Part shown: positions 1 through 64,000 of the stretch, in pieces
How the letters are laid out: each line of letters opens with the position of its first letter
How positions within the stretch are numbered: the first letter of the stretch is position 1
Origin: Sorangium cellulosum
GTDB lineage: Bacteria > Myxococcota_A > Polyangia > Polyangiales > Polyangiaceae
Direction: 5' to 3'
Length of the DNA stretch: 64,000 nucleotides
Assembly: GCF_004135735.1 (NCBI RefSeq)
Contig: NZ_CP012670.1
Coordinates: 3,989,501-4,053,500 of the forward strand
Notes under the pieces: generated by a model
Database searches by the model: none
What the model was told of the DNA's origin: nothing
What the model saw: the letters and a program-made list of their open reading frames with translations, nothing else
Position numbers and translations under genes: made by a program

Positions 1-1
1 A

Positions 2-229
2 CGTGTAGTGGCCGTGGGGGCGCTCGACGGCCCGACGCGCGACGCGAGCCGGCGGAGCATCGAGGGAGGTGATGAGTCCATGCGAGAGAGCCTGCGCGTC
101 GAGGGAGCTGATGAGTCCACGCGAGAGAGCCTGCGCGTCGAGGGAGGTGGTGAGTCCACGCGAGAGAGCCTGCGCGTCGAGGGAGGTGGTGAGTCCACGC
201 GAGAGAGCCTGCGGCAGGAGACGGCATGA
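2..229 (+). CDS. C-terminal end of an upstream ORF made of 13-residue repeats
   Basis: The frame is open from the window edge, so this may be the tail of a gene starting upstream; an internal GTG at 8 would give 73 residues. Most of it is a 13-residue repeat with the core ESTRESLRVEGG, encoded by the 39-bp tandem repeat at 61-213. Its stop codon overlaps the start of the next gene (ATGA at 226-229), which suggests translational coupling. No known family is recognised. The repeat is in frame (39 = 3 x 13), so it can expand without frameshift. It may not be translated as a separate protein. Confidence 0.35.
   Translation, partial: RVVAVGALDGPTRDASRRSIEGGDESMRESLRVEGADESTRESLRVEGGGESTRESLRVEGGGESTRESLRQETA
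61..213 (+). repeat. 39-bp tandem repeat, nearly four copies
   Basis: Units run 61-99, 100-138, 139-177 and a truncated 178-213. They differ by a few substitutions (for example ggaggtgatgag against ggagctgatgag). The unit length is a multiple of three, and the array lies directly before the gene starting at 226. Confidence 0.9.
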
Positions 230-1773
230 GCGTCGTCGAGGCGGCCCCGCCCTTCTTCTATTACGCCATGGCGGACGGCACCTCAGCCGTCGACAGCGAG
301 GCCTTCGGCAGGCTCCTCGACGCCAGGGCGGGCGCCACGGGCTTCCGCAACCTCCTCGATCTGCTCGATCAGGACCCGGCCGAGCCCGGGCGCCTCATCG
401 ACCCCAGGCACGATTTCCTGCCCATCTACAAGCTGAAGCGCGCCGGCTCCCTCGCGGCGAAGGATCCGGAGGGCACCGCATGCCTCTGCCCGGGCGGCCT
501 CAACGGGCTCGGTCGAGACGCCATGTGGCAGAACTTCCGCGGCGGCGCGGCCGTACATTTCCTGGAGCTCGAGGGCACGAGCTGGGAGAGCCTGGTCGGG
601 CGCCACGCCGGCGCCGAGCTCTCCGCGAAGTTCCTGAGCGAGTTCATGCTCGAGCCCGTGGTCGAGGTCGACGGCACCAAGAAGCAGATCGTCAGCGGCG
701 CGTCGGCCGGCGCCAAGGGCGCGCTCTTCCGCGCCAGCCTGCTGTACTTGAGCTCTCACGGCTGGCTCGGCGGGTTCGCGCGGGGAGACGAGAACCCCGG
801 GTACCCGGCGGCGCTGCCGCGCCCCGCGGCCGGCATCGCCGACGACCCGCGCGAGCCGTACATTCCCATCAACGCCTACTTCGTGGTGGGCAAGTTCGAC
901 GCCGGGGGGCGCGCGTTCAGCGGGCCGGAGTGGATCATCCTCGCCCAGTGCTCGACGCTCAACGAGACGACCTGGGCGATGTGGGCGCGCGTCATGGCCC
1001 GCAGCGCGCCCCAGGTGCGCGGCATCCTCGGGTACGAGGAGGCCTCGCCCGCGGCGGTCGCGTCGATCTCGATCGCGACCTCGTTCGTCACGCACCTGAA
1101 GAACGAAAAGACGTTCTACGAGGCGTGGAGGGCCGCCAACACCGGCCAGAACTGGGCGGCGCTGGTCCACGAGCACGCCATGGGAGACACCCTCGACGGG
1201 TGGGCGGCGCGCAAGGCGCTCGGCGGGAGAGACCTGTCCAGTTACCTGGGCTCCACCTCGAGGGCCCCGAAGCAGGTCAAGGTCGTCGACCTGCCGCCTC
1301 CTTACCGCGCCCGGGTGTTCCACCACTTCAGCGCGGCGTACGGCGGCTCCACGTCCGAGATCACGCCCGACGTGCTCGACAGCGCGGACGCCGGGCTATT
1401 CGACGGGAGCGAGTACCGCGTGGAGATCACCCACCTCACCGGGGGGAAGATCCGCCAGGTGACGGTGCAGTGGATTCACATCCGCGACACCTTCGGTCAA
1501 TTCGATCTCGACGCCATCTTCAGCAGCTACTCCGCCGTTGGCGCCGGCGCGTCCGTGAGCACCGAGGACCCCAAGGTGCTCGTCGCCGACTTCGCGACCC
1601 CCGCGAGCCAGGTCGAGATCACCTTCACGGCGAGGGACGCGAAGGGACTGCGCGCGAGCGGCCTCGAGGGCCATCACGCCTATCTGTGGCCGCGGATCCA
1701 CGCGACCGGCGACGGTCTGGCCAATCAGCAGTACGACGCCAAGACCCGCGGCCTCGTCTACTACGGAGTCTAG
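226..1773 (+). CDS. Uncharacterised protein with a caspase-like His/Cys arrangement (DUF6345/CHAT-like fold suspected)
   Basis: 515 residues, no signal peptide. A hydrophobic strand runs into LYLSSHGW (His178); about 60 residues later a second strand runs into WIILAQCSTL (Cys242), followed by a helix and RGILGYEE. A buried strand ending in HG, then a strand ending in C, is the layout of clan CD (caspase-fold) peptidases such as CHAT and gingipain-like domains, and of the DUF6345 family. Peptidase activity is inference. The C-terminal 120 residues look beta-rich and may be a separate domain. The start overlaps the upstream stop by four bases (ATGA), so the two reading frames are probably co-expressed. 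The end of the gene lies inside a 71-bp tandem duplication. Confidence 0.75.
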   Translation: MSVVEAAPPFFYYAMADGTSAVDSEAFGRLLDARAGATGFRNLLDLLDQDPAEPGRLIDPRHDFLPIYKLKRAGSLAAKDPEGTACLCPGGLNGLGRDAMWQNFRGGAAVHFLELEGTSWESLVGRHAGAELSAKFLSEFMLEPVVEVDGTKKQIVSGASAGAKGALFRASLLYLSSHGWLGGFARGDENPGYPAALPRPAAGIADDPREPYIPINAYFVVGKFDAGGRAFSGPEWIILAQCSTLNETTWAMWARVMARSAPQVRGILGYEEASPAAVASISIATSFVTHLKNEKTFYEAWRAANTGQNWAALVHEHAMGDTLDGWAARKALGGRDLSSYLGSTSRAPKQVKVVDLPPPYRARVFHHFSAAYGGSTSEITPDVLDSADAGLFDGSEYRVEITHLTGGKIRQVTVQWIHIRDTFGQFDLDAIFSSYSAVGAGASVSTEDPKVLVADFATPASQVEITFTARDAKGLRASGLEGHHAYLWPRIHATGDGLANQQYDAKTRGLVYYGV

Positions 1774-1867
1774 GGGAATGAAGACACGTGGCTGCCCAGC
1801 AGTACGACGCCAAGACCCGCGGCCTCGTCTACTACGGAGTCTAGGGGAATGAAGACACGTGGCTGCC
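1726..1867 (+). repeat. Perfect 71-bp tandem duplication
   Basis: 1726-1796 is repeated exactly at 1797-1867. The unit holds the last codons and stop of the gene ending at 1773, plus the start codon and first codons of a lipoprotein-like ORF. The perfect identity implies a recent event. Confidence 0.95.
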
Positions 1868-2030
1868 TCGGTTCGCTCGTGACGCTCGTCGCAGCCTGCT
1901 CCTCCGGAGGGCCAGCCGCGCCGCCGCGCGCGCCCGCACCGACGGCCGTGGCGGCCGCCGTACGCCGAAGGCTCGGCGAGCCCGTCCGTAGGATGCCAGC
2001 CCCGGTCGGTCGCGGTAGCCCCGCCGAGCG
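1849..2030 (+). pseudogene. Remnant of a lipoprotein gene
   Basis: From ATG 1849 the peptide starts MKTRGCLGSLVTLVAACSSG, a good lipoprotein signal with lipobox VAAC, followed by an Ala/Pro-rich linker. After about 60 residues the frame runs antisense into the response regulator gene without any recognisable domain. The copy of the start at 1779 is cut off by the duplication and stops after 24 codons. I read it as the 5 prime end of a lipoprotein gene whose body was lost. A short intact lipoprotein is less likely. Confidence 0.4.
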
Positions 2031-3401
2031 TCACCCCTCGTCGCCCTCGCTCCCCCCGCCGAACCACCGCTGCAGCGTCCGCCGATCCACCCCCAGGAGC
2101 GCCGCCGCCCGCTGCTTCTTCCCCCCCATCCTCCGCAGCACGATCTGCGCGTACTCGCGCTGTAGCTCGTCCAGGCTCATCATTCGCTCCGCCGCGATCT
2201 CGAGGAAATCCGGCGCCCCCCGCCGCGCGCGCACCCCCTCGGGGAGATCGTCCGGCGAGATCCGCTCCCCGTCGCAGAGCGCCGCCGCCCGCTCGATCGC
2301 GTTCTCCAGCTCGCGGACGTTGCCCGGCCAGTCGTACGCGAGCAGCCGCTTGATCGCCGCCCCCGAGAACCCCGCGATCGGCTTGCCCGCATGCGCGGCC
2401 GCCCGCGCCAGGAAATGCTCCGCCAGCGGCACGATGTCGTCGGGCCGGTGCTTCAGCGGCGGGATCGCGATCTCGATCACCGCGAGCCGGTAGAAGAGGT
2501 CCTCGCGGAACACGCGCTCCGCCACCGCCGCGCGCAGATCGCGGTTCGTCGCGGCGATGACCCGCACGTCCACCCGCTCCGCCGCCACCGCGCCCACCGG
2601 GCGGACCTCCCGCTCCTGCAGCGCGCGCAACAGCTTCGCCTGGAGCGGCAGCGCCAGCTCGCTCACCTCGTCGAGGAACAGCGTGCCCCCGTCGGCCTCC
2701 TGGAACATCCCGGGCCGGTCGCTGCGCGCGTCCGTGTACGCGCCCTTGCGCACCCCGAAGAGCTCCGCCTCGATGAGCGACTCCGGCAGCGCCGCGCAGT
2801 TCACCGCGACGAACTTCCGCGCCCGGCGCCGGCTCTCGCCGTGCAGCGCGCGCGCCACGATCTCCTTGCCGCTCCCGCTCGGGCCGCTCACGAGCACCGT
2901 CGCGGGGCTCGAGGCCACGCGCTTCACGAGCGCGATCACCTCCTCGATCGCCCGGCTGCGCCCCACCATCCCCGCGATCGAGAACCGCTGCGCCACCTCC
3001 GAGCGGAGCGCCGTCAGCTCGACCGTCATCGCGCGCTGCCCGAGCGCGCGCTCCATCCGGAGCGCCATGTCCGCGGGCTGGAACGGCTTCGGCAGGTAGT
3101 CGAACGCCCCCGCGCGCATGGCGCGGACCGCCGTGTCGATCGAGCCGAACGCCGTCATCGCGATGATCGCCGTCCGCGGGTCGAAGCGCGCGATCCGCTC
3201 GATGAGCTCGATCCCGTCCAGCTCCGGCATGCGCACGTCCGTCACGACCAGGTCGAACTCCCCCTCCTCGAGGAGCGGCAGCGCGAGCAGCGGCGCGGTC
3301 AGCGTCACCGCCTCGTGGCCCAGGTCGCGCGCGATGTCCGCCACGAGCTTCGCCATCTCGAGCTCGTCGTCGACCACGAGCACCTTCGCGCGCGCGCTCA
3401 C
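2031..3401 (-). CDS. NtrC-type response regulator with non-canonical GAFTGA loop
   Basis: 456 residues. Receiver domain at about 5-120 with phospho-acceptor Asp55 (LVVTD) and Lys105; AAA+ domain at about 145-375 with Walker A GPSGSGKE (173-180) and Walker B GGTLFLDE; Fis-type helix-turn-helix at the end (AAALLGVDRRTLQRWF). The loop that contacts sigma-54, normally GAFTGA, reads GAYTDA (residues 220-225, bases 2727-2744), so sigma-54 activation is uncertain. Start is GTG 3401: the kinase stop and this start overlap as GTGA, which shows translational coupling with its likely partner kinase upstream. The target genes are unknown. Confidence 0.92.
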   Translation of the reverse strand: MSARAKVLVVDDELEMAKLVADIARDLGHEAVTLTAPLLALPLLEEGEFDLVVTDVRMPELDGIELIERIARFDPRTAIIAMTAFGSIDTAVRAMRAGAFDYLPKPFQPADMALRMERALGQRAMTVELTALRSEVAQRFSIAGMVGRSRAIEEVIALVKRVASSPATVLVSGPSGSGKEIVARALHGESRRRARKFVAVNCAALPESLIEAELFGVRKGAYTDARSDRPGMFQEADGGTLFLDEVSELALPLQAKLLRALQEREVRPVGAVAAERVDVRVIAATNRDLRAAVAERVFREDLFYRLAVIEIAIPPLKHRPDDIVPLAEHFLARAAAHAGKPIAGFSGAAIKRLLAYDWPGNVRELENAIERAAALCDGERISPDDLPEGVRARRGAPDFLEIAAERMMSLDELQREYAQIVLRRMGGKKQRAAALLGVDRRTLQRWFGGGSEGDEG

Positions 3402-4915
3402 GCCCGGACCTCCGCGCGCCCGGTCAGCGGCGCGGCCGCGGCGCGCGGCAGCGTGACCCGGAAGCAGGCGCCGCCCCGGCCCGTGCGGACGAGCTCCACC
3501 GCGCCGCCCGCCTCGCGGACGATCCCCTCGACGATCGCCAGGCCGAGCCCGGTGCCGCCGCGATCGCCCCGCGACGTGAAGAACGCGTCGAAGATGTGCT
3601 CGGCGAGGTCGGGGGGCACGCCGGGCCCCCGGTCCTCGATCTCGAACGCCGCCCTGCGGGCGTCGCGCTGCTCGATCCGCACCGTGATCTCTCCCCCGCG
3701 CGGCTGCGCCTGCGCGGCGTTCAGGCAGAGGTTGAACATCACCTGGAACAGGTGGTCCGCGTCCAGCACCACGTGCACCGGCGCCTCGTCGTGCTCGATC
3801 CTCGTCGTGATCCCGCGCTGCCGGCACTCCGGCCCGAGGAACGAGAGCACCTCGCGCGCGACCTGCGCCACCTCGCTCCCGCGGCCGAGGATCCTCGGCG
3901 GGCGGGCGACCGAGAGCAGCCGCGCCACCACGCGGGAGATGCGCTCGGACTGCGTGGCGATCGTCTCCAGCTCGCCGCGGGCCGGCTCGGGCCACCCGGG
4001 CTGGTCCGCGAGGCGGCGGGCGCGCGCCAGGATGACGCCGAGCGGGGAGCCGATCTCGTGCCCGATCGAGGCGACCACCTGCCCGACGGCCGACAGCGCG
4101 TGCGCCTGCTGCAGCTTGCGCTCGACCGCGGCCCGGGCCGCCTGCTCCTGCTCCAGGTGCGCGCGCGCCTCGGCGAGCGAGGCCGTCATCGCGTTGAACG
4201 CGCGCGCGAGCCGCCGGAGCTCCTCCGCGCCCGCCTCCGGCACCTTCACGCCGAGATCGCCGCGCGCCACGCGCTCGACGCCCGCGACGATCGCGCCCGC
4301 CGGGCGGCCGACCGTCGCCCGGCTCGCGAACGCGGCGATCAGGGCGGTGGCGGCGAGCAGCGCCGCCCCGGCGAGCGCCAGCCCGCGGTTCGAGCTGCGC
4401 GCGAACGCGTCCAGGTACCGCAGCTCCCGGACGACGACCGCGACGACCGATAGCCCGCGCTGCGAGAACGTCACCGTGCGCACGAGCGCCGGCGCCCCGC
4501 CGAGCGTCCGCTCCTCCTCGATCTCCGCGCCCGTCGAGAGCGCCCGCCGCGCGAGCGCCGCGAGCTCGGCCGACGCGCCGACGATCGGATCCGTCACGAG
4601 GATCGGGCCGCCGTGCTCGTCGAACGCCGCGATGCCGAGGATGCGATCGGCCTGGGCGAGCCGCTCGATGCGCATCTTGAGCAGCTCCACCTGGCCCCGC
4701 TCGACCGCCCCGCCGATCGCCGCCTCGACCAGGCTCGCGTGATGGCGCAGCTCGGCCGACGCCTGCCGGCGGAGGAACTGGTGCCGCGTCGAGTGGATCG
4801 CCGCCCCGTAGAGCGTCACGGCCAGGACGATCGGCACGAGGAGCATCAGCCAGAGCTGGAGCGTCAGCCCCATCGTGCCGCGTCCGGTCGGGCGTCGCGC
4901 GTTCATGCGATCCAT
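3398..4915 (-). CDS. Membrane sensor histidine kinase, partner of the downstream regulator
   Basis: About 505 residues. A transmembrane helix near the N-terminus (LQLWLMLLVPIVLAVTLYG), a periplasmic region of about 120 residues, a second membrane helix (ALAGAALLAATALIAA), a HAMP linker, the H-box VASIGHEIGSPL with the phospho-accepting His, and a HATPase_c domain with N-box NLCLNAAQAQ, GPGVPPDLAEHIFDAFFTS and GTGLGLAIV. It should phosphorylate the regulator whose start codon overlaps its stop. The start is uncertain: ATG 4915, 4906 and 4873 are in frame and none has a strong ribosome site; 4915 has a GGGA upstream. The next gene on the same strand stops at 4944, so the three may be one operon. 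Confidence 0.9.
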   Translation of the reverse strand: MDRMNARRPTGRGTMGLTLQLWLMLLVPIVLAVTLYGAAIHSTRHQFLRRQASAELRHHASLVEAAIGGAVERGQVELLKMRIERLAQADRILGIAAFDEHGGPILVTDPIVGASAELAALARRALSTGAEIEEERTLGGAPALVRTVTFSQRGLSVVAVVVRELRYLDAFARSSNRGLALAGAALLAATALIAAFASRATVGRPAGAIVAGVERVARGDLGVKVPEAGAEELRRLARAFNAMTASLAEARAHLEQEQAARAAVERKLQQAHALSAVGQVVASIGHEIGSPLGVILARARRLADQPGWPEPARGELETIATQSERISRVVARLLSVARPPRILGRGSEVAQVAREVLSFLGPECRQRGITTRIEHDEAPVHVVLDADHLFQVMFNLCLNAAQAQPRGGEITVRIEQRDARRAAFEIEDRGPGVPPDLAEHIFDAFFTSRGDRGGTGLGLAIVEGIVREAGGAVELVRTGRGGACFRVTLPRAAAAPLTGRAEVRA

Positions 4916-4943
4916 TGTCCCAGGTGCGACACCATGCCGCACT

Positions 4944-5267
4944 TCATCCGGCCTCGCAGGTGCCCTCGCGACAGATCTGGCCGGAGCCGCAGTCGCGCGT
5001 GTCCTGGCACCCGCCGCTCACGCATCGCCCGTCGACGCACTGGCTGCCGTCGCCGCACATCGTGCTCGAGAGGCACGCGACGCAGCGGGCGCTGAGGCAG
5101 TAGCGGAGATCGTCGTCGACGCGCCGGCACTCGCCGTCGTTGCTGCACGGCACGCTGCGCGGCTCCGGAGCGCAGCCCGCGGGCGATGCGCCGGTCAGGA
5201 CGAGGGCCGCGAGGGCCGCGAGGAAGGTGAAGGAAAGGGGTGGCGGGACAGGCTCCATCCTTTTCAT
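4944..5267 (-). CDS. Small Cys-rich lipoprotein
   Basis: 107 residues. N-terminal signal with hydrophobic core FLAALAALVLTG and a lipobox-like SPAGC, then four or five short Cys-containing modules (CSNDGEC, CLSARCVAC, CGDGSQC, CQDTRDCGSGQIC). Such modules are common in secreted myxobacterial proteins, are probably disulfide bonded, and have no known activity. It lies just upstream of the kinase gene on the same strand, so it could be a ligand-binding or envelope accessory of that sensor; this is inference from position only. ATG 5267 is chosen because it begins the signal peptide. Confidence 0.75.
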   Translation of the reverse strand: MKRMEPVPPPLSFTFLAALAALVLTGASPAGCAPEPRSVPCSNDGECRRVDDDLRYCLSARCVACLSSTMCGDGSQCVDGRCVSGGCQDTRDCGSGQICREGTCEAG

Positions 5268-5432
5268 GCGCGGACGGGCAGCAACTCTCAAGCCACCGCT
5301 GGGCACGGATGCTGCTCCAGCCCAGGCAGGCCGCTCACGCGTGGGCCCGACGGGCACCGGCGCTCGATCCACGGCCGCTGACGGCCCGGGGCGCGAGCGC
5401 GCCCAGGTCGGCGTGCCCGCTGGAGAACGAAG

Positions 5433-6386
5433 GTGATCCCGGAACTCCTCATCAAGCGAATTTTCCCGGCGCTCCTCGGGGGGATGATCCTGACGGCCGC
5501 GTACCAGCAGGCGTCGGGGATCTCGCACCTCGTCGAGGCCGAGCTGCTCGCGGATCAGCCGCCGCCCGCGCGGCGGCCGCTGCCGCCGCCGCCCGTCCGG
5601 GCCCCCGACCCGCACGCGACGAGCGCGGCGGCCATCCTCGCGCGGAACCCGTTCGACTCCGTGACCGGGCCGCTCACGCCGAAGCCCGTGGAGAGCGCGG
5701 ACGAGGCGGAGGACGCCGCGCGCTTCGGAGATCCGCTCCTGGATCCGATCTGCGAGGGCGCGCGCGTCGTGCTCATCGCCGCCTCGGAGGATCCCTCCTG
5801 GTCGTTCGCGACGATCGCGGAGGGGCGGGGAGAGCCGCTTCTCCGCCGGGTGGGCGATCCGGTCGCGAGCCGCTCGGTGCTCGCCATCGGCTGGGACCGG
5901 GTGTGGCTCATGGAGCCCGGGGCCCGGTGTCAGCTCCGCATCGGCGACAACCGCCCGGCGCCGCGCGCGTCGAGGCCGGCGGCGCCCCGCCGCGCGGCGC
6001 GGCCGCCCAAGCCCAAGCGCGGCGCGCTCCCGCCGGAGATCGCGTCGAAGATCCGGAAGGTGAGCGATCGCGAGTTCATCGTCGACCGGACCGCGGTCGA
6101 CATGGTCCTGGAGAAGCAGGGCGAGCTCATGCGCACTGCGCGGATCGTGCCCGTGAGGGAGGGAGATCGGGTGATCGGCGTCCGCCTCGCGCGGGTCGCG
6201 TCGGGCTCGCTGCTGACGGCGATCGGCCTGAAGCGGGGCGACACGATCCGCTCGATCAACGGCTTCGATCTGACCGACCCGCAGAGCGCGCTCCAGGCCT
6301 ACGCGCGCCTGCGCTCCGCGAACAACCTCGCGGTCGCCATCCGGCGGGGCGGGCGGGACATGACGATCGATCTCCGGATCCAGTGA
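5433..6386 (+). CDS. GspC-like type II secretion protein with PDZ domain
   Basis: 317 residues, GTG start. A short cytoplasmic N-terminus, one membrane helix (FPALLGGMILTAAYQ), a Pro-rich periplasmic linker, a GspC-type homology region (AILARNPFDSVTG... through VWLMEPG) and a C-terminal PDZ domain at about 225-317 (GVRLARVASGSLLTAIGLKRGDTIRSINGFDLTD). GspC bridges the inner membrane platform and the secretin in type II secretion. No other gsp gene is adjacent, so it is either an unlinked subunit or a relative with a separate job. It is divergent from the Cys-rich lipoprotein. Confidence 0.8.
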   Translation: MIPELLIKRIFPALLGGMILTAAYQQASGISHLVEAELLADQPPPARRPLPPPPVRAPDPHATSAAAILARNPFDSVTGPLTPKPVESADEAEDAARFGDPLLDPICEGARVVLIAASEDPSWSFATIAEGRGEPLLRRVGDPVASRSVLAIGWDRVWLMEPGARCQLRIGDNRPAPRASRPAAPRRAARPPKPKRGALPPEIASKIRKVSDREFIVDRTAVDMVLEKQGELMRTARIVPVREGDRVIGVRLARVASGSLLTAIGLKRGDTIRSINGFDLTDPQSALQAYARLRSANNLAVAIRRGGRDMTIDLRIQ

Positions 6387-6609
6387 GCCGCCTTCGCCCG
6401 CGCGCAGCGCCGCGGCGCTGCGCCCGCCGCTCCGGCGGCCTCGCCGGGCCCCTCGCGCGCGCGTGGCCGCGGGCGCGCACCGCGGGGGCACGGGGCGCGC
6501 ACGCCGCGCGGCGGGGGACGGCACCGCGCTTGCTACTCGTGCGCTGTCTCCGAGGTGCCTCCTGGTACCGAGAGGGGTGCCTCCTGATCGTGAGACAAGG
6601 AGGAGTCGA

Positions 6610-7593
6610 GTGGCCACGATGGCGAAGGCGAAGACCGCGGCCGTTCGGTCGATCGATGAGGTATCCGAGCAGATCTTCCGGAGCGTCGAGCAGAGCGGCG
6701 CGCTGCCGCCGAACCTGAGGGCGCCCGAGGCCGTCGGGGCGACGCTGTGCACCCTGTCGCGCCGGCTGAGCGGCGGAGAGGCGCGCGACCTCGCCGCGGC
6801 CTTGCCGCCGACGATCCAGGCGATCGTGCAGCCATGTGCCACGCAACGCGACGAGCAGCCCGAGGTGTTCGGCCGGCGAGAGTTCCTGGAGACCCTCGCG
6901 GAGCACCTGCAGATCGACACCGACCAGGCGCGGGCGGTCTCTCAGGCGATCTTCGCGGCCGTGGAGCGCGAGATCCCCATGAAGGAGGTCACGGACATCG
7001 AGAGCCAGCTGCCGGCCGATCTGAAGGAGCTCTGGGGGCGCCACCGCTTCGTGGGCAGCTCTCACGCGCGGCAGCCGGCGGGCATGCCGATGGAAGAGCC
7101 GCCCGCTCGCGCGGGCGTATCGAGGACGGGAAGCAATCGTGAACACGAGAAGGAGGGAAGGACAATGAACTGCTCCGAGCTCATGAAGACCGACGTGGCG
7201 TGTTGCAAGGCGAGCGAGCCCGTCGAGCACGTCGCCGAGCTGATGCAGGCGCGGAACATCGGCTTCGTTCCGATCTGCAACGATGACGGCTCCGTCATCG
7301 GGACCCTCACCGATCGAGACCTCGCGATCCGCGTGCTCGCGGAGCACCGCAGCGCCTCGTCGACGCGGGCAGAGGACGTCATGACCCGGGACGTCGTCTG
7401 CTGCCGGCCGGACGAGGATCTGAGCGTGGCCGAGCGCCTCATGAGCGAGCACAAGAAGTCGCGGATCCTCTGCGTCGACGACCAGAAGCACCCGCTCGGC
7501 GTCATCAGCCTGTCGGACATGGCCGACAGGGACGGCGGGGCGAGGTCGTCCCAGCTCCTGAGCTCGATCTCGCAGCGGGAGGCTCGGCCGTAG
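6610..7593 (+). CDS. DUF2267 domain fused to a pair of CBS domains
   Basis: 327 residues. The first 140 residues are helical and match the DUF2267 pattern (LSGGEARDLAAALP, REFLETLAEHLQI, QLPADLKELWG). After a polar linker come two CBS motifs beginning MNCSELMKTDVACC and including IGTLTDRDLAIRVLAE, AEDVMTRDV and GVISLSDMAD. CBS pairs usually bind adenine nucleotides. GTG 6610 is chosen because AAGGAGGAG at 6597-6605 is well placed for it; ATG 6619 is also in frame. A second, near-perfect ribosome site lies inside the gene before Met186, so the CBS part may also be made alone. Confidence 0.85.
   Translation: MATMAKAKTAAVRSIDEVSEQIFRSVEQSGALPPNLRAPEAVGATLCTLSRRLSGGEARDLAAALPPTIQAIVQPCATQRDEQPEVFGRREFLETLAEHLQIDTDQARAVSQAIFAAVEREIPMKEVTDIESQLPADLKELWGRHRFVGSSHARQPAGMPMEEPPARAGVSRTGSNREHEKEGRTMNCSELMKTDVACCKASEPVEHVAELMQARNIGFVPICNDDGSVIGTLTDRDLAIRVLAEHRSASSTRAEDVMTRDVVCCRPDEDLSVAERLMSEHKKSRILCVDDQKHPLGVISLSDMADRDGGARSSQLLSSISQREARP
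7150..7167 (+). promoter_or_regulatory. Internal ribosome binding site and start codon
   Basis: AAGGAGG at 7150-7156 is eight bases before ATG 7165, in frame within the DUF2267-CBS gene. The protein starting here would be a stand-alone two-CBS protein of 142 residues, a size common for such proteins. Confidence 0.6.
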
Positions 7594-7800
7594 CGGGTGC
7601 GCCGCCGCCTCCTGCCCGGCGCGCGGACGTGGCCTACCGAGCTGCCCAGAGGCGAGAAAGCAAGGGAAATATCGTCCAGGTGGAGGAGCTCCACCCGCCG
7701 CGCCTCCGCGGCCGGGTCAAGCGTTTGTCACGCCGCGGCCGTGACATCCGGCGCGAGCGGCTGGAGCAGCGCCGAGCCGAGCCCAGCGCTCGCGCGACCT

Positions 7801-9090
7801 CTATCGACGAGGGGCGCGCTGGCCTGACTCGCCCTTTGAGGCCACGCCGCGGGCGTCCGCCGTGTGATCGGGGCCGACGCGGGCGGGCGAGTCATCGCCC
7901 GCGGGCCCGAAGGTCATGGCGCGGACCCGGAGCGGCATGGACCAGACGTACGAGAAGCCCAGGGCCGCGGGGTGGTCGTACCGGTCCCGAGGGTCATGGC
8001 TAGACAACGAATAGCTGAACAGCGCCGACGGCGATCGACGGTCCACCACCGACACGTTTCCCTTGTACAGGCGCAGCGTGACGACGCCGTCGACCTGCCG
8101 CTGGGTGTCCGCCATGAACGCGTCGAGGCTCCCCCTGAGCGGGGCGAACCACAGGCCGTTGTAGACGAGCTCGGCATACTTGACCTCGAGCTGGCGCTTG
8201 TAATGGAGCGTGTCGCGGTCGAGGACGAGCGACTCGAGCTCGCAGTGGGCGCGATGGAGCAGTGTCCCGGCGGGACACTCGTAGATGGCGCGCGTCTTGA
8301 TCCCGAGCAGGCTGTTCTCGACGATATCGACGCGACCGATCCCGTGCCGGCCTCCCAGCTCGCCGAGGCGCTCGACCAGCGGCACGGGCTCGACCCGCTC
8401 CCCGTCCACGGACACCGGAAGGCCGCGCTCGAAGCCGATGGTGACCTCCTCGGCGCGATCCGGGGCGAGCTCGGGATCCGTGGTGATCTGGAACGCGTCG
8501 GGAGGCGGGCGAGCGCCGGGATCCTCGAGGATGCCGCACTCCGTGCTCGTACCCCACAGGCTGCCATCCATGCTGTACGGCCTGTCGCGTGTGACCGGGA
8601 TCTCGATCCCGCGCGCGTTGGCATAGGCGATCTCGTCGTCGCGTGACTTCAACTCCCACTCTGCCAAGGGGGCGATGACCTTGAGCCCGGGGGCGAACGC
8701 GATGACGGTCGTGTAGAAGCGCACCTGGTCGTTGCCCTTCCCGGACGCGCCGTGCGCGACGGCCTGCGCGCCCTCCTCGAGCGCGATCTCGGCGAGCCGC
8801 CGCGCGATCAGGGGGCGCCCCAGCGGGGCCGCCATCAGGTAGCGCCCCTCGTAGGCGGCGTTGGCCCGAAGCGCGGGAAATACGTGGTCGCGAATGTACG
8901 TATCGCGAAGATCCTCGATCCGCACCGCCGCCGCCCCGCTCGCCAGCGCCCGCCGGCGCACCTCCGCCATGTCACCCGGCTGCCCGATGTCCGCACAGTA
9001 CGCGACGACCTCGGCGTCGTAACGCTCGATCAGCCATCGCAGCGCGACGGACGTGTCGAGGCCCCCCGAATACGCCAGAATGATCTTCAT
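7801..9090 (-). CDS. argG: Argininosuccinate synthetase family protein
   Basis: 429 residues. The ATP PP-loop AYSGGLDTS at 6-14, GRYLMAAPLGRPLIA, AHGASGKGNDQVRF and the LEDP region are clear family marks. The enzyme joins a ureido group (normally citrulline) to aspartate with ATP. It is divergent at usually conserved places: the canonical REW is AEW (PLAEWEL), and VENR..GIKSRG is VENSLLGIKTRA. No argH or other arginine gene is nearby. It is the last gene of a three-gene reverse operon; its ATG overlaps the stop of the formyltransferase (ATGA). Either a housekeeping ArgG in an odd place or, as I favour, a dedicated enzyme for a modified amino acid. Confidence 0.9.
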   Translation of the reverse strand: MKIILAYSGGLDTSVALRWLIERYDAEVVAYCADIGQPGDMAEVRRRALASGAAAVRIEDLRDTYIRDHVFPALRANAAYEGRYLMAAPLGRPLIARRLAEIALEEGAQAVAHGASGKGNDQVRFYTTVIAFAPGLKVIAPLAEWELKSRDDEIAYANARGIEIPVTRDRPYSMDGSLWGTSTECGILEDPGARPPPDAFQITTDPELAPDRAEEVTIGFERGLPVSVDGERVEPVPLVERLGELGGRHGIGRVDIVENSLLGIKTRAIYECPAGTLLHRAHCELESLVLDRDTLHYKRQLEVKYAELVYNGLWFAPLRGSLDAFMADTQRQVDGVVTLRLYKGNVSVVDRRSPSALFSYSLSSHDPRDRYDHPAALGFSYVWSMPLRVRAMTFGPAGDDSPARVGPDHTADARGVASKGESGQRAPRR

Positions 9091-10058
9091 TGCTCTCCCG
9101 CGTCGTAGTTGATGTTGTCCGCGTCACCGAGGTATTCGCCGAGTCGCCGGAACCAGCGATGAGCCGGCGTCGGCTCGCCGTCGGCGGGCTGCACCTCCTC
9201 GAGCACCAGGCCCTGGTTGATCTGCCCGGGCTGCTGCCCGCACACGACCACGACGCCCGCGGGCTCGCGGGAGTGCAGGCGCCCCGGCGTCCCGCAGTAC
9301 GCCCGGCTCGGGTACGACACGCGCTTGAGGTACAGCCGTCGGCCGGCGTGGGTGGTCCACGCATTCGGATACGGATCGGATTGAGCGCGGATGAGGTCGA
9401 AGATCTGCTTCGGTGTCCGGCTCCAGTCGACGCGGCTCTCCCGTGCCGTCCGCTTGTGGAAGAAGCTGCTGAGGATCGGATCCTGCGGAACCGGCGAGAA
9501 ATCGGGATCGGCCCTCCGCGCCACGGATTCGAGGGTCACCTCCGGCAGCAGGTCGAAGACGCGCTGCGCGACCCCCGTCGCCGTGTCGAGCGGGGCCACG
9601 GGGATCCGCCGCTGTACCACGATATCCCCGAGGTCGAAGAGGTGGGTCATGACATGCGCAGTCAATCCGACCTCGCTCTCGCCGTTGGCGATCGCCCAGT
9701 TGATCGGGGCGAACCCCGCGTACCGCGGTAGCAGCCCGTCGTGGATATTGATCCCGCCCAGCCGCGCGAGCCTCAGGACGCGCTCCGGCACCAGCGTGCG
9801 CCAGTCCGAGCAGAGGATCAAGTCCGCCCGCGCCTCCCGGATCGCGCGCTCGATCGCGGGCTCATCCGCGCGACGCCCCTCGATCACGGGGATTCGATGC
9901 GCCTTGGCCAGCGCCGAGACCGAATCGGCCCAGATCTTCTCGTAGGGATGGTCGCTCGCCGGGTGGGTGACGACAAGCGGGAGGGTGTGCCCAGAGGTCG
10001 CCAGCGCTCGGAGCGCGACCACTCCCCAGGTCTGATATCCCATAAAGACGATCCGCAT
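9087..10058 (-). CDS. Formyltransferase, Fmt/ArnA type
   Basis: 323 residues. An N-terminal Rossmann-like formyltransferase fold with the catalytic set Asn104, His106 (INIHDGLLPRY) and Asp142 (LFDLGDIV), spaced as in ArnA (Asn102, His104, Asp140), and a C-terminal Fmt-like part with VDWSRTPKQIFDLIRA and DPYPNAW. It should transfer formyl from N10-formyltetrahydrofolate to an amine; the substrate is unknown. A ribosome site GGAGAGGA precedes ATG 10058. The upstream decarboxylase-like gene ends 13 bases before, and the stop overlaps the next start. Housekeeping Met-tRNA formyltransferase is unlikely because def and other usual partners are missing. Confidence 0.85.
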   Translation of the reverse strand: MRIVFMGYQTWGVVALRALATSGHTLPLVVTHPASDHPYEKIWADSVSALAKAHRIPVIEGRRADEPAIERAIREARADLILCSDWRTLVPERVLRLARLGGINIHDGLLPRYAGFAPINWAIANGESEVGLTAHVMTHLFDLGDIVVQRRIPVAPLDTATGVAQRVFDLLPEVTLESVARRADPDFSPVPQDPILSSFFHKRTARESRVDWSRTPKQIFDLIRAQSDPYPNAWTTHAGRRLYLKRVSYPSRAYCGTPGRLHSREPAGVVVVCGQQPGQINQGLVLEEVQPADGEPTPAHRWFRRLGEYLGDADNINYDAGEQ

Positions 10059-10071
10059 GAGAGTCCTCTCC

Positions 10072-11340
10072 TCAGTTCCGCCGCTCGAGGGCCACCTGCT
10101 CCGCGATCAGCCGGCGCGGGTCGTCGCGGGGTCGCGTGAGCCGTAGGGCGCCCTGGTCCAGCACCACCTCCGCCGCGCTCGCGCGCAGCCCGAAATGGGT
10201 CAAGGCGTGGGTGAATCCATAGGCGCCGGTCCGATGGATTGCGACGAGATCCCCGGGGGCCAGCGGCGGGAGCAGGACGTCGTCGGCGAACACGTCGTAC
10301 GGGAGCGGCAGGGCCCCGGCGAGGACCGTCGGGCGCGCGGGGCCGGGATGCGGAGCGAGCGCCTCGACGAGGCGGTTCGCACGCGTCAACCGAGGGCGAT
10401 ACAGGTGGTGTATGCCGCCGTCGACGATCACCACCGGGCGACCACCGCTCGCCTTGACGTCCGTCACCGTCGTGACATACGCGCCGCACTCCGCCACCAG
10501 GTAACGGCCCGGCTCGATGATGTAATGCCCGTCCGCTCTGGCCGGGAGGATCGCCGCGACCCCGCGGCCGAATGCGTCGAGGTCGAGCGGAGACTCGGAG
10601 CGGTCATAGGGTACGTTCAGTCCTCCGCCGAAATCCAGCGACGAGTGCGATACCCCCGCGTCGGCGAGGGCCGACGACAGCCGGATGAGCCGCTCCTGGT
10701 GCGCCAGCAGCGACGACACATCGCGCGCCCCGCTCACGGCGCACGCGTGGAGGCCGACGAATCGCAGCCCCCTCAGCCCTGCGATCTCCTGCGCGGCGGG
10801 GAGGAAGGCGGCCTCCTCGACGCCGAACTTGGCGCCGCGAATGAGCTCGATCCCCGCCGAGGCGGCCTCGGCCGGCTCGATGCGGAGCAGGACTGGCTGC
10901 ACGCGCGCCTCTGCCGCCGCGATCGCTGCCAGGCGCCGCGCCTCACCGACCGACTCCAGCGCCACGAGCCCCACCTCCGCACGCACCGCGGCCTTCAGGT
11001 CCTCAACGGTCTTGCCGGGCCCCGTGAGGATGATCTTGTCGGCCGGGAAGCCCGCGACGACCGCCAGCTCCAGCTCGGCCGCCGAGCACACCTCCGCCCC
11101 GCTTCCGAGCCCGGCGAGCGCCCGAACGACGCTCAGATTGGCGTTTGCCTTGAATGCGTAATGGATGGCTACTTCGGGCGGAAGGACATGCCGCAGCCCC
11201 AGATACCGCTGCTTGACGGTCTCCAGATCGTACACGTACAGCGGCGTCCCCCAGCGCGCTGCGGCCTCGACGAGCACGGCGGCCGATAGCGTCGATGATG
11301 AGCGTTCTCCGGCAGACGGCGCAGTCGAGGTCACGGTCAT
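10072..11340 (-). CDS. Orn/DAP/Arg decarboxylase-2 family protein lacking the catalytic Cys
   Basis: 422 residues. Alanine-racemase-type PLP barrel with the PLP lysine in HYAFKANANL, LTGPGKTVEDL, HACAVSG, LDFGGGLNVPY and EPGRYLVAECG, and a C-terminal beta domain ending GDLVAIHRTGAYG. In diaminopimelate decarboxylases and relatives a Cys sits in GPLC..D; here the aligned stretch reads GALPLPYDVFADD, so the Cys is replaced by Pro. It may use a different substrate (family members BtrK and VinO act on carrier-protein-bound amino acids) or not decarboxylate. First gene of the operon with the formyltransferase and ArgG-like genes. ATG 11340 is chosen as the first good start before the conserved region. 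Confidence 0.85.
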   Translation of the reverse strand: MTVTSTAPSAGERSSSTLSAAVLVEAAARWGTPLYVYDLETVKQRYLGLRHVLPPEVAIHYAFKANANLSVVRALAGLGSGAEVCSAAELELAVVAGFPADKIILTGPGKTVEDLKAAVRAEVGLVALESVGEARRLAAIAAAEARVQPVLLRIEPAEAASAGIELIRGAKFGVEEAAFLPAAQEIAGLRGLRFVGLHACAVSGARDVSSLLAHQERLIRLSSALADAGVSHSSLDFGGGLNVPYDRSESPLDLDAFGRGVAAILPARADGHYIIEPGRYLVAECGAYVTTVTDVKASGGRPVVIVDGGIHHLYRPRLTRANRLVEALAPHPGPARPTVLAGALPLPYDVFADDVLLPPLAPGDLVAIHRTGAYGFTHALTHFGLRASAAEVVLDQGALRLTRPRDDPRRLIAEQVALERRN

Positions 11341-11833
11341 AAAAAGGATCCAGGAGGGGCATGCTCGATCGAATCGATGATCTTCGCAAGACTGAATTCG
11401 ATTGAATCGGCCGGACAAGATCGCTCTTCCGCTGGATGGCCGCGGAGGGAGCGCGGCCCCTTCGCCGGCTCGGACTTCATGCGGCTGTTGGTGCAGCGCC
11501 GTTCCGTCGACCTCGATCCGATCGCTCACCTGGCCGCCTTCGTCGCCGCGGGCCTCCAGAGCGTCGCCGGCCCTGCCCACACGCCTCGTACCAGGAGGTC
11601 ATTATCGCCCATCGCGGGGACCAAGAACGCCGAACAAGGCCGGGACCTCGTCGACCGCGTGTGCGCCATGGTAGGAAAGTGCGGCGCGATCTTTTCGACT
11701 CGTCGCGGGTCGACGCCCTCGAGGACGGTGCTGGCAACGGAGCGCGCGGCTCCTGCCAGTGGGCGCGAGCCGAGCGTGACCCGCCCAGCGGCTGGGGAGA
11801 GACACCTGGGCCCGGTTGCGATATGAACGGATC
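11341..11833. other. Spacer without a convincing gene
   Basis: Divergent spacer between the decarboxylase operon and the gene at 11834. It should hold both promoters. The stretch at 11341-11405 is less GC-rich than its surroundings, which fits a promoter for the reverse operon. Open frames here lack codon bias and conserved motifs. Confidence 0.5.
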
Positions 11834-12238
11834 ATGGAGATCCAAGACCTGTCCGACTTCCTGCGCGCCGATCCTCGCTTCACCACCCGTCGCAAGTGGC
11901 TGATCCTGAGCGAGCTCGTCTACACCCCCACGGGGGAGAAGGTGGAGGAGGGCTTCCGTTATTTCACCTGCCCCGCCGAAGCCCTCACCGCCGCCCTGGC
12001 GAGGCGGGACTTCGCCGCCATCGCGAAGCTCCCCTTCGCCCTGGACGACGAGGGCGAGCCGGACACGTCCGCCGTGCGTCTGGATCTCGCCTACACCGCG
12101 TCAGGTGCCCTCGCCGCGTTCCAGCCCGTGGAGTTTCGCGAATACGTGCCCACGCCGCTGGCGGCGTCCGTGGTCCTCGAGGGGGCCGAGGCGCAGGCGC
12201 TCCGCGATACGCTGCGGGAGATCGACCAGTCCACCTAG
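11834..12238 (+). CDS. Hypothetical protein
   Basis: 134 residues, no signal or membrane segment, acidic, mixed alpha/beta (MEIQDLSDFLRADPRFTT, EGFRYFTCPAEALTAALARRDFAAIAKLPFALDDE). The codon pattern has strong third-position GC bias, supporting a real gene. No family is recognised. An in-frame ATG at 11816 would add six residues. It is followed by a hairpin shared with the convergent gene downstream. Confidence 0.6.
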   Translation: MEIQDLSDFLRADPRFTTRRKWLILSELVYTPTGEKVEEGFRYFTCPAEALTAALARRDFAAIAKLPFALDDEGEPDTSAVRLDLAYTASGALAAFQPVEFREYVPTPLAASVVLEGAEAQALRDTLREIDQST

Positions 12239-12415
12239 CGATGTCACGCCGCGATCCGTGACATGTTCGAGCTCGGCCCTTCGACGGGCGGGGGCTCGTC
12301 ATCGGAGGATTGAAGTCGTACGGCGGCCACGGCGCCGAGCAACTCGCGATCGCCGAGGCGCGCTCTTCGATCGGTAGCTCCGTCGGCGAGCCACGCCCCA
12401 TCGCGCTGTGCGACG

Positions 12416-12438
12416 GGGAGGGCGAGCCACGCCCTCCC
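12416..12438 (-). terminator. Hairpin between convergent genes
   Basis: Perfect 9-bp stem GGGAGGGCG / CGCCCTCCC with a five-base loop, four bases past the stop of the reverse-strand membrane protein. There is no T tract, so termination is inferred from position. Confidence 0.4.
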
Positions 12439-12442
12439 TGGC

Positions 12443-13162
12443 TCAGCGCCGCATCGTGGAGGCCAGGCGGCCCGAGGCCGACGTGCCGCTCAGGACCAGG
12501 CTCGACCCGAGCGCGAGCAGGCCGACGAGCGTGAGCGCCGTGGGATCGATGCCGACGAGCGCGAGGATGCCGAGCACGACGGCGCCTGCGCCGACGAGCG
12601 TCTGGAGGCCGGAGGCGGCGAGCGACGCCTGACGGGCGACATCGCCGAGGCGCTCGTGCGCGCCGGGCGCCTCGAGCGAGCCGATGTCCGCGGTCAGGCC
12701 GCTGCCGACCAGGAGCGCGCCGCCGAAGACGATCACCGCGACCGGGAGGAGCACCGCCGGGGCGATGCCGACGAGCGCGAGGATGCCGAGCACCACGCCC
12801 GCCGCCCCGCCGATGAGCTCCGCGCCGGTGCCGCCGCCGAGCTCGGCGCGCGTGTCCCCTCCGACGGCCGCGGCCGAGAGCGCGCGAAAGCGCGCGGCCA
12901 CGGCGCCGCCGTGCGCGATCAGCGCGACGCCGAAGACGATCGTGGCGATCGGGACGAGGTAGCCCTGCAAGGTGCCCGTCAGCGCGAGGATCGAGAGGAC
13001 GACGGTCGCCGCGCCGCACGCCACCTCGGCGAGCGAGCCGCCGAGCAAGACCTTGGGTGTGCTCTCCCGCTCCGATCTCGGACGGACGCTCGAGACCGTC
13101 GGGACCCCGGCCTCCTCTCGCCGTGCGAACCGTTCACGATCCTCGGGCCCTGTCGTTGCCAT
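12443..13162 (-). CDS. Membrane protein with repeated hydrophobic modules
   Basis: 239 residues. After a charged N-terminus come three repeated modules of two membrane helices each, with the recurring phrase VVLGILALVGI followed by LLPVAVIVFGGALL or similar; about six helices in total. The internal similarity suggests triplication of a two-helix hairpin. ATG 13162 follows AAAGGGGG and is preferred over upstream in-frame starts. No function is recognised. Confidence 0.75.
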   Translation of the reverse strand: MATTGPEDRERFARREEAGVPTVSSVRPRSERESTPKVLLGGSLAEVACGAATVVLSILALTGTLQGYLVPIATIVFGVALIAHGGAVAARFRALSAAAVGGDTRAELGGGTGAELIGGAAGVVLGILALVGIAPAVLLPVAVIVFGGALLVGSGLTADIGSLEAPGAHERLGDVARQASLAASGLQTLVGAGAVVLGILALVGIDPTALTLVGLLALGSSLVLSGTSASGRLASTMRR

Positions 13163-13318
13163 GTTTCCCCCTTTCATGTCGAGACCGCGTCCGGGCTCGA
13201 CGCCGCCCACCGCTGCATGCGGTGCGCCACGAGCGTCGTAGGCGGAGTCGCCCGTGGAGGCCTGTCGCCGAGCCCCGCGCCCTCTGCCCGCCGCGCGGTC
13301 GAGCAGGCGCCCGGCCCG

Positions 13319-13759
13319 CTACCGGGTCGCTCGGCAGAGATCGCTCGAGCGGCACGCGACGATCCTGCCGAGGGTGTCGAACGGATTACCGCAGTCGTCG
13401 TTGCGGATCTCCTGCAGACACTCGTTCAGCTCCTTGGGATCGATGCCGCCCGGACACTCGGCGAAGTTGAGCTCATCGCGCCACTCGGCCCGGACCCTGC
13501 TGTCGCACGCTTCCTTGCTCGCGTATGCGCGGTCGGCGCCGATGTTGTTGCACCGGGCCTCGCGGTCGCACCGCGCCTGGACGATGCTGTCGACCGCGCT
13601 GACGGTCGCCACCCTCGGCTCCATCTCGGCCTCGGTGTCGCGCGCCGAGGGGTGCGTCGTCCCGAGCGCCCGCTCTTCTCGATCGCACGCGAAGGCGAGC
13701 AGGGGAGCCCCCGCCGCGAAGATAAGCGCCGTCATCGATCTCGTCGTGCTCGTTCGCAT
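13319..13759 (-). CDS. Lipoprotein resembling DUF6184
   Basis: 146 residues. Signal peptide with lipobox LAFAC, an acidic linker, then a helical Cys-containing domain: DSIVQARCDREARCNNI, YASKEACDSRV, LNFAECPGGIDPKELNECLQEI and CGNPF. This Cys pattern with CP.GID..EL..C matches the DUF6184 lipoprotein family known from myxobacteria. Four disulfides are plausible. Start ATG 13759 has AGAGGAAGAG upstream. Its activity is unknown. Confidence 0.75.
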   Translation of the reverse strand: MRTSTTRSMTALIFAAGAPLLAFACDREERALGTTHPSARDTEAEMEPRVATVSAVDSIVQARCDREARCNNIGADRAYASKEACDSRVRAEWRDELNFAECPGGIDPKELNECLQEIRNDDCGNPFDTLGRIVACRSSDLCRATR

Positions 13760-14156
13760 CGCTCTCTTCCTCTCTCCCGGAGGCCCGATCGCGCGGATCG
13801 GGCGCTGCCGAGCGCGCCGCACGCCGGCGTTCCCGTCGACGTCGCTTCGACGTCCTTGCGAGCGGTGTGCCTTTGCCCTCGTCGAGGCGGGGTGTCCTGC
13901 GTGACAGGCGACGCGGCTCGATCGACCGGGGAGAAACGGCGGGCACAGCCGCTCGCGCGCGGCGGCGCCGGGCCCGGCCGGGCGCCGTCACCGTGGTGCG
14001 CAGTCGCGGGCGGGCTCCGAGCTCACGCGCGCCCGCCGCAGGTGGGCCGGCACGGGCGCGCCCTCGACGGCTTGACGAGCGGCGCGGCCCACCGAATGTA
14101 CCGCGCGGGCAAGCCCCGGCGCCCGCGGGGCCGAGGTGGGAGAGAGAGGACCGGCT
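13760..14156. other. Divergent spacer
   Basis: Lies between the DUF6184-like lipoprotein gene (reverse) and the AI-2E permease gene (forward). No further gene or clear regulatory motif was seen. Confidence 0.5.
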
Positions 14157-15287
14157 TTGGACGCCGAGGAGCAAGGGCTGGAGAGGGCGCGCGCGTCATC
14201 CAGGGCCATCGTCGCGATCGCGACCGTCCTGGTGCTCGGCCTGCTCTTCTGGGTGCTCGGGGCCGTGTTCGACGTCGTCGCCCTGCTCTTCGCAGGGGTC
14301 CTCCTGGCCGTCTTTCTCTGTGGCATCGCGGGCTGGCTGAGCCGCCGCACCCGTCTCCGGAGGGGCTGGGCGCTGGGCATCACCGTGGTCGCGCTCGCGG
14401 CCGTCGTCGCGGTGAGCGTCTGGCTCATCGCGCCCTCGCTCGCGGCGCAGGTGGACGAGCTCGCCCAGCGCTTGCCCCAGGCGGCGCGCCGCATCACCGA
14501 GCACGTCGAGCGGTACGCCTGGGGCCGCAAGCTCGTCGAGCGTCTCTCCGAGGTTCAGGGCCTCCCGCACGCGCGGGAGGCGCTCCTCGGCGCCACGCGC
14601 CTGCTCTCGACCACGCTCGGCGCCGTCACGGGCGCGATCGTCGTCCTCTTCGTGGGCCTGTTCCTCGCGGCCGAGCCGGCGGCCTACCGCAGGGGCCTGC
14701 TCCGGCTCGCCCCCGTCGCGAGGCGGGCCCGGGCGGCGGCGGTGCTCGACGACCTGGGCCACATCCTCCGCCGATGGCTGCTCGGGCGGTTGCTCTCCAT
14801 GGCCGTCGTGGGTGTCATGACCTGGATCGGCCTCGCGCTCCTGGGCATCCGCCTGGCGCTGTCGCTCGCCGTGCTGGCGGCCACGCTGGCGTTCGTGCCG
14901 TACATCGGGCCGGTGCTCGCGCTCTTGCCCGCCGCCCTGCTCGGCCTGCTGCAGGGCCCGGCCATGGCGGGCTACGTGGTCGCGCTCTACCTCGGCGTCC
15001 AGCTCGTCGAGAGCTACCTGATCACGCCGCTCATCCAGCGGAGCACGGTGGCGCTGCCGCCGGGGCTGATCCTCGCGACGCAGGTGCTCATGGGCGCGCT
15101 GACCGGCGGCCTCGGCGTGGTCCTCGCCACGCCGATGCTGGCCGCGCTCGTCGTGCTCACCAACCGGGTCTACGTGGAGGGCGTGCTGGGCGACACCTCC
15201 GCGCGCCAGGGGGAGGACGCGCCGCTACCCGGGATCCCTGAGCGGCCCTCGAAGGGCGCCATGAACGAGGGCCGCAGCGCGTCATGA
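14157..15287 (+). CDS. AI-2E family transporter (PerM/YdiK type)
   Basis: 376 residues with about eight membrane helices: a pair near the N-terminus (IVAIATVLVLGLLFWVLG, VVALLFAGVLLAVFLCGI), one at ALGITVVALAAVVAVSVWL, a soluble amphipathic middle part, then helices including SMAVVGVMTWIGLALLG, AFVPYIGPVLALLPAALLGL and VLATPMLAALVVL. The layout and the PYIGP motif are typical of the family, whose members export small molecules or ions. TTG 14157 is chosen because AGAGAGAGGA lies just upstream; GTG 14136 is in frame. Its stop overlaps the start of the MscS gene (ATGA). Confidence 0.88.
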   Translation: MDAEEQGLERARASSRAIVAIATVLVLGLLFWVLGAVFDVVALLFAGVLLAVFLCGIAGWLSRRTRLRRGWALGITVVALAAVVAVSVWLIAPSLAAQVDELAQRLPQAARRITEHVERYAWGRKLVERLSEVQGLPHAREALLGATRLLSTTLGAVTGAIVVLFVGLFLAAEPAAYRRGLLRLAPVARRARAAAVLDDLGHILRRWLLGRLLSMAVVGVMTWIGLALLGIRLALSLAVLAATLAFVPYIGPVLALLPAALLGLLQGPAMAGYVVALYLGVQLVESYLITPLIQRSTVALPPGLILATQVLMGALTGGLGVVLATPMLAALVVLTNRVYVEGVLGDTSARQGEDAPLPGIPERPSKGAMNEGRSAS

Positions 15288-16309
15288 ACGAGAGCGCCGC
15301 GCCGCCCGGCGGGAACGCCTCGGCGTGGGCCCAGGCCGTCGAGAAGGTGCATCGCCTGGCCGTCGACCTGATCGCGTCGCTGCCCAGCCTCGCGATCGCG
15401 CTCGCGGTCTTCGCGGCCTTCTACGCCGCCGGCAAGCTGCTCAGGACCACGATCCGGCGCGTCACCATGCAGCAGCGGCGGAGCCGCAACCTCGGGCTGG
15501 TGCTCGGGCGGCTCAGCCAGGGGGCGATGTTCATCCTGGGCGTCCTTGTCGGCTGCGTCATCGTCTTCCCCAATTTCACCCCGGCTGCGCTCCTCCAGTT
15601 CCTCGGCATCGGGTCGGTCGCGATCGGCTTCGCGTTCCGCGATGTGCTGCAGAACTACCTCGCGGGCATCCTCCTCCTCCTGACCGAGCCGTTCCGCATC
15701 GGCGACCAGGTGCGCTTCGGCGGCTACGAGGGCACCGTCGAGGAGATCCAGACCCGCGCGACCTTCCTCAAGACCTACGACGGCCGGCGCGTCGTGATCC
15801 CGAACTCGGAGCTGTTCACGCGTTCGGTGGTGGTCAACACCGCCTTCGAGGTGCGCAGGATCGAGGTCGACGTCGGCGTCGGCTACGGCGACGACATCGA
15901 GCGCGCCAAGGCGCTCGTCCTCGAGGCGCTCCGGGGCGTGGGCGGCGTGCTGCCGGAGCCGGCGCCCGACGTGCTGGTCGTGGACCTCGCCGCGAGCGCG
16001 GTGACCCTGCGCGTCCGCTGGTGGATCCGGCCGCCCCGGCAGCACGACGCGCTCGACGCGCGCGATCAGGTGCTGGTCGCCATCCGCCGGACGCTCGGCG
16101 AGCACGGCGTCGACCTGCCGTTCCCGACGACGCAGGTGCTCTTCCACGACCAGACCGAGGAGACCGACGGCGATCGCGCCCGCCAGCGCGAGGGGTGGCC
16201 CGCCGGCAGGGGGCCGGTGCCGCGACCCCGCGGCGCCGCCCGCGCGGACGGGGCGCGCGATGCGCCCCCACCGGCCCCGCGCGCGCGGCGCGACACGGGC
16301 GGAGCGTGA
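15284..16309 (+). CDS. Small-conductance mechanosensitive channel (MscS family)
   Basis: 341 residues. Two N-terminal membrane helices and the pore helix region (LLQFLGIGSVAIGFAFRDVLQNYLAGILLLL), followed by the beta domain TEPFRIGDQVRFGGYEGTVEEI and the family signature LKTYDGRRVVIPNS, then the alpha/beta cytoplasmic domain. The last 45 residues are basic and Pro-rich. It releases solutes on osmotic downshock. Its start overlaps the upstream permease stop, so the two are co-translated; the trehalose synthase gene downstream fits an osmotic-stress group. Confidence 0.93.
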   Translation: MNESAAPPGGNASAWAQAVEKVHRLAVDLIASLPSLAIALAVFAAFYAAGKLLRTTIRRVTMQQRRSRNLGLVLGRLSQGAMFILGVLVGCVIVFPNFTPAALLQFLGIGSVAIGFAFRDVLQNYLAGILLLLTEPFRIGDQVRFGGYEGTVEEIQTRATFLKTYDGRRVVIPNSELFTRSVVVNTAFEVRRIEVDVGVGYGDDIERAKALVLEALRGVGGVLPEPAPDVLVVDLAASAVTLRVRWWIRPPRQHDALDARDQVLVAIRRTLGEHGVDLPFPTTQVLFHDQTEETDGDRARQREGWPAGRGPVPRPRGAARADGARDAPPPAPRARRDTGGA

Positions 16310-16568
16310 CGCGCGCGAGATCGCCCGGCGCGCCGGATCAGCTTGCACGGCGCCGCGCAATATGGTTTGGGTTCAAAGCAATCGTGCGTCAGTGCCGCGT
16401 CGCGGCAAGCCCGGGGTGAGCGCTGCGCACAGGGTCCACGGCAGCTCGCGGCCGCCGCCTCACGGCGCGTGGCACTTCTCCTGGCTCAGCGCGCGGAGCG
16501 CGCACGAAGGAGGCCTGGTCCGCGTCCGGCGAGCGTCCGGCGAGCCATAACACACCTGGGGGAGTCCC

Positions 16569-18755
16569 ATGCCACGACTGCTCATCGTCTCCAACCGCCT
16601 ACCGGTCAGCGTGCGCGTCGAGCGCGGCGCCCTCGCGCTGACGCGCTCCTCGGGCGGGCTCGCCGCCGCGATGCGAGGCCCCCACGAGCGCTTCGACGCG
16701 CTCTGGGTCGGCTGGCCTGGCAATGTAGCGAACTTCACCCCGGAGCAGCGACAGGAGGTCGAGTCCGCGCTCGCCCGGATGCGCGCGGTGCCCGTGCACG
16801 TCGGCGCCGCCGAGCAGCACCGGTTCTACGACGGCTTCTCGAACGGCGTCCTCTGGCCCCTGTTCCACTACCTGCTCGACAAGGTGAACGTGGACGCGCA
16901 GCTCGACTGGGAGGCCTACCGGAGCGTCAACGAGCGCTTCGCCGAGGCCGTCGCCGCGCGGTACACGCCCGGCGACGCGATCTGGGTGCACGATTACCAG
17001 CTCATGCTCCTCCCGGCGCTGCTCCGGGCGCGCTTCCCGGCGGCGCGGATCGGCTTCTTCCTCCACGTCCCGTTCCCGTCCTCCGAGGTCTTCCGCATCC
17101 TCCCGTGGCGGGAGCACATCCTCCGCGGCCTGCTCGGCGCCGATGTCGTCGGCTTCCACACGGCCGCTTACCGCCGGAACTTCGCGTCCTCGGTCGCGCG
17201 CGTGCTCGAGCTCGATCTCGATCCGGAGGAGGAGACGATCGAGCACGAGGGGCGCAGGATCGCGCTCGGCGTCCACCCCATCAGCATCGACACCGCCGAG
17301 ATCGCGCGGCTCGCGAGCCTCCCCAGCGTCCAGGAGGAGGCCGCGCGGATCCGCGCGGACGCGCGCGGCCGCAAGATCGTGCTCGGGATCGACCGCCTCG
17401 ACTACACGAAGGGCATCCCGCGCCGCCTGCTCGCGATCGAGCGGCTGCTCGAGCGCGAGCCCGAGATGCGCGAGAAGCTCCGCTTCATCCAGCTCGCGGT
17501 GCCCTCGCGGGAGAAGGCGAGCGCGTACGCCGAGTGCCAGCGGCTCGTGCACGAGATGGTCGGCCGCACCAACGGCCGGTACGGCACCCCGCACGTGATG
17601 CCGATCCACTACATTCACCGCTCGCTCCCGATGGAGCAGGTGGTCGCCCTGTACGTGGCCGCCGACGCCATGCTGGTGACCCCGCTGCGCGACGGGATGA
17701 ACCTCGTCGCGAAGGAGTACGTCGCCGCGCGGACCGGCGACGACGGCGTGCTCATCCTGAGCGAGTTCGCGGGCGCCGCCGCCGAGCTGTCGGAGGCGAT
17801 CTCGGTCAACCCGTACGACATCGACGCGGTCGCCTCGGCGGTCAAGCACGCCGTCACCATGCCCGCGAACGAGCAGAAGGTCCGGATGGCGGCGCTGCGC
17901 CGCCGCGTGGCCGCGCACGACGTCCACGTCTGGGCGCAGTCGTTCCTCGATGACCTCGACCGCGCCGCGGCGCGGAAGCCCGCGGAGGCGTCGGAGCCGC
18001 GGCGCCCGGACGTGCCTCCGAGCGTCCTCGAGCGCGTCCAGCACGCGCCGCGCCGCGTGTGGATCCTCGACTACGACGGCACGCTGGTGCCGTTCGCCTC
18101 GATGCCCGAGCTCGCGGCGCCGGACGACGAGCTCCTCTCGCTGCTCGGCGTGCTGTCCGAGCGCGACCGCGTCCACGTGGTGAGCGGCCGCCTGCGCGCC
18201 GATCTGGAGCGCTGGTTCGGCGCGCTGCCGCTCGATCTCCACGCGGAGCACGGCTTCTGGTCGCGGAGCCGGGGGAGCCGCGAGTGGATCCCGCTCGAGC
18301 CGGGGGCGGCCGCGTGGAAGGGCGAGATCCGGGCCGTCCTCGAGGACATCACGCGGCGCACGCCCGGCAGCTTCGTCGAGGAGAAGGCGGTGAGCCTCGC
18401 GTGGCACTACCGCCGGGCCGACGCGGAGCTCGCGGGCGAGCACGCGCGCGAGCTCCGGGCGCGTGTCGCGGAGCGCCTGCCGATGGACGCCCTGGAGATC
18501 CTCGGCGGCGCGAAGGTCCTGGAGATCCGGCCCCGGGGCGTCCACAAGGGGCGGGTCGTGCCGGGCATCCTCGCCGACGCGCCGGCCAACGCGGCGGTCA
18601 TCGCGATCGGCGACGATCGCACCGACGAGGACATCTTCGCGGCGCTCCCGCCGTCGGCGCACACGATCCACGTGGGGACCCAGACCAGCCGCGCGGCCTA
18701 CCGGCTGCCCGACCCGCGCGCCGTGCGGCGCCTCCTGCGCTCGATCCACGCCTGA
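16569..18755 (+). CDS. Trehalose-6-phosphate synthase/phosphatase fusion
   Basis: 728 residues. N-terminal GT20 synthase at about 1-465 (LIVSNRLPVSV, WVHDYQLMLLPALLR, GFFLHVPFPSSEVFRILPWRE, GIDRLDYTKGIPRRL, LVTPLRDGMNLVAKEYVAAR) and C-terminal HAD phosphatase from about 495 (WILDYDGTLVPF, VVSGR, GDDRTDEDIFAAL). It makes trehalose from UDP-glucose and glucose-6-phosphate in one polypeptide, as in OtsA-OtsB fusions. GGGGGAG before ATG 16569 is the ribosome site. A tandem repeat follows the gene. Likely a stress-protectant enzyme alongside MscS. Confidence 0.96.
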   Translation: MPRLLIVSNRLPVSVRVERGALALTRSSGGLAAAMRGPHERFDALWVGWPGNVANFTPEQRQEVESALARMRAVPVHVGAAEQHRFYDGFSNGVLWPLFHYLLDKVNVDAQLDWEAYRSVNERFAEAVAARYTPGDAIWVHDYQLMLLPALLRARFPAARIGFFLHVPFPSSEVFRILPWREHILRGLLGADVVGFHTAAYRRNFASSVARVLELDLDPEEETIEHEGRRIALGVHPISIDTAEIARLASLPSVQEEAARIRADARGRKIVLGIDRLDYTKGIPRRLLAIERLLEREPEMREKLRFIQLAVPSREKASAYAECQRLVHEMVGRTNGRYGTPHVMPIHYIHRSLPMEQVVALYVAADAMLVTPLRDGMNLVAKEYVAARTGDDGVLILSEFAGAAAELSEAISVNPYDIDAVASAVKHAVTMPANEQKVRMAALRRRVAAHDVHVWAQSFLDDLDRAAARKPAEASEPRRPDVPPSVLERVQHAPRRVWILDYDGTLVPFASMPELAAPDDELLSLLGVLSERDRVHVVSGRLRADLERWFGALPLDLHAEHGFWSRSRGSREWIPLEPGAAAWKGEIRAVLEDITRRTPGSFVEEKAVSLAWHYRRADAELAGEHARELRARVAERLPMDALEILGGAKVLEIRPRGVHKGRVVPGILADAPANAAVIAIGDDRTDEDIFAALPPSAHTIHVGTQTSRAAYRLPDPRAVRRLLRSIHA

Positions 18756-18798
18756 CCGGCGGATCCGGCGCCGCCGCCGGGGCGCGGGCGGGGGCGGT

Positions 18799-18909
18799 GG
18801 CGGGCGCCCCCGCGGGCCGTGACGAGCGCTCGGCTGGCGGGCGCCCCCGCGGGCCGTGACGAGCGCTCGGCTGGCGGGCGCCCCCGCGGGCCGTGACGAG
18901 CGCTCGGCT
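18799..18909 (+). repeat. 37-bp tandem repeat, three exact copies
   Basis: Copies at 18799-18835, 18836-18872 and 18873-18909 appear identical, plus a partial unit on the right. The array fills the spacer between the trehalose gene and the DUF389 gene. Confidence 0.92.
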
Positions 18910-18936
18910 GGCGGGCCACGTGATAAGACCCCGGCC

Positions 18937-20892
18937 ATGAACGACGAGCAGATCGACCGGCCGCTCGCCGCCGGGGTGGGGCGGCGGCACCTCCCGGCGA
19001 TCCTTCAGGATCGCGTCGCGGCCGCGTTCGGCATCGAGCCCGAGCACCGCGAGGCGATCGTGCGGGGGATGCTGGAGCGGAGCGCCCGCGGGGCGGCGGG
19101 CTACTGGCTCCAGCTCCTCCTCGCCATGGGCATCGCCTCGCTCGGGCTCGTCCTCGGCAGCGGGGCGGTGGTCATCGGCGCGATGCTGATCTCGCCGCTC
19201 ATGGGGCCCATCGTCGAGCTCGGGATGGGCCTCGCGATCGGCTCGCCCTTCCTGGCGCTGCGCTCCTTCACGCGCGTCGCCTTCAGCATCGTCGTCGTGG
19301 TCATGAGCGCCGCGCTCCTGACCCTGACGCTGCCGTTCCACGAGGTGACCGCCGAGATCGCGGCGCGCACCTCGCCGACGGCGCTCGACCTGCTCATCGC
19401 GATCTTCTGCGCGATCGCCGCGGCCTACACCACCGTCCGGCCCGGCTCGGACACGACCTCGACGGCCGCCGGGACCGCCATCGGCATCGCGCTGGTGCCG
19501 CCGCTCTGCGTGGTCGGCTACGGGATCGGCACGCGGGTGGGGAGCATCGCGGGCGGCGCCGCGCTGCTCTTCACGGCGAACCTCTGCGCGATCCTGCTGT
19601 TCGCCATCCTGTGTTTCCTGCTGCTCGGCTATGGCACCGTCAGCACCGCGGCGCTGGAGCACGCGGAGCTCGCCAAGCAGAAGCCGGGGCTCATCCGCCG
19701 CGTGGCGCGCGCCCTCGAGTTCGTCTTCGGGCTCCGCCACGGCTGGCTGGTCCGCGTGCTGATGCCGCTCGCGCTGCTCGGCGCCGTGTACTTTCCGCTC
19801 CGGGAGGCGCTCACGCGGGTCACCTGGGAGGTGCGGGTCCGCACGGCGATCCAGGGGATGCTGGACGCGCTCCCGCAGAGCACGGTGCGCTCGAGCCTGA
19901 CCGTCGATCACGGCAACGTCGCCGTTCGCCTGGTGACGCTCGGGCGGGCCGACGAGGCGGACCGGATCGAGCACGATCTGCGCGACAAGATCGCCGCGGT
20001 CGCGGGCATCGCGCCGCAGGTCGACGTGATCGCCGTCCCCGACGCGAGCGCGCTCCAGGCGGTGGCGGCGTCGGTGAAGCCGAGCGCGGCGCCGATCGAC
20101 ATGGTGCGCCGGGAGCCGGAGATCGCGCTCGTGGGGCAGGAGATCGCCGCATCGCTCGCGGCCGCGTGGCCGGAGCCGGCGGGGCCGCTCGTCGCGTGGC
20201 GGCTCCGGTTCCCGGACAACGAGCCGGTCGTCCTGGAGGCCGTGCACCTCGGCCCCGAGCTCGGCGCGGCGGCGGTCGATCTGCTCGGGCGTCAGCTATC
20301 GCGGGAGCTCGGCGCCGAGATCGCGGTGCGCGATCGCGCCATCTCCCCCGAGCCGATCGTCGCCGAGGCGGCCTCGGGGCGCGCCTGGCTGGAGAGGGCG
20401 CGGCCCGCGCTCGCCTGGGTGGAGGACGTGGAGGGGCTCCACGCCTGCATCGAGGTGCCCTCGACCGCGGAGCGCTCGGCCCGGGAGCGCTCGACCCCGG
20501 ACCGCTCGGCCCAGAAGCCCTCGACCGCGGAGCGCTCGACCCCGGAAGAGAGGCCGGACGAGGAGATCGTGGCGGTCGTGGCGGCGCTCCGGTCCCTGCC
20601 GGCGTTCCACACGGATCGGGTGCAGGTCCGCGAGGGCGCGGCGTGGCGGCTCCTGCTCTCGACCTCGCCTTGCGCGCCGGTGCCGGCGCCCGCGCCCGCG
20701 CAGGCCGGCGACCGAGCGCTCGCGGACGTGGGCGCCGCGCCGGGCGCGGGCGCCGCGCCGGGCGCGGGCACAGGCCTGAAAGCGGCCGCTGCGCCGGGCG
20801 CGGGCGCCGCGCCGGGCGCGGGCCTGAACGCGGGCGCCGCGCCGGGCGCGGGCCTGAAAGCGGGCGCTGCGCCGGGCGCGGGCGCTCCCTGA
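18937..20892 (+). CDS. DUF389 membrane protein with low-complexity tail
   Basis: 651 residues. The core at about 45-260 holds six or seven membrane helices with GSGAVVIGAMLISPLMGPI and AIAAAYTTVRPG and GTAIGIALVPPLCVVGYG, typical of DUF389 proteins (TIGR00341-like). Then comes a soluble region of about 250 residues and a tail of Ser/Thr/Arg repeats (ERSTPDRSAQKPSTAERS) and GAAPGA repeats. The function of the family is unknown. ATG 18937 begins the conserved part. The tail has no conserved features and looks like recent repeat expansion. Confidence 0.88.
   Translation: MNDEQIDRPLAAGVGRRHLPAILQDRVAAAFGIEPEHREAIVRGMLERSARGAAGYWLQLLLAMGIASLGLVLGSGAVVIGAMLISPLMGPIVELGMGLAIGSPFLALRSFTRVAFSIVVVVMSAALLTLTLPFHEVTAEIAARTSPTALDLLIAIFCAIAAAYTTVRPGSDTTSTAAGTAIGIALVPPLCVVGYGIGTRVGSIAGGAALLFTANLCAILLFAILCFLLLGYGTVSTAALEHAELAKQKPGLIRRVARALEFVFGLRHGWLVRVLMPLALLGAVYFPLREALTRVTWEVRVRTAIQGMLDALPQSTVRSSLTVDHGNVAVRLVTLGRADEADRIEHDLRDKIAAVAGIAPQVDVIAVPDASALQAVAASVKPSAAPIDMVRREPEIALVGQEIAASLAAAWPEPAGPLVAWRLRFPDNEPVVLEAVHLGPELGAAAVDLLGRQLSRELGAEIAVRDRAISPEPIVAEAASGRAWLERARPALAWVEDVEGLHACIEVPSTAERSARERSTPDRSAQKPSTAERSTPEERPDEEIVAVVAALRSLPAFHTDRVQVREGAAWRLLLSTSPCAPVPAPAPAQAGDRALADVGAAPGAGAAPGAGTGLKAAAAPGAGAAPGAGLNAGAAPGAGLKAGAAPGAGAP
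20727..20889 (+). repeat. In-frame GC repeat coding GAAPGA units
   Basis: Short direct repeats of gcgccgcgccgggcgcgg, interrupted by variants, encode about ten GAAPGAG-type units at the end of the DUF389 protein. The 18-bp unit keeps the frame. Confidence 0.75.
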
Positions 20893-21087
20893 GGACCGGA
20901 GGCGCGGGCGACCACGCGGCCGCGGCTACGGCTCCGTCGACACCTCGACCCCCTCCAGCGTCGTCGCCGCGCCGGCGACCGGCGCCTCGGCGCGGAGCTG
21001 CCGCATGCCGGCTGCGCCACGAATTCGGGTGCCGTGTGGATCGTGAGCTGGCCGCGGCCCACCCTGCGCCGTGGGAGGTGATGCCTG

Positions 21088-22098
21088 ATGCTGGATGCCA
21101 TCGATCGCGCCGCCGTGACCGCCTTTCTCGTCGCGCGGCACGGCGCTCCGGCCAGCGACGCGGCCGTCGACCTACGGCCGCTCGCGGGCGGGCTCTCCTC
21201 GTCGGTCGCGCTGGTCACGGCGCGGGTCGGCGACGGCGTCGCGCGGCGGCGCCGCTCGTTCGTGGTCAAGCTCGTGCACGGCGTCACCGCGCGCGAGGCG
21301 GCCGTGTACCGGCGTCTCTCGAGGTCCGTGGCGCGCCGCTTCTCGCCCGAGCTGCTCGGCGCCCAGCGGCTCGGGCGCCGGCGCTGGCTGCTCTACCTCG
21401 AGCGGATCGTGCCGGCGCACCGCTGGCCCTGGACCGACAGCGCGCACACTGCCCGGGTGCTCGAACGGCTGGCGCGGTTCCACGAGGAGGCGTCGCCGGG
21501 CGCCCGCCTGCCGGCGTGGGATTACGAGGCGGAGCTCCTGACCTCGGCCGGGCGCACGCTGGAGGCGGCCGAGCGCTCGCCCTGCGGCGAGGTCGCCGCG
21601 CTCGCCCGGGCGCTGCCGGCCCTGCGGCGGGTCGTGGAGGCGCTGCCCGCGATGCGCCGGCAGCTCCTCGACTTCCAGCCGCTCGGCCGCGCCGTGATCC
21701 ACGGGGACGTGCACCCGGGCAACGTCGTGGTCCGCCGCCGCGACGGCGCCCTGGAGCCGGTGCTGCTCGACTGGGCGCGCGCGCGGATCGGCTCGCCCCT
21801 GGAGGACGTGAGCTCGTGGCTCAAGGCGCTCGGCACCTGGGAGCCGGAGGCGATGCGCCGCCACGACACGCTGCTCTCCGGCTACCTCGCGGCGCGCGGC
21901 CTCGCGCCCGTGCTGACCCGGTCGCTGCGCGACGCCGCCTGGCTCGCGGCGGCGTCCAACGCGCTGGCGGGGGCGCTCGCGTACCACCTCTGGAGCGCGA
22001 CCCGGTCGGGCGCCGCGCCCGAGGCGCGCGCGGCGGCGGCCCGCAACGCGGCGGACTGGCTGCGCGTCATCCGCCGGGCGGACGCGTGCTTTCGCTGA
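21088..22098 (+). CDS. Aminoglycoside/choline-kinase-like phosphotransferase
   Basis: 336 residues. Kinase-like fold with nucleotide Lys in SFVVKLVHGV, the catalytic loop VIHGDVHPGNVVV and the metal-binding LLDWARARIGSPLEDVSSW, as in the APH family. The substrate could be a small alcohol, sugar or antibiotic and cannot be told from sequence. ATG 21088 lies nine bases after GGGAGG. Its end overlaps the convergent phosphatase gene by about 32 bases. Confidence 0.85.
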   Translation: MLDAIDRAAVTAFLVARHGAPASDAAVDLRPLAGGLSSSVALVTARVGDGVARRRRSFVVKLVHGVTAREAAVYRRLSRSVARRFSPELLGAQRLGRRRWLLYLERIVPAHRWPWTDSAHTARVLERLARFHEEASPGARLPAWDYEAELLTSAGRTLEAAERSPCGEVAALARALPALRRVVEALPAMRRQLLDFQPLGRAVIHGDVHPGNVVVRRRDGALEPVLLDWARARIGSPLEDVSSWLKALGTWEPEAMRRHDTLLSGYLAARGLAPVLTRSLRDAAWLAAASNALAGALAYHLWSATRSGAAPEARAAAARNAADWLRVIRRADACFR

Positions 22099-22714
22099 GG
22101 TGGTCGCGGTCGTCGAAGCGCAGCAGGGCGCCGCGGTCGCCTTGCCAGGAGACGCTGGTCAGGCTCGCGTTGCCCGGCCGGAACGGCTCCCAGCGCGCGG
22201 GCGGAACGCCGTGCATCTCGCCGAGGATCTGGCCGATGACGCCCGCGTGCGTGACCACGAGCACGCGCTGTCCCGGGCGCGCGGTGGCGATGGAGCGCAC
22301 CGCCGCGACGCAGCGGGCGCGGAGCTCGCGGTAGCTCTCCCCGCCGGGCCAGCGGAAATCGTCGTCGTCCTGGCGCAGGTTCGCCTCCCAGAGCGCGGCG
22401 TGGCGGGCCTTGACCTCGCCGATGGGCGCGCCGTCGACCTCGCCGCAGCCGATCTCGCGCAGGCCGTCGTGCAGGCGCACGGGGCCCCAGGTGCTCGCCG
22501 CGATCCGGGCCGTGTCGACCGCGCGGCTCAGGGGGCTCGAGATCACGGCGTCGAGCGGGGGGCCGTCGGCAAGGCGACGGCCGAGCGCCTCGGCCTGCTG
22601 CCTGCCGAGCGCGTCGAGCGGCGTGTCGGTCCACCCGCTCATCGGCCTCGCGGCGTTGTCGCCGTTGCCGGAGGTGTGACCGTGTCGCGCGAGGAGGAGG
22701 AGGCAAGGCTGCAT
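22067..22714 (-). CDS. Histidine phosphatase (phosphoglycerate-mutase-like)
   Basis: 215 residues. The phosphate-pocket motif LLARHGHTSGN is at the start, with SPLSRAVDTARIA, LREIGCGEVDGAPIGEV, GGESYRELRARC and LVVTHAGVIGQIL, all standard for family branch 1. A broad-range phosphatase, possibly for alpha-ribazole or sugar phosphates. ATG 22714 is five residues before the conserved strand. Convergent with the phosphotransferase, overlapping its last codons. Confidence 0.9.
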   Translation of the reverse strand: MQPCLLLLARHGHTSGNGDNAARPMSGWTDTPLDALGRQQAEALGRRLADGPPLDAVISSPLSRAVDTARIAASTWGPVRLHDGLREIGCGEVDGAPIGEVKARHAALWEANLRQDDDDFRWPGGESYRELRARCVAAVRSIATARPGQRVLVVTHAGVIGQILGEMHGVPPARWEPFRPGNASLTSVSWQGDRGALLRFDDRDHLSESTRPPGG

Positions 22715-23447
22715 GGCTCGGGCGAGCGCGGGGGCGCTCGGGGGGGGCCTATAGCCTGGTACCGCGTCGCTCGAGGACGAATTTGCGGTGCCGGACTGTC
22801 GCGCTCCGTCGCTTGCCCTGGGATCTCGGGAATGTGACGACGGAGCGCGACCCGAGGAAGGCATGGCCCCGGGCGAGGGCGCGCGGAGCCGCGAGCTTCC
22901 GGTCGAGGCGCACACTCGAGGCTCACACCGCCCGCGGTCGGCCCGCGGAGGGGCAGGCCCCGGGGCCTTCCGTCTCCTGCCCGACGGGCGTGCGCGCCTC
23001 GCGCGCCGCCGCAAGGTTCCGCGCACCACCGCAAGGCTCCGCGCACCACCGCAAGGTTCCGCCCACCACGGTAACCGCCAGCGCACGACCGTCAGCCTAC
23101 GAATCTAACGACGATTCCTCTGAATGCCTCTCCTTCGCACGTTCTCCGCGGGATGCTCGAGGCCGCGTCGCCCGGGCGACGTGATGGAACGGTCGTTGCT
23201 GGTGCCCGGGCGCGGAAGGTGACCCTCTCGATGGGTGAATGAGGTGCTGGCATAGCGCTGCCTTCCCGACGCGGGTCGGATCGCATCCCAGGATGCCTCG
23301 CCGACCCGAGGCTTACCCCGCATCGGGGGTCTGACGCTCTCGACTCGCTTCGATTCCTTCTTCCCACGTACGGCGTTCCCACGAACGGAAGCGCCGCTCT
23401 TTCGTCGCCTCGGGGCACCGAGGGACCAGTGAAAAGGTGATGACATC
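22715..23447. other. Spacer with a short repeat, no convincing gene
   Basis: Lies between the phosphatase (reverse) and the phospholipase-like gene (forward). It contains three 20-bp repeats at 23011-23070. The segment from 23070 on is lower in GC than its flanks and should carry the promoter of the gene at 23448. No conserved protein was seen in any frame. Confidence 0.5.
23011..23070 (+). repeat. 20-bp tandem repeat, three copies
   Basis: Units gcaaggttccgcgcaccacc at 23011, 23031 and 23051, with one or a few substitutions. Confidence 0.9.
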
Positions 23448-24149
23448 GTGAAGACCAGTCGAATTCTTTGTGGGGCGATTCTGGCTTTGGTTGCGCTCGT
23501 CGGAGGTGCGTGCAGCGCTGGAGGCGACGAGGCCCAGGAACAACACGAGAACGCTGAGCCCTCCGCCACCGCGCGTGATCCGGAGCAGCACGCGTCGATG
23601 ACGCTGGACATGGACACCCAGGTGGCTCGAGCCGTGAAGCTCGGGGAGAGCCATGTCCGCGTCGATTTCCTCTCGCGCGCCGGCGAGCCGCTGTTCTCCG
23701 TCGACTTCCGCAGTGGGGTCACCGAGGGGGAGACGGTCACCTGGCAGCTCCACGAGGTCACGGCAACGGAGCCGCCGGTTCGCGAGGGCGGCCTCCCCGT
23801 GCCGCTGGAGGCGCCTCCGGAGCTGAAGGACGCGATCAAGATGGCCATCCTCGTGCAGGACCGCGTGGTCACCAGCATGAATGGGCAGGACTATGACAAC
23901 TGGGGTTGCAACCTCCCGTTCACCAACATCGTGAGCTGTGGACCCCATGGTGGGTGCTGCGATATCCACGATCAATGCTACGCGGACAACGGATGCGACG
24001 CCTCCAGCTGGTACAAACCCTGGCCGTTCACGTCCGCCGCCTGCGTGGGGTGCAACGCCGCCGTCGTTGGCTGCATGGGGCTGCTTACTTTTCTTGCGCC
24101 GGGACCGAGCGTATGCTGCGAGCTCGACAACTGCGGTGATCCACGCTGA
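23448..24149 (+). CDS. Phospholipase A2-like lipoprotein
   Basis: 233 residues, GTG start after AAAAGGTGA. Signal peptide with lipobox VGGAC (Cys22). An acidic linker and a beta region at 50-110 are followed by a Cys-rich helical domain at about 145-233 with NWGCNLPF, SCGPHGGCCDIHDQCY and later Cys pairs. CCDIHDQC (170-177) is the active-site helix of secreted phospholipase A2, with catalytic His174 and Asp175; the C.CG..G segment before it resembles the calcium loop. It should cleave phospholipid ester bonds at the cell surface or outside the cell. PLA2 domains are uncommon in bacteria. Flanked by long spacers, so monocistronic. Confidence 0.8.
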   Translation: MKTSRILCGAILALVALVGGACSAGGDEAQEQHENAEPSATARDPEQHASMTLDMDTQVARAVKLGESHVRVDFLSRAGEPLFSVDFRSGVTEGETVTWQLHEVTATEPPVREGGLPVPLEAPPELKDAIKMAILVQDRVVTSMNGQDYDNWGCNLPFTNIVSCGPHGGCCDIHDQCYADNGCDASSWYKPWPFTSAACVGCNAAVVGCMGLLTFLAPGPSVCCELDNCGDPR

Positions 24150-25018
24150 GAGCGCGCGGGCTGCTCCCACGGAACCAGGACCTGTCTCGTACCCCGTCCG
24201 GCTTGAGAGCTCCTCCCGCTGGAATCGGCCGGGCGGGTGCGTCCACGCCCTCTCCTTGCGACCGTTCTGAGCATTCCGGGGTGCGCGGAGGCTCGGCGTG
24301 GGGTCCCACGGACGTCGGGCGCGACGTGGTGTGGTGTCATGGGGCGCCGCGTCGAGGACCGCCGCGCGCCGCGAGGCGTGATGCCGTGAGGGGAGGGGCC
24401 TCCCGCGGACTCACCGCCTCGGACGATCCCTCCCACAAACCGCTTGGCAGGATCCGCACCGGGTGCTAGCGTTCCTGTCGACGCGTAGCCCGCGTCCCCT
24501 ATGCGCATCTGATCCTGAAGCCAACCGCTCTGTCACGCGGCCGTCGGGTCTGATCGCCTGGCGCCTCCAGGAGGCGCGGCGTCCCCGCGTTGCCGCGCGT
24601 GAGCAGCCATGACGGCGCCCGCGGGTCTCCCGCGCGAGCTTGCGCCGGGGCCTGGCGGTCTCATGGGACGGAGCGGGGCTGACAAGCGAACGGCCCGAGG
24701 CCCTGAAGGTCGTTGACCTGCCGGCTGCTGCCTCTCGCTCGCTCGCCGCTCGCTCGAAGCACCGGGCCGCGAGGTCCGTGGCGCGACGGGCTCGACTCGT
24801 TCTCTTCACCTGGCCGCGAGGCGCGGATGCGCCCTGGCGGCCGCGAGACACGTCCGTGTTTCGGCGGGAGAGGGCGAGTCGGGCCGTCCTGTCCGGACCG
24901 CGCGTGAAGGTGCCTTGCAGCGCGCCGGTGGAGCGCCCGAAGTGCGGTGATCAGCGCCAGCGCCCCTCGATGCATCGGTCTGTCTTCAACCCGAGGTCTC
25001 GTGATGAACGGAGGATGT
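24150..25018. other. Long spacer, no supported gene
   Basis: 869 bases with mixed, unbiased codon patterns in all frames. Open frames on both strands are present but lack ribosome sites, signal sequences or motifs. It may be decayed coding DNA. Confidence 0.45.
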
Positions 25019-25297
25019 ATGCGAGCTGGTTCTTCGAAGGTGTCGTTCAACCTGGATGTTGTTCTTGCTGCAACGGGAGGTTCCATGGAAGAGCCGTCAC
25101 GACAACGTGCCTGTCTCCCGGTCGAGGCCCTCGAGCTGGGCGCGGCCAAGAGTCCAGGGCGGCGCCCGCCGCCCCAGGGGCCGGCGCCTGCGCCGAAGCC
25201 CGCGCGCCGGGATCCCAGCCCGCCGCGCAGGCCGCCCAACCTGGAGCGCTCCCGGCCAACAACGATGATCATCCCGCAGCGGCGCCGCATGGGATAG
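25019..25297 (+). CDS. Possible small basic Pro/Arg-rich protein
   Basis: 92 residues from ATG 25019, preceded by GGAGGA at 25010-25015. It starts MRAGSSKVSFNLDVVLAATG and ends in a Pro/Arg-rich stretch (PPPQGPAPAPKPARRDPS). The good ribosome site is the main support. No family is recognised and the frame may be chance. Confidence 0.3.
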   Translation: MRAGSSKVSFNLDVVLAATGGSMEEPSRQRACLPVEALELGAAKSPGRRPPPQGPAPAPKPARRDPSPPRRPPNLERSRPTTMIIPQRRRMG

Positions 25298-25512
25298 CGC
25301 TGCCGCGGGGGATTGCCCTCTGTTGACGGACGCATCGTCAGGGCGCCACGGCGCCAGGGGAAGAGACAGGCCCCGACCCGGCCTCGTCCTCTCATCCCCC
25401 GGCGCCCTCGGCGCCCTGGCGGTTCCCCCCTGCGCGGCAGGGCCCCGCGTCGAGGCTACCGCGCGTTCCCGGGCGCCACCGCACCGCCGCGCGGCGACCG
25501 TGCACAGCGAGC

Positions 25513-26238
25513 CTACGGCGCGTCTGCGGGCGCCGCGCCGAGCTTCTCCAGCGAGCGCGGCGTCCCGAACCCGGGCCCGCCGAGCGCGGACTCGAGCCTC
25601 AGATACGCGCTCTCCTGCCCCGCGGCGCGCGCCGCGTCGAGGAGCACGTCGTTGCGATAGAGCGTCACCAGGAGCCCGGCCACGACCGACAGCGCGAGCA
25701 CCGAGCGCTGCGCTCGCCCCATGCCGCGCGCGGGCGGCGCCTCCTCGGCCACCTCGTGCAGCGGCACGGCCGAGAGCGGCTGCGCCGCCGCCGGAGCGGG
25801 CCACGCCGACGCCGTGACCGCGGGCGGCGCGAGCGTCGCGACCTGCTGCTGCGATGCGTCGCTCATCGCCGCGAGCAGCACGGCGGGCGGCACGGTCGTC
25901 ACGACCGGCGTCGGCGGCTCGCTGTCCATGTGCCGCGGCGCGGGCGCGGCCGCCGGGGCAAGCGGGTGTTTCTGGACCTGCGTCGGCTGGTCCGCCTCGT
26001 GCGAGTCCTCGTCGTCGATCCCGGCCACGATGCCGAGCGGCTGCCACTGGGCCATCCCGGGCCGCCAGACCTTGGTGGACTCGTTGATGATGTCGAGGCG
26101 GAACAGGTCGTCGAGCTTCTCCAGCGTGATCACCTTGACGTCGTCGGGGGCGATGGCGACATGCCAGAGGCTCTCACCCGGCTCGGGCGGCGGAGCGGGC
26201 GGCGCTGCGCGCCTGGCCGGAAGGGGCGGCGGTCTCAT
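25513..26238 (-). CDS. GYF_2 domain protein with one membrane helix
   Basis: 241 residues. After a Pro-rich N-terminus a GYF_2-like domain at about 20-65 (WHVAIAPDDVKVITLEKLDDLFRLDI...KVWRPGMAQWQPLG), a long Ala/Pro linker, one membrane helix (SVLALSVVAGLLVTLY) and a short extracytoplasmic tail. GYF_2 domains are common in myxobacterial envelope or signalling proteins and probably bind peptides. ATG 26238 follows GGGAGGA. Divergent from the OmpA/MotB-like gene. Confidence 0.75.
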   Translation of the reverse strand: MRPPPLPARRAAPPAPPPEPGESLWHVAIAPDDVKVITLEKLDDLFRLDIINESTKVWRPGMAQWQPLGIVAGIDDEDSHEADQPTQVQKHPLAPAAAPAPRHMDSEPPTPVVTTVPPAVLLAAMSDASQQQVATLAPPAVTASAWPAPAAAQPLSAVPLHEVAEEAPPARGMGRAQRSVLALSVVAGLLVTLYRNDVLLDAARAAGQESAYLRLESALGGPGFGTPRSLEKLGAAPADAP

Positions 26239-26402
26239 AGGGAAGTCCTCCCTGGGAAGCTCGATGATGCCATGGCGCGGGCGCACCTGGGCACACCAAC
26301 GTGATGCGCAGCGTGTTTTCGAGGTGGTGCGGATCTTTCCATGGATCCGCCGGTGATCCGTGGTGCTGGCGAGTTCCTCGATGGACCGGTATCCTCGCCG
26401 CG

Positions 26403-27215
26403 ATGGAGCGCGAGATGCTGGCACTCATGGGCGAGAACGACGAGGCGGCCGCGGCCCGCCAGCGCGCTCGCTCCCCGGGCGCCTCGGGCTGGGCCCGGGC
26501 GCTGCTGGCGCTCGTGCTCGTCGCGAGCGCGACGTTCGTCGGGGCGTATTACGTGCCGCTCCGTCGCGCCCACGTGCTCTTGACGGAGGAGCATCAACGG
26601 TCGAGCCAGAAGGGCAGGGAGCTCGAGCAGACGCTGGGCGAGGTGCGCGGGGAGCTCCAGGCGAAGACGGCCGTGGTCGAGAAGATCGAGGCCGAGCGGC
26701 GGCAGGCCGAGGCCGCGCAGAAGTCCGGGCGCGAGCGGGTCGAGGAGATCCAGCTCGTGCTCTCCACGACGCTCGAGCGGCACATCAAGAAGGGCGTCGT
26801 CGCGGTGTCCGTCGAGCGGGGGCGTGCCCTCGTCGCGCTCGCCGCGAGCGCGGTGTTCGCGCCGCAGACGCTCGACGTGAGCCCCCAGGGGCGACAGCTC
26901 CTGTGCCAGGCCGCGAGCGCGCTGGCGACGGGCAGCGAGGCGCCGATCCAGGTGGGCGCGGTCAGCGATCCGGCGCAGGTCGCGCCGCCCGCCTTGCAGC
27001 AGGCCCATCCGACGCCGTGGGCGCTCTCCGCGGCCCGGGCGGCGAGCGTGGCTCAGTTCCTCGAGGAGAAGTGCGCGATCGCGGGCGCTCGGCTCTCCGC
27101 GGTCGGGCACGCCGCGCACGACCCCGCCGCCGCCGCGCTCGCGGGGAGCAAGCTGCCGCCGGGGCGCGTCGAGCTCGCCATGGCGCTGCCGGGGGCGTCG
27201 CCCGCGAAGGACTGA
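26403..27215 (+). CDS. OmpA/MotB-like protein with coiled coil
   Basis: 270 residues. One N-terminal membrane helix (ALLALVLVASATFVGAYYV), a long coiled coil at about 60-115 (LTEEHQRSSQKGRELEQTLGEVRGELQAK), then an OmpA-like domain at about 125-265 with LDVSPQGRQLLCQAASAL and LSAARAASVAQFLEEKCAI...LSAVGHA. OmpA-type domains bind peptidoglycan; the inner-membrane anchor plus coiled coil recalls MotB-like spanning proteins. Loop residues are only partly conserved. It could span the periplasm together with the divergent GYF protein; this is inference. Confidence 0.75.
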   Translation: MEREMLALMGENDEAAAARQRARSPGASGWARALLALVLVASATFVGAYYVPLRRAHVLLTEEHQRSSQKGRELEQTLGEVRGELQAKTAVVEKIEAERRQAEAAQKSGRERVEEIQLVLSTTLERHIKKGVVAVSVERGRALVALAASAVFAPQTLDVSPQGRQLLCQAASALATGSEAPIQVGAVSDPAQVAPPALQQAHPTPWALSAARAASVAQFLEEKCAIAGARLSAVGHAAHDPAAAALAGSKLPPGRVELAMALPGASPAKD

Positions 27216-27299
27216 CCGCCGCGCGCGGGGGGCTCACCGTCGCGAGCGGAAGCGGAGGGGCCGCCGCGGGCGGGGAGCTCGCCGTCGCGCGCGGGGGGC

Positions 27300-28859
27300 T
27301 CACCGCAGCCCGAGCCGCCGCGCGAGGTGGTGCAGGTTGCTGCGGTGCATGCCGAGCGATCGCGCGGCCGCGGCCCAGTTGCCGTCGGCCTGCGCCACCG
27401 CCTTGCGGATGAGGTCGCGCTGGAACGCGTCGACCTGCTCGTGGAGCGGCGCCCCTGTCGCGAGGGGCGCCGGGGCCTCGTCGCGCTGCGCGGGCGCCGC
27501 CGGCGCGAGGCCCGCCCCGAGGGCGAGGTCCGCCCCGAGGTGGGCCGGCGTCAGCACCACGGGCTCGCCCCGTGGCACGCCCCGCGACGCCTGCAGCACC
27601 ATGCGGAACAGCGTGTTCTCCAGCTCCCGCACGTTGCCCGGCCAGGGGCTGCTCATCAGGATCTCGCGCGCCGCCGGGGTGAGCCGCACCGGGCCGACGC
27701 CGAGCCGCGCGCGCGCCTCGTCGCAGAAATGGCCGGCGAGCAGCGGGATGTCGCTCCTCCGCTCGCGCAGCGGCGGCACCGAGAGGCGGTAGACGTTGAG
27801 CCGGTGGAACAGGTCGGCCCGGAAGCGCCCCGCGGCCACCTCCTTCTCGATATCGCGGTTCGTGGCCGCGACGACGCGCACGTCCACGCGCAGCGCGCGG
27901 TCCGCGCCCACGCGCTGCACCTCGCCCTCCTGCAGCGCGCGCAGCAGCTTCGGCTGGATCGAGGGCGGCAGCTCGCCGATCTCGTCGAGGAAGAGGGTGC
28001 CCTTGTCCGCGACCTCGAGCTTGCCTGGACGGTGGCGCTCCGCCCCGGTGAACGCGCCGCGCACGTGGCCGAACAGCTCGCTCTCGGCCATCGCCTCGGG
28101 CAGCGCCGCGCAGTTCACGCGGAGCAGCGGCTCGCCGCGCCGCCGCGACGCCGCGTGGACGGCGCGCGCCACGAGCTCCTTGCCCGAGCCGGTCTCGCCG
28201 GTGACCAGCACCGTCAGATCGGACGGACCCACGAGCGCGATCTCGTCGCGCAGCTTCTGCATCGCCGGGCTCGTGCCGATCAGGGTGTCGCCGCGCTCCC
28301 GCTCGGCGGCCCGGCGGAGGTCGTCGGCGACCAGGCCGAGCCGCTCGGCGCTCTGCTCCAGCGCGTCGATGAGCTGGCTCGTGCGCATCGCCGCGCCCGC
28401 CAGCGCCCCGACCCAGGACAGCGCGCGGGCGTCGACGCCGTCGAACGCGCGCGCGTCGAGCGCGTCGGCGGTGAGCACCCCGATCAGCGTCCCCTCCACC
28501 CGCAGCGGGAAGCCGAGGCAGGCGTGGACGTGCGCCAGCGCGGTGGCGTCCGACGCGAGCAGCCCGTCGAACGGATCCGGAAGATCGGTGTCTGGCGGGA
28601 AGCGCACCGGCGCCTCGGCGTGGCAGAGCAGGTCGAGCCGGGGGTGCTCCCGCGGCCGGTAGGTGCGCCCGAGCGCCTCGGGCGTGAGCCCGAGCGCCGC
28701 GAGCGGCACGAGCACGCCGTCCTGGTACCGCAGCAGGCAGGCCGCGTCGCACGGCATCACGCGCCGCACCGCCTCGAGCAGCCGCCGGTACCGATCCTCG
28801 GCGCCCAGCGACGCCGTGAGATCGAGCGCGACCGACAGCAGCGCGACCAGGTTGGGCAT
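27300..28859 (-). CDS. norR: NorR, NO-responsive sigma-54 activator
   Basis: 519 residues. N-terminal GAF domain (about 15-165), AAA+ domain with Walker A GETGSGKE (221-228), intact GAFTGA (268-273) and Walker B GTLFLDEIGEL, and a C-terminal Fis-type helix-turn-helix (NWAAAARSLGMHRSNLHHL). Residues matching the ferrous-iron site of E. coli NorR are present: DLPDPFDG (Asp95, Asp98), HVHACLGFP (His112, Cys114) and Asp132. NO bound at iron relieves repression of the ATPase. It is divergent from the NO reductase gene, with three predicted NorR sites between. ATG 28859 is the likely start, though it has no clear ribosome site and directly abuts NorR site 1. Confidence 0.93.
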   Translation of the reverse strand: MPNLVALLSVALDLTASLGAEDRYRRLLEAVRRVMPCDAACLLRYQDGVLVPLAALGLTPEALGRTYRPREHPRLDLLCHAEAPVRFPPDTDLPDPFDGLLASDATALAHVHACLGFPLRVEGTLIGVLTADALDARAFDGVDARALSWVGALAGAAMRTSQLIDALEQSAERLGLVADDLRRAAERERGDTLIGTSPAMQKLRDEIALVGPSDLTVLVTGETGSGKELVARAVHAASRRRGEPLLRVNCAALPEAMAESELFGHVRGAFTGAERHRPGKLEVADKGTLFLDEIGELPPSIQPKLLRALQEGEVQRVGADRALRVDVRVVAATNRDIEKEVAAGRFRADLFHRLNVYRLSVPPLRERRSDIPLLAGHFCDEARARLGVGPVRLTPAAREILMSSPWPGNVRELENTLFRMVLQASRGVPRGEPVVLTPAHLGADLALGAGLAPAAPAQRDEAPAPLATGAPLHEQVDAFQRDLIRKAVAQADGNWAAAARSLGMHRSNLHHLARRLGLR

Positions 28860-28919
28860 GTTGTTCAATTTACAACATCGTTGTTGATGTGACAACGAAC
28901 GCGTTGTCGAAACGGCAAC
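28860..28919 (+). promoter_or_regulatory. Three NorR enhancer sites
   Basis: GTTGT-N7-ACAAC occurs exactly at 28860-28876 and 28880-28896; a third copy with one mismatch (GTTGT-N7-GCAAC) lies at 28903-28919. E. coli NorR binds three sites with a GT-N7-AC core. Centres are 20 and 23 bp apart, about two helical turns, so the sites are on one face. Site 1 touches the norR start codon, which would allow autoregulation. Confidence 0.85.
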
Positions 28920-28930
28920 GTGGAGAGGTG

Positions 28931-29029
28931 AGGGAGCTCGGGAGGCTCGCCTGCAGGGTTTGCGTTCCGGCGAGCCGTTTTCGTGGCGCGCCTGCGCTTC
29001 AGCCCTCCGGTGAGCCCCCCGAGCTCCCT
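28931..29029 (+). repeat. Nested-palindrome repeat element, copy A
   Basis: Outer 12-bp arms AGGGAGCTCGGG (28931-28942) and CCCGAGCTCCCT (29018-29029) are perfectly complementary; an inner stem GGCTCGCC / GGCGAGCC lies at the left. The core from about 28956 to 29012 closely matches the reverse complement of a second element at 63789-63908 (shared words: TTGCGTTCCGGCGAGCC, CTTCAGCC, CCTCCGG). It looks like a dispersed REP- or MITE-type element. Confidence 0.8.
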
Positions 29030-29081
29030 TCAGCACGCGACGTCGACCGCTGGAGCCGCCCGCGGCGGGCGCTGTCGGGAA

Positions 29082-29097
29082 CGGCGCGCCGCTTGCT
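29082..29097 (+). promoter_or_regulatory. Candidate sigma-54 promoter of the NO reductase gene
   Basis: CGGCGC-N5-TTGCT matches the -24/-12 consensus TGGCAC-N5-TTGCW at the essential GG and GC with correct spacing. Transcription would start near 29108, about 65 bases before the ATG. The NorR sites are 165-235 bases upstream, a normal enhancer distance. Confidence 0.6.
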
Positions 29098-29172
29098 GGA
29101 GCGCTCGGCATCAGGTCCGGAGGCCCGGCGCCGCGGAGGCGCGCGCGGCCTCACGCGAACAACGAGGTCGAC

Positions 29173-31494
29173 ATGCACAGTCTTCGACGACTCTGGCTGG
29201 CGCTCGCCGCCGTCATCACCGCTGGCTTCTTGATACTCGGCTTCATGGGCCGGGAGGTCTACCGTCAGGCGCCGCCGATCCCCGAGCGGGTGGTGACGCC
29301 GGCCGGCGAGGTGCTGCTCACGAAGGACGATATCCTCGACGGGCAGCTGGTCTACCAGAGCATCGGCGGGCAGCAGGTCGGGAGCGTCTGGGGGCACGGC
29401 GCCTACCAGGCGCCGGACTGGTCGGCCGACTGGCTCCACCGCGAGGCCGAGGCGCTGCTCGCCCTCTGGAGCCAGCGCGAGCACGGCGCGTCGTTCGCGG
29501 CGCTGCCGGAAGAGGCGCAGGCCGCGCTCACGGCGCGCCTCAAGCGGGCGATGCGCGGCAACGGCTACGACCCGGCGACCGGGACGCTCACGATCTCCGA
29601 GGATCGCGCGCGGGCCGTCGCGGAGACGGCGGCGCACTACCGCGGGCTGTTCGGCGATGAGCCGGGCCTCACGGCGCTCCGCGAGAGCTACGCGCTGCAC
29701 ACGGGCGCGGTCCCGGACGAGGGCCGGCGCGACAAGCTCACCGCGTTCTTCTTCTGGACCTCGTGGGCGTGCGCCGCGGAGCGCCCCGGCACCGGCGCGA
29801 GCTACACGAACAACTGGCCCCACGAGCCGCTGATCGGCAACGTCCCCACGACCGCGAACGTGATCTGGTCGGTCGTGAGCGTCGTGCTGCTGCTCGCCGG
29901 GATCGGCGCGCTCGTCTGGTACCACGCGTTCCGCCGCGGCGAGGAGCCCGACCCCGCGGCGCCGGCGCGCGACCCGCTCTCGGGCTGGACGCTGACGCCA
30001 TCCATGCGCGCCGTGGGCAAGTACTGCGTCGTCGTGGTCGCGCTGCTCGTGCTCCAGGTCGGGCTGGGCGCGCTGACCGCGCACTACACGGTGGAGGGGC
30101 ACGAGTTCTTCGGGGTGCCGCTCGCCGACTACCTGCCCTACGCGGTGACGCGCACCTGGCACGTCCAGCTCGGCGTCTTCTGGATCGCGACGGCGTTCCT
30201 CGCGGCCGGGCTGTTCCTGGCGCCGGCCGTGGGCGGGCGCGAGCCGCGCGGGCAGCGCCTCGGCGTGAACGTCCTGTTCGGGGCGCTCGTACTCGTGGTC
30301 TTCGGCTCCCTCGCCGGAGAGTGGCTGTCGGTCAAGCAGCGCTTCGCGCTCGAGACGTCGTTCTGGTTCGGCCACCAGGGCTACGAGTACGTCGATCTCG
30401 GCCGCGCCTACCAGATCGCGCTCTTCGGCGGCCTCGTGCTCTGGCTCGTGCTGATGCTGCGCGCGCTCTGGCCCGCGCTCGCCCGGCGCGACCTCGGCCG
30501 GCACATCGTGCTGCTCTTCACCGGCTCGACCGTGGCGATCGGCCTGTTCTACGGCGTGGGGCTGTTCTACGGCGCGAAGACCCACCTGTCGGTCATGGAG
30601 TACTGGCGCTGGTGGGTGGTGCACCTCTGGGTCGAGGGGTTCATGGAGGTCTTCGCCACGGCGGCCATCGCGTTCCTGTTCACGCGGTTCGGGCTCGTGC
30701 GCGCCGACAGCGCGGCCAGGGCGGCCTTGCTCTCGACATCCATCTTCCTCGTCTCGGGCATCCCCGGCACGTTCCACCACCTCTACTTCAGCGGCACGCC
30801 CGTCTCGGCGATGGCGGTCGGCGCGAGCTTCAGCGCCCTCGAGGTGGTCCCGCTCGTGCTCGTCGGCGTGGAGGCCTACGGGACGTGGAAGATGCAGCAC
30901 CGGACCGGGTGGATGCAGGCGTATGCGTGGCCCATCAAGTTCTTCGTCGCGGTCGCCTTCTGGAACTTCGTGGGCGCGGGCCTGTTCGGCTTTCTCATCA
31001 ACCCGCCGCTCGCCCTCTATTACATGCAGGGCCTGAACACCACGCCGGTGCACGCGCACTCCGCCCTGTTCGGGGTCTACGGGCTGCTCTCGCTCGGGCT
31101 GGTGCTCGTGATGCTGCGCCGCCTGCGCCCCGACGCGGTGTGGAACGAGGCGCGGCTCCGGTTCGCGTTCTGGGGGATGAACGGCGGGCTCGGGCTGATG
31201 ATCGTGCTGAGCCTGTTGCCCATCGGGCTCGCGCAGGCGTGGGCGAGCGTCGAGCACGGGCTCTGGTACGCGCGGAGCGCGGACTTCCTGCAGCAGCCGG
31301 TCCTGGAGGCGCTGCGCTGGATGCGGATGGTCGGGGACACCCTGTTCATCGCCGGCGTCGCGGCCTTCGTGGCGTTCGTCGCGGGGATCTTCACCCGGCG
31401 TCCCGCGGTGGCCGTCGCGGCGCCGCCCGCCGGCGGCGGCGGCGAGCCGGAGGCGGTGCCCGCCGCCCTGGCGAGCCGCGCGCAGATCGGCTGA
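29173..31494 (+). CDS. norZ: Quinol-dependent nitric oxide reductase (single-subunit)
   Basis: 773 residues. An N-terminal membrane helix and a periplasmic domain of about 200 residues with GQLVYQSIGGQQVGSVWGHGAYQAPDW, as in qNOR, precede a heme-copper oxidase-like core of about twelve helices. Core motifs include TRTWHVQLGVFWIATAF (His for heme), WWVVHLWVEGFMEVFATA (HLWVE with metal-binding His/Glu), GIPGTFHHLYFSG (HH metal ligands) and NTTPVHAHSALFGVYG. It reduces NO to N2O with quinol electrons at the inner membrane and protects from NO. Gene start ATG 29173 follows GAGGTCG. Regulation by the divergent NorR is strongly indicated. Confidence 0.95.
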   Translation: MHSLRRLWLALAAVITAGFLILGFMGREVYRQAPPIPERVVTPAGEVLLTKDDILDGQLVYQSIGGQQVGSVWGHGAYQAPDWSADWLHREAEALLALWSQREHGASFAALPEEAQAALTARLKRAMRGNGYDPATGTLTISEDRARAVAETAAHYRGLFGDEPGLTALRESYALHTGAVPDEGRRDKLTAFFFWTSWACAAERPGTGASYTNNWPHEPLIGNVPTTANVIWSVVSVVLLLAGIGALVWYHAFRRGEEPDPAAPARDPLSGWTLTPSMRAVGKYCVVVVALLVLQVGLGALTAHYTVEGHEFFGVPLADYLPYAVTRTWHVQLGVFWIATAFLAAGLFLAPAVGGREPRGQRLGVNVLFGALVLVVFGSLAGEWLSVKQRFALETSFWFGHQGYEYVDLGRAYQIALFGGLVLWLVLMLRALWPALARRDLGRHIVLLFTGSTVAIGLFYGVGLFYGAKTHLSVMEYWRWWVVHLWVEGFMEVFATAAIAFLFTRFGLVRADSAARAALLSTSIFLVSGIPGTFHHLYFSGTPVSAMAVGASFSALEVVPLVLVGVEAYGTWKMQHRTGWMQAYAWPIKFFVAVAFWNFVGAGLFGFLINPPLALYYMQGLNTTPVHAHSALFGVYGLLSLGLVLVMLRRLRPDAVWNEARLRFAFWGMNGGLGLMIVLSLLPIGLAQAWASVEHGLWYARSADFLQQPVLEALRWMRMVGDTLFIAGVAAFVAFVAGIFTRRPAVAVAAPPAGGGGEPEAVPAALASRAQIG

Positions 31495-31660
31495 GCCGCT
31501 CAGCGATGCTCCGCTGGAAGGCGGGATATCAGATCGATGCTCCGATCGCTCGTCCCGCCTTCCCGTCTCTCCCGTCCTCCTGATTGCTCCGGTGTGGCCG
31601 CACGGGGGCGCCGCGACCACGAACACGCTGCTCTGCTCGAAGAGGTCCTCGTCGCGGGGA

Positions 31661-32371
31661 TCAGGCGCACCCGTCGGGGCCGCACACGGCGCCTTCGCCC
31701 GCCTCGGCGGCGGACGTGGCGGTCGCGTCGGCCCACGCCCGCGTGAGCGCGTCGTGGAGCACCTCCGCCGGCTGCGCGCCGGACACGGCGTAGCGGCCGC
31801 CGAGCACGAAGAACGGCACGCCGCCGATGCCCAGCGACCGGGCCTCCTCCTCGTCGGCGCGCACCTCGGCGGCGTGGGCGTCGCTCGCGAGCGCCGCGGC
31901 GACCTCGTCCGGGTCGAGCCCGGCGTCCGCGGCGAGCCGCACCAGCGCCTCGGGCTCGCCGATCGGCTCCCCCTCGGTCATGTAGCCGCGCAAAAAGCGC
32001 TCCTTCACGGCGTCCTGCGCGCCGCGCACGGCCGCGAGGTGCAGCACGCGGTGGGCGTCGAACGTGTTGCCCGGCCGCACCCGATCGAAGCGGAACGTGA
32101 GCCCGTCGGCGGCGGCGACCTCCGTCATGGTGCGGATCATCTCCTCCGCGCGCGCGACGGACGTCCCGTACTTCCTCGCGAGCCGCTCGGCGTACGAGAC
32201 CCCGGGCTCGCGGACGCGCGGCGCCGCCGGATCGAGCTCGAACGCGCGCCACACGACCTCGACGGCGTCACGGTGCGGGAAGCGGGCGAGCGCTGCCTCG
32301 AGGCGGCGCTTGCCCACGTAGCACCAGGGGCAGGCGATGTCGGACCAGATGTCGATGCGGAGCGCCTTCAT
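31661..32371 (-). CDS. DsbA/FrnE family oxidoreductase
   Basis: 236 residues, no signal peptide. Thioredoxin fold with active-site CPWC in DIACPWCYVGKRRLE at the start, a helical insert, and the cis-Pro region GIGGVPFFVLGGRYAVSGAQ. Cytoplasmic FrnE-like proteins act as disulfide isomerases or oxidoreductases in stress. The C-terminal tail CGPDGC adds a Cys pair that could be metal-binding or regulatory. ATG 32371 begins the first strand. Confidence 0.92.
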   Translation of the reverse strand: MKALRIDIWSDIACPWCYVGKRRLEAALARFPHRDAVEVVWRAFELDPAAPRVREPGVSYAERLARKYGTSVARAEEMIRTMTEVAAADGLTFRFDRVRPGNTFDAHRVLHLAAVRGAQDAVKERFLRGYMTEGEPIGEPEALVRLAADAGLDPDEVAAALASDAHAAEVRADEEEARSLGIGGVPFFVLGGRYAVSGAQPAEVLHDALTRAWADATATSAAEAGEGAVCGPDGCA

Positions 32372-32528
32372 GGGGCGGAATGTACGGCGCCCCGGGACGC
32401 GACGCGAGCGCCCGCCGGGGGAGGAGGTCGCGGCTTCACCTCGGCTAGCCTGCGTTCTGCCTGCGTTCCGGCCGACGGTCCGGGGCGATCCGCGCGCCCC
32501 CCCTCGACGGCAGGCCCTGCATGGCCCC

Positions 32529-35500
32529 CTACGCCCATGCGTTCGCCAGCCGGCGGGCGCGCACGATCTCGGGCACGCACGCCGTGTACCGCGCGCGCCA
32601 GGCGGCATCGGGAATGGCCTCTGCCCGCGCTGCGATCCCGCGCATCGCCTCTCCCAGCGCCGCCCGCGCCTCGTCGACCCTGCCGCCGGTCCAATGCGCC
32701 TCCGCCAGGGCCACCCGCGCGTCGATCTCGACGTAGCCGCCGCCGCCCAGGCAGGCGAGCCCGGGCTCGATGCGGCTGGCCACGCGGGCCGCCTCCTCAT
32801 GGTCACCCAGGTGAATCAGCCCGCGGACGAGCAACGCCGTCACCCAGAGCCGCCGCAGCGGGATGCGATCGCACAGCGCGTCCGCCTCGCGCGCGCGCCG
32901 CACGGCGCCGTCGTACGAGCCACGCTGGAGGAGCACCTCTGCGCAGATCCCGTGGGCCCAGCCTCGGTAACCCACGCTCACCCCCGAAGCGTCGAGCAGC
33001 GACCGGGCTATCTCGTCGGCTTCTGCCCATTTCGATGGATCCGAACCATGCGAGAGCAGCGCCGCCAGGTGCAATGCGGATTGACGTTGCGCAAACGGGA
33101 TCGCGATGCGCTGCGCCAGCGCCACGGCTCGCCGCAGCGTGGCCTCGCCCGCCGCCGGATCGCCGAGCTCGGCCTCGGCCTGACCGAGCCTGTTCAGGGC
33201 CGTGATCTGGTCCCGGAGGTCCTCGATCGCCTGGAACGCCTCCACCGCCTGTCGCGTGAGCTGGAGCTGCCTCCAGGGATCCCGCTCGAAGGCGCGCACG
33301 TAATCGCTGCGCCCGACGGCGAGCGCCCCCCTTAGGTCGAGATCCAGGGTGGGCATTGCGGCAGCCAGCGCGTCCGCGCGGTCGAGCAAGGCCCTGCAGA
33401 GCTCGCGGCGCCCGTAGGTCTGGAGCAGCGATGCGGCGAGCGGCGCCCAGAGCATGTACTCCCGGCCCGCCTCCGCGTCCGGCTGGAACTGGACGAACCG
33501 GTCGACCGTCTCCACGAAATCGTCCTCTGCGCCGGCGACGAGTGACGCCCACGCACGATGAAAGAGCGCGATGCACGCCCACTGGCTGCCTCGCCCCATG
33601 AGCGGCAGCGCCGCGGCGCTCGCCTGCTGCCCCGCGTCGAACTCCGATCGCCAGCAGTGCGCCATGCCCTGCAACGCCAGAAGGTTACCGAGGATCTCCC
33701 CCTGCACGCCGCAGTCGATGCCTCGCTGCGCATGGGCGAGGGCGCCCCCGAAGTCGTCGCGATCGCACGACTGACGGCCCGCGCGCAGGTAATGGAACGC
33801 GGCCTGATCGAGCGCGCGCCCGCGCTGGAGGTGTTCGGCCAGCACCACGGGATCCGGCTCTCTCGCCCGCTCCAGCCATTCCCCGGCCAGCCGGTGGCCG
33901 AGCTCCCGATCCCCTTCGGTCAGCATGGCATACGCGCCCTCGCGCAGGAGCGCATGCCGGAACGCCAGCTCGTCCTCCGCCGGAAAGCGGCTCTCACGGC
34001 GGCGCACCAGGATCTCCAGCGCCACCAGCGCCTCGAGCCCGGCCGTGACCTCGCCCCGGCGCGCCTCGCCGCCGACGAGCGCCGCCACCCCTCCAGCCCA
34101 GCACACCTCGCCGAAGACGCTCGCCGCGCGCAGGAGCCGCCGGGCCTCGTCGTCCAGCGCCCCGAGGCGCGACTCCACCATGGCGACCACCGTCCCCGGC
34201 ACGTCCGGGCCTCTGCCCTCCGCGGTCCAGCGGATCAGCTCTTCCAGGTAAAACGCGTTCCCCTCCGACAGGCGCACGATCCGCGCGATCGCCTCGGCGT
34301 CCGCGCGCGCGCTCAGCACGTGCCGCGCGAGCCGCTCGCCCGCGCGCCGGCTCAGCGCGTTGAGCCGCAGCGCGTGCAGCCGCCGCCCCTCCCAGAGCCT
34401 CGGGAACAGCTCGCGCACCTCGGGCCGCGCCAGGGCGAGCACGAACAGCGGCCGATCCGAGAGGTCGCGCAGCGCCGCGTCGAGGAGCGACACCGTGGGT
34501 CGATCGCCCCAGTGCAGATCCTCCAGCACGACGACCAGCGGACCGCCGGCGACGATCGCGGCGAGGTAATCGAGGAAGGCGGCGCGCACCTGGTCCGCCA
34601 TGCGCTGCGCGTCGCGGCGCGCGGCCCGGAGCGGCAGGCTGTCCTCGTCCGGGAAGGCAGCGCCCACGATCTCGCCGAGGAACTCCTCGACGCGCCGCCG
34701 GTGGCCCGGCGACACCCGCGCCGCGATCTCTGCCGAGAGCTTCCGGCGCCGCGCCTCGATCGGCTCGCCCTCGCGAATTCCGCACGCGCTCCGCAGCGCC
34801 TGGCCCAGCATGCCGAGGGGCGAGCCGGCCCGCAGCGCGTCGCCGCGCACGACCCACACCGACACCCCCTCGTCCTGCTCCCGGAGCTCCCGCAGAAACT
34901 CCTGCGCCAGGCGCGATTTGCCCACGCCGGGCGGCGCCACCACCAGCGCCGCCTGCGCCGTGCCCTCCTCGATGCTCTCGGTCAAGAGCGCCCGCAGCAT
35001 GCCGAGCTCGCGCTCTCGCCCGACGCACGGCGTGGCCCTGCCGAGGAGCAGGCGCGTCCCCTCGGCCAGCGGGCGCTCGCCGTGCAGCGTGAAGACCCCC
35101 TCGCGCTCCCGCACGTCGAAGCGCGCGTCGAGCAAGCCCGCGGCGACCTCGTCGAGGACCACCGTGCCCTCCGGGGCGGCGTGGCGCGCCGTGGTGCTCG
35201 ACAGCCGCGCCGCCCGGTCGATCGCTGGCCCCATCGACCGCGCCGACCGCTCCCCCCTCCCCATGGCCAGCGTCACGCGCCGGCCAGCGGCGCACCGGCG
35301 CAGCGCGAGCGCGCACCGGGCAGCCTGCGCGCACAGGTCCGTCGCCGTCTCGGTGTCCGAGAGCATCACCACGACCGACCCGTCGACCAGGCGCTCGCTC
35401 CTGCCGCCGTGCGCCTCGGCCTCGCGCAGGAAGGCCTCGTCGCCCGGCGCCTGGACCAGGGTCGTGTCCCCGCCGAACGCCCCCACCTCGGCCCCCGCCG

Positions 35501-36407
35501 CGGCGCTCACCACGATCACCGCCACGGCGCGCTGCTCGCTGCTCGTGAGCGAGGGCGGAGGGACCGAGCTCACGGGCGGCCACGGCGACGCCTCCCCGAG
35601 CGCGCGCAGCGCGGCCGCCGCGGCCTGCCCGCCCGAGGGCCGCTCCTCCCGGCGCTTCGACAGCATCCTCCGCAGCAGATCGTCGAGCGCCGCGGGCACC
35701 TCGGTCCGTAGGGTGCGCAGGCGCGGGGTCTCGTCGAAAAGCACCTTGGTCAGGATCGCCGCCACGTGCTCGCCGCCGAACGCGGGCCTGCCCGCCAGGC
35801 ACTCGAAGAGCACGCACCCGAGGGAAAACACGTCCGCGCGAGCGTCGATGCTCGCCTCGCCTCGCGCCTGCTCGGGCGCCATGTAGGCTGGCGTCCCGAT
35901 CAGCACGCCCGAGCGTGTCATCCGCGTCGCGTGCCCGAGCCGCGCGATACCGAAATCGAGCACCTTCACGCCGTCGACGCGCCCGCCTGGCAAGAACAGA
36001 TTGCTCGGCTTCAGGTCGCGGTGAACGACCCCGCGCTCGTGCGCGAAGCCGAGGATGTCCGCCACCGCGGTCGCCAGCGCCACGCACTCGTCGACCTCGA
36101 GCGGACCCCGCGCGAGCCGCGCCGCGAGATCCTCGCCCTCGAGCCACTCCATGACCAGGTAGGGTGTGCCCTCGGCGCTCGCCCCGTGCGCCACGTACCG
36201 GACCACGTGGGGATGCGACATGCCCGCGAGGATCTGCGCCTCTCGCTCGAATCTCGCCGCATCCTCCGCGCTGCGCAGCGGCGAGAGCTTCACCGCCACC
36301 GCATCGGCCGTCTCCTGGTCGTGCGCCTTCCACACCTCGCCCATCCCGCCCGCGCCCGCGCGGTGCTCAAGGCGGTAGCGTCCGGCCAGGATCGCTCCTT
36401 GCTCCAC
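32529..36407 (-). CDS. Ser/Thr kinase fused to cyclase-like remnant, AAA ATPase and TPR region
   Basis: About 1292 residues from GTG 36407. Kinase at 10-270 with GAGGMGEV loop, Lys40 (AVAVK), HRDLKPSN (Asp131) and DFG (151-153). Residues 290-450 resemble a degenerate nucleotide-cyclase homology domain (AVIVVSAAAGAEVG..., GPAIDRAARLSS) lacking the metal Asp residues. An ATPase follows with Walker A APPGVGKS near 491 and LVVVLEDLHWGD as Walker B, then many helical TPR-like repeats to the end. This is the kinase-cyclase-ATPase-TPR design of myxobacterial signalling proteins. In-frame ATG 36533 would add 42 residues of non-conserved sequence. Monocistronic. Confidence 0.93.
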   Translation of the reverse strand: MEQGAILAGRYRLEHRAGAGGMGEVWKAHDQETADAVAVKLSPLRSAEDAARFEREAQILAGMSHPHVVRYVAHGASAEGTPYLVMEWLEGEDLAARLARGPLEVDECVALATAVADILGFAHERGVVHRDLKPSNLFLPGGRVDGVKVLDFGIARLGHATRMTRSGVLIGTPAYMAPEQARGEASIDARADVFSLGCVLFECLAGRPAFGGEHVAAILTKVLFDETPRLRTLRTEVPAALDDLLRRMLSKRREERPSGGQAAAAALRALGEASPWPPVSSVPPPSLTSSEQRAVAVIVVSAAAGAEVGAFGGDTTLVQAPGDEAFLREAEAHGGRSERLVDGSVVVMLSDTETATDLCAQAARCALALRRCAAGRRVTLAMGRGERSARSMGPAIDRAARLSSTTARHAAPEGTVVLDEVAAGLLDARFDVREREGVFTLHGERPLAEGTRLLLGRATPCVGRERELGMLRALLTESIEEGTAQAALVVAPPGVGKSRLAQEFLRELREQDEGVSVWVVRGDALRAGSPLGMLGQALRSACGIREGEPIEARRRKLSAEIAARVSPGHRRRVEEFLGEIVGAAFPDEDSLPLRAARRDAQRMADQVRAAFLDYLAAIVAGGPLVVVLEDLHWGDRPTVSLLDAALRDLSDRPLFVLALARPEVRELFPRLWEGRRLHALRLNALSRRAGERLARHVLSARADAEAIARIVRLSEGNAFYLEELIRWTAEGRGPDVPGTVVAMVESRLGALDDEARRLLRAASVFGEVCWAGGVAALVGGEARRGEVTAGLEALVALEILVRRRESRFPAEDELAFRHALLREGAYAMLTEGDRELGHRLAGEWLERAREPDPVVLAEHLQRGRALDQAAFHYLRAGRQSCDRDDFGGALAHAQRGIDCGVQGEILGNLLALQGMAHCWRSEFDAGQQASAAALPLMGRGSQWACIALFHRAWASLVAGAEDDFVETVDRFVQFQPDAEAGREYMLWAPLAASLLQTYGRRELCRALLDRADALAAAMPTLDLDLRGALAVGRSDYVRAFERDPWRQLQLTRQAVEAFQAIEDLRDQITALNRLGQAEAELGDPAAGEATLRRAVALAQRIAIPFAQRQSALHLAALLSHGSDPSKWAEADEIARSLLDASGVSVGYRGWAHGICAEVLLQRGSYDGAVRRAREADALCDRIPLRRLWVTALLVRGLIHLGDHEEAARVASRIEPGLACLGGGGYVEIDARVALAEAHWTGGRVDEARAALGEAMRGIAARAEAIPDAAWRARYTACVPEIVRARRLANAWA

Positions 36408-36851
36408 GATGGCAATTATCCGCCGGTACGACCAGGCATGTAAAGGGGCTCGCCCTGGCGCACCGCGCGCGGCGGCATCTCCCGGCCGCGGCTGGACGCG
36501 GGACGTTGTGGCGTGGTGGGGATTCGGGCCCATGTAGTCCCGTTCATCTGACAGGTTGCGAGAGCTGGTATCGCTCGTGTGCCCCCGACGCGGGCGTCTC
36601 TCTGTTCCGGACGAACGCCCCGGCGAGGCCGTGTGATCTCGATGCGAGGAGCTGGCGAGCTTGGCCGGATCGCTCGCGACGATTCTTGACGTCCTCGATT
36701 CGTTTCCACCGCCCGCGCCTGCCGCTGCCGAGAGACGCCTTCGGCTTCAACCCTATCGCGCCCACCCTCATCCAGGCGGCCACGACGTCGATTCATGGCG
36801 CCGCAGATGCAACACACTCAATGACCGCGGTCCTCGCCCGCTCCTCGCCGC
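36408..36851. other. Spacer upstream of the kinase gene
   Basis: Lies between the end of the aminotransferase gene and the kinase start, both reverse strand. It should hold the kinase promoter; the stretch around 36530-36600 is less GC-rich. No gene is supported. Confidence 0.45.
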
Positions 36852-38321
36852 TCACATCTCCCGGAGCCGCCACCCCAGGTACTCGGGCGCGGAGAACTGG
36901 ACGCGCCGCTGGGGGAGCGGAGCGCCGCGCTCGTCGGACGTCGCCTCGAGGCGGCGCCTGTACGCGCCCTCGTCCGCGCCGATGTCGACGAGCGCGTCCA
37001 CCAGCGCGTCCACGTCGGCCGGCGTCGAGTACAGCCCGAAGCTCGCGCGCACCATCCCGCGGCGCCGCATGACCTGCGCCTCGAGGTCCTCGTCCCCGTC
37101 CGCGTCGAGCGCCCACAGCTCGGGCAGGAGCAGGTGCCGCACGTACGGGTGCGCGCAGAAGCAGCCGTTTCGGACGGCGATGTTGTGCGCGTCGTTCAGC
37201 GCCTGCGCCGTGACCGCGTGCTCGATGCCGGAGAGGTTGAACGCCACGACGCCGCTCCGGGGCGCCGTCCGCGTCCCGTAGATCCGGAGCCCCGGCACCG
37301 TCGCCAGCCGGTCGAGCGCGTACTCGACCAGCGCGTCCTCGGCCTCGGCGATGGAGTCCATGCCGATCTCCGCCAGCACCTCGAGCGCCGACGCGAGCAG
37401 CACGGCGCCGACCACGTTGGGCGTGCCGGCCTCCTCCCGGTCGGGCAGGTGGGGCGTGAGCTCGAACCCCTCGGTCGAGACGTGCTCGACGATGCCGCCG
37501 CCGACGAGCCCAGGCGGCACGCCGTCGAGGAGCTCGCGCTTGATCACGAGGACGCCGGGCGACCCCGGGGCGTACGCCTTGTGGCCCGAGAACACGAACG
37601 CGTCGATGTCGTCGTCCGCGAGCGAGACGGCCCGGTGCGCGGCGATCTGCGCGCCGTCGACGACCACGCGCGCGCCGTGCGCGTGGGCGAGGCGGGCGAT
37701 CGGCGCAAGCGGGTTGAGCAGCCCCGTCACGTTGCTCGCCGCGGTCACGGCGACGTAACGCACCCGGCCCGCGTTCTCGCGGAGCATCGCCTCGAGCGCG
37801 TCGAGGTCGACCGGGCCGGGGCCGTCGTCGCAGGCCGTGAGCGGGACGTGCAGCACCGACGCGTGCCGCCGGTGCGGCAGGTCGTTGGCGTGGTGCTCCA
37901 TGAGCGACACCAGGGCCATCGGCCGATCGGGCTGCGCCGCCGCGAGCACCTCCGCGACGCGGTTGAGCGCCGCCGTCGCGCCGCTGCCGGTGAAGACGGC
38001 CGCGTAGTCGCGCGGCGGCGCGCCGAGGAAGCGGAGCACGCGGTCGTGCGCCCAGGCGTAGGCTTCCCCGGCGATCGCGGCGGAGAAGTGCGTCGTGCTG
38101 TGGGTGTTCGCGCAGTGCCGGAGGAACGCGCGGGCGCAGTCGAGCGTGACCTGCATGACGAGGGTGGTCGCCGCAGAGTCCAGGTAGCGCCGCCGCTTCC
38201 GCAGCCCGTCGGCCAGCGCGTACTCGGTGTCGAGCCCGACGAAGTCCTCGCGGATGCGGTCGAGCAGCGCGCGGCGGTCGGTCGTCCCGGCGCGCGGCGT
38301 GGGGCGGGTCTGTGCGCTCAT
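36852..38321 (-). CDS. Cysteine-desulfurase-like class V aminotransferase
   Basis: 489 residues. PLP fold type I with VVDGAQIAAH (PLP Asp), FVFSGHKAYAPGSPG (PLP Lys) and the loop AVRNGCFCAHPYV, whose second Cys is in the position of the persulfide Cys of SufS/CsdA. It should take sulfur from cysteine as a persulfide. The N-terminal extension and about 60 extra C-terminal residues make it longer than SufS (about 406). It starts four bases after the TusA stop and is the third gene of the ligase-TusA-desulfurase operon, so TusA is the likely acceptor. No suf or isc genes are nearby, which argues against a housekeeping Fe-S role. Confidence 0.88.
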   Translation of the reverse strand: MSAQTRPTPRAGTTDRRALLDRIREDFVGLDTEYALADGLRKRRRYLDSAATTLVMQVTLDCARAFLRHCANTHSTTHFSAAIAGEAYAWAHDRVLRFLGAPPRDYAAVFTGSGATAALNRVAEVLAAAQPDRPMALVSLMEHHANDLPHRRHASVLHVPLTACDDGPGPVDLDALEAMLRENAGRVRYVAVTAASNVTGLLNPLAPIARLAHAHGARVVVDGAQIAAHRAVSLADDDIDAFVFSGHKAYAPGSPGVLVIKRELLDGVPPGLVGGGIVEHVSTEGFELTPHLPDREEAGTPNVVGAVLLASALEVLAEIGMDSIAEAEDALVEYALDRLATVPGLRIYGTRTAPRSGVVAFNLSGIEHAVTAQALNDAHNIAVRNGCFCAHPYVRHLLLPELWALDADGDEDLEAQVMRRRGMVRASFGLYSTPADVDALVDALVDIGADEGAYRRRLEATSDERGAPLPQRRVQFSAPEYLGWRLREM

Positions 38322-38325
38322 GAGG

Positions 38326-38568
38326 CTATCCCTTCTGGATCGCGAACCGGAGCTGCTCGCCCCGATCTTCACTGCAGAGGAGCTCGTGCCCGGCGGACTC
38401 GGCGAAGACCCGGAAGTCCCGGAGCGTCGTGCGGTCCGTGGCCAGCACCTCGAGCACTTGCCCCGAGCCGAGCTGCGCGAGCGCGCGCTTGGCCTTGAGG
38501 ACCGGGATCGGGCACGCGGCGCCCCGCACGTCGAGCTGCACGTCACAGCGGAGGGTCAGGCTCTCCAT
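38326..38568 (-). CDS. TusA family sulfur carrier
   Basis: 80 residues. LDVRGAACPIPVLKAKRAL contains the family CPxP motif with the sulfur-carrying Cys; the rest has the two-layer alpha/beta pattern ending RFAIQKG. TusA relays persulfide sulfur from a desulfurase to biosynthetic enzymes. Eight bases after the ligase stop and four bases before the desulfurase start, so all three are co-transcribed. Confidence 0.92.
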   Translation of the reverse strand: MESLTLRCDVQLDVRGAACPIPVLKAKRALAQLGSGQVLEVLATDRTTLRDFRVFAESAGHELLCSEDRGEQLRFAIQKG

Positions 38569-38576
38569 GGGGGTCC

Positions 38577-39878
38577 TCACGAGGCGACGACGACGCGCGC
38601 AGCCTTGAGATCGCCCGGGCCCGACGGCTCGGGCAGGCGAGGGGAGCAGCTCACGCGGAAGTGGCGGGCCACGTCGATCTCGCGCGGGACCACCGCGCCC
38701 GCGATGGCGTCGAGCACGGCGCGCTCGGCGCGGGCCGCGCCCGGGGGCTGCTCGAGGACGAGATCGAACGGGCCGCCCGAGCGCCGCGCCGCGGTGAGCT
38801 GCCACCGGCAGGCCGCGCCGCCGAGCGCCTCCTCGATGGCCTGGTTGAGGGCCATCTCGTAGATGGGCGCGCCGTCGATGAAGACGGTGCTCTTGCTCCG
38901 GCCGAGCACGCTGAGCGTCGGTCGGCCGCCCTCCCGCGCGCGGACCCGGACGATGTCGCCGATCCGGTAGCGCACGATCGGCAGCGCCTCGCGGCGGAGA
39001 TCCGACAGCAGGATCTCGCCGACCACGTCCCCCGGCGGCAGGTCGGCGACGCGCACCGGCGCGGGCGAGTGGCTCGGATCGAGGCGCTCGCGCCGGAGCT
39101 CCTCCTCCGGCAGCAGCTCGATGAGGAGCTCCTCGAGCATCGGATCGAGCTCCCCCTGCTCGCCGGGGAGCTCGGTCGCGACGACGTCGGCCTCGACGGT
39201 GCCGTAGAGCGCCAGCACGCGGTCGACGCCCCAGAGATCGCGCACCTCGCGGCGCAGCGAGCGCGGCAGCGTATCGCCGAACAGGATCGCGCGGCGGAGC
39301 CGCGGGAACACGCGCCTCGGGTCGCCCTGCTCCTCCGCGATGGCGCGCCCGATCGCGAGCGCGACGAGCGGCGTCGCGAAGAGGGTGGTGACCTCCTCGG
39401 CCCGGCCGCTCTCGAGCGCCAGCTCGTAGTCCACGTGCGAGCCGTTGAGGACCGTCGCGCCGAGCCGCCGGCTCCCGTTGGCGATGGCCCAGGCGGAGAT
39501 GCTCGGCGGCGGCGAGCCGAGGCTCAGCACGACGTCGCGCGAGCTCAGGCCCAGCTTGCGGAACGCGGTCGCCTCGTGATCGGCCTGCTTCTCCAGGTCG
39601 CGCTCCGAGTACGGGATGCGCTTGCTCCGGCCGGTGCTGCCGCTCGTCTGGAAGAAGCACGCCGGACAGACCTCGAGCTGCGTCACGTCGCACGCGAACG
39701 CGGCTCGCTCGGTGAACTCGGAGAGAGCCGCCGGCGTGAGGAAGCGAGCGTCCTCGAAGCGCTCGACGGTGCCGTAGAGCGGGTGGTCGCGCAGCGGGAG
39801 CGCCGAGGAGGTCATCTCGGCGTACGCGCGCCGCAGCGGGGTGGGGTCGAATCGGGTCGGTTGATCGGCGAGGGTCAT
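38577..39878 (-). CDS. Adenylate-forming ligase (phenylacetate-CoA ligase-like)
   Basis: 433 residues. P-loop motif FFQTSGSTGRSKRIPYS, ALYGTVEADVVATELPGEQG (aromatic/acid core) and the hinge YRIGDIVRVR are family features of PaaK-type enzymes; the C-terminal lid is present but short. It activates a carboxylate as an acyl-adenylate; normally CoA attacks it. Because it heads an operon with TusA and a desulfurase, the acyl-adenylate could instead accept sulfur, giving a thiocarboxylate. That step is inference. ATG 39878 starts the gene; a palindrome-rich spacer separates it from a divergent flavoenzyme. Confidence 0.85.
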   Translation of the reverse strand: MTLADQPTRFDPTPLRRAYAEMTSSALPLRDHPLYGTVERFEDARFLTPAALSEFTERAAFACDVTQLEVCPACFFQTSGSTGRSKRIPYSERDLEKQADHEATAFRKLGLSSRDVVLSLGSPPPSISAWAIANGSRRLGATVLNGSHVDYELALESGRAEEVTTLFATPLVALAIGRAIAEEQGDPRRVFPRLRRAILFGDTLPRSLRREVRDLWGVDRVLALYGTVEADVVATELPGEQGELDPMLEELLIELLPEEELRRERLDPSHSPAPVRVADLPPGDVVGEILLSDLRREALPIVRYRIGDIVRVRAREGGRPTLSVLGRSKSTVFIDGAPIYEMALNQAIEEALGGAACRWQLTAARRSGGPFDLVLEQPPGAARAERAVLDAIAGAVVPREIDVARHFRVSCSPRLPEPSGPGDLKAARVVVAS

Positions 39879-40204
39879 GGCACGGCTGCCCTCGCAAGGG
39901 CGGTGCCACCTGCCAGCCCGAGGCCTCCGCGGGCGCGCCGCGCCGGATCGCGAGCGCGGCGCGCTCGCCCTGCGCAACCGCTCGCCGAGGTGGTTGCGCG
40001 ATCGAGCAACCGGTTGCTCGCCCCTGCGCCGCTCGCCGCGTGTCCGCGCGATCGAGCCATCGGTTGCTCTGCCCCTGCGCCGCTCGCCGCGTGTCCGCGC
40101 GATCGAGCAACCGGTTGCTCTGCCCCTGCGCCGCCCCGTGCGCGGCGCCCGCTGCTCCCGCCGCCTCGCCGGGGTGGAACGCCGCATGCACTTCCCCGGG
40201 CATC
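39879..40204 (+). repeat. 50/51-bp direct repeat, three copies, in the divergent spacer
   Basis: Copies begin near 40001, 40051 and 40102 and share the phrase tgcgccgctcgccgcgtgtc between palindromes. The array lies between the ligase operon and the flavoenzyme gene. No gene is supported in the spacer. Confidence 0.85.
39974..40120 (+). promoter_or_regulatory. Cluster of GCAACC/GGTTGC half-sites, possible operators
   Basis: A perfect palindrome CGAGCAACCGGTTGCTCG at 40003-40020 recurs without its outer pair at 40105-40120 and, degenerate in one arm, at 40054-40069. Extra half-sites are GCAACC at 39974 and GGTTGC at 39992. Position in a divergent spacer suggests binding of a dimeric repressor; a repeat-derived hairpin without regulatory role is the alternative. 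Confidence 0.45.
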
Positions 40205-41377
40205 ATGACGCTCAAGCTCAACCGCCTGATCGACGACCCCGTTCGCGCCGCGCGCGCCATCGCGCCGCTCGCGCGCGCTCTCCGTGACGAGACCGAGCAC
40301 CAGCGCCGGCTCCCACCTCCGGTGGTCGACGCGCTCGTCGCCGCCGGGCTCTTCCGCATGTGGGTGCCCCGGGAGCTCGGCGGCGCCGAGGCCGACCCGA
40401 GGACCTTGGTGGAGGCGGTGGAGGCGCTGTCCGCCGCCGACGGCGCCGCCGGCTGGTGCCTGATGATCGCCGCAGGCACCTCCCTCTCCAGCGGCTATCT
40501 CCCGTCCGCGGGCGCGCGCGAGATCTACGGCGACCCCGCGTCGATCGTCGGCGGGCGCCTCGTGGCGAGCGGGCGCGCGACGCGCGTCGACGGCGGCTAC
40601 CGCGTGAGCGGCCGCTGGGGGTTCAACAGCGGTATCGACCACGCGACCTGGCTCATCGGCGGCTGCGTCCTCTGGGAGGGGGATCGCGTGCTGCTGCGCC
40701 CGAACGGCGCTCCGGCGATGCGTTACATGTTCTTCCCCAAGGCGGCGTGCGACGTCATCGACACCTGGTCGGTCGGCGGGCTGCGCGGGACGGGCAGCCA
40801 CGACTTCACGGTGGAGGACGCGCTCGTGCCCGACGAGCGGTCCTTCTCCTTCGACGAGCCGTGCCTGCGCGCGCCGCTCTACCGCCTGCCGCCGTTCGCG
40901 CTGCTCGCGCCGGCCTTCTCGGCGGTCGCGCTCGGGATCGCGCGCGGCGCCATCGACGCCCTCGTCGAGCTCGCGACGCACAAGGCGCCGTGCGGCTCGG
41001 GCGCGCTGCTCCGCGATCGCGCGTCGGCGCAAGCCGCGGTGGCCCAGGCCGAGGCGCAGCTCCGGTCGGCGCGGCTGTTCCTCCTGGACGCGGTCGACGT
41101 CGCATGGGGCGACACGCTGGCCGGTCGACCGCTCACGCTCGAGCAGCGCGCCCTGCTCCGCCTCGCGGCGACGCACGCGAGCACGAGCGCCGCCCACGCG
41201 GTCGATCTCATGTACGCCGCCGGCGGCGCGAGCTCGATCTACACGACGAGCTCGCTCGAGCGCGCGTTCCGCGACGTACACACCGCGACCCAGCACGTGC
41301 TCGGGCAATCGCAGAACTACGAGGCTGCCGGGCGCGTCCTGCTCGGCCTCGAAGCGAAGATCACACCGCCGCTGTAG
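40205..41377 (+). CDS. Acyl-CoA-dehydrogenase-fold flavoprotein
   Basis: 390 residues. Helical N-domain (PPPVVDALVAAGLFRMWVPRELGG), middle beta domain with GGYRVSGRWGFNSGIDHATW and TWSVGGLRGTGSHDFTVEDALVP, and the four-helix C-domain (AVALGIARGAIDALVELA ... AAHAVDLMYAAGGASSIY). The motifs fit the group D flavin monooxygenases (HsaA/DszC/hydroxylase-like) better than true acyl-CoA dehydrogenases, because the usual catalytic Glu region is not evident. Hydroxylation or N/S-oxygenation with reduced flavin is possible. Downstream lies a SnoaL-like gene 18 bases away, probably in the same operon. Confidence 0.82.
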   Translation: MTLKLNRLIDDPVRAARAIAPLARALRDETEHQRRLPPPVVDALVAAGLFRMWVPRELGGAEADPRTLVEAVEALSAADGAAGWCLMIAAGTSLSSGYLPSAGAREIYGDPASIVGGRLVASGRATRVDGGYRVSGRWGFNSGIDHATWLIGGCVLWEGDRVLLRPNGAPAMRYMFFPKAACDVIDTWSVGGLRGTGSHDFTVEDALVPDERSFSFDEPCLRAPLYRLPPFALLAPAFSAVALGIARGAIDALVELATHKAPCGSGALLRDRASAQAAVAQAEAQLRSARLFLLDAVDVAWGDTLAGRPLTLEQRALLRLAATHASTSAAHAVDLMYAAGGASSIYTTSSLERAFRDVHTATQHVLGQSQNYEAAGRVLLGLEAKITPPL

Positions 41378-41395
41378 CGGCCGGAGGAGACGAGG

Positions 41396-41824
41396 ATGAG
41401 CATCGAGCAGAACAAGCGGATCGCCCGCGCAAACTTCGAATTCTACGACAGGGGCGACCTCGACGCGCAGATATCCCTCTACGACCCGGCGTGCCGGGTG
41501 CACCTGCCCGGGCGCCCCGGGCCCATCGGCCGAGACGGCTTTCGCGCCTTCATCGCCGGCCTGCTGGCCGCGTTCGGCGACAACACCCACGCCATCGAGG
41601 ATCAGATCGCCGAGGGGGATCGCGTGCTCACCCGCTGGCGCTGGCAGGGCGTGCATCGCGCGGAGTTCCTGGAGATGGCGCCCACGGGGCGGCTGGTCGT
41701 GCTGAGCGGCATGAACATCGATCGCATCGCGGACGGCCGTATCGTGGAGCGGTGGGGGCAGTTCGACATGCTGACGTTGCTTCGCCAGCTCGACCCGGGC
41801 TTCCGCTCGTCGCGCCCCGGGTAG
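41396..41824 (+). CDS. SnoaL-like (NTF2-fold) protein
   Basis: 142 residues. MSIEQNKRIARANFEFYDRGDLDAQISLYDPACRVHLPG and the later beta strands GDRVLTRWRWQGVHRAEFL and IVERWGQFDMLTLLRQL are the SnoaL/NTF2 cone fold. Members are polyketide cyclases, epoxide hydrolases or binding proteins. GGAGGAGACGAGG before the ATG is a strong ribosome site. Together with the flavoenzyme it gives the region the look of specialised metabolism. Confidence 0.85.
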   Translation: MSIEQNKRIARANFEFYDRGDLDAQISLYDPACRVHLPGRPGPIGRDGFRAFIAGLLAAFGDNTHAIEDQIAEGDRVLTRWRWQGVHRAEFLEMAPTGRLVVLSGMNIDRIADGRIVERWGQFDMLTLLRQLDPGFRSSRPG

Positions 41825-42094
41825 CCCGGCGCTTCCGGGTGAACGGGTGCGGCCGCTCGTGTCGCCGGCGCTGACGCCCCTACCGTCCGATGCGCGCGCG
41901 GATGGCGGCGCGCGTCCACGACGAGCAGCGCGAACGCCCCGCCGTGGAGCCGCTGGTAGCCGCCGCCGAGGTCGCCTCATGCCAGGCCGAGAATCGGCCA
42001 CGTCAGGGCCGCGCCGCCCCGGCCGGGGCCGCGGTGACGCTGCTCCTTCCAGGTGCGCGGCTACCCCAGACCCGTGCCGCGGCGCGAGCACCCG
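41825..42094. other. Spacer without a gene
   Basis: No conserved frame or repeat was seen between the SnoaL-like gene and the promoter of the ribbon-helix-helix operon. Confidence 0.5.
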
Positions 42095-42130
42095 TTGCGC
42101 GAGCGGTGCTAGATTGCTAGCATGCTATCA
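42095..42130 (+). promoter_or_regulatory. Sigma-70-type promoter overlapped by three octamer operator repeats
   Basis: TTGCGC (42095-42100), 17-base spacer, TAGCAT (42118-42123). Three direct octamers TGCTAGAT, TGCTAGCA and TGCTATCA occupy 42107-42130, covering the -10 element; the middle one is a perfect palindrome. The next gene encodes a ribbon-helix-helix protein, a class that binds such short spaced repeats, so autorepression is likely. Confidence 0.65.
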
Positions 42131-42141
42131 AAGAGGCGCCG

Positions 42142-42303
42142 ATGGCCGAGGATGTCAAGCAGTTCAACGTGTACCTGCCGACCGATCTCATTCGGGAGGT
42201 GAAGCACCACGCCGTGGAGACCGAGCAGTCGCTGTCGGCGATCGTGGCCGCCGCATTGCGCGCCTACCTCGACAAGCAACCACGGAGACGGAGCAAGGAA
42301 TGA
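42142..42303 (+). CDS. Ribbon-helix-helix (CopG-type) regulator
   Basis: 53 residues. [17 protein letters not shown] is the beta strand and first helix of an RHH domain, followed by the second helix [15 protein letters not shown] and a basic tail. It binds DNA as a dimer, contacting bases with the strand. It starts 12 bases after the octamer repeats and its stop overlaps the start of the VOC gene (ATGA at 42300-42303). RHH-VOC pairs occur in other bacteria. Confidence 0.88.
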
Positions 42304-42677
42304 CGACGACCGACGGAATTCAAGGGCTGCTCATCGAGACGCACAACTGGGGCAAGACGGTCGCGTTCTGGAGGGCGCTCGGGTACGAGCTGGAGTTCGA
42401 GACGGATCACCGCTCAGGCCGGCTGCGACATCCGAGTGGCGGGCCGTTCCTCTTCATCGCCGAGCGCCCCGAGGGCTCGCCGCTCCAGCTTCAGCCGGTG
42501 CTCGCCGTGCGCGACGCCGCGAGGTTCTCGCCCCCGGGCGCGGGCGGCGTGGTGCGCCCCTTCGAAGCACAGCACTGGAAGGTGCTCGAGATGCTCCTGG
42601 CCGACCCCGATGGCCGGCAGCTCAGCGTCCAGGCGCCGCTGCCCCGAGGCGCCAAGGAGGAGCCTCACGATGGCTGA
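42300..42677 (+). CDS. VOC (glyoxalase-fold) protein
   Basis: 125 residues. [35 protein letters not shown] is the first beta-alpha-beta-beta-beta module; the second holds [13 protein letters not shown] and [19 protein letters not shown]. Members are glyoxalases, dioxygenases and antibiotic-binding proteins. The metal ligands are only partly in place, so binding or resistance is as likely as catalysis. Both ends overlap neighbouring genes (ATGA with the regulator, eight bases with the methyltransferase), so expression is tightly coupled. Confidence 0.85.
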
Positions 42678-43527
42678 GACGTCGAGCCCCGTTCCCGACA
42701 ACACCGCCGTCCGCGTCGCGCTGTGGCGCGCGCTCCACGTGCTGGCCGATCCGGCGCCGCACGTGTTCGAGGACACGATCGGCCTCGCCCTCGCGGCGCC
42801 GGACGCCGACTGGCAGGAGCGGCGGGACATGAGCCCGTTCACGCGGCCCTTCCGCGCCTCCATCGTGGCGCGCGCGCGCTTCGTTGAAGATCTCCTCGAG
42901 GAGCGAGCTGCCCGGGGTGTCGCGCAGTACGTCATCCTCGGAGCGGGCCTCGACACCTTCGCTCAGCGGCGGCCAGGGCTCGCCTCCCGCCTGCGTGTGT
43001 TCGAGGTCGATCAGCCGGGGCCCCAGGCGTGGAAGCGCCAGCGCCTCGTCGACCTCGGCTTCGGCGTCCCGTCGTTCCTTCGTCTCGTGCCGGTCGACTT
43101 CGAGCGCGGCGACGCGTGGCTTCCGCGGCTGGCGGCGTCAGGCTTCGACGCGAAGCAGCCGGCGCTCGTGGCCTCCACCGGCGTCAGCATGTACCTCACG
43201 AAGGACGCCATCGCGGCCACGCTGCGCCAGATCGCGGCGCTCGCGCCGGGCACCACGCTGGTCATGTCGTTCATGCTGCCGATCGAGCTCGCGGACCCGG
43301 ACGTACGGCCCGGGATCGCGGCAGCGGCGAGGGGCGCACGCGCGAACGGCACGCCGTTCGTCAGCTTCTTCACGCCGGAGGAGATGCTCGCGCTGGCGCG
43401 CGAAGCCGGCTTCCGGGACGTGGCGCACGTGTCGGCGGCGGCCCTCGCCGGGCGCTACTTCGCCGGTCGGGCCGATGGCCTTCGCCCGCCGAACAACTCG
43501 GAGGAGCTGCTCGTCGCGACGACGTAG
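42670..43527 (+). CDS. SAM-dependent methyltransferase, LCMT/TIGR00027 type
   Basis: 285 residues. YVILGAGLDTFAQRRP is motif I, RVFEVDQPGPQAWKRQRL motif II, and VASTGVSMYLTKDAIAATLRQIA the later conserved block of the leucine-carboxyl-methyltransferase-like family widespread in actinobacteria and myxobacteria. A small-molecule O-methyltransferase is expected. It is the last gene of the RHH-VOC-methyltransferase operon; possibly a detoxification or tailoring unit controlled by the RHH protein. Confidence 0.9.
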   Translation: MAETSSPVPDNTAVRVALWRALHVLADPAPHVFEDTIGLALAAPDADWQERRDMSPFTRPFRASIVARARFVEDLLEERAARGVAQYVILGAGLDTFAQRRPGLASRLRVFEVDQPGPQAWKRQRLVDLGFGVPSFLRLVPVDFERGDAWLPRLAASGFDAKQPALVASTGVSMYLTKDAIAATLRQIAALAPGTTLVMSFMLPIELADPDVRPGIAAAARGARANGTPFVSFFTPEEMLALAREAGFRDVAHVSAAALAGRYFAGRADGLRPPNNSEELLVATT

Positions 43528-43538
43528 CGCGGCCGCGG

Positions 43539-44321
43539 TCAGCGCTCGTGACGCCTCTCCTCGACGTGGTGCCGCCGCCGCTCCACGCGAGGCTTCTTCG
43601 TCGGCCTGGCCGGGGTCGCCGGCCTCGCCGCCGCCCCCGCCCTGACCGTCGCGCCCGCCTTCACCGTCGCCCCCGCCCTGACCGTGGCCGCAGGCCGAGC
43701 CGGGGTCGCCGGCCGGGCCGCGGGCGCGCGGTGCACGTGGCCGCGGCGCGCGGGGGCCGGGTGCACGTGGCCGCGGCGCGCGGGGGCCGGGTGCACGTGG
43801 CCGCGGCGCGCGGGGGCCGGGTGCACGTGGCCGCGGCGCGCGGGGGCCGGGTGCACGTGGCCGCGGCGCGCGGGGGCCGGGTGCACGTGGCCGCGGCGCG
43901 CGGGGTCGCGATGCACGTGCTGGCGGTGGTGGTGAGGGGCTCGGCGCCGGTCGAAGTCGACGCGGTAGTGGACCAGCGCGCGCGGCTCGTCGCGGTAGTA
44001 GACCCAGCCGTGGCGCGTCGGATAGTACCAGCGGCCGTCCACGTAGTAGACGTAGGTCCCGCGGTAGTACACGCGCGGGTAGGTCTCGATGTAGGCCGGC
44101 GCCGCTGCGACGTGAACGACCGGCTCCTCGTACACCGTGACCTCCTGGTAGGTGACGGGCGCGGGCGCGGCGGCCCTGGTGTGGACTTCCGCAGCGCACC
44201 CGGTCGCGCCGAGGAGCGCGAGCGCGACGAGCGCGGCCAGCACGGCGAGCCTGCTGCGCTGCGGGGCATGCGCGGTGGCGCTGCGGGACGAGGGTTCGAG
44301 GACTGCCACGTTCATCTCCAT
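43539..44321 (-). CDS. Lipoprotein with Tyr-rich domain and His-rich repeats
   Basis: 260 residues. Signal with lipobox LLGATGC, then a domain with YYRGTYVYYVDGRWYYPTRH and GWVYYRDEPRALVHY, seen in other proteobacterial envelope lipoproteins, then DPARRGHVHPAPARRGHVH: six ten-residue units APARRGHVHP coded by a 30-bp repeat. The tail is Ala/Thr/Val then basic (KKPRVERRRHHVEERRH). The regularly spaced His pairs could bind Ni, Zn or Cu or nucleic acid; not shown. ATG 44321 is chosen; 44315 is in frame. The last bases lie 11 bp from the convergent methyltransferase stop. Confidence 0.75.
   Translation of the reverse strand: MEMNVAVLEPSSRSATAHAPQRSRLAVLAALVALALLGATGCAAEVHTRAAAPAPVTYQEVTVYEEPVVHVAAAPAYIETYPRVYYRGTYVYYVDGRWYYPTRHGWVYYRDEPRALVHYRVDFDRRRAPHHHRQHVHRDPARRGHVHPAPARRGHVHPAPARRGHVHPAPARRGHVHPAPARRGHVHPAPARRGHVHRAPAARPATPARPAATVRAGATVKAGATVRAGAAARPATPARPTKKPRVERRRHHVEERRHER
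43734..43905 (-). repeat. 30-bp tandem repeat coding the APARRGHVHP units
   Basis: Five nearly identical 30-bp units with diverged copies at both ends. Unit identity is close to total, which means recent expansion or gene conversion within the gene. Confidence 0.93.
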
Positions 44322-44578
44322 GGGGTTCACAGAAGCAACTGCGGTGCCACTCGGCGGCCCGGGCGGCCGGCGCCTGCGCCTGGCAGCGCGCCTGCTCCTG
44401 GTATAGCGCTTGCTGACACTTCGCGCATCGGCGCGACGGCGCCAGACCTGGATGAGACGTGAGCCGGGCGCGCGCCTCGCGCCTCGCGCCTCGAGGCAGC
44501 CGTGCACGGGCCCGCGCATCGCCCCGGGCGCGTCGGGCGATGGCCGCGATGCCCATCGCCTCTCGCCCGGTCATGGTG

Positions 44579-44998
44579 TCAGAAGACGTAGACGCTCTTG
44601 GGGATGAACGGCAGCGGGCTCAGGCCGCTCTCCGCGAAGACGGGGTATGGGTAGCCGATGCAGTCCTCGTTCATGAATATCGCGGCGGCGGCGCCGTTGG
44701 TGTTGTAGGCAGAGTGAGCCCTTCCTTCCCAGCCGTGCTCCGGGAGGTTGACGCACGTGCCCACCTGCGGGTTCAGCGCCCGGACGTTGAAGATCTCCCC
44801 GCCGTAGCCCTCCTCCTCGAAGAGGCAGAGGACGTTATCGAACGGGCACGGAACGGGGTCCTCCTCCTGCGCCGAGGCCACCTCGGGGAGCAGCAGGCCT
44901 GCCCCCGCGAGGAGGCCGACGCCCACCAGGGCGCGCAGGCCCAGGGAGGGGGACGGCGTGAGACGACGGAGGTTCTGAACGCGATCGAGCCAGTGCAT
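44579..44998 (-). CDS. Secreted peptidase-inhibitor I36/crystallin-like protein
   Basis: 139 residues. A twin-basic N-terminus and hydrophobic core end at a likely signal peptidase site VASAQ. The mature part has CLFEEEGYGGEIFNV, CVNLPEHGWEGRAHSAYN and AAIFMNEDCIGYP, the beta/gamma-crystallin-like pattern of the I36 inhibitor family (Streptomyces metalloprotease inhibitor). Four Cys could form two disulfides. ATG 44998 has GGAGGAGG upstream. Neighbour of the GH53 gene on the same strand, 207 bases apart. Confidence 0.8.
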   Translation of the reverse strand: MHWLDRVQNLRRLTPSPSLGLRALVGVGLLAGAGLLLPEVASAQEEDPVPCPFDNVLCLFEEEGYGGEIFNVRALNPQVGTCVNLPEHGWEGRAHSAYNTNGAAAAIFMNEDCIGYPYPVFAESGLSPLPFIPKSVYVF

Positions 44999-45205
44999 GG
45001 GGTTTCCTCCTCCTGCCCACCCATGGGCAGGTGCTGCGGAGGCAGCAAACAGCGGAGGCTGCTCGTGCATTCCCGATGGCCACCGCGGACACTCCCTCGA
45101 CCTGGCACGAGGTGATCGTCGGCTGATGAGCCGCCTCCGCGGCCCGCTTCAGGGGGTGCTGGAGGTCCTCGTGTCGCGGGGGATGGCGTGATCCGCAGCT
45201 CGACG

Positions 45206-46564
45206 TCATTCCAGGCCGAAGCTCGCCTTGATGGCGTCGAACTCCGCGAAGTCGTCGCTGTTGGCCCTGTACGTACCGCCCTGCTGCGTGAAGAGGGACG
45301 AGCCCCATGAGCCGCTCTGCGTCGGCTCCCAGAAGAACGTGCCGAGGCCTCTGCCGTCCGGCAGGTCGCGCATGATCTGATTGGCCTTCGTGCGCTCGGG
45401 GTTGTATTCCGCGATCGCGAACGACAGATCCGGGAATGTCTCGGCCAGGGTATTGAACGTGTTCTGCCACACCGCGGGCTGGCCCTGAAATGCCGTGTAG
45501 CAGGAGAGCCCGAGGACGTCGAACGCGACGCCTCGCGTCTTGGCGCTGTTGACCCACCACGTGACGCCGTTGACGTCCTCGGTGTTCTCGACGTGCAGCA
45601 TGATCTTGATCGTGTCGTCGACCTCCTTGACCCCGGCGATGCCTGCCTTGAGCAGGGCGGCCAGGTTGTCCCAGTTCTGGTTCGTCGCCCGCCCGGTGAG
45701 GCCTTTCGGGTTGACGACCGAGTTGTTGCCCCAGCAGTCCGTGTCCGCGGCCGGCACATGGATCAGCATGCCCGGCGTGATCTCGTTGCCGATCTGCACC
45801 ATGTCCGGGCGCGCGCCCGCGGTGACGAGCGCGGCGACGACGTCCTTCGTGTAGGCCTTCAAGAGGCCCGCCATCTCGTCGATCGACTGGGCGTCCCGCC
45901 AGGCCTCGGGGATGATCTGCTTGCCAGGATCGGCCCAGGTGTCGCTATAGTGGAAGTCGAGCAGGAACCCCATGCCCGCCTCCTTGATCTGCTTGCCGAA
46001 CTCGATCGTGTGGTCCTTGTCGCAGTAGGTCTCCGACTTCGCGCAAGAGCCGCCGGTGCCGAAGGCATATCCGTACGATGTGCCCGGATCCACGAATGTC
46101 CGGAGCCGGATGTAGTTGAATCCATGGTTCTTCAGCAGCTCGAGTATCCCTTTTTCGTTTCCGTCCGTGTCCGTGTAAGTCGCGCCGTTGTCGATCGCCT
46201 CCTGGACGCTGGAGATATCAGCGCCCAAGATGAAGGGGGGGTCGAACGCGGGCATGCCGCCCATTCCGCCGGTCCCGGCGCCGCCGACTCCGCCGGTTCC
46301 GGCGCTGCCCGTTCCGCCGGTCCCGGCGCTGCCCATGCCCTCCGAAGCGGAAGAGGACGAGCTCGTTGCGCCGGATGCGCCTCCCCCGCTCGAGATCCCG
46401 GCCGTCGCGCTGCCGCCGCCTCCCCCCGAAGTGGCTCCCCCCTGACCAGCGCCGCCGGGATCATTGCCACCCGGGCTTGGCTCGGTGCAGTGACAGAGAA
46501 AAAATGGGATGATGAGCGCGCCAATCGTCGCGTAGGACGGTACGGTGGAGCGAAATGTGGACAT
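45206..46564 (-). CDS. GH53 endo-beta-1,4-galactanase lipoprotein
   Basis: 452 residues. Signal ending in FFLCHC (lipobox-like), a Gly/Ser/Thr linker of about 85 residues (GTGGTGSAGTGGVGG), then a GH53 barrel: FILGADISSVQEAIDNG, NYIRLRTFVDPG, GFLLDFHYSDTWADPGKQ, MVQIGNEITPGML (acid/base Glu), and FAIAEYNPE (nucleophile Glu). It hydrolyses beta-1,4-galactan side chains of pectin at the cell surface. Gly/Thr-rich linkers are typical in soil myxobacteria. Starts at ATG 46564. Confidence 0.93.
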   Translation of the reverse strand: MSTFRSTVPSYATIGALIIPFFLCHCTEPSPGGNDPGGAGQGGATSGGGGGSATAGISSGGGASGATSSSSSASEGMGSAGTGGTGSAGTGGVGGAGTGGMGGMPAFDPPFILGADISSVQEAIDNGATYTDTDGNEKGILELLKNHGFNYIRLRTFVDPGTSYGYAFGTGGSCAKSETYCDKDHTIEFGKQIKEAGMGFLLDFHYSDTWADPGKQIIPEAWRDAQSIDEMAGLLKAYTKDVVAALVTAGARPDMVQIGNEITPGMLIHVPAADTDCWGNNSVVNPKGLTGRATNQNWDNLAALLKAGIAGVKEVDDTIKIMLHVENTEDVNGVTWWVNSAKTRGVAFDVLGLSCYTAFQGQPAVWQNTFNTLAETFPDLSFAIAEYNPERTKANQIMRDLPDGRGLGTFFWEPTQSGSWGSSLFTQQGGTYRANSDDFAEFDAIKASFGLE

Positions 46565-47000
46565 CGTGCCACCATCTTACCCGAGCCCGACCGCCAGTGT
46601 CATCGGATGGATTCACCGCGGTCTCCCGGCGGAACGTACGGGTGAAGTGGCTCGGGCTATCGCCAAGCGCCGCCGCTGCGAGCGCACCTGGGAGTTCCAG
46701 CGCCGCGAAGACGCCGGCCGGGCCCCGCTCCGCGCCGAGACCGGCGCTCGACGCCTTCGGCGATGCCGTCCGCTCGCTCGACGCGGACGCGGGCGTCGCC
46801 GTCGCCGACCTCGGCGAGCGGCTCGGCCTGTCCGCGAGCGCCCTCAAGAAGACCGTCGACGAGCTCATCGAGCGCCGGGCGGCTGGTCGAAAAGAAGAAG
46901 CGGCCGCGCGTCGTGGCGTATATCGCGGAGGTCGGTGAAGCGGATGGCGCGTCGATCGAGAAAAACCATGGCCTTCATCTGGTTGTCCCCGCGATGACCC
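46565..47000 (+). pseudogene. Degenerate region with a helix-turn-helix-like fragment
   Basis: In one frame near 46735-46880 the translation LDAFGDAVRSLDADAG... continues as VAVADLGERLGLSASALKKTVDELIERR, which looks like a small DNA-binding domain. The continuation KKKRPRVVAYIAEVGEADGASIEKN is in another frame, so at least one indel splits it. No intact gene is supported here. It precedes another frameshifted gene. Confidence 0.4.
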
Positions 47001-48908
47001 ATGCCTGGCTCAGGAGGTGGCCGGTCTCCGGACTTCGGCCAGCGAATCTACCTCGTGCGCGCGAGCCACGCGCCGGACGATCCCGCCCGGGTACGCCTCG
47101 AGCGCGTCCCGCTCCTGTTCGCCCTGTCCGCCATCGATGCTCGCCGGAATGAGGACCTCTACGTCCTTCAGGATATCTACTGCGAGTTCACCCTCTGCGG
47201 CCGGTCGAGCTTGCACCAGCAGGACCACCGAGTGCTCCGCGCTCGGGTCGCCGAGCGGGTGCGACGAGCGCTGGAACACGGCGACCTCGTCGCATTTCGC
47301 GAGATCCATTCCAGCGCGTCCGTCGCGCCCCGATGCGCGGGAGCCGGCGGATCGCACGGCGCATCGACGGCGTCGCCGCCGCCCCGCTCTCCCGAGGCGG
47401 AGACGGAGCTCTCGTTCTACGAGATCGTCCTGCTGGACGAGCTCGAGACTCCGATCGTCGGCGTGAGCTTGCGGGTGAGCACCCCCGCCGGGGAGGTCGT
47501 ACGGCGAACGGACGCGAGCGGCCGCGTACGCGTCGACCGCGTGCCGCCGGGTTGGGGAAGCGCAGCGATCGCCGATGCCGGGGAGCTCGTCAGGGCGCTC
47601 GCGGGCCGGGAGCGCAGCCCGCGCCGGACAGCGCCGTTGCCGCGGGGGGACACATGGCACGTGCGTGTCCCGGGCCGCATCGGCGACGCCGTGAGCCTCC
47701 CCGACGCCGAGCCCCAGAAGCTCCTGCTCGTGACGCGCACCGACCTCGTTCATGTCGCCCAGGCATCCCCCTGGCCCGCCCTGTCGCTGCTCGACCCGGC
47801 GGGGCCATGGCAGCTCACCCCCGCCGAGGAGCGCGCGATGCTCGCGCTCCTCTCCGCCGCGACGGGCGCAGAGGCCGTCCTGCAGCGGGTCGCACCGGCG
47901 CCCCCGCCGATGCGCGCGGGTCGTCCTGAAGGCCACGTTCACGGCGTCGTTCGGCGCGGTCGGCAGCATCGGCCCGATGCGCCATCCCGTGCTTCAGGTG
48001 GAGCAACCCTACGACGTCGTCGCGGGGGGAACGATGCTCCAGGCAGCGAACATCCCGGCCTACGTGAAGAGCCGCCCTCTCGTCGACACGAAGGTCATGG
48101 CCAACGTGAACGGCGCCGCGCTCGTCCAGATCCGGACGGAGTTCGTCCACATCACGCCGTTCTGGATGGCGTACGCCGCCTACGCGTCCGAGTACGTCGC
48201 CGATCACCGGCCCGGCGATCCCGAGCTCGTCGCCCTCGGCTACACCGGCGGCAGGCCGCTCATCTGGTTTGCCACCGTTCCCGCCGCGTGCGCCGCGCCG
48301 CCGGCGCCCGGGGTCGGCTGCCTCGTGTTCTTCCGGCCCGAGAGCTACGCTTACACGCGCGTCGACGAGGCCAGCCACTCGATGTTCGGGCTCAACCGGT
48401 ATCTGCTCAAGCCGGTGGACGATCCGAAGGCAAGTTTCTGGAAGCGCGACCTCTAGGCCGTCTCGGCGTCATGGGCTACAGCGCCGGCGGGCTGTCGATG
48501 TGGGCCGCCCTCGCCAGCAACAAACAGCGGGTCTCCGAGGTGTATGCGTTCGATGCGCGGGGCACGCCCGCCAAGGCGGGCGCCGTGATCCAGTGGTTCA
48601 ATGCGCGGAGCGACACGGTTCTGCGGATGAGCGGGGGCTACCAGCTCGCCGCGAACGAGGGGATCCGGCTCAGCATCGAGAAGCTCGCAGGTGGCCCTGT
48701 ATCGCGGGTGACCGCGACGCCGCCGGACAGGAAGGCATATGCGGCGGGCAGCAATCCGCTCTGGGATCATGTGATCACCCACTACCCGGACTTGCGCGAG
48801 CAGGCCGGCTACTGGCACCAATTCGCGATCTTCGGCGGCTATGTCGCCGTTCCCGGCTCGTTCACCCTGACCTTTCTGCAGCAGTTCCTGCAGGACTCGC
48901 TGTTTTGA
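47001..48908 (+). pseudogene. Frameshifted gene: N-terminal domain, Ig-like linker and alpha/beta hydrolase
   Basis: Three coding segments with good codon bias lie in two frames. 47001 to about 47920 encodes a domain starting RIYLVRASHAPDDP and an Ig/carboxypeptidase-regulatory-like part (LDELETPIVGVSLRVSTPAGEVVR). About 47925-48456 continues in another frame (LKATFTASFGAVGSIGPM ... RYLLKPVDDPKASFWKRDL stop). About 48455-48908 returns to the first frame with GRLGVMGYSAGGLSMW, a GxSxG nucleophile elbow, through WHQFAIFGGYVA. The second join seems to lack sequence as well as change frame, so a deletion is likely. Family unknown; hydrolase assignment rests on the elbow motif. Confidence 0.6.
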
Positions 48909-49761
48909 TGCGCGCCGTCGTCTCTCCCGTGCTCGCTGCGCTCGCGGCGGTCCTCGCCGCAGGCCAGCCGGGTTGCCATCGAGATCGCCTGCCGCAGGGC
49001 GACGCCTCGACGGGGGCGCTGCCCTCGTCGGCGAGCGCGGCGGCGGCGTCGCCGTCGCCTGCCGGGAGCAACGCTGCGGCCGGCGGCGCCATGGGCCATC
49101 TCGATGCCGCACGCGCCGACGCCACCGGGGCTACCGGCCAGGGCGCGCCGCCGCCGTCGATCGGCGGTGCAGGGGCGGTGCGCCGGTGCCTGGAACGACC
49201 CCCGGCGCGGGTGCGCCGGCGGGCAGACCGTTCGACCAGGATGCCTGGCTGGCCGCGCGCGGCGTCGCGTGGCGTCCCGACGCCTCGTGCTGGTCGACCC
49301 TCGCCACGAGCCCGCCCCGGCGCATCCACGTGTGCTCATGCCACGAGGCGCTCAGCCTGCCCGAGATCGAGCTGATGGTGTGCTCGCGCGCGCGCGAGCC
49401 GGACGCCGCGGAGGGGCCGTTCGTGACGCACACGGTCCTCTATGCGCCGCGGGGCGGCGCGCTCGAGGCCGTGCTCGACGTGCCGACCGGCGCGATGCTC
49501 GACGACTGCCCGCCGCGATCTCCGATCCCTTGCAGGGTGGCGCTCGAGCTCCGGGTCGAGCGGGGCGCGATCCATCTGGAGGAGAAGTCGGGGGCCGCCT
49601 CCGCGTGCGGCCACCCGGGGATCATGTCGAGCAGGCCCATCCCGGGCGCCTCCGGCTGGAACAGCGCCTCCGGGCAGCGCGCGCGCGCCGCGTACCGGCG
49701 TGTCTGCGGCGCCCGCGGACGGTACGGCTGGGAGCGCGGCATGCTGCGCCGGGCGCCGTGA
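48908..49761 (+). pseudogene. Frameshifted lipoprotein gene
   Basis: ATG 48908 overlaps the preceding stop (TGATG). The peptide begins MRAVVSPVLAALAAVLAAG and then QPGC, a lipoprotein-like signal, followed by a Ser/Ala/Gly linker. Near 49175-49195 coding shifts to the frame that reads GRPFDQDAWLAARGVAWRPD through CSCHEALSLPEIELMVC and GHPGIMSSRPIPGASGWNSA to the stop at 49761. One indel in the GC-rich stretch would explain it. The C-terminal domain has six Cys. Function unknown. Sequencing error is possible. Confidence 0.55.
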
Positions 49762-49942
49762 ACCTCCAGTCGGCCCACGCGCCCCCGGGGGATTCCGGCG
49801 AGCGCGCCGTGCTCGCCGAGCCCCGCGGCCGAGCCGACTTGCGGCGCTGAGCTCACGGTGGCGGATCGGGGGCGAGGGCGAGCGAGCTCGCGGGACCGAG
49901 GCGCACGAGCGCGGCCGGCAGCCGCCTGTCCGTGAGAGCGAG

Positions 49943-50445
49943 TTACTCCGTCTCGCTCGCGGACAGCTCGATGCCTGGCACTCCACAGGCCAGGCGCGCA
50001 CAGGAGGCGCAGATGCTGGCCTCTGGTCCGGCGACAAGCTTCGATTCTGTTTCGGTCTTTCCGCAGAACGAGCAGGAGCTGGGCACCGCGGTTCTTGTCG
50101 CGAGCGCGATCCCGCCGTGACGGGGGCCGAGGTGGCCTCCGGGGCCGGCGAGCTCCTCGACGACGGTCATTGCAGCATACATCGACCGGATGGCCTCGCG
50201 CGTCGCTGCAAGGAGGCCTTGCGCGATGCTCGTGGCTCGAACGGAGGCGGCTTGCTCGCACGCCGCCTCTCTGCAGCATGTCAGCGTGGACCGGCGATGG
50301 TGGCGCTCAAGAAATCCTGGTAGTGCGTCAGCGCCTTGCGTCCGAGGCGCAGGTCCTTCGTCGCACGCTCGAGATGCTCGGTCACGGCACCGCGTGCGAC
50401 CTGGACAAGGTCTTGAACTGCCCTGATCTCATCATCGAGTGTCAT
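49943..50445 (-). pseudogene. Split gene with a ClpX-type C4 zinc finger
   Basis: ATG 50445 (after GGGAGAAGG) starts MTLDDEIRAVQDLVQ... and stops after 54 residues at 50281. In the next frame the sequence goes on as EAACEQAASVRATSIAQGLL...MYAAMTVVEELAG and ends with SCSFCGKTETESKLVAG and SICASCARLACG, the C-X2-C...C-X2-C zinc finger of ClpX N-domains. One inserted base near 50284 would join them to a protein of about 165 residues without an ATPase part. Proteins with only this finger are probably adaptors or sensors. Alternatively two overlapping small genes. Confidence 0.55.
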
Positions 50446-51072
50446 GTCGCGAGCCTTCTCCCAGGCGTCGCGCTACCTGCTCAAATGCGAGGGTGCGGAC
50501 CGTGTCCGGTGCCGGGGAGGCAGCTGCGCTGCCCGGTGTGGACCGCCACCGGTTCCGGGGAAGCAGCTGCGCTGCCCGGTGCGGACCGTGTCCGGTGCCG
50601 GGGAAGCAGCTGCGCTGCCCGGTGCGGACCGTGTCCGGTGTCGGGGAGGCAGCTGCGCTGCCCGGTGCGGACCGTGTCCGGTGCCAGGGAGGCAGCTGCG
50701 CTGCCCGGTGCGGACCGTGTTCCGGTTCCGGGGAGGCAGCTGCGCTGCCCGGTGCGGACCGTGTTCCGGTTCCGGGAGGCAGCTGCGCTGCCCGGTGCGG
50801 GCCGCCTCCGGTTGCCGGGGAAGCAGCTGCGCTGCCCGGCGCGGACCGCGTCCGGTTCCGGGGAAGCAGCTGCGCTGCCCGGCGCGGACCGCCCCCGGTG
50901 CCGGGGAGGCCGCTGCGCTGCCCGGCGCGGACCGTCTCCGGTACCGCGCGGACGTTACCGCGTGCCCTTGCATCTCCGGCTCGCGGGCTTACCTCATCGC
51001 GTGATCCCGGCCCCCACCCAGCGCTTGGGCCAGGGCCATGGGTCGGAAAGGAACCCGAAAGGAATTCACGCC
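50446..51072. other. Non-coding stretch occupied by the 43-bp repeat array
   Basis: Apart from the array, about 110 bases remain at 50960-51072, which should contain the promoter and ribosome site of the gene at 51073. Confidence 0.6.
50493..50957 (+). repeat. 43-bp tandem repeat, ten to eleven copies
   Basis: The word cagctgcgctgcccgg recurs at 50521, 50564, 50607, 50650, 50693, 50737, 50780, 50824, 50867 and (variant) 50910, that is every 43 or 44 bases. Copies differ mainly in the segment between gaccg and ggg. There are no unique spacers, so it is not a CRISPR array. The unit length is not a multiple of three, yet several frames stay open through the array. Confidence 0.95.
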
Positions 51073-51372
51073 ATGCGCGCCGTCGACCGCCTCGATGCTG
51101 AGAACACGACCGTCGTCCCCTCCGAAGGTGGCGGAGGAGCCCCGTCCGGGAACGAGAAGGCCGTCGAGCAATCCTGGTCCGACGTCATGCGCCTCCTGGA
51201 GCAGGCGGCCGCCATCGCCGCCGCGCGTGGATGCGATCCGCAGTCGTTCACCGGCGCCGCCTTCACGGCCTACGTGGCCAAGAACCCGGCCTTCCGTCAG
51301 TGGCTCGAGACCATGCAGCTCGCCCACCAGCTCGAGCGCCTGCGGCGGGAGGGGCGCATCGGCGTCGCCTGA
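51073..51372 (+). CDS. Small helical hypothetical protein
   Basis: 99 residues from ATG 51073 (AAAGGAATTC upstream). A flexible N-terminus of 30 residues is followed by helices WSDVMRLLEQAAAIAAARG, SFTGAAFTAYVAKNPAFRQWLETMQLAHQLERLRREG. No family is recognised. The last codons run into a 24-bp tandem repeat. It is convergent with the CBS-domain gene. Confidence 0.6.
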   Translation: MRAVDRLDAENTTVVPSEGGGGAPSGNEKAVEQSWSDVMRLLEQAAAIAAARGCDPQSFTGAAFTAYVAKNPAFRQWLETMQLAHQLERLRREGRIGVA

Positions 51373-51509
51373 AGCGGGCCACCCCGGGTCGCCTGAAGCG
51401 GGCCACCCCGGGTCGCCTGAAGCGGGCCACCCCGGGTCGCCTGAAGCGGGTCACCCCGGGTCGCCTGAAGCGGGCCACCCCGGGTCGCCTGAAGCGGGCC
51501 ACCCCGGGG
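51366..51509 (+). repeat. 24-bp tandem repeat, six copies, over a stop codon
   Basis: Unit cgcctgaagcgggccacccc plus gggt, at 51366, 51390, 51414, 51438, 51462 and 51486, with one substitution in the fourth. The first unit contains the TGA of the gene ending at 51372. The array fills the gap between two convergent genes and could act as a transcription roadblock. Confidence 0.95.
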
Positions 51510-51517
51510 TCGCCACC

Positions 51518-52339
51518 TCACCCCCCCGCGGCGCGCGCGGGCGTCGCGAGCCGCCTGCGCGCCTCCGGGATGAGATAGCCGCACCGCCGCCCGAACCACC
51601 GCAGCACGTCGAGCGACGAGACGATGCCGACGACCTTGCCGTCGTCCGACAGCACCGGCAGCCGGTGCACGCCCTCGTACGCCATGAGCGCCGCGGCCTG
51701 CCGGATGCTCGCGCTCTCGTGCAGCGTCACCACCACGGGCGTCATCACGTCGCCCGCGGTGGTCGTGACGGGCTCGAGCACATGGAAGCCCGGCTCGAGA
51801 TCCAGCGGCGCGCGCTCGTCCGGTCGCGCGGTCACGCGCTCCGCCTCCGCGGTGTCGCCGCGCTCCTCCGCCGCCCGCAGCACGTCGGCCCGCGACACCA
51901 TGCCCACCGGCCTACCCTCCGCGTCCACGACCGGGATCCCGTTGATCTCGTGGCGGACGAGCAGGGCCGCGACCTCGTCGACGGCGATCTCCGGCCGGAC
52001 GCAGACCACGTCCCTGGTCATGATGTCCGCGAGCGGCGACTCCGGATCCATCAGCCCGCCCGGATCGCGCGGCGGCTCCTCCCTCGCCGCGCCGCCCGGC
52101 GCCCGCGCGACCGCCTCGGTGTGACAGACGACCGACGTCGTCTGCGTGCCCACGTCGAAATGCAGGGCGTGAAACCGATGGCACGCCTCGCACTCGCGCA
52201 CCGTGGTCGACCGCCCCTTCACGGGGCAATGGACGGTCTCCACGACCGACGCCTCGCCGTCGCGCCCGACGACGCGCGCGCTGTGGATCGTGTGACGCGG
52301 GATGGGGTGCTGTCCGTTGATCGATCCAGGGGTGATCAT
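51518..52339 (-). CDS. Zinc-ribbon-like domain plus two CBS domains
   Basis: 273 residues. The N-terminal part has VHCPVKGRSTTVRECEACHRFHAL and SVVCHTEAV: paired Cys and His that could form a metal site. CBS motifs follow at about 105-165 (LADIMTRDVVCVRPEIAVDEV, NGIPVVDAEGRPVGMVSRADVLRA) and 195-255 (AGDVMTPVVVTLHES, HRLPVLSDDGKVVGIVSSLDVLRW). Probably an adenylate-sensing regulator. ATG 52339 has GAGAAGAGGC upstream. It is divergent from a universal stress protein gene, which fits a shared stress role. Confidence 0.85.
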   Translation of the reverse strand: MITPGSINGQHPIPRHTIHSARVVGRDGEASVVETVHCPVKGRSTTVRECEACHRFHALHFDVGTQTTSVVCHTEAVARAPGGAAREEPPRDPGGLMDPESPLADIMTRDVVCVRPEIAVDEVAALLVRHEINGIPVVDAEGRPVGMVSRADVLRAAEERGDTAEAERVTARPDERAPLDLEPGFHVLEPVTTTAGDVMTPVVVTLHESASIRQAAALMAYEGVHRLPVLSDDGKVVGIVSSLDVLRWFGRRCGYLIPEARRRLATPARAAGG

Positions 52340-52701
52340 CTGCCTCTTCTCCGCTCCCCCCTCGGCGTCCTTCGCCCGGGGTACGTCGACGGGGACGAGC
52401 ACCGGCCGTGCCACGGCCGAGCGCCCCGGGATCCCGCGGTCCTCCCGGCCGCGCCGCGCCCGCGCGGCGCAGGCGCTTCGCGCCGGTGCACCGCCTGCGC
52501 CGGCGCCGCGGCCGGCGCCCGTCGCGCACCCCGTGCGCCGCGGCGAACGGCGTGCAGGCCACCCCGCCCCGCGCCGCGCGATGAGGCCGCTCCCCGGGCG
52601 CTCGGCGCGGCTGGCACATGGCGTGCAGGACTTCCTGGCGAGCGAGAGAGCGGGGCAACCGCCGGAGAGCGGCCTCATCGCGAGGCTCAAAGGAGGCTTC
52701 C
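52340..52701. other. Divergent spacer
   Basis: 362 bases between the CBS gene (reverse) and the stress protein gene (forward); it should hold both promoters. Very GC-rich with short inverted repeats but no distinct motif was recognised. Confidence 0.5.
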
Positions 52702-53370
52702 ATGTCGAGTGCAAACGATCGTTATGTCATCGTCGTCGGGATCGATTTCTCGGAGCTGAGCGACCGCGCGCTCGACCAGGCGCTCGAGGCCGCGTGCCTC
52801 CGCAGCAACGCCGAGGTGCACGTCCTCCACGTCGAGCCCGAGACCTGGGTGAACGTCGATCTCCCGGCGGCGCCCGACCCCGCCGCGCGGACCGAGGCGA
52901 TGCTCCAGCGGGTGCAGCAGCGCGCGAGCGAGCGCGTCGGCGCCCTGGGCAGCAGGCTCGACGGCGAGCGGCTGAAGCGCGTCGTCGTCCACTACCGCCG
53001 CGGCGCTGCGGGCGAGCAGATTGCCCAGCTCGCCGCCGACCTCGACGCCGACCTCGTGATCGTCGGCTCGCACGGCCTCCGCGGGCTCCAGCGGCTCCTG
53101 CTCGGCTCGGTCGCCGAGCGCGTCTCCCGGCTGGCTCGCTGCGCGGTGTGGATCGTCCGGCCGAAGGACCACGCGACGGAGGGCCGCGTCCCCGAGATCG
53201 AGCCGCCCTGCCCGGACTGCGTGAAGCGCCGGCAGGAGACGGGCGGCGCGCAGCTCTGGTGCGCGCGCCACGCGGAGCACCACGTGCGGCCGCACCGCTA
53301 CTCGTACGCGACCAACGGGATCTACGCCTCGTCGAGCGCCCCCTACCAGGCGACGCCGGACAGCGTGTGA
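52702..53370 (+). CDS. Universal stress protein with Cys/His tail
   Basis: 222 residues. UspA fold at 5-150 with VIVVGIDFSELSDRALDQAL, AEVHVLHVEPE and the ATP-binding GSHGLRGLQRLLLGSVAERVSRLARCAVWIVRP (G-2X-G-9X-G-S type). The last 60 residues hold PCPDCVKRR and LWCARHAEHHVRPH, a possible zinc site beyond the usual domain. AAAGGAGG precedes ATG 52702. Its partner across the divergent promoter also joins a stress-type domain to a Cys/His motif. Confidence 0.92.
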   Translation: MSSANDRYVIVVGIDFSELSDRALDQALEAACLRSNAEVHVLHVEPETWVNVDLPAAPDPAARTEAMLQRVQQRASERVGALGSRLDGERLKRVVVHYRRGAAGEQIAQLAADLDADLVIVGSHGLRGLQRLLLGSVAERVSRLARCAVWIVRPKDHATEGRVPEIEPPCPDCVKRRQETGGAQLWCARHAEHHVRPHRYSYATNGIYASSSAPYQATPDSV

Positions 53371-53380
53371 GCTCCCCATC

Positions 53381-53440
53381 GGGCGGACCCGCGCGCGCTC
53401 GGGCGGACCGGCGCGCGCTCGGGCGGACCGGCGCGCAGGG
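53381..53440 (+). repeat. 20-bp tandem repeat, three copies
   Basis: Units gggcggaccggcgcgcgctc at 53381, 53401 and 53421, just after the stress protein stop. The rest of 53441-53574 shows no gene or motif. Confidence 0.88.
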
Positions 53441-53574
53441 ACCCCATCGCGCGCCGCGCAAAGCCCTCCTCCGACACGGCGCCGCGCAAAACCTCCTCCA
53501 GCAGAGCGCCGCGCCCGGCCCGACCCGGGAGGCGCGCCCCTCGCTCGCTGCATCCGCACCGAGCTCATCCGAAA

Positions 53575-53604
53575 TTGACGGCCAGCATCCCGCGGTGATA
53601 TAGG
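53575..53604 (+). promoter_or_regulatory. Sigma-70-type promoter
   Basis: TTGACG (53575-53580), 18-base spacer, TATAGG (53599-53604), in one of the few AT-richer stretches. It would make a leader of about 190 bases before the Cys-rich gene at 53805. Confidence 0.5.
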
Positions 53605-53804
53605 TAACCGTTTTCTGTTGGCGGATTTTTGTGGTGGGAGCCGAATCGAGAGGTGGTCGCGCGCGGCGTGTGCGGTGTGCAGGGGGGAGGACGACATGGA
53701 GCTTCCAGCGTCCAGCGACGCCGCGCCTCCCTCGTCGGCTCCCCGGCGGACGTCATGAGCCTCGGCGGATGACCTCTTATTTCGTCAGATGACGAGGAGA
53801 ACGC

Positions 53805-54716
53805 ATGCGTGTCGGACATGGGATGATCACAGCGGCGCTCGTCGGCCTGTTCGCTGCCTGCGCCGGACCGGTCGGCGGTGTGGGCGGGGGTCGGGATCAG
53901 ACAGAGACACCGACGCACGAGACGGTGTGCGAGGCCCGCTGTGCCTGCGCGGGGTGCTCGGCGGAGGATGAGGCGCTGTGCAGCGCCGAGCAGGAGGCCG
54001 CGGGGGAGAGGGCCGAACAGGCGCAGTGCCAGGACGAGCTCGCCGCATACACCGAGTGCGTCCGCCTGGAAGGACGGTGCGTGGACGGCCAGCACGTCAC
54101 CGACGCCTGCGACGACCATGCGGCGGCCCTCTCGCGCTGTCTCGACGCCGCCGATCCGTCATGTCCCACCGTAAACGACGGCATCTGCGACGAGCTGCAG
54201 GGCACCGGACGATGTCCTGCCGGGACCGACGCCGCGGATTGCCGCCCGCGTTGCCCGTACACCGACGACGGCGTCTGCGATGAGCCCCACGGCTCCGGAC
54301 GATGTCCTGCCGGGACCGACACCGCGGATTGCGGCTCGTTCTGCCCGTCCACCGACGACGGCATCTGCGATGAGCCCGAGGGCACCCGCCGCTGCGCCGA
54401 GGGCACCGACGAGAGGGACTGCAACCGATCGAGCGCGAGCGAGTGCGACCTCCTGCGCGACTGCGGCGACGTGTCGACCGGGTGCACCGCGTGCGCGATC
54501 GAGAAGGGCTGCTCCGACGAGCTCGACGCGTGCTCCAGCGACGACGCCTGCATCGCCTTCACGCAATGCGCCGTGACCTGCTACGACGACGATGACGTCT
54601 GCCTCGGTGACTGCGAGGCGAGATACCCGTCCGGAGCTGCCTTGTTCGCCACCTACACGACGTGCGTGACCTGCGATCACTGCTACATCTCGTGCGGCGG
54701 CGCGCTCTCGTGCTGA
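53805..54716 (+). CDS. Cys-rich lipoprotein with three DDGICDE repeats
   Basis: 303 residues. Signal with lipobox LFAAC, a Cys-containing helical part (VCEARCACAGCSAEDEALC), then three repeats of about 30 residues, each with DDGICDEP..G.RCPAGTD.ADC, and a C-terminal part with more than ten Cys (CGDVSTGCTACAIEKGC ... CVTCDHCYISCGG). The acidic DDG.CDE loops resemble calcium-binding Cys modules of surface proteins. GAGGAGA precedes ATG 53805. Likely an exposed binding or structural protein. Monocistronic before the kinase gene. Confidence 0.8.
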   Translation: MRVGHGMITAALVGLFAACAGPVGGVGGGRDQTETPTHETVCEARCACAGCSAEDEALCSAEQEAAGERAEQAQCQDELAAYTECVRLEGRCVDGQHVTDACDDHAAALSRCLDAADPSCPTVNDGICDELQGTGRCPAGTDAADCRPRCPYTDDGVCDEPHGSGRCPAGTDTADCGSFCPSTDDGICDEPEGTRRCAEGTDERDCNRSSASECDLLRDCGDVSTGCTACAIEKGCSDELDACSSDDACIAFTQCAVTCYDDDDVCLGDCEARYPSGAALFATYTTCVTCDHCYISCGGALSC

Positions 54717-54873
54717 GCCGCGGTGTCCCCTGGCCGGCGCGGTGAGCCCCGCCGCGCCGCCGGGGGGCGCGCGCCGCCGCGAGGGCGCGCGCCCGCGCGC
54801 GCCCGCTTTCGATCTGGACAGGCGGAGCAGGGCGCGTAGTGTAGTTGGTCGAGCGTATCGCACCGGGAACCAC

Positions 54874-57600
54874 ATGACGCAGGGCCTCGAGGCGACCCGA
54901 CATGCCGCGGGAGAGGGCTCTCCGCCGGGAGCGGGCAACGAGCGCGCCGCGAGCGCGCGGCCGTGGTGGAGGCCGGGCCTCGTCGTCGACGGCCGGTACC
55001 GGCTCGATCGGCTCCTCGGCGAAGGGGGCATGGGCGTGGTCTGGGCCGCGAGCCACACGCTGACCGGCAAGCCGTTCGCGCTCAAGTTCGTGAAGGGCGG
55101 GGCCGTGTCCGGCGCGGTGGGCGTGCGCCTGCTGCGCGAGGCGAGGATCGTGAGCACCCTCCGCCATCCCAACGTCGTCGAGGTGCACGACCTCATCGAG
55201 CTCGATGGCGGGACACCCGTGATGGTCATGGAGCTCCTGTCCGGCGAGTCGCTCGCCAGGAGGCTGCTCCGCGAGCCGAGGATGCCGCTCCGGGAGGTCG
55301 CCGCCATCTTCCTGCCGGTCATCTCGGCCGTCAGGACGGCGCACGCGCTGCGCATCGTCCATCGCGACCTGAAGCCGGAGAACATCTTCCTCGTCGACGG
55401 GTCGAGCGCGCGGGTCAAGGTCCTCGACTTCGGCATCGCGAAGCGGACGGCCCTGGAGGGGCAGGACGCCCAGACAACGGGGCTCACCGACAGCGGGACG
55501 AGGCTGGGGACGCCCTGTTACATGTCGCCGGAGCAGGCGTTCGGCGAGCCCATCGATCACCGGACCGACATCTGGTCGCTCGGCCTGCTCCTCTACGAGT
55601 GCCTGTCGGGCGTGCTCCCCACGCGCGCCGACAACGCCGGACAGGTGTTCAAGATCATCGTGACAGGCGCCATCTCGCCGCTGGACAGGACAGCGCCCCA
55701 CGTGCCCCGGGAGCTCTCCAGCCTGGTGAGCCGCATGCTGTCGACGGCCCGCGACGCCCGGCTCGCCGACCTGGGGGAGGTGGTCCGCGTGCTCGAGCCG
55801 CTCGCGCAGGCGGCGCCGCCGTGCCTCGACGCGCCGGCGCCCCCGGCGGCCGTGCGCTCGGAGCCTCCGGTCATGGAGCCCGACCGACATGCCGGGGAGG
55901 AGGGGGACGGCGTGGATCCCATGGCCGCGACCGAGCGCACCGACATCGCGGCGCGCCCGGCGCAGCGCCCCTCGGCCGGACGCCGCGCCGGCGCGCGGGC
56001 GGCGGCCTGGACGATCGGCCTCGGCGTGGCGCTCGCGGGGAGCCTCGCCGGGGCGCTCGCGCTGCGCGGAGAGCCGCCGCCCGAGGTCGCGGCGATCACG
56101 GTCTTGCCGCGCTCCGGTCCGCAGGCGCACGGCCTGTACACGGCCGCGCTCCAGGCCGCGCGCGACGCGAGAGAGGCCGAGGCGGTGGACCTCCTGCGGC
56201 AGGCGGTCGCCACCGACGACGCCTTCGCCGCGGCGCACCTCCGCCTCGCGATCCACGCGCCGGAGCTCGCCGAAGCGCGGAAGCACCACGCGCGCGCCGA
56301 GGCGCTGAGCGCCGCGCTCGACCCGGACGAGCGGGCGATCCTCGCGGCGATGGAGCCCGCGCTCGGCCGCGACGTCGCGGATACGGCGCTCTGCGCGGAG
56401 CGGCTCGGCGCGCTCGCGGCGCAGCACCCCGACGACGCGGAGCTGCTCTCCCTCCTCGCGCGCTGCGCGCTGCGCTCGGACATCCACGCGAGCGTCGCGG
56501 CGGCGCGGCGGATCGTCGAGATCGAGCCCCACCACGCCCGGGGATGGGCCGCGCTCGCGCGGTCGCTGCAGCGCCTGGGGAGCCTCAACGAGTCCGCCGC
56601 CGCCATCGACCGGTGCCTCGCGATCTCGCCCAGGGCGGCGAGCTGTTACGAGGTCCGGAGCGAGCTCCACAGCGCGCTCGGCCTCTGCGCCGACGTCGAG
56701 CACGACCTGCAGCTCATGCTGCCGGCGGCGCGCGGGAGGGGCCCGCAGATCCTCCGCAAGCTCGCGTCCTCGATCCATGCGCAGGGGCGGTCGCCCGACG
56801 CGGTCCGTGAGCTGACGCGGCAGAGCCGGGTCTCGCTGCCCGAGGCGGAGAGGCGCCATGTCTCGCTGCTCGATGAGGCGAACCTGAGCGCGTTCATGGG
56901 CAACTTCGCGGCGGCCGAGGACCAGCTCCGGCGTGCGCGCCTGTGGATCAGCGCGGACTCCAGGGCCCACGCCGACGTCGCCCGCGCGCTCATCGATATC
57001 GCCCTCGAGACCGATCGCGCGCTCGAGGCGGCGAGCATCGCCGAGACGTGCGTCGAGAACTACAGCGCCTGCGCCACGGGCTCGGCGGACCTCCTGCGGG
57101 TCATGCGGCACGCCGGCCTCCTCACCAGGGCCGAGTTCCAGCGGCGGCGCGCCGAGCAGCTGTCGCCGTCGCGCGCCCCGGGCGCGGCCGATCTGGCGCC
57201 CTCCGCCTGGATGAGGGCCCACGCGCGGTGGATCGGCGACCCCGAGGAGGCGGCGGAGGACGCCCCCGCGCTGCCGCTGGCCGCGCTGATGAGCCATCAG
57301 GTCGGGCACGAGGTCCACGCGGACATCGGCGCGGTCTATCACCTCGCGGGCATGCCTCACCACGCGATCTACGCGCTCCGCAGGGCGGTCACGACATGCG
57401 ATGGGCTGGGCTGGCCGGTGAGGTACGTCCGGTCGTTCTGGTTCCTCGGTCAAGCCCTCGAGCAGACGAGGGACGTCCCCGGCGCGTGCGAGGCCTACGC
57501 GAGCGTGATCGCGCGCTGGGGGAGCGCGGCCCCGCGCTCGGTGACCGCGGAGCGGGCGCGGGCGCGGATGACGGCGCTCGGCTGCGGAACGATCGGGTGA
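54874..57600 (+). CDS. Transmembrane Ser/Thr kinase with TPR region
   Basis: 908 residues. Kinase at about 41-310 with GEGGMGVVWAA loop, Lys71, HRDLKPEN (Asp165) and DFG (185-187); a linker; one membrane helix (AWTIGLGVALAGSLAGALAL) near 400; then an extracytoplasmic region of about 490 residues built of TPR-like helices (LYTAALQAARDAREAEAVDLLRQAV, HARGWAALARSLQRLGSLNESAAAIDRCLAI). This is the PknB-like kinase-TM-TPR design frequent in myxobacteria. The signal and substrate are unknown. ATG 54874 is the first Met before the conserved part. Confidence 0.93.
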   Translation: MTQGLEATRHAAGEGSPPGAGNERAASARPWWRPGLVVDGRYRLDRLLGEGGMGVVWAASHTLTGKPFALKFVKGGAVSGAVGVRLLREARIVSTLRHPNVVEVHDLIELDGGTPVMVMELLSGESLARRLLREPRMPLREVAAIFLPVISAVRTAHALRIVHRDLKPENIFLVDGSSARVKVLDFGIAKRTALEGQDAQTTGLTDSGTRLGTPCYMSPEQAFGEPIDHRTDIWSLGLLLYECLSGVLPTRADNAGQVFKIIVTGAISPLDRTAPHVPRELSSLVSRMLSTARDARLADLGEVVRVLEPLAQAAPPCLDAPAPPAAVRSEPPVMEPDRHAGEEGDGVDPMAATERTDIAARPAQRPSAGRRAGARAAAWTIGLGVALAGSLAGALALRGEPPPEVAAITVLPRSGPQAHGLYTAALQAARDAREAEAVDLLRQAVATDDAFAAAHLRLAIHAPELAEARKHHARAEALSAALDPDERAILAAMEPALGRDVADTALCAERLGALAAQHPDDAELLSLLARCALRSDIHASVAAARRIVEIEPHHARGWAALARSLQRLGSLNESAAAIDRCLAISPRAASCYEVRSELHSALGLCADVEHDLQLMLPAARGRGPQILRKLASSIHAQGRSPDAVRELTRQSRVSLPEAERRHVSLLDEANLSAFMGNFAAAEDQLRRARLWISADSRAHADVARALIDIALETDRALEAASIAETCVENYSACATGSADLLRVMRHAGLLTRAEFQRRRAEQLSPSRAPGAADLAPSAWMRAHARWIGDPEEAAEDAPALPLAALMSHQVGHEVHADIGAVYHLAGMPHHAIYALRRAVTTCDGLGWPVRYVRSFWFLGQALEQTRDVPGACEAYASVIARWGSAAPRSVTAERARARMTALGCGTIG

Positions 57601-57777
57601 GCGTCCCGCCACGGCGGCGAGGCGCGCGAGAGGACTCCGCTGCTCACCCGCGTTGCCACTCGGCCCCTCCGGTGAGCACCCCAGACGAGGCCACCGCCCG
57701 GTTTTTCCTGCGCGCGCGTTCCGGATCCGGGGTACCATGCCGCCGCACAAGCACCTTTTTTGCGAGCGAGGACAGCG

Positions 57778-58572
57778 ATGGTGTCGGGCAGGCGAGGGGA
57801 GAAGCGGCAGGAGCAGCAGGCGTTTGCGCTCAAGGGCACGATGCCCGCCATCACGATGCTCAGCCTGCGGACGGCGGACGTGTCGGCGATCGAGCGTCAG
57901 CTCGCCGACCACATCTCGCAGATGCCGCACTTTTTCCTCCACCTGCCGGTCCTGCTCGACCTCGAGGCGCTCGGCGATGAGCTCCTCGACCTCGGCGCCG
58001 TCGCCGCGGTGCTGCGGCGGCACAACCTCGTGCCGATCGCCGTGCGCAACCCCACCGACGCCCAGCGCGAGCGGGCCGTGGCCGCCGGGCTCGGGGTCCT
58101 GCGGACGCCGCTGTCGCGCGCGCCGCGCCAGCCCGCGCCGCCCGAGGCGAGCGCGCCGGAGCGCGCGGCGACCACGCCGGCGCCCGGGCCCGTCCGGCGG
58201 GCACGGGACGCGGCGCCCGCGCCGGATCCGGTCGGCGAGCCGCCGCCCGCGGGGCTCACGGTGCGGCAGCCGGTGCGCAGCGGGCAGGTGATCTACGTGC
58301 CTCACGGGGATCTCGTGGCCCTCGCGCCGGTCAGCTCGGGCGCGGAGCTCATCGCCAACGACAACATCCATGTCTATGCCCCGCTCCGGGGCCGCGCCAT
58401 GGCGGGCGCCCACAACAACGCGGAGGCGAGCATCTTCTGCATGAGCCTCGAGGCGGAGTTCGTGTCGATCGCGGGCCGCTACCTCATGGCGGACGAGATC
58501 CCCGACGAGCACCGCGGGAAGCCGGCGCGGATCTCGGTGCAGAACGGTGAGCTCGTGATCACCCGGCTGTGA
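57778..58572 (+). CDS. minC: Septum site-determining protein MinC
   Basis: 264 residues. N-terminal domain (FALKGTMPAITMLSLRTADVSAIERQLAD...FFLHLPVLLDLEAL), a Pro/Ala linker, and a C-terminal beta-helix with RSGQVIYVPHGDLVALAPVSSGAELIANDNIHVYAPLRGRAMAGAH and IFCMSLEAEFVSIAGRY. MinC inhibits FtsZ assembly with MinD. The RSGQ motif is intact; the usual ADGNIHVYG reads ANDNIHVYA. No minD or minE is adjacent, unusual for this gene. GAGGA precedes ATG 57778. Confidence 0.92.
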   Translation: MVSGRRGEKRQEQQAFALKGTMPAITMLSLRTADVSAIERQLADHISQMPHFFLHLPVLLDLEALGDELLDLGAVAAVLRRHNLVPIAVRNPTDAQRERAVAAGLGVLRTPLSRAPRQPAPPEASAPERAATTPAPGPVRRARDAAPAPDPVGEPPPAGLTVRQPVRSGQVIYVPHGDLVALAPVSSGAELIANDNIHVYAPLRGRAMAGAHNNAEASIFCMSLEAEFVSIAGRYLMADEIPDEHRGKPARISVQNGELVITRL

Positions 58573-58589
58573 CGCGCCGAGGGGCGCGT
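58572..58589 (+). terminator. Hairpin after minC
   Basis: ACGCGCC / GGCGCGT stem of seven pairs with a GAGG loop, starting at the last base of the stop codon. No long T tract follows. Confidence 0.35.
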
Positions 58590-59068
58590 TGCCTCGGGGC
58601 GGGGGCGCCGGCGCTCACGAGCACGGGCGCGTTCACCGCGACATCGACGGAGACGGGGCGGAAGGGGGATACCCAGGGCGGCCAGCGCCGCGCCGCGGGC
58701 CCACCGGCGCGCCACGGGCCCACCGGCGCGGGGCGGGTCACCCCCGCGCGGCGCGCCGGACTGGGCTCCTCGCGCCGCGCAACCTGGCGAGAACCTCTCA
58801 AGCGCGCTGAACGTTTGTCATACAGGCTCGCTCATGTGATCTCCTGTTGGACGAGATGGGTGTGGCGATCGGTTCATGTAATGTTCGATCCGTCGTGTTT
58901 AGTTTTGTAAACACTTCTGGCTCGTGTCCCTGTCGTTGCTACGGTCTCGTCGACCGGTGCTTCCTCTGCGAACGGAGTCGATCCTCCGACGGCGAGCGGA
59001 GCGATCACCTGATGATTCCATCGCGGAGCGGGACACCGGTCTGCCCGCCCGCGGCCAGGAGGTTTCCA
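58590..59068 (+). other. Spacer and leader before the GH71-like gene
   Basis: The left half is GC-rich and shows no gene. The part from about 58810 to 58920 is the most AT-rich stretch of the window, a likely promoter region for the glucanase gene, and contains the palindrome listed next. Confidence 0.55.
58895..58914 (+). promoter_or_regulatory. AT-rich palindrome, candidate operator
   Basis: GTGTTTA-N6-TAAACAC, seven-base perfect arms, 155 bases before the glucanase ATG in an otherwise GC-rich genome. It could be an operator for a dimeric regulator of sugar use. Confidence 0.45.
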
Positions 59069-60673
59069 ATGCGATTGTGGCACATCACGCTGCCGGTTGC
59101 GCTGCTCGGGAGCTTTGTCTCCGGATGCGGCGACGGCGAGCTGGCAGCGTCGGAGGTCGACGGGGCGTCCCGCGCGGACGCCGTGCTCCGGTCACCGGGC
59201 GGGGGCGAGCCCGCGGGCGACAGCGGCAGGTCGGAGGCCAGCGGCAGCCCCTGCTACCCGTTCGAACAGCCCGGCCCAGCGGCGCTCCGCGGCTCCGAAA
59301 AGAAGGCGTTCGCGTGGTATTTCCCGCCGTATCCCGTGTCGATCGACAACCGCGATCCGAGCGGCGACTGGTATGCGCGCTGGCTGAGCCCCGACGGGGG
59401 GGGCGGAGAGTACGCCGACACGGGGGGGCAGCTCCGCGACCGACCGCTGTTTCAGCGCCCGCCGCGGCCGGAGTCGCTCTGGCGGCAGCTCGATTTCGAG
59501 GTGGAGATCCGGCAAGCCATCGCGATGGGGCTCGACGGCTTCATCCTCGAGATGTCCCACCGCAAGGTCCATTCGGACGACAGGTTCAACCAGGTAGGAA
59601 AGATGCTCGACGCGGCGCGGGCGGTCGATCCAGGGTTCCGCATCCTGCTCGGACCGGGGTTCCCCAAGGAGTCGAACGCCACGCCGGACGAGCTGGCCGA
59701 GACGCTGCTCAGCTACACGGGACACCCGTCGGTCTTCCGGCTGCCCGACGGCCGCGTGCCGATCGCCACGTTCTACCCGGAGCGCCCGGCGTCGAGCGGG
59801 GGCAAACCGCTCTCGTGGTGGAAGGCGCTGCGCTCGAAGATGCGCGCGCGAGGCGTCGAGATCGCGTGGTTCCCCGTGTTCCTGTCCCGGACGTCGAGGG
59901 ACCGGATCCCGGACCTCGACGCGTGGTACGACGAGATCGCTGGATACTCCATCTTCGACGGGAAGTTCGTGTCGCAGGCCGCGTCGAACGCCACGGAGAG
60001 CGAGAACGCCAGGGCCCGCGGCCTGACCTGGGTGGCGCGCACCGGGTTCCAGGACATCCGTGTGCGCAAGGGGGACTACGTCGAGCTGAAGCACTGGGAG
60101 CCGTCCAACAGCCGTACGCTGCGGACCTTCTTCGATCATGCGATCAGGGGGGACGCGCCCTGGATCAACGTGGTCACCTGGAACGACTATGGGGAGACGC
60201 AGACCGCGCCGTCCCAGGCGCGCGGTTATGCCGTGGCCGACCTGATCGCCTATTACACGACCTGGTTCAAGACCGGCGCCGCCCCCGAGATCACGCGCGA
60301 CGCGCTGTACTACTTCCACCGGAAGCAGCATACGAACGCGCCTTACGACAGGACCAGGCAGACCGCCGGCGCCTTCAAGATCGCCGCCGGACCGGCCGCG
60401 GAGAACAACGTCGAGCTCCTCGCGTTCCTCACGGAGCCTGGCCGCCTGATCATCACCCAGGGCAGCGACACCCGCGTGATGGACGTCACGAAGAGCGGCA
60501 TGACCTCGTTCATCGCGCCGATCGTCCCCGGCACCACGCCCGCCTTCGAGCTGCAGCGCGATGGAGAGGTGATCGTGTCGCTCACGAGCGACACGCGCAT
60601 CGAGCGCGAGGTCGTCTATCAGGACATGACCTACTACGCGGGCGGCAGCCTCGAGTGCGAGCGGCCTGAATAG
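59069..60673 (+). CDS. GH71-like alpha-1,3-glucanase lipoprotein
   Basis: 534 residues. Signal with lipobox SFVSGC, a linker, then a barrel with KAFAWYFPPYPVSIDN, QAIAMGLDGFILEM, VEIAWFPVFLSRTS, GYSIFDGKFVS and NVVTWNDYGET, the pattern of GH71 (mutanase) and related GH99-like enzymes, and a C-terminal beta region. It would degrade alpha-1,3-glucan from fungal walls or biofilms outside the cell. AGGAGG at 59057-59062 fixes ATG 59069. A palindrome upstream may control it. With the GH53 gene it indicates polysaccharide use. A glycanase of another family is the alternative. Confidence 0.78.
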   Translation: MRLWHITLPVALLGSFVSGCGDGELAASEVDGASRADAVLRSPGGGEPAGDSGRSEASGSPCYPFEQPGPAALRGSEKKAFAWYFPPYPVSIDNRDPSGDWYARWLSPDGGGGEYADTGGQLRDRPLFQRPPRPESLWRQLDFEVEIRQAIAMGLDGFILEMSHRKVHSDDRFNQVGKMLDAARAVDPGFRILLGPGFPKESNATPDELAETLLSYTGHPSVFRLPDGRVPIATFYPERPASSGGKPLSWWKALRSKMRARGVEIAWFPVFLSRTSRDRIPDLDAWYDEIAGYSIFDGKFVSQAASNATESENARARGLTWVARTGFQDIRVRKGDYVELKHWEPSNSRTLRTFFDHAIRGDAPWINVVTWNDYGETQTAPSQARGYAVADLIAYYTTWFKTGAAPEITRDALYYFHRKQHTNAPYDRTRQTAGAFKIAAGPAAENNVELLAFLTEPGRLIITQGSDTRVMDVTKSGMTSFIAPIVPGTTPAFELQRDGEVIVSLTSDTRIEREVVYQDMTYYAGGSLECERPE

Positions 60674-61435
60674 GCTTCCACCGGCCCGTCGACCCGACCG
60701 CGGGGCCGTCTCCAGCTTCTTCGAGCACGCGCGATCCGAGAGGTGTTCGCCGGTGAGGCGATGTCCAACGTCGGGCCTCCGTTGCGTGCCGCCGCGTGCC
60801 CCAGCGCGTCGCCACGCGTCGTCGCGCTGCGTCGCGAGCACGTGAGTTCCCCTGACGGACGCGGTGTGGGATGCCGCGCCCGCGATCCCCCGTACGGCCG
60901 CTCGGGACAGCGCAGCTCCGCCCGGGGGCGAGCTCCGTTATCCCGGGTACCCGAGCCGCCTCCACCCCGGACAGCGCGGTTCGCGTCGACGGCGCGGGCC
61001 GCCGGCGCTCGCCGGACGCGGAGAGGCCGCTATGCCGCGCGAACGATCGCCGTCGCAGCGGAGACGGCCGATCGTTCACGCCCGGACCACCGCGGGATCA
61101 CCTGCAACACACCGCGACAGGCCCGGTGGGGCAGGGACGATGGCTGTGCGCGCGCGCGCTGGAGTCGCTGGAACAAACAGCGATTCGTCCAGTGCGACTA
61201 CCATGAAAGAACATCCCTGTCCCGAAATAGCTCTTGCGCTGGCGAAGGCGTGGAATAGCTTACCGCTCGCCGTCACGCGGAGCTCAGCGGAGCGCGTGAC
61301 CGCGCTCGGGCCTTCAAGCGGCAGATGAGCTGGCGACGGACGTCGCCCCAGCGCATCGGCCGTTGTGGAGCTGTGTGCCGGGAGAGCAGACCCGGTGCGT
61401 GTTCGTGTGTCTGTGGTCATGATTGGAGGGGTTCC
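60674..61435. other. Long spacer, no supported gene
   Basis: 762 bases. Frames on both strands are open in places but show no ribosome site, signal or motif. The region from about 61170 to 61260 and around 61400 is less GC-rich and should hold the promoter of the gene at 61436. Confidence 0.45.
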
Positions 61436-61966
61436 ATGAAGAAGTCGCTTGTTTCATCGATCGTTCTCGCTGCTGCGACGCTCTCTGCCAGCGCGATGGC
61501 GCTGGATACCAACGAAAGATGGAATGTGGAGATTGATGTCCTCGATGAGCTCATCGGCATCGGTGAGATGGAGTGTGTGTCGAACCCCTGGGCCGCCGAG
61601 AGGAACGTCTGCGCTTACGCCTGCGCGGTCGAGGCCAACGGGTTTCCGCGGGACACCACCAACCTCTTCCTCCTGGAGCAGAAGACGTTCGGTCGCAATG
61701 ACTGCGACGAGAACGCCGAGGTGGCGTTCAACACCATCCTCGCCAACGATCCGGATCAGCTGAGCAAGCTCATCTTCACGAACGAGAAGCTGGAGGTCAA
61801 CGCCACGGTGCTGGGCGAGGAGAGGGACAACGACCTGTCCGGCGCCATCGTGTTCGAGGGGGTCGGCTACGTGGTCTTCGGTATCTTCTTCGACTCGATC
61901 GAGGATCAGCAATCGGGTGACGATGACGACGGCGGTGAGGAGATGGTCGTGGACGGGACGCTGTGA
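61436..61966 (+). CDS. Secreted acidic protein of unknown function
   Basis: 176 residues. Signal peptide (MKKSLVSSIVLAAATLSASAMA) cleaved before LDTNERW. The mature protein is acidic with four Cys (MECVSNPW, CAYACAVEANG, NDCDEN) and ends QSGDDDDGGEEMVVDG. GGAGGGG precedes ATG 61436. Codon use is less GC-biased than in neighbours. No family is recognised. Followed by a strong terminator, so it is a single-gene unit. Confidence 0.75.
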   Translation: MKKSLVSSIVLAAATLSASAMALDTNERWNVEIDVLDELIGIGEMECVSNPWAAERNVCAYACAVEANGFPRDTTNLFLLEQKTFGRNDCDENAEVAFNTILANDPDQLSKLIFTNEKLEVNATVLGEERDNDLSGAIVFEGVGYVVFGIFFDSIEDQQSGDDDDGGEEMVVDGTL

Positions 61967-62085
61967 CGGACGCCTGATCTTCGACGCGTGACCCGGAGCG
62001 CCGCCGAGCGGCGGCCGGCCGGGGCTCCCCGGGGTGCACACGGGAGCTCCGGTGACCGGCGGCGGCGCGCTCCGGTCTGCAGCGG

Positions 62086-62125
62086 AAAGGGAGTCGCCGG
62101 CGCTCACCGGCGGCTCTCCCTTTTT
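62086..62125 (+). terminator. Intrinsic terminator
   Basis: AAAGGGAG and CGCCGG on the left pair with CCGGCG and CTCCCTTT on the right, followed by five T. It ends the transcript of the secreted protein gene; the A run on the left could make it work both ways. Confidence 0.75.
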
Positions 62126-62186
62126 GTGCCAGGCGTCCGCCGCGCGACCACGCGCTCGCCGAGGTACGCCACGTGGAGACACGACG

Positions 62187-63770
62187 ATGCAACAGCACAG
62201 CGCACGAACAAGCTACCTCCACCGGTTCAGGCTCCTCCTGCTCGCCCTGCTCGCCCTCGCGATCGCGGCCGCGGTGCTGCTGCTCGCCCGCCCCAGGGCC
62301 GAAGAGCGCCCCGTCGCGAGCCGCGAGGAGGCCCCGGGCGAGGCGCGGAAGCGAGCGTCCACCTACCGGAACCGGTCCATCCTGAGGGCCCCGGCGCCAT
62401 CACGGCCGCGCGGGTCCGAGCGCCCGCGGATCGTCGGCGAGGTCTATGACACGGACGGCAACACGCTCGCGGGCGCGGCCGTCGTCGCGACGACGTTCGA
62501 GGTCGCCGGCAACATCCCCTCGACCGCGGGCGCCGTGAAGAGCGACGAGCGCGGGCGCTTCGAGCTCGGCCTGCCGGACGGGACGTACCAGCTCAAGGCC
62601 GATCTGGCCGGCTACGGCCCGACCACCGCGGTCGCGCACAGCGGCGACACCGTGAGCCTCGTCCTCGCGCGGAGCGGCGTCATCACCGGACGCGTCGTCG
62701 ACGAGCGCAGGGAGCCGGTGCGCCGCTTCTCCATCGATGTCCTCACCGCCGCTCCCGACGACGTGCCGGCGCCGCCGCCGATGACCTCGAGGACGTTCGA
62801 CAGCCCCGATGGGACCTTCCGCATCGACCAGATCCCCCCCTGGGGCGTGATCCTCAAGGCGACGGCCGAGGCGCACGCGCCGGCGTTCTCCGACGTGCTC
62901 TCCGTGAAGGCCGGTGGCACGGGCTCCGTGGAGCTCGCGCTGTCCCGCGGGTGCGCCCTCTCGGGGAGGGTGGAGGACCCGCAGGGCACCCCGCTGCCGG
63001 GCGTGTTCATCGACGCCGAGTCGCGCGTCGGCGCCGGCGCGCTGAGCGAGATGGCCTTGAAGTCCTCGGCCGACGTGCAGCAGACCCAGACAGGGGACGA
63101 CGGCACCTTCCGGCTCGATCATGTGCCCACGGGCGACATCCAGGTGCGCGCCTACGACGGGAGCTACGCGGTGACCACGCTGGCCATGACCCTCTCCGAC
63201 TGCGGCGAGGCGGAGCCGGTCCGGGTGGTCATGTCCCCCGGCGGGAGCCTCCGCGGCGTGGCGCGCCGGGATGACGGCTCGCCGATCCCGCACGCAAAGC
63301 TGACGCTGCTCTCCCGGTCCGTCGGCTTCGTGAGCGTGATGGCCGACGCCGAGGGACGCTATCAGATCGACGATCTACCCGCCGAGAGGGTGCGCCTCGA
63401 GCTGCGCGAGGGGACCCGGGCGGCCATGGTGTCCGTGAACGTCAAGGAGGGCGAGGTGGTGAGCCGCGACATCTCCCTCTTCGGCGAGGGGACCGGCGAG
63501 ATCAGCGGGCGCGTCACCGCCGGCGACAGGCCCCTCGCCGGGGTTCGCCTCCTGATCGCCACCAACCGCGGCCGCAAGCAGGGCTTCGAGCGCTACATGC
63601 CGGTGACCGACAGGGACGGCAGCTTCCGCGTGCCCGCCCTCGCCGCGGGGGGGTACGTGGTCACCGCCATGACGACCTCGGTGGGCCAGGGCGTCCACGT
63701 CGAGGAGGGCCGCGTCGCGACCGTGAACCTGGACGTGACGCCGAGGCCCGCCGCCGAGGACACGAACTGA
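62187..63770 (+). CDS. Membrane-anchored protein with carboxypeptidase-regulatory-like repeats
   Basis: 527 residues. One N-terminal helix (LLLLALLALAIAAAVLLLA), a basic linker, then about five beta-sandwich modules, each with the phrase G.V.D..G.PL.G and G.F.L..LP.G.Y (IVGEVYDTDGNTLAGAAV, GCALSGRVEDPQGTPLPGVF, GEISGRVTAGDRPLAGVR). These CarboxypepD_reg-like domains occur in extracytoplasmic proteins of myxobacteria as binding or spacer domains. The start ATG 62187 follows GGAGA. No enzyme domain is present. Confidence 0.82.
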   Translation: MQQHSARTSYLHRFRLLLLALLALAIAAAVLLLARPRAEERPVASREEAPGEARKRASTYRNRSILRAPAPSRPRGSERPRIVGEVYDTDGNTLAGAAVVATTFEVAGNIPSTAGAVKSDERGRFELGLPDGTYQLKADLAGYGPTTAVAHSGDTVSLVLARSGVITGRVVDERREPVRRFSIDVLTAAPDDVPAPPPMTSRTFDSPDGTFRIDQIPPWGVILKATAEAHAPAFSDVLSVKAGGTGSVELALSRGCALSGRVEDPQGTPLPGVFIDAESRVGAGALSEMALKSSADVQQTQTGDDGTFRLDHVPTGDIQVRAYDGSYAVTTLAMTLSDCGEAEPVRVVMSPGGSLRGVARRDDGSPIPHAKLTLLSRSVGFVSVMADAEGRYQIDDLPAERVRLELREGTRAAMVSVNVKEGEVVSRDISLFGEGTGEISGRVTAGDRPLAGVRLLIATNRGRKQGFERYMPVTDRDGSFRVPALAAGGYVVTAMTTSVGQGVHVEEGRVATVNLDVTPRPAAEDTN

Positions 63771-63788
63771 GCCGCCGCCCTGGTCCGG

Positions 63789-63908
63789 CCGGGTGGAGGG
63801 GCGCTCCTGGGGGCTCCCCGGAGGGGCTGAAGTGCAGGCGAGCCACAAAAGGGGCTCGCCGGAACGCAAGCCCCGGAGGGGAGCCCCCAGGAGCGCCCCT
63901 CCACCCGG
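63789..63908. repeat. Nested-palindrome repeat element, copy B
   Basis: Two perfect 31-bp arms at 63789-63819 and 63878-63908 enclose 58 bases that contain a second stem GGCGAGCC / GGCTCGCC and a third GGGGCT / AGCCCC. Its reverse complement matches the core of copy A at 28931-29029. It lies 18 bases after the last gene and may also end its transcript. Confidence 0.9.
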
Positions 63909-64000
63909 TCGGGGCCGTCACCTCGGCCGGATCTCGGTGAGCACGAGCAGGTACTCCGGCGGGTTGTTCGGCGTCAGCTTGGCATACGGGTTCTGCTGGG

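Follow-up and report, generated by a model that had tools for sequence, protein, structure and literature searches.

Few natural products are thiocarboxylic acids, and the class has been argued to represent an overlooked pharmacophore; by calculation, binding of thioplatensimycin to its target is more favourable than that of platensimycin (PMC6006322). Formation of such compounds is described for cassettes encoded in biosynthetic clusters, in which a ligase and a sulfur donor yield the thiocarboxylic acid, namely PtmA3/PtmU4 (thioplatensimycin) together with QbsL/QbsK, pdt OrfJ/OrfI, and YtkG/YtkF; the PtmA3/PtmU4 route is reported there to proceed via a CoA ester and to employ a type III CoA-transferase of two domains, its sulfur coming from carriers ending in Gly-Gly (PMC6006322). 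A second point of reference is provided by ThiI and MnmA, where the substrate is adenylated and the sulfur stems from a cysteine desulfurase (via TusA and others in the case of E. coli MnmA), and where, of two catalytic cysteines, one is described as bearing a persulfide and the other as resolving it (PMC5372739).

A stretch of 64,000 nt from Sorangium cellulosum (genome size 11.3 Mb), hereafter the window, carries a trio of complete open reading frames, all on the minus strand (36852–39878). The first encodes a PaaK-like AMP-binding (ANL) ligase of 433 aa, a predicted thiocarboxylate synthase (38577–39878); it is followed after 8 bases (GGACCCCC) by the gene for a TusA sulfur carrier of 80 aa (38326–38568), and after 4 bases (CCTC) by that for a class-V (SufS-like) cysteine desulfurase of 489 aa (36852–38321), the start of which was taken as the first ATG after TusA. 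A first-pass annotation had proposed this layout with its 8- and 4-base gaps, a desulfurase with a Cys loop, and a TusA with CPxP, all of which is confirmed by the open reading frames, Pfam, and alignments. Like PtmA3/PtmU4, the trio combines an acid-activating ligase with a sulfur source and has a thiocarboxylate as its predicted product; unlike that cassette, it contains TusA (ending in IQKG, not Gly-Gly) and its own desulfurase, and a Pfam scan of flanking genes (32529–36533, 40172–41377, 41396–41824, 42310–42677, and 42673–43527) found no two-domain type III CoA-transferase. To ThiI and MnmA the ligase would be analogous in its predicted adenylation and in a possible mechanistic use of its two conserved cysteines; those are PP-loop enzymes acting on tRNA, whereas the trio enzyme, as a PaaK-like ANL ligase, has another fold. 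No description of a ligase-TusA-desulfurase trio, and none joining TusA with a thioacid, was recognised in the keyword-searched literature. The trio may constitute a dedicated thiocarboxylate-forming cassette in an accessory, probably biosynthetic, locus, a reading on which our judgement is evenly poised.

The ligase family of the trio was found at four loci, the window and L104 (Algicola sp. MAG), L115, and L171; the latter three are from three genomes of one marine gammaproteobacterial family, and their ligases are 43–44% identical to that of the window. Genes for TusA and the desulfurase are present at all four (the desulfurase gene of L171 is broken by 70 N), with spacings between the two of 18, 13, and 22 bases in L104, L115, and L171, respectively, the last value depending on the start codon chosen. 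The ligase gene adjoins this pair at three of the four loci; in L104, an epimerase gene intervenes. As the same three families are also grouped in a second phylum (three genomes), the linkage exceeds chance, resting on four loci of which three belong to one bacterial family. Lack of conserved linkage had been named in the first-pass annotation as speaking against sulfur transfer by the trio, which is together at all four ligase loci found and in two phyla. The link to biosynthetic clusters that was also sought there holds in so far as the trio sits inside a larger shared gene cluster in the three gammaproteobacteria (nine genes, in the same order, are common to two of the four ligase loci); that these clusters are biosynthetic is what we infer from the enzyme types. 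Trio aside, the gammaproteobacterial cluster genes have no match in the window at E ≤ 1e-3, and a comparison of genes between the window and the L115 cluster gave nothing in common except the trio; thus, no other sulfur-using gene is common to all. Presence of the trio ligase is lineage-restricted: at E ≤ 1e-20 and with at most four candidates scored per genome, it was not found in 376 other Myxococcota genomes (1/377, the host itself), and within the family of the host it occurs in 1 of 108 genomes, again the host's own. No relative came up when a genome collection was scanned with only the window ligase as query, a plasmid search returned five weak records, and a scan of viral contigs with the ligase family found none.

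TusA is a member of its family according to Pfam (79.7 bits; cut-off, 28.6) and has an intact CPxP motif (C19-P-I-P) in an alignment with the TusA proteins of the other trio loci, but misses the cut-off of the equivalog for tRNA thiolation, NCBIfam PRK00299 (48.5 versus 78 bits). It is the only TusA match in the host genome, and none was found in any of the five other genomes of the genus searched; it does not look like a housekeeping part for tRNA or molybdenum cofactor, and that candidate role was rejected on the grounds of the sole copy and its absence from the five congeners. The same two findings speak against a use of the TusA-desulfurase pair which had been raised at the outset as an objection, namely tRNA thiolation or molybdenum cofactor formation; the ligase would in that case be an unrelated neighbour. 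Such a relay is carried out by TusA and desulfurases of E. coli, and B. subtilis is described as making 2-thiouridine (s2U) without TusA (PMC5372739), so the relatives within the genus need none. A molybdopterin oxidoreductase gene (1899–4562 of L115) also lies approximately 3.5 kb from the L115 TusA, but is not part of the block that L115 has in common with L171 and L104; considering further that the same ligase is linked in another phylum and that both the TusA and the SufS equivalog cut-offs are missed, this explanation is very improbable.

The desulfurase matches Pfam Aminotran_5 with 277 bits (cut-off, 21.5). Its loop VRNGCFCAHPYV, containing RNGCFCAHPY, has VRTGHHCAMPLM as its aligned counterpart in SufS, and its SGHK aligns with the SGHK of SufS structures; the SufS residues matched in this way by the Cys loop and SGHK are those we take to be catalytic. 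It is, in the broad sense, a class-V cysteine desulfurase, as judged from Aminotran_5, the SGHK lysine motif, and the Cys loop. It shares 34–41% identity with plasmid-borne enzymes listed as SufS-type or related, but it differs from the SufS/CsdA group in the CFCAHPY loop and a long C-terminal part, and misses the cut-offs of both the SufS model NCBIfam TIGR01979 (276.9 versus 475.1 bits) and CsdA. Elsewhere in the host genome there are 15 more class-V matches, of which the highest-scoring reaches 474 bits. A connection to defence systems was considered and set aside, the desulfurase reaching only 113 bits (SspA) and 107 bits (DndA), and ligase and TusA matching nothing. Among the best 80 of 587 desulfurase-clade loci, many of them cut by contig ends, TusA was found in two (tblastn) and the trio ligase in one, so presence of this desulfurase is not in itself predictive of the trio; in two more of these 80, a distant PaaK-like gene lies within a few kb. 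A linkage driven by the desulfurase was rejected, since in these best 80 of 587 loci the clade is mostly without TusA or trio ligase nearby. In a tree of 31 rows (the window, L115, three from Myxococcota, and 26 of the 80 loci including L104; L171 was not included, and L049 and L050 were dropped because of stops in the coordinates used), the three trio desulfurases fall into one supported set of seven rows together with four solo rows; a single clade of trio desulfurases was not rejected in a 21-row subset (AU p 0.24).

The window ligase belongs to the PaaK-like branch of the ANL superfamily. It exceeds the cut-off of Pfam AMP-binding PF00501 (45.4 versus 29.9 bits), as do those of L115 (32.4) and L171 (31.6), that of L104 lying just below (28.6), and it misses by far that of the PaaK equivalog NCBIfam TIGR02155 (49.9 versus 646.3 bits). 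The top NCBIfam match, DVU_1553 (NF045666), scores 80.1 bits (cut-off, 300; also missed) and 77.3 bits for another trio ligase. This nearest model might point to a role in maturing a molybdenum hydroxylase that depends on selenium or sulfur, as TusA-like and desulfurase genes occur in the neighbourhoods of such enzymes and a molybdopterin oxidoreductase, though not of the hydroxylase type, is encoded near the L115 cluster; given the low score and that no molybdenum hydroxylase was found among the trio-flanking genes scanned at the four loci, this is hardly probable at all.

The feature setting the trio ligases apart is a pair of cysteines, C71-P-A-C74, abutting the P-loop; in the window, codons 71–78 (C-P-A-C-F-F-Q-T; 39645–39668, minus strand) lie just before the S-G-S-T-G loop in sequence and alignments. 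No cysteines other than C71 and C74 are invariant among the four trio ligases, whereas in three alignments both are present in none of 11 generic PaaK-like relatives; as the C74 column holds Cys in three of these 11, C71 alone is specific to the trio. The CPAC stretch is one residue longer than in the relatives in three alignments of 15 ligases, and the size of the insertion depends on the alignment (four residues in another). While fold and core motifs are those of PaaK and PaaK-like ligases (AjiA1, NatL2, and ClxA), identity of the window ligase to eight generic relatives is 17–23%, and the A8 motif is altered. A first AlphaFold-type model (three rows) was useless (pLDDT 50); a second one (seven rows; mean pLDDT 63) retrieved the PaaK-family folds 4r1m (E 8e-22, TM 0.61), 2y27, and 6six with Foldseek, and supports such a fold, though not the location of the Cys pair. 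Since it is unreliable at residues 1–89, the region of Cys pair and P-loop, it is from adjacency in sequence that CPAC is assigned to the active site.

The A8 glycine has a role in CoA ligases, and the A10 lysine and A7 aspartate have functional roles in such enzymes. Both of the latter are conserved in the trio ligases and the glycine is retained in two of the four, which, together with PaaK-family sequence and fold, fits formation of an acyl-CoA, or directly of an amide or ester; the desulfurase and TusA would then feed another step, such as C-S bond formation, and CPAC would be structural or metal-binding. In line with this, PaaK-type ligase structures include AjiA1, NatL2, and ClxA, of which at least one contains a bound aryl acid adenylate, and weak GH3 domain matches in the trio ligases fit acid conjugation. 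Against it stand the replacement, in all four trio ligases, of the A8 stretch found as IRGVNVFP in five generic ligases, and the lack of a further sulfur-using gene common to all among those compared; we regard this explanation as unlikely. As the CPAC pair lies at the ATP loop and the A8 motif is changed, a route not involving CoA is plausible.

For the thiocarboxylate reading, we infer the following order of sulfur transfer: the desulfurase would draw sulfur from cysteine as a persulfide and pass it to C19 in the CPxP loop of TusA, and the ligase would adenylate a carboxylic acid, on which the sulfur would be placed to yield R-CO-SH. The CPAC pair may be the landing site of the sulfur, one Cys bearing the persulfide and attacking the adenylate, the other resolving via a disulfide, in the manner of the cysteine pair of ThiI and MnmA. 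At L115 and L171, the neighbour of the ligase gene encodes an FAD oxidoreductase (Pyr_redox_3) that could reduce this disulfide. Alternatively, TusA might act as an acyl carrier, the ligase loading the acid onto its Cys or persulfide and a later enzyme using acyl-(S)-S-TusA. This would fit the presence of TusA near an adenylating enzyme at all four loci, and an acyl-perthio-TusA is also a possible intermediate in thiocarboxylate formation. TusA-fold proteins are sulfur carriers and are not known to carry acyl groups, and without sulfur movement the desulfurase and the Cys pair lack an explanation, making this alternative quite improbable.

The region upstream of the ligase gene is a divergent intergenic stretch (39879–40204) containing 2.7 copies of a 51-bp repeat (39996–40134), a repeat that carries the palindrome GAGCAACCGGTTGCTC; the array may act as an operator. 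Beyond it, on the plus strand, lie a gene of the HsaA-like flavin monooxygenase/acyl-CoA dehydrogenase family (40205–41377 from its ATG, scanned as 40172–41377; 194.6 bits with the HsaA model, below the cut-off of 450) and, adjoining, one for a SnoaL-like protein (41396–41824; Pfam SnoaL, 120.6 bits). Their products are possibly tailoring enzymes of the trio locus, to which they may belong. The SnoaL proteins of the window and L115 have no recognisable likeness, so no shared tailoring gene is claimed.

Tentatively, we propose that a single PaaK-like enzyme with a CPAC persulfide/resolving pair, charged by its own desulfurase and TusA, may represent a new class of thiocarboxylate synthase, acting without CoA, CoA-transferase, or ubiquitin-like carrier in myxobacterial and marine gammaproteobacterial clusters. 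If true, this would be a second, self-contained route to thiocarboxylates beside the cassette using CoA and Gly-Gly carriers, consisting of three co-expressible parts, and TusA would have been recruited into a specialised pathway; the signature, a ligase carrying E[IV]CPACF at its ATP loop with TusA and a desulfurase of the CFCAHPY type as neighbours, could then reveal hidden sulfur-bearing products.

The first-pass annotation had proposed that an acyl-adenylating ligase, a TusA carrier and a cysteine desulfurase form an operon moving cysteine sulfur onto an activated carboxylate, and the gene trio itself is borne out, as are its coordinates: on the minus strand of the window, from 39878 to 36852, three complete open reading frames encode, in this order, an AMP-binding ligase (433 aa), TusA (80 aa, with its CPxP) and a class-V desulfurase (489 aa), separated by 8 and 4 bases, respectively. 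All three proteins score above the curated Pfam cut-offs, and the RNGCFCAHPY loop and SGHK motif of the desulfurase align with SufS structures. The ligase is PaaK-like by sequence and fold, yet far from any named family (NCBIfam scores of 80.1 bits for DVU_1553, with a cut-off of 300, and 49.9 for PaaK, with a cut-off of 646.3).

Relatives of this ligase are scarce. At E<=1e-20 it was found, in genome samples that overlap, in 1 of 377 Myxococcota genomes (its own), in 1 of 274 genomes of the class and 1 of 325 of the order of an Algicola sp. MAG (the MAG itself each time), and in 2 of 118 and 3 of 340 genomes in two samples of the MAG's family; at E<=1e-15, only its own genome among 108 of the window's family had it. 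The three outside loci, L104 (the Algicola MAG), L115 and L171, all gammaproteobacterial and of one family, each hold TusA and desulfurase as well, so that the ligase is accompanied by both in all four loci found. There the order is TusA, desulfurase, ligase, with an epimerase before the ligase in L104 only, while the window has ligase, TusA, desulfurase; TusA and desulfurase lie 18, 13 and 22 bases apart in L104, L115 and L171, respectively, and 70 N interrupt the desulfurase gene of L171, which may or may not be intact. Among the best 80 of 587 loci of the desulfurase clade, by comparison, TusA is nearby in two (L104 and a planctomycete locus, L035 5914-7750, where the two genes are side by side) and the trio ligase in one; the ligase profile had no match at E<=1e-10 in the planctomycete genome. 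The desulfurase is thus versatile, whereas the ligase was never seen without the other two. Two clostridial loci of the same enzyme clade (L087 5959-7913 and L091 5959-7872) show another sulfur-relay pairing: immediately after the gene for the desulfurase relative comes one of the DsrE_2 family (194 and 197 bits). In another Myxococcota genome (L027 6937-9003) a relative of the desulfurase carries a metallo-beta-lactamase domain at its C-terminus (Pfam Aminotran_5 271 bits, Lactamase_B 59 bits); this may be a fusion of desulfurase and persulfide dioxygenase.

L115 and L171 have nine genes in common in identical order: an HxlR-like regulator (assigned by eye), a HisC-like aminotransferase, a DUF2269-SnoaL membrane protein, TusA, desulfurase, ligase, an FAD oxidoreductase, a TauE-type permease and a cupin; L104 retains all but the oxidoreductase and the permease. 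The cluster genes other than the trio had no match in the window at E<=1e-3, and the trio's neighbors there are different, namely divergently oriented genes for a flavin enzyme of HsaA type and for a SnoaL protein. What the loci share is therefore the trio as a core, and the surrounding genes look like different tailoring. Judging from the enzyme types, the loci are probably biosynthetic. Outside the cluster, an L115 protein (17774-19642) matches the window at 2.2-3.0 and 27.6-28.3 kb, and a molybdopterin oxidoreductase gene (L115 1899-4562; Pfam 262 bits) lies about 3.5 kb from TusA, beyond the block common to L115 and L171.

Within its 11.26-Mb, single-contig host genome the trio seems to occupy a strain-variable stretch. 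Downstream, a counterpart of the kinase gene (32529-36533) with 91% identity is present in one same-genus genome, and the alignment stops at window position 36589; from about 36590 to 42697 there was no DNA match in the five same-genus genomes other than its own among the matches listed for the query 32000-44600 (40 candidates scored per genome, so that weak matches may be missing). The product of that gene, a Ser/Thr kinase-AAA protein, is one of a very large family of paralogs, with many DNA-level matches across the six same-genus genomes. The intergenic stretch that separates the ligase gene from its divergent HsaA-like neighbor contains a 51-bp tandem repeat (39996-40134), in which the 16-base palindrome GAGCAACCGGTTGCTC occurs twice without mismatch and once with 2 mismatches; at <=3 mismatches the window holds four matches against 0.52 expected, and the array could serve as an operator. 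A 30-bp repeat at 43711-43919 (seven copies, 95% matches) overlaps an ORF with repeated RGHVHPAPAR units.

The trio does not appear to be housekeeping. TusA has a single match in its own genome and was found at E<=0.001 in 9 of 39 genomes, its own included, and in none of five others of the genus; the three best other TusA loci, of which 7 to 11 kb each were read, had neither the trio ligase nor the desulfurase. Counting the desulfurase of the trio, the genome gives 16 matches to class-V aminotransferases (best 474 bits), so a general desulfurase is likely encoded elsewhere. In two further members of the order (L149 1826-2733, L151 4640-5415) TusA adjoins a DsrE_2 family gene, a setting unlike that of the trio.

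Across the four trio ligases (42.6-43.8% identity between the window's and the others, against 17.5-22.5% to eight generic PaaK-like relatives) no cysteines other than C71 and C74 are invariant; both lie within a C-P-A-C stretch abutting the P-loop. This stretch is one residue longer than in the generic relatives, or four in another alignment. Of 11 generic relatives, a set determined by which loci had been retrieved, not one combines the two cysteines or has one in the C71 column, and three have one in the C74 column. The A8 stretch, IRGVNVFP in five generic ligases, is replaced in all four, two of which retain its glycine; D308 and K425, which have catalytic roles, are conserved. The structure model, with pLDDT <50 throughout residues 1-89, is uninformative on the position of the cysteine pair.

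By analogy, sulfur would pass from the desulfurase to TusA and on to a persulfide on C71/C74, which would attack the acyl-adenylate to yield a thiocarboxylate; the FAD oxidoreductase adjoining the ligase in L115 and L171 may then reset the disulfide. ThiI and MnmA, as outlined in PMC5372739, likewise combine adenylation, a desulfurase and two cysteines, one persulfidic and one resolving, and TusA takes part in sulfur supply in one of these cases; the trio would differ in its PaaK scaffold and carboxylic acid substrate.

The characterized thioacid cassette comprises, in the account of PMC6006322, an acyl-CoA synthetase, a two-domain type III CoA-transferase and Gly-Gly sulfur carriers. The trio may serve a similar purpose but does not belong to that type: its carrier is TusA, and no CoA-transferase was present among the flanking genes scanned. 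No description of a TusA-desulfurase-ligase thioacid cassette was found in the open-licence literature searched. The three genes make up a genuine and rare cassette with a scattered presence in two phyla and a distinctive motif at the ligase ATP loop, and the cassette most likely represents a new variant of thiocarboxylate biosynthesis.
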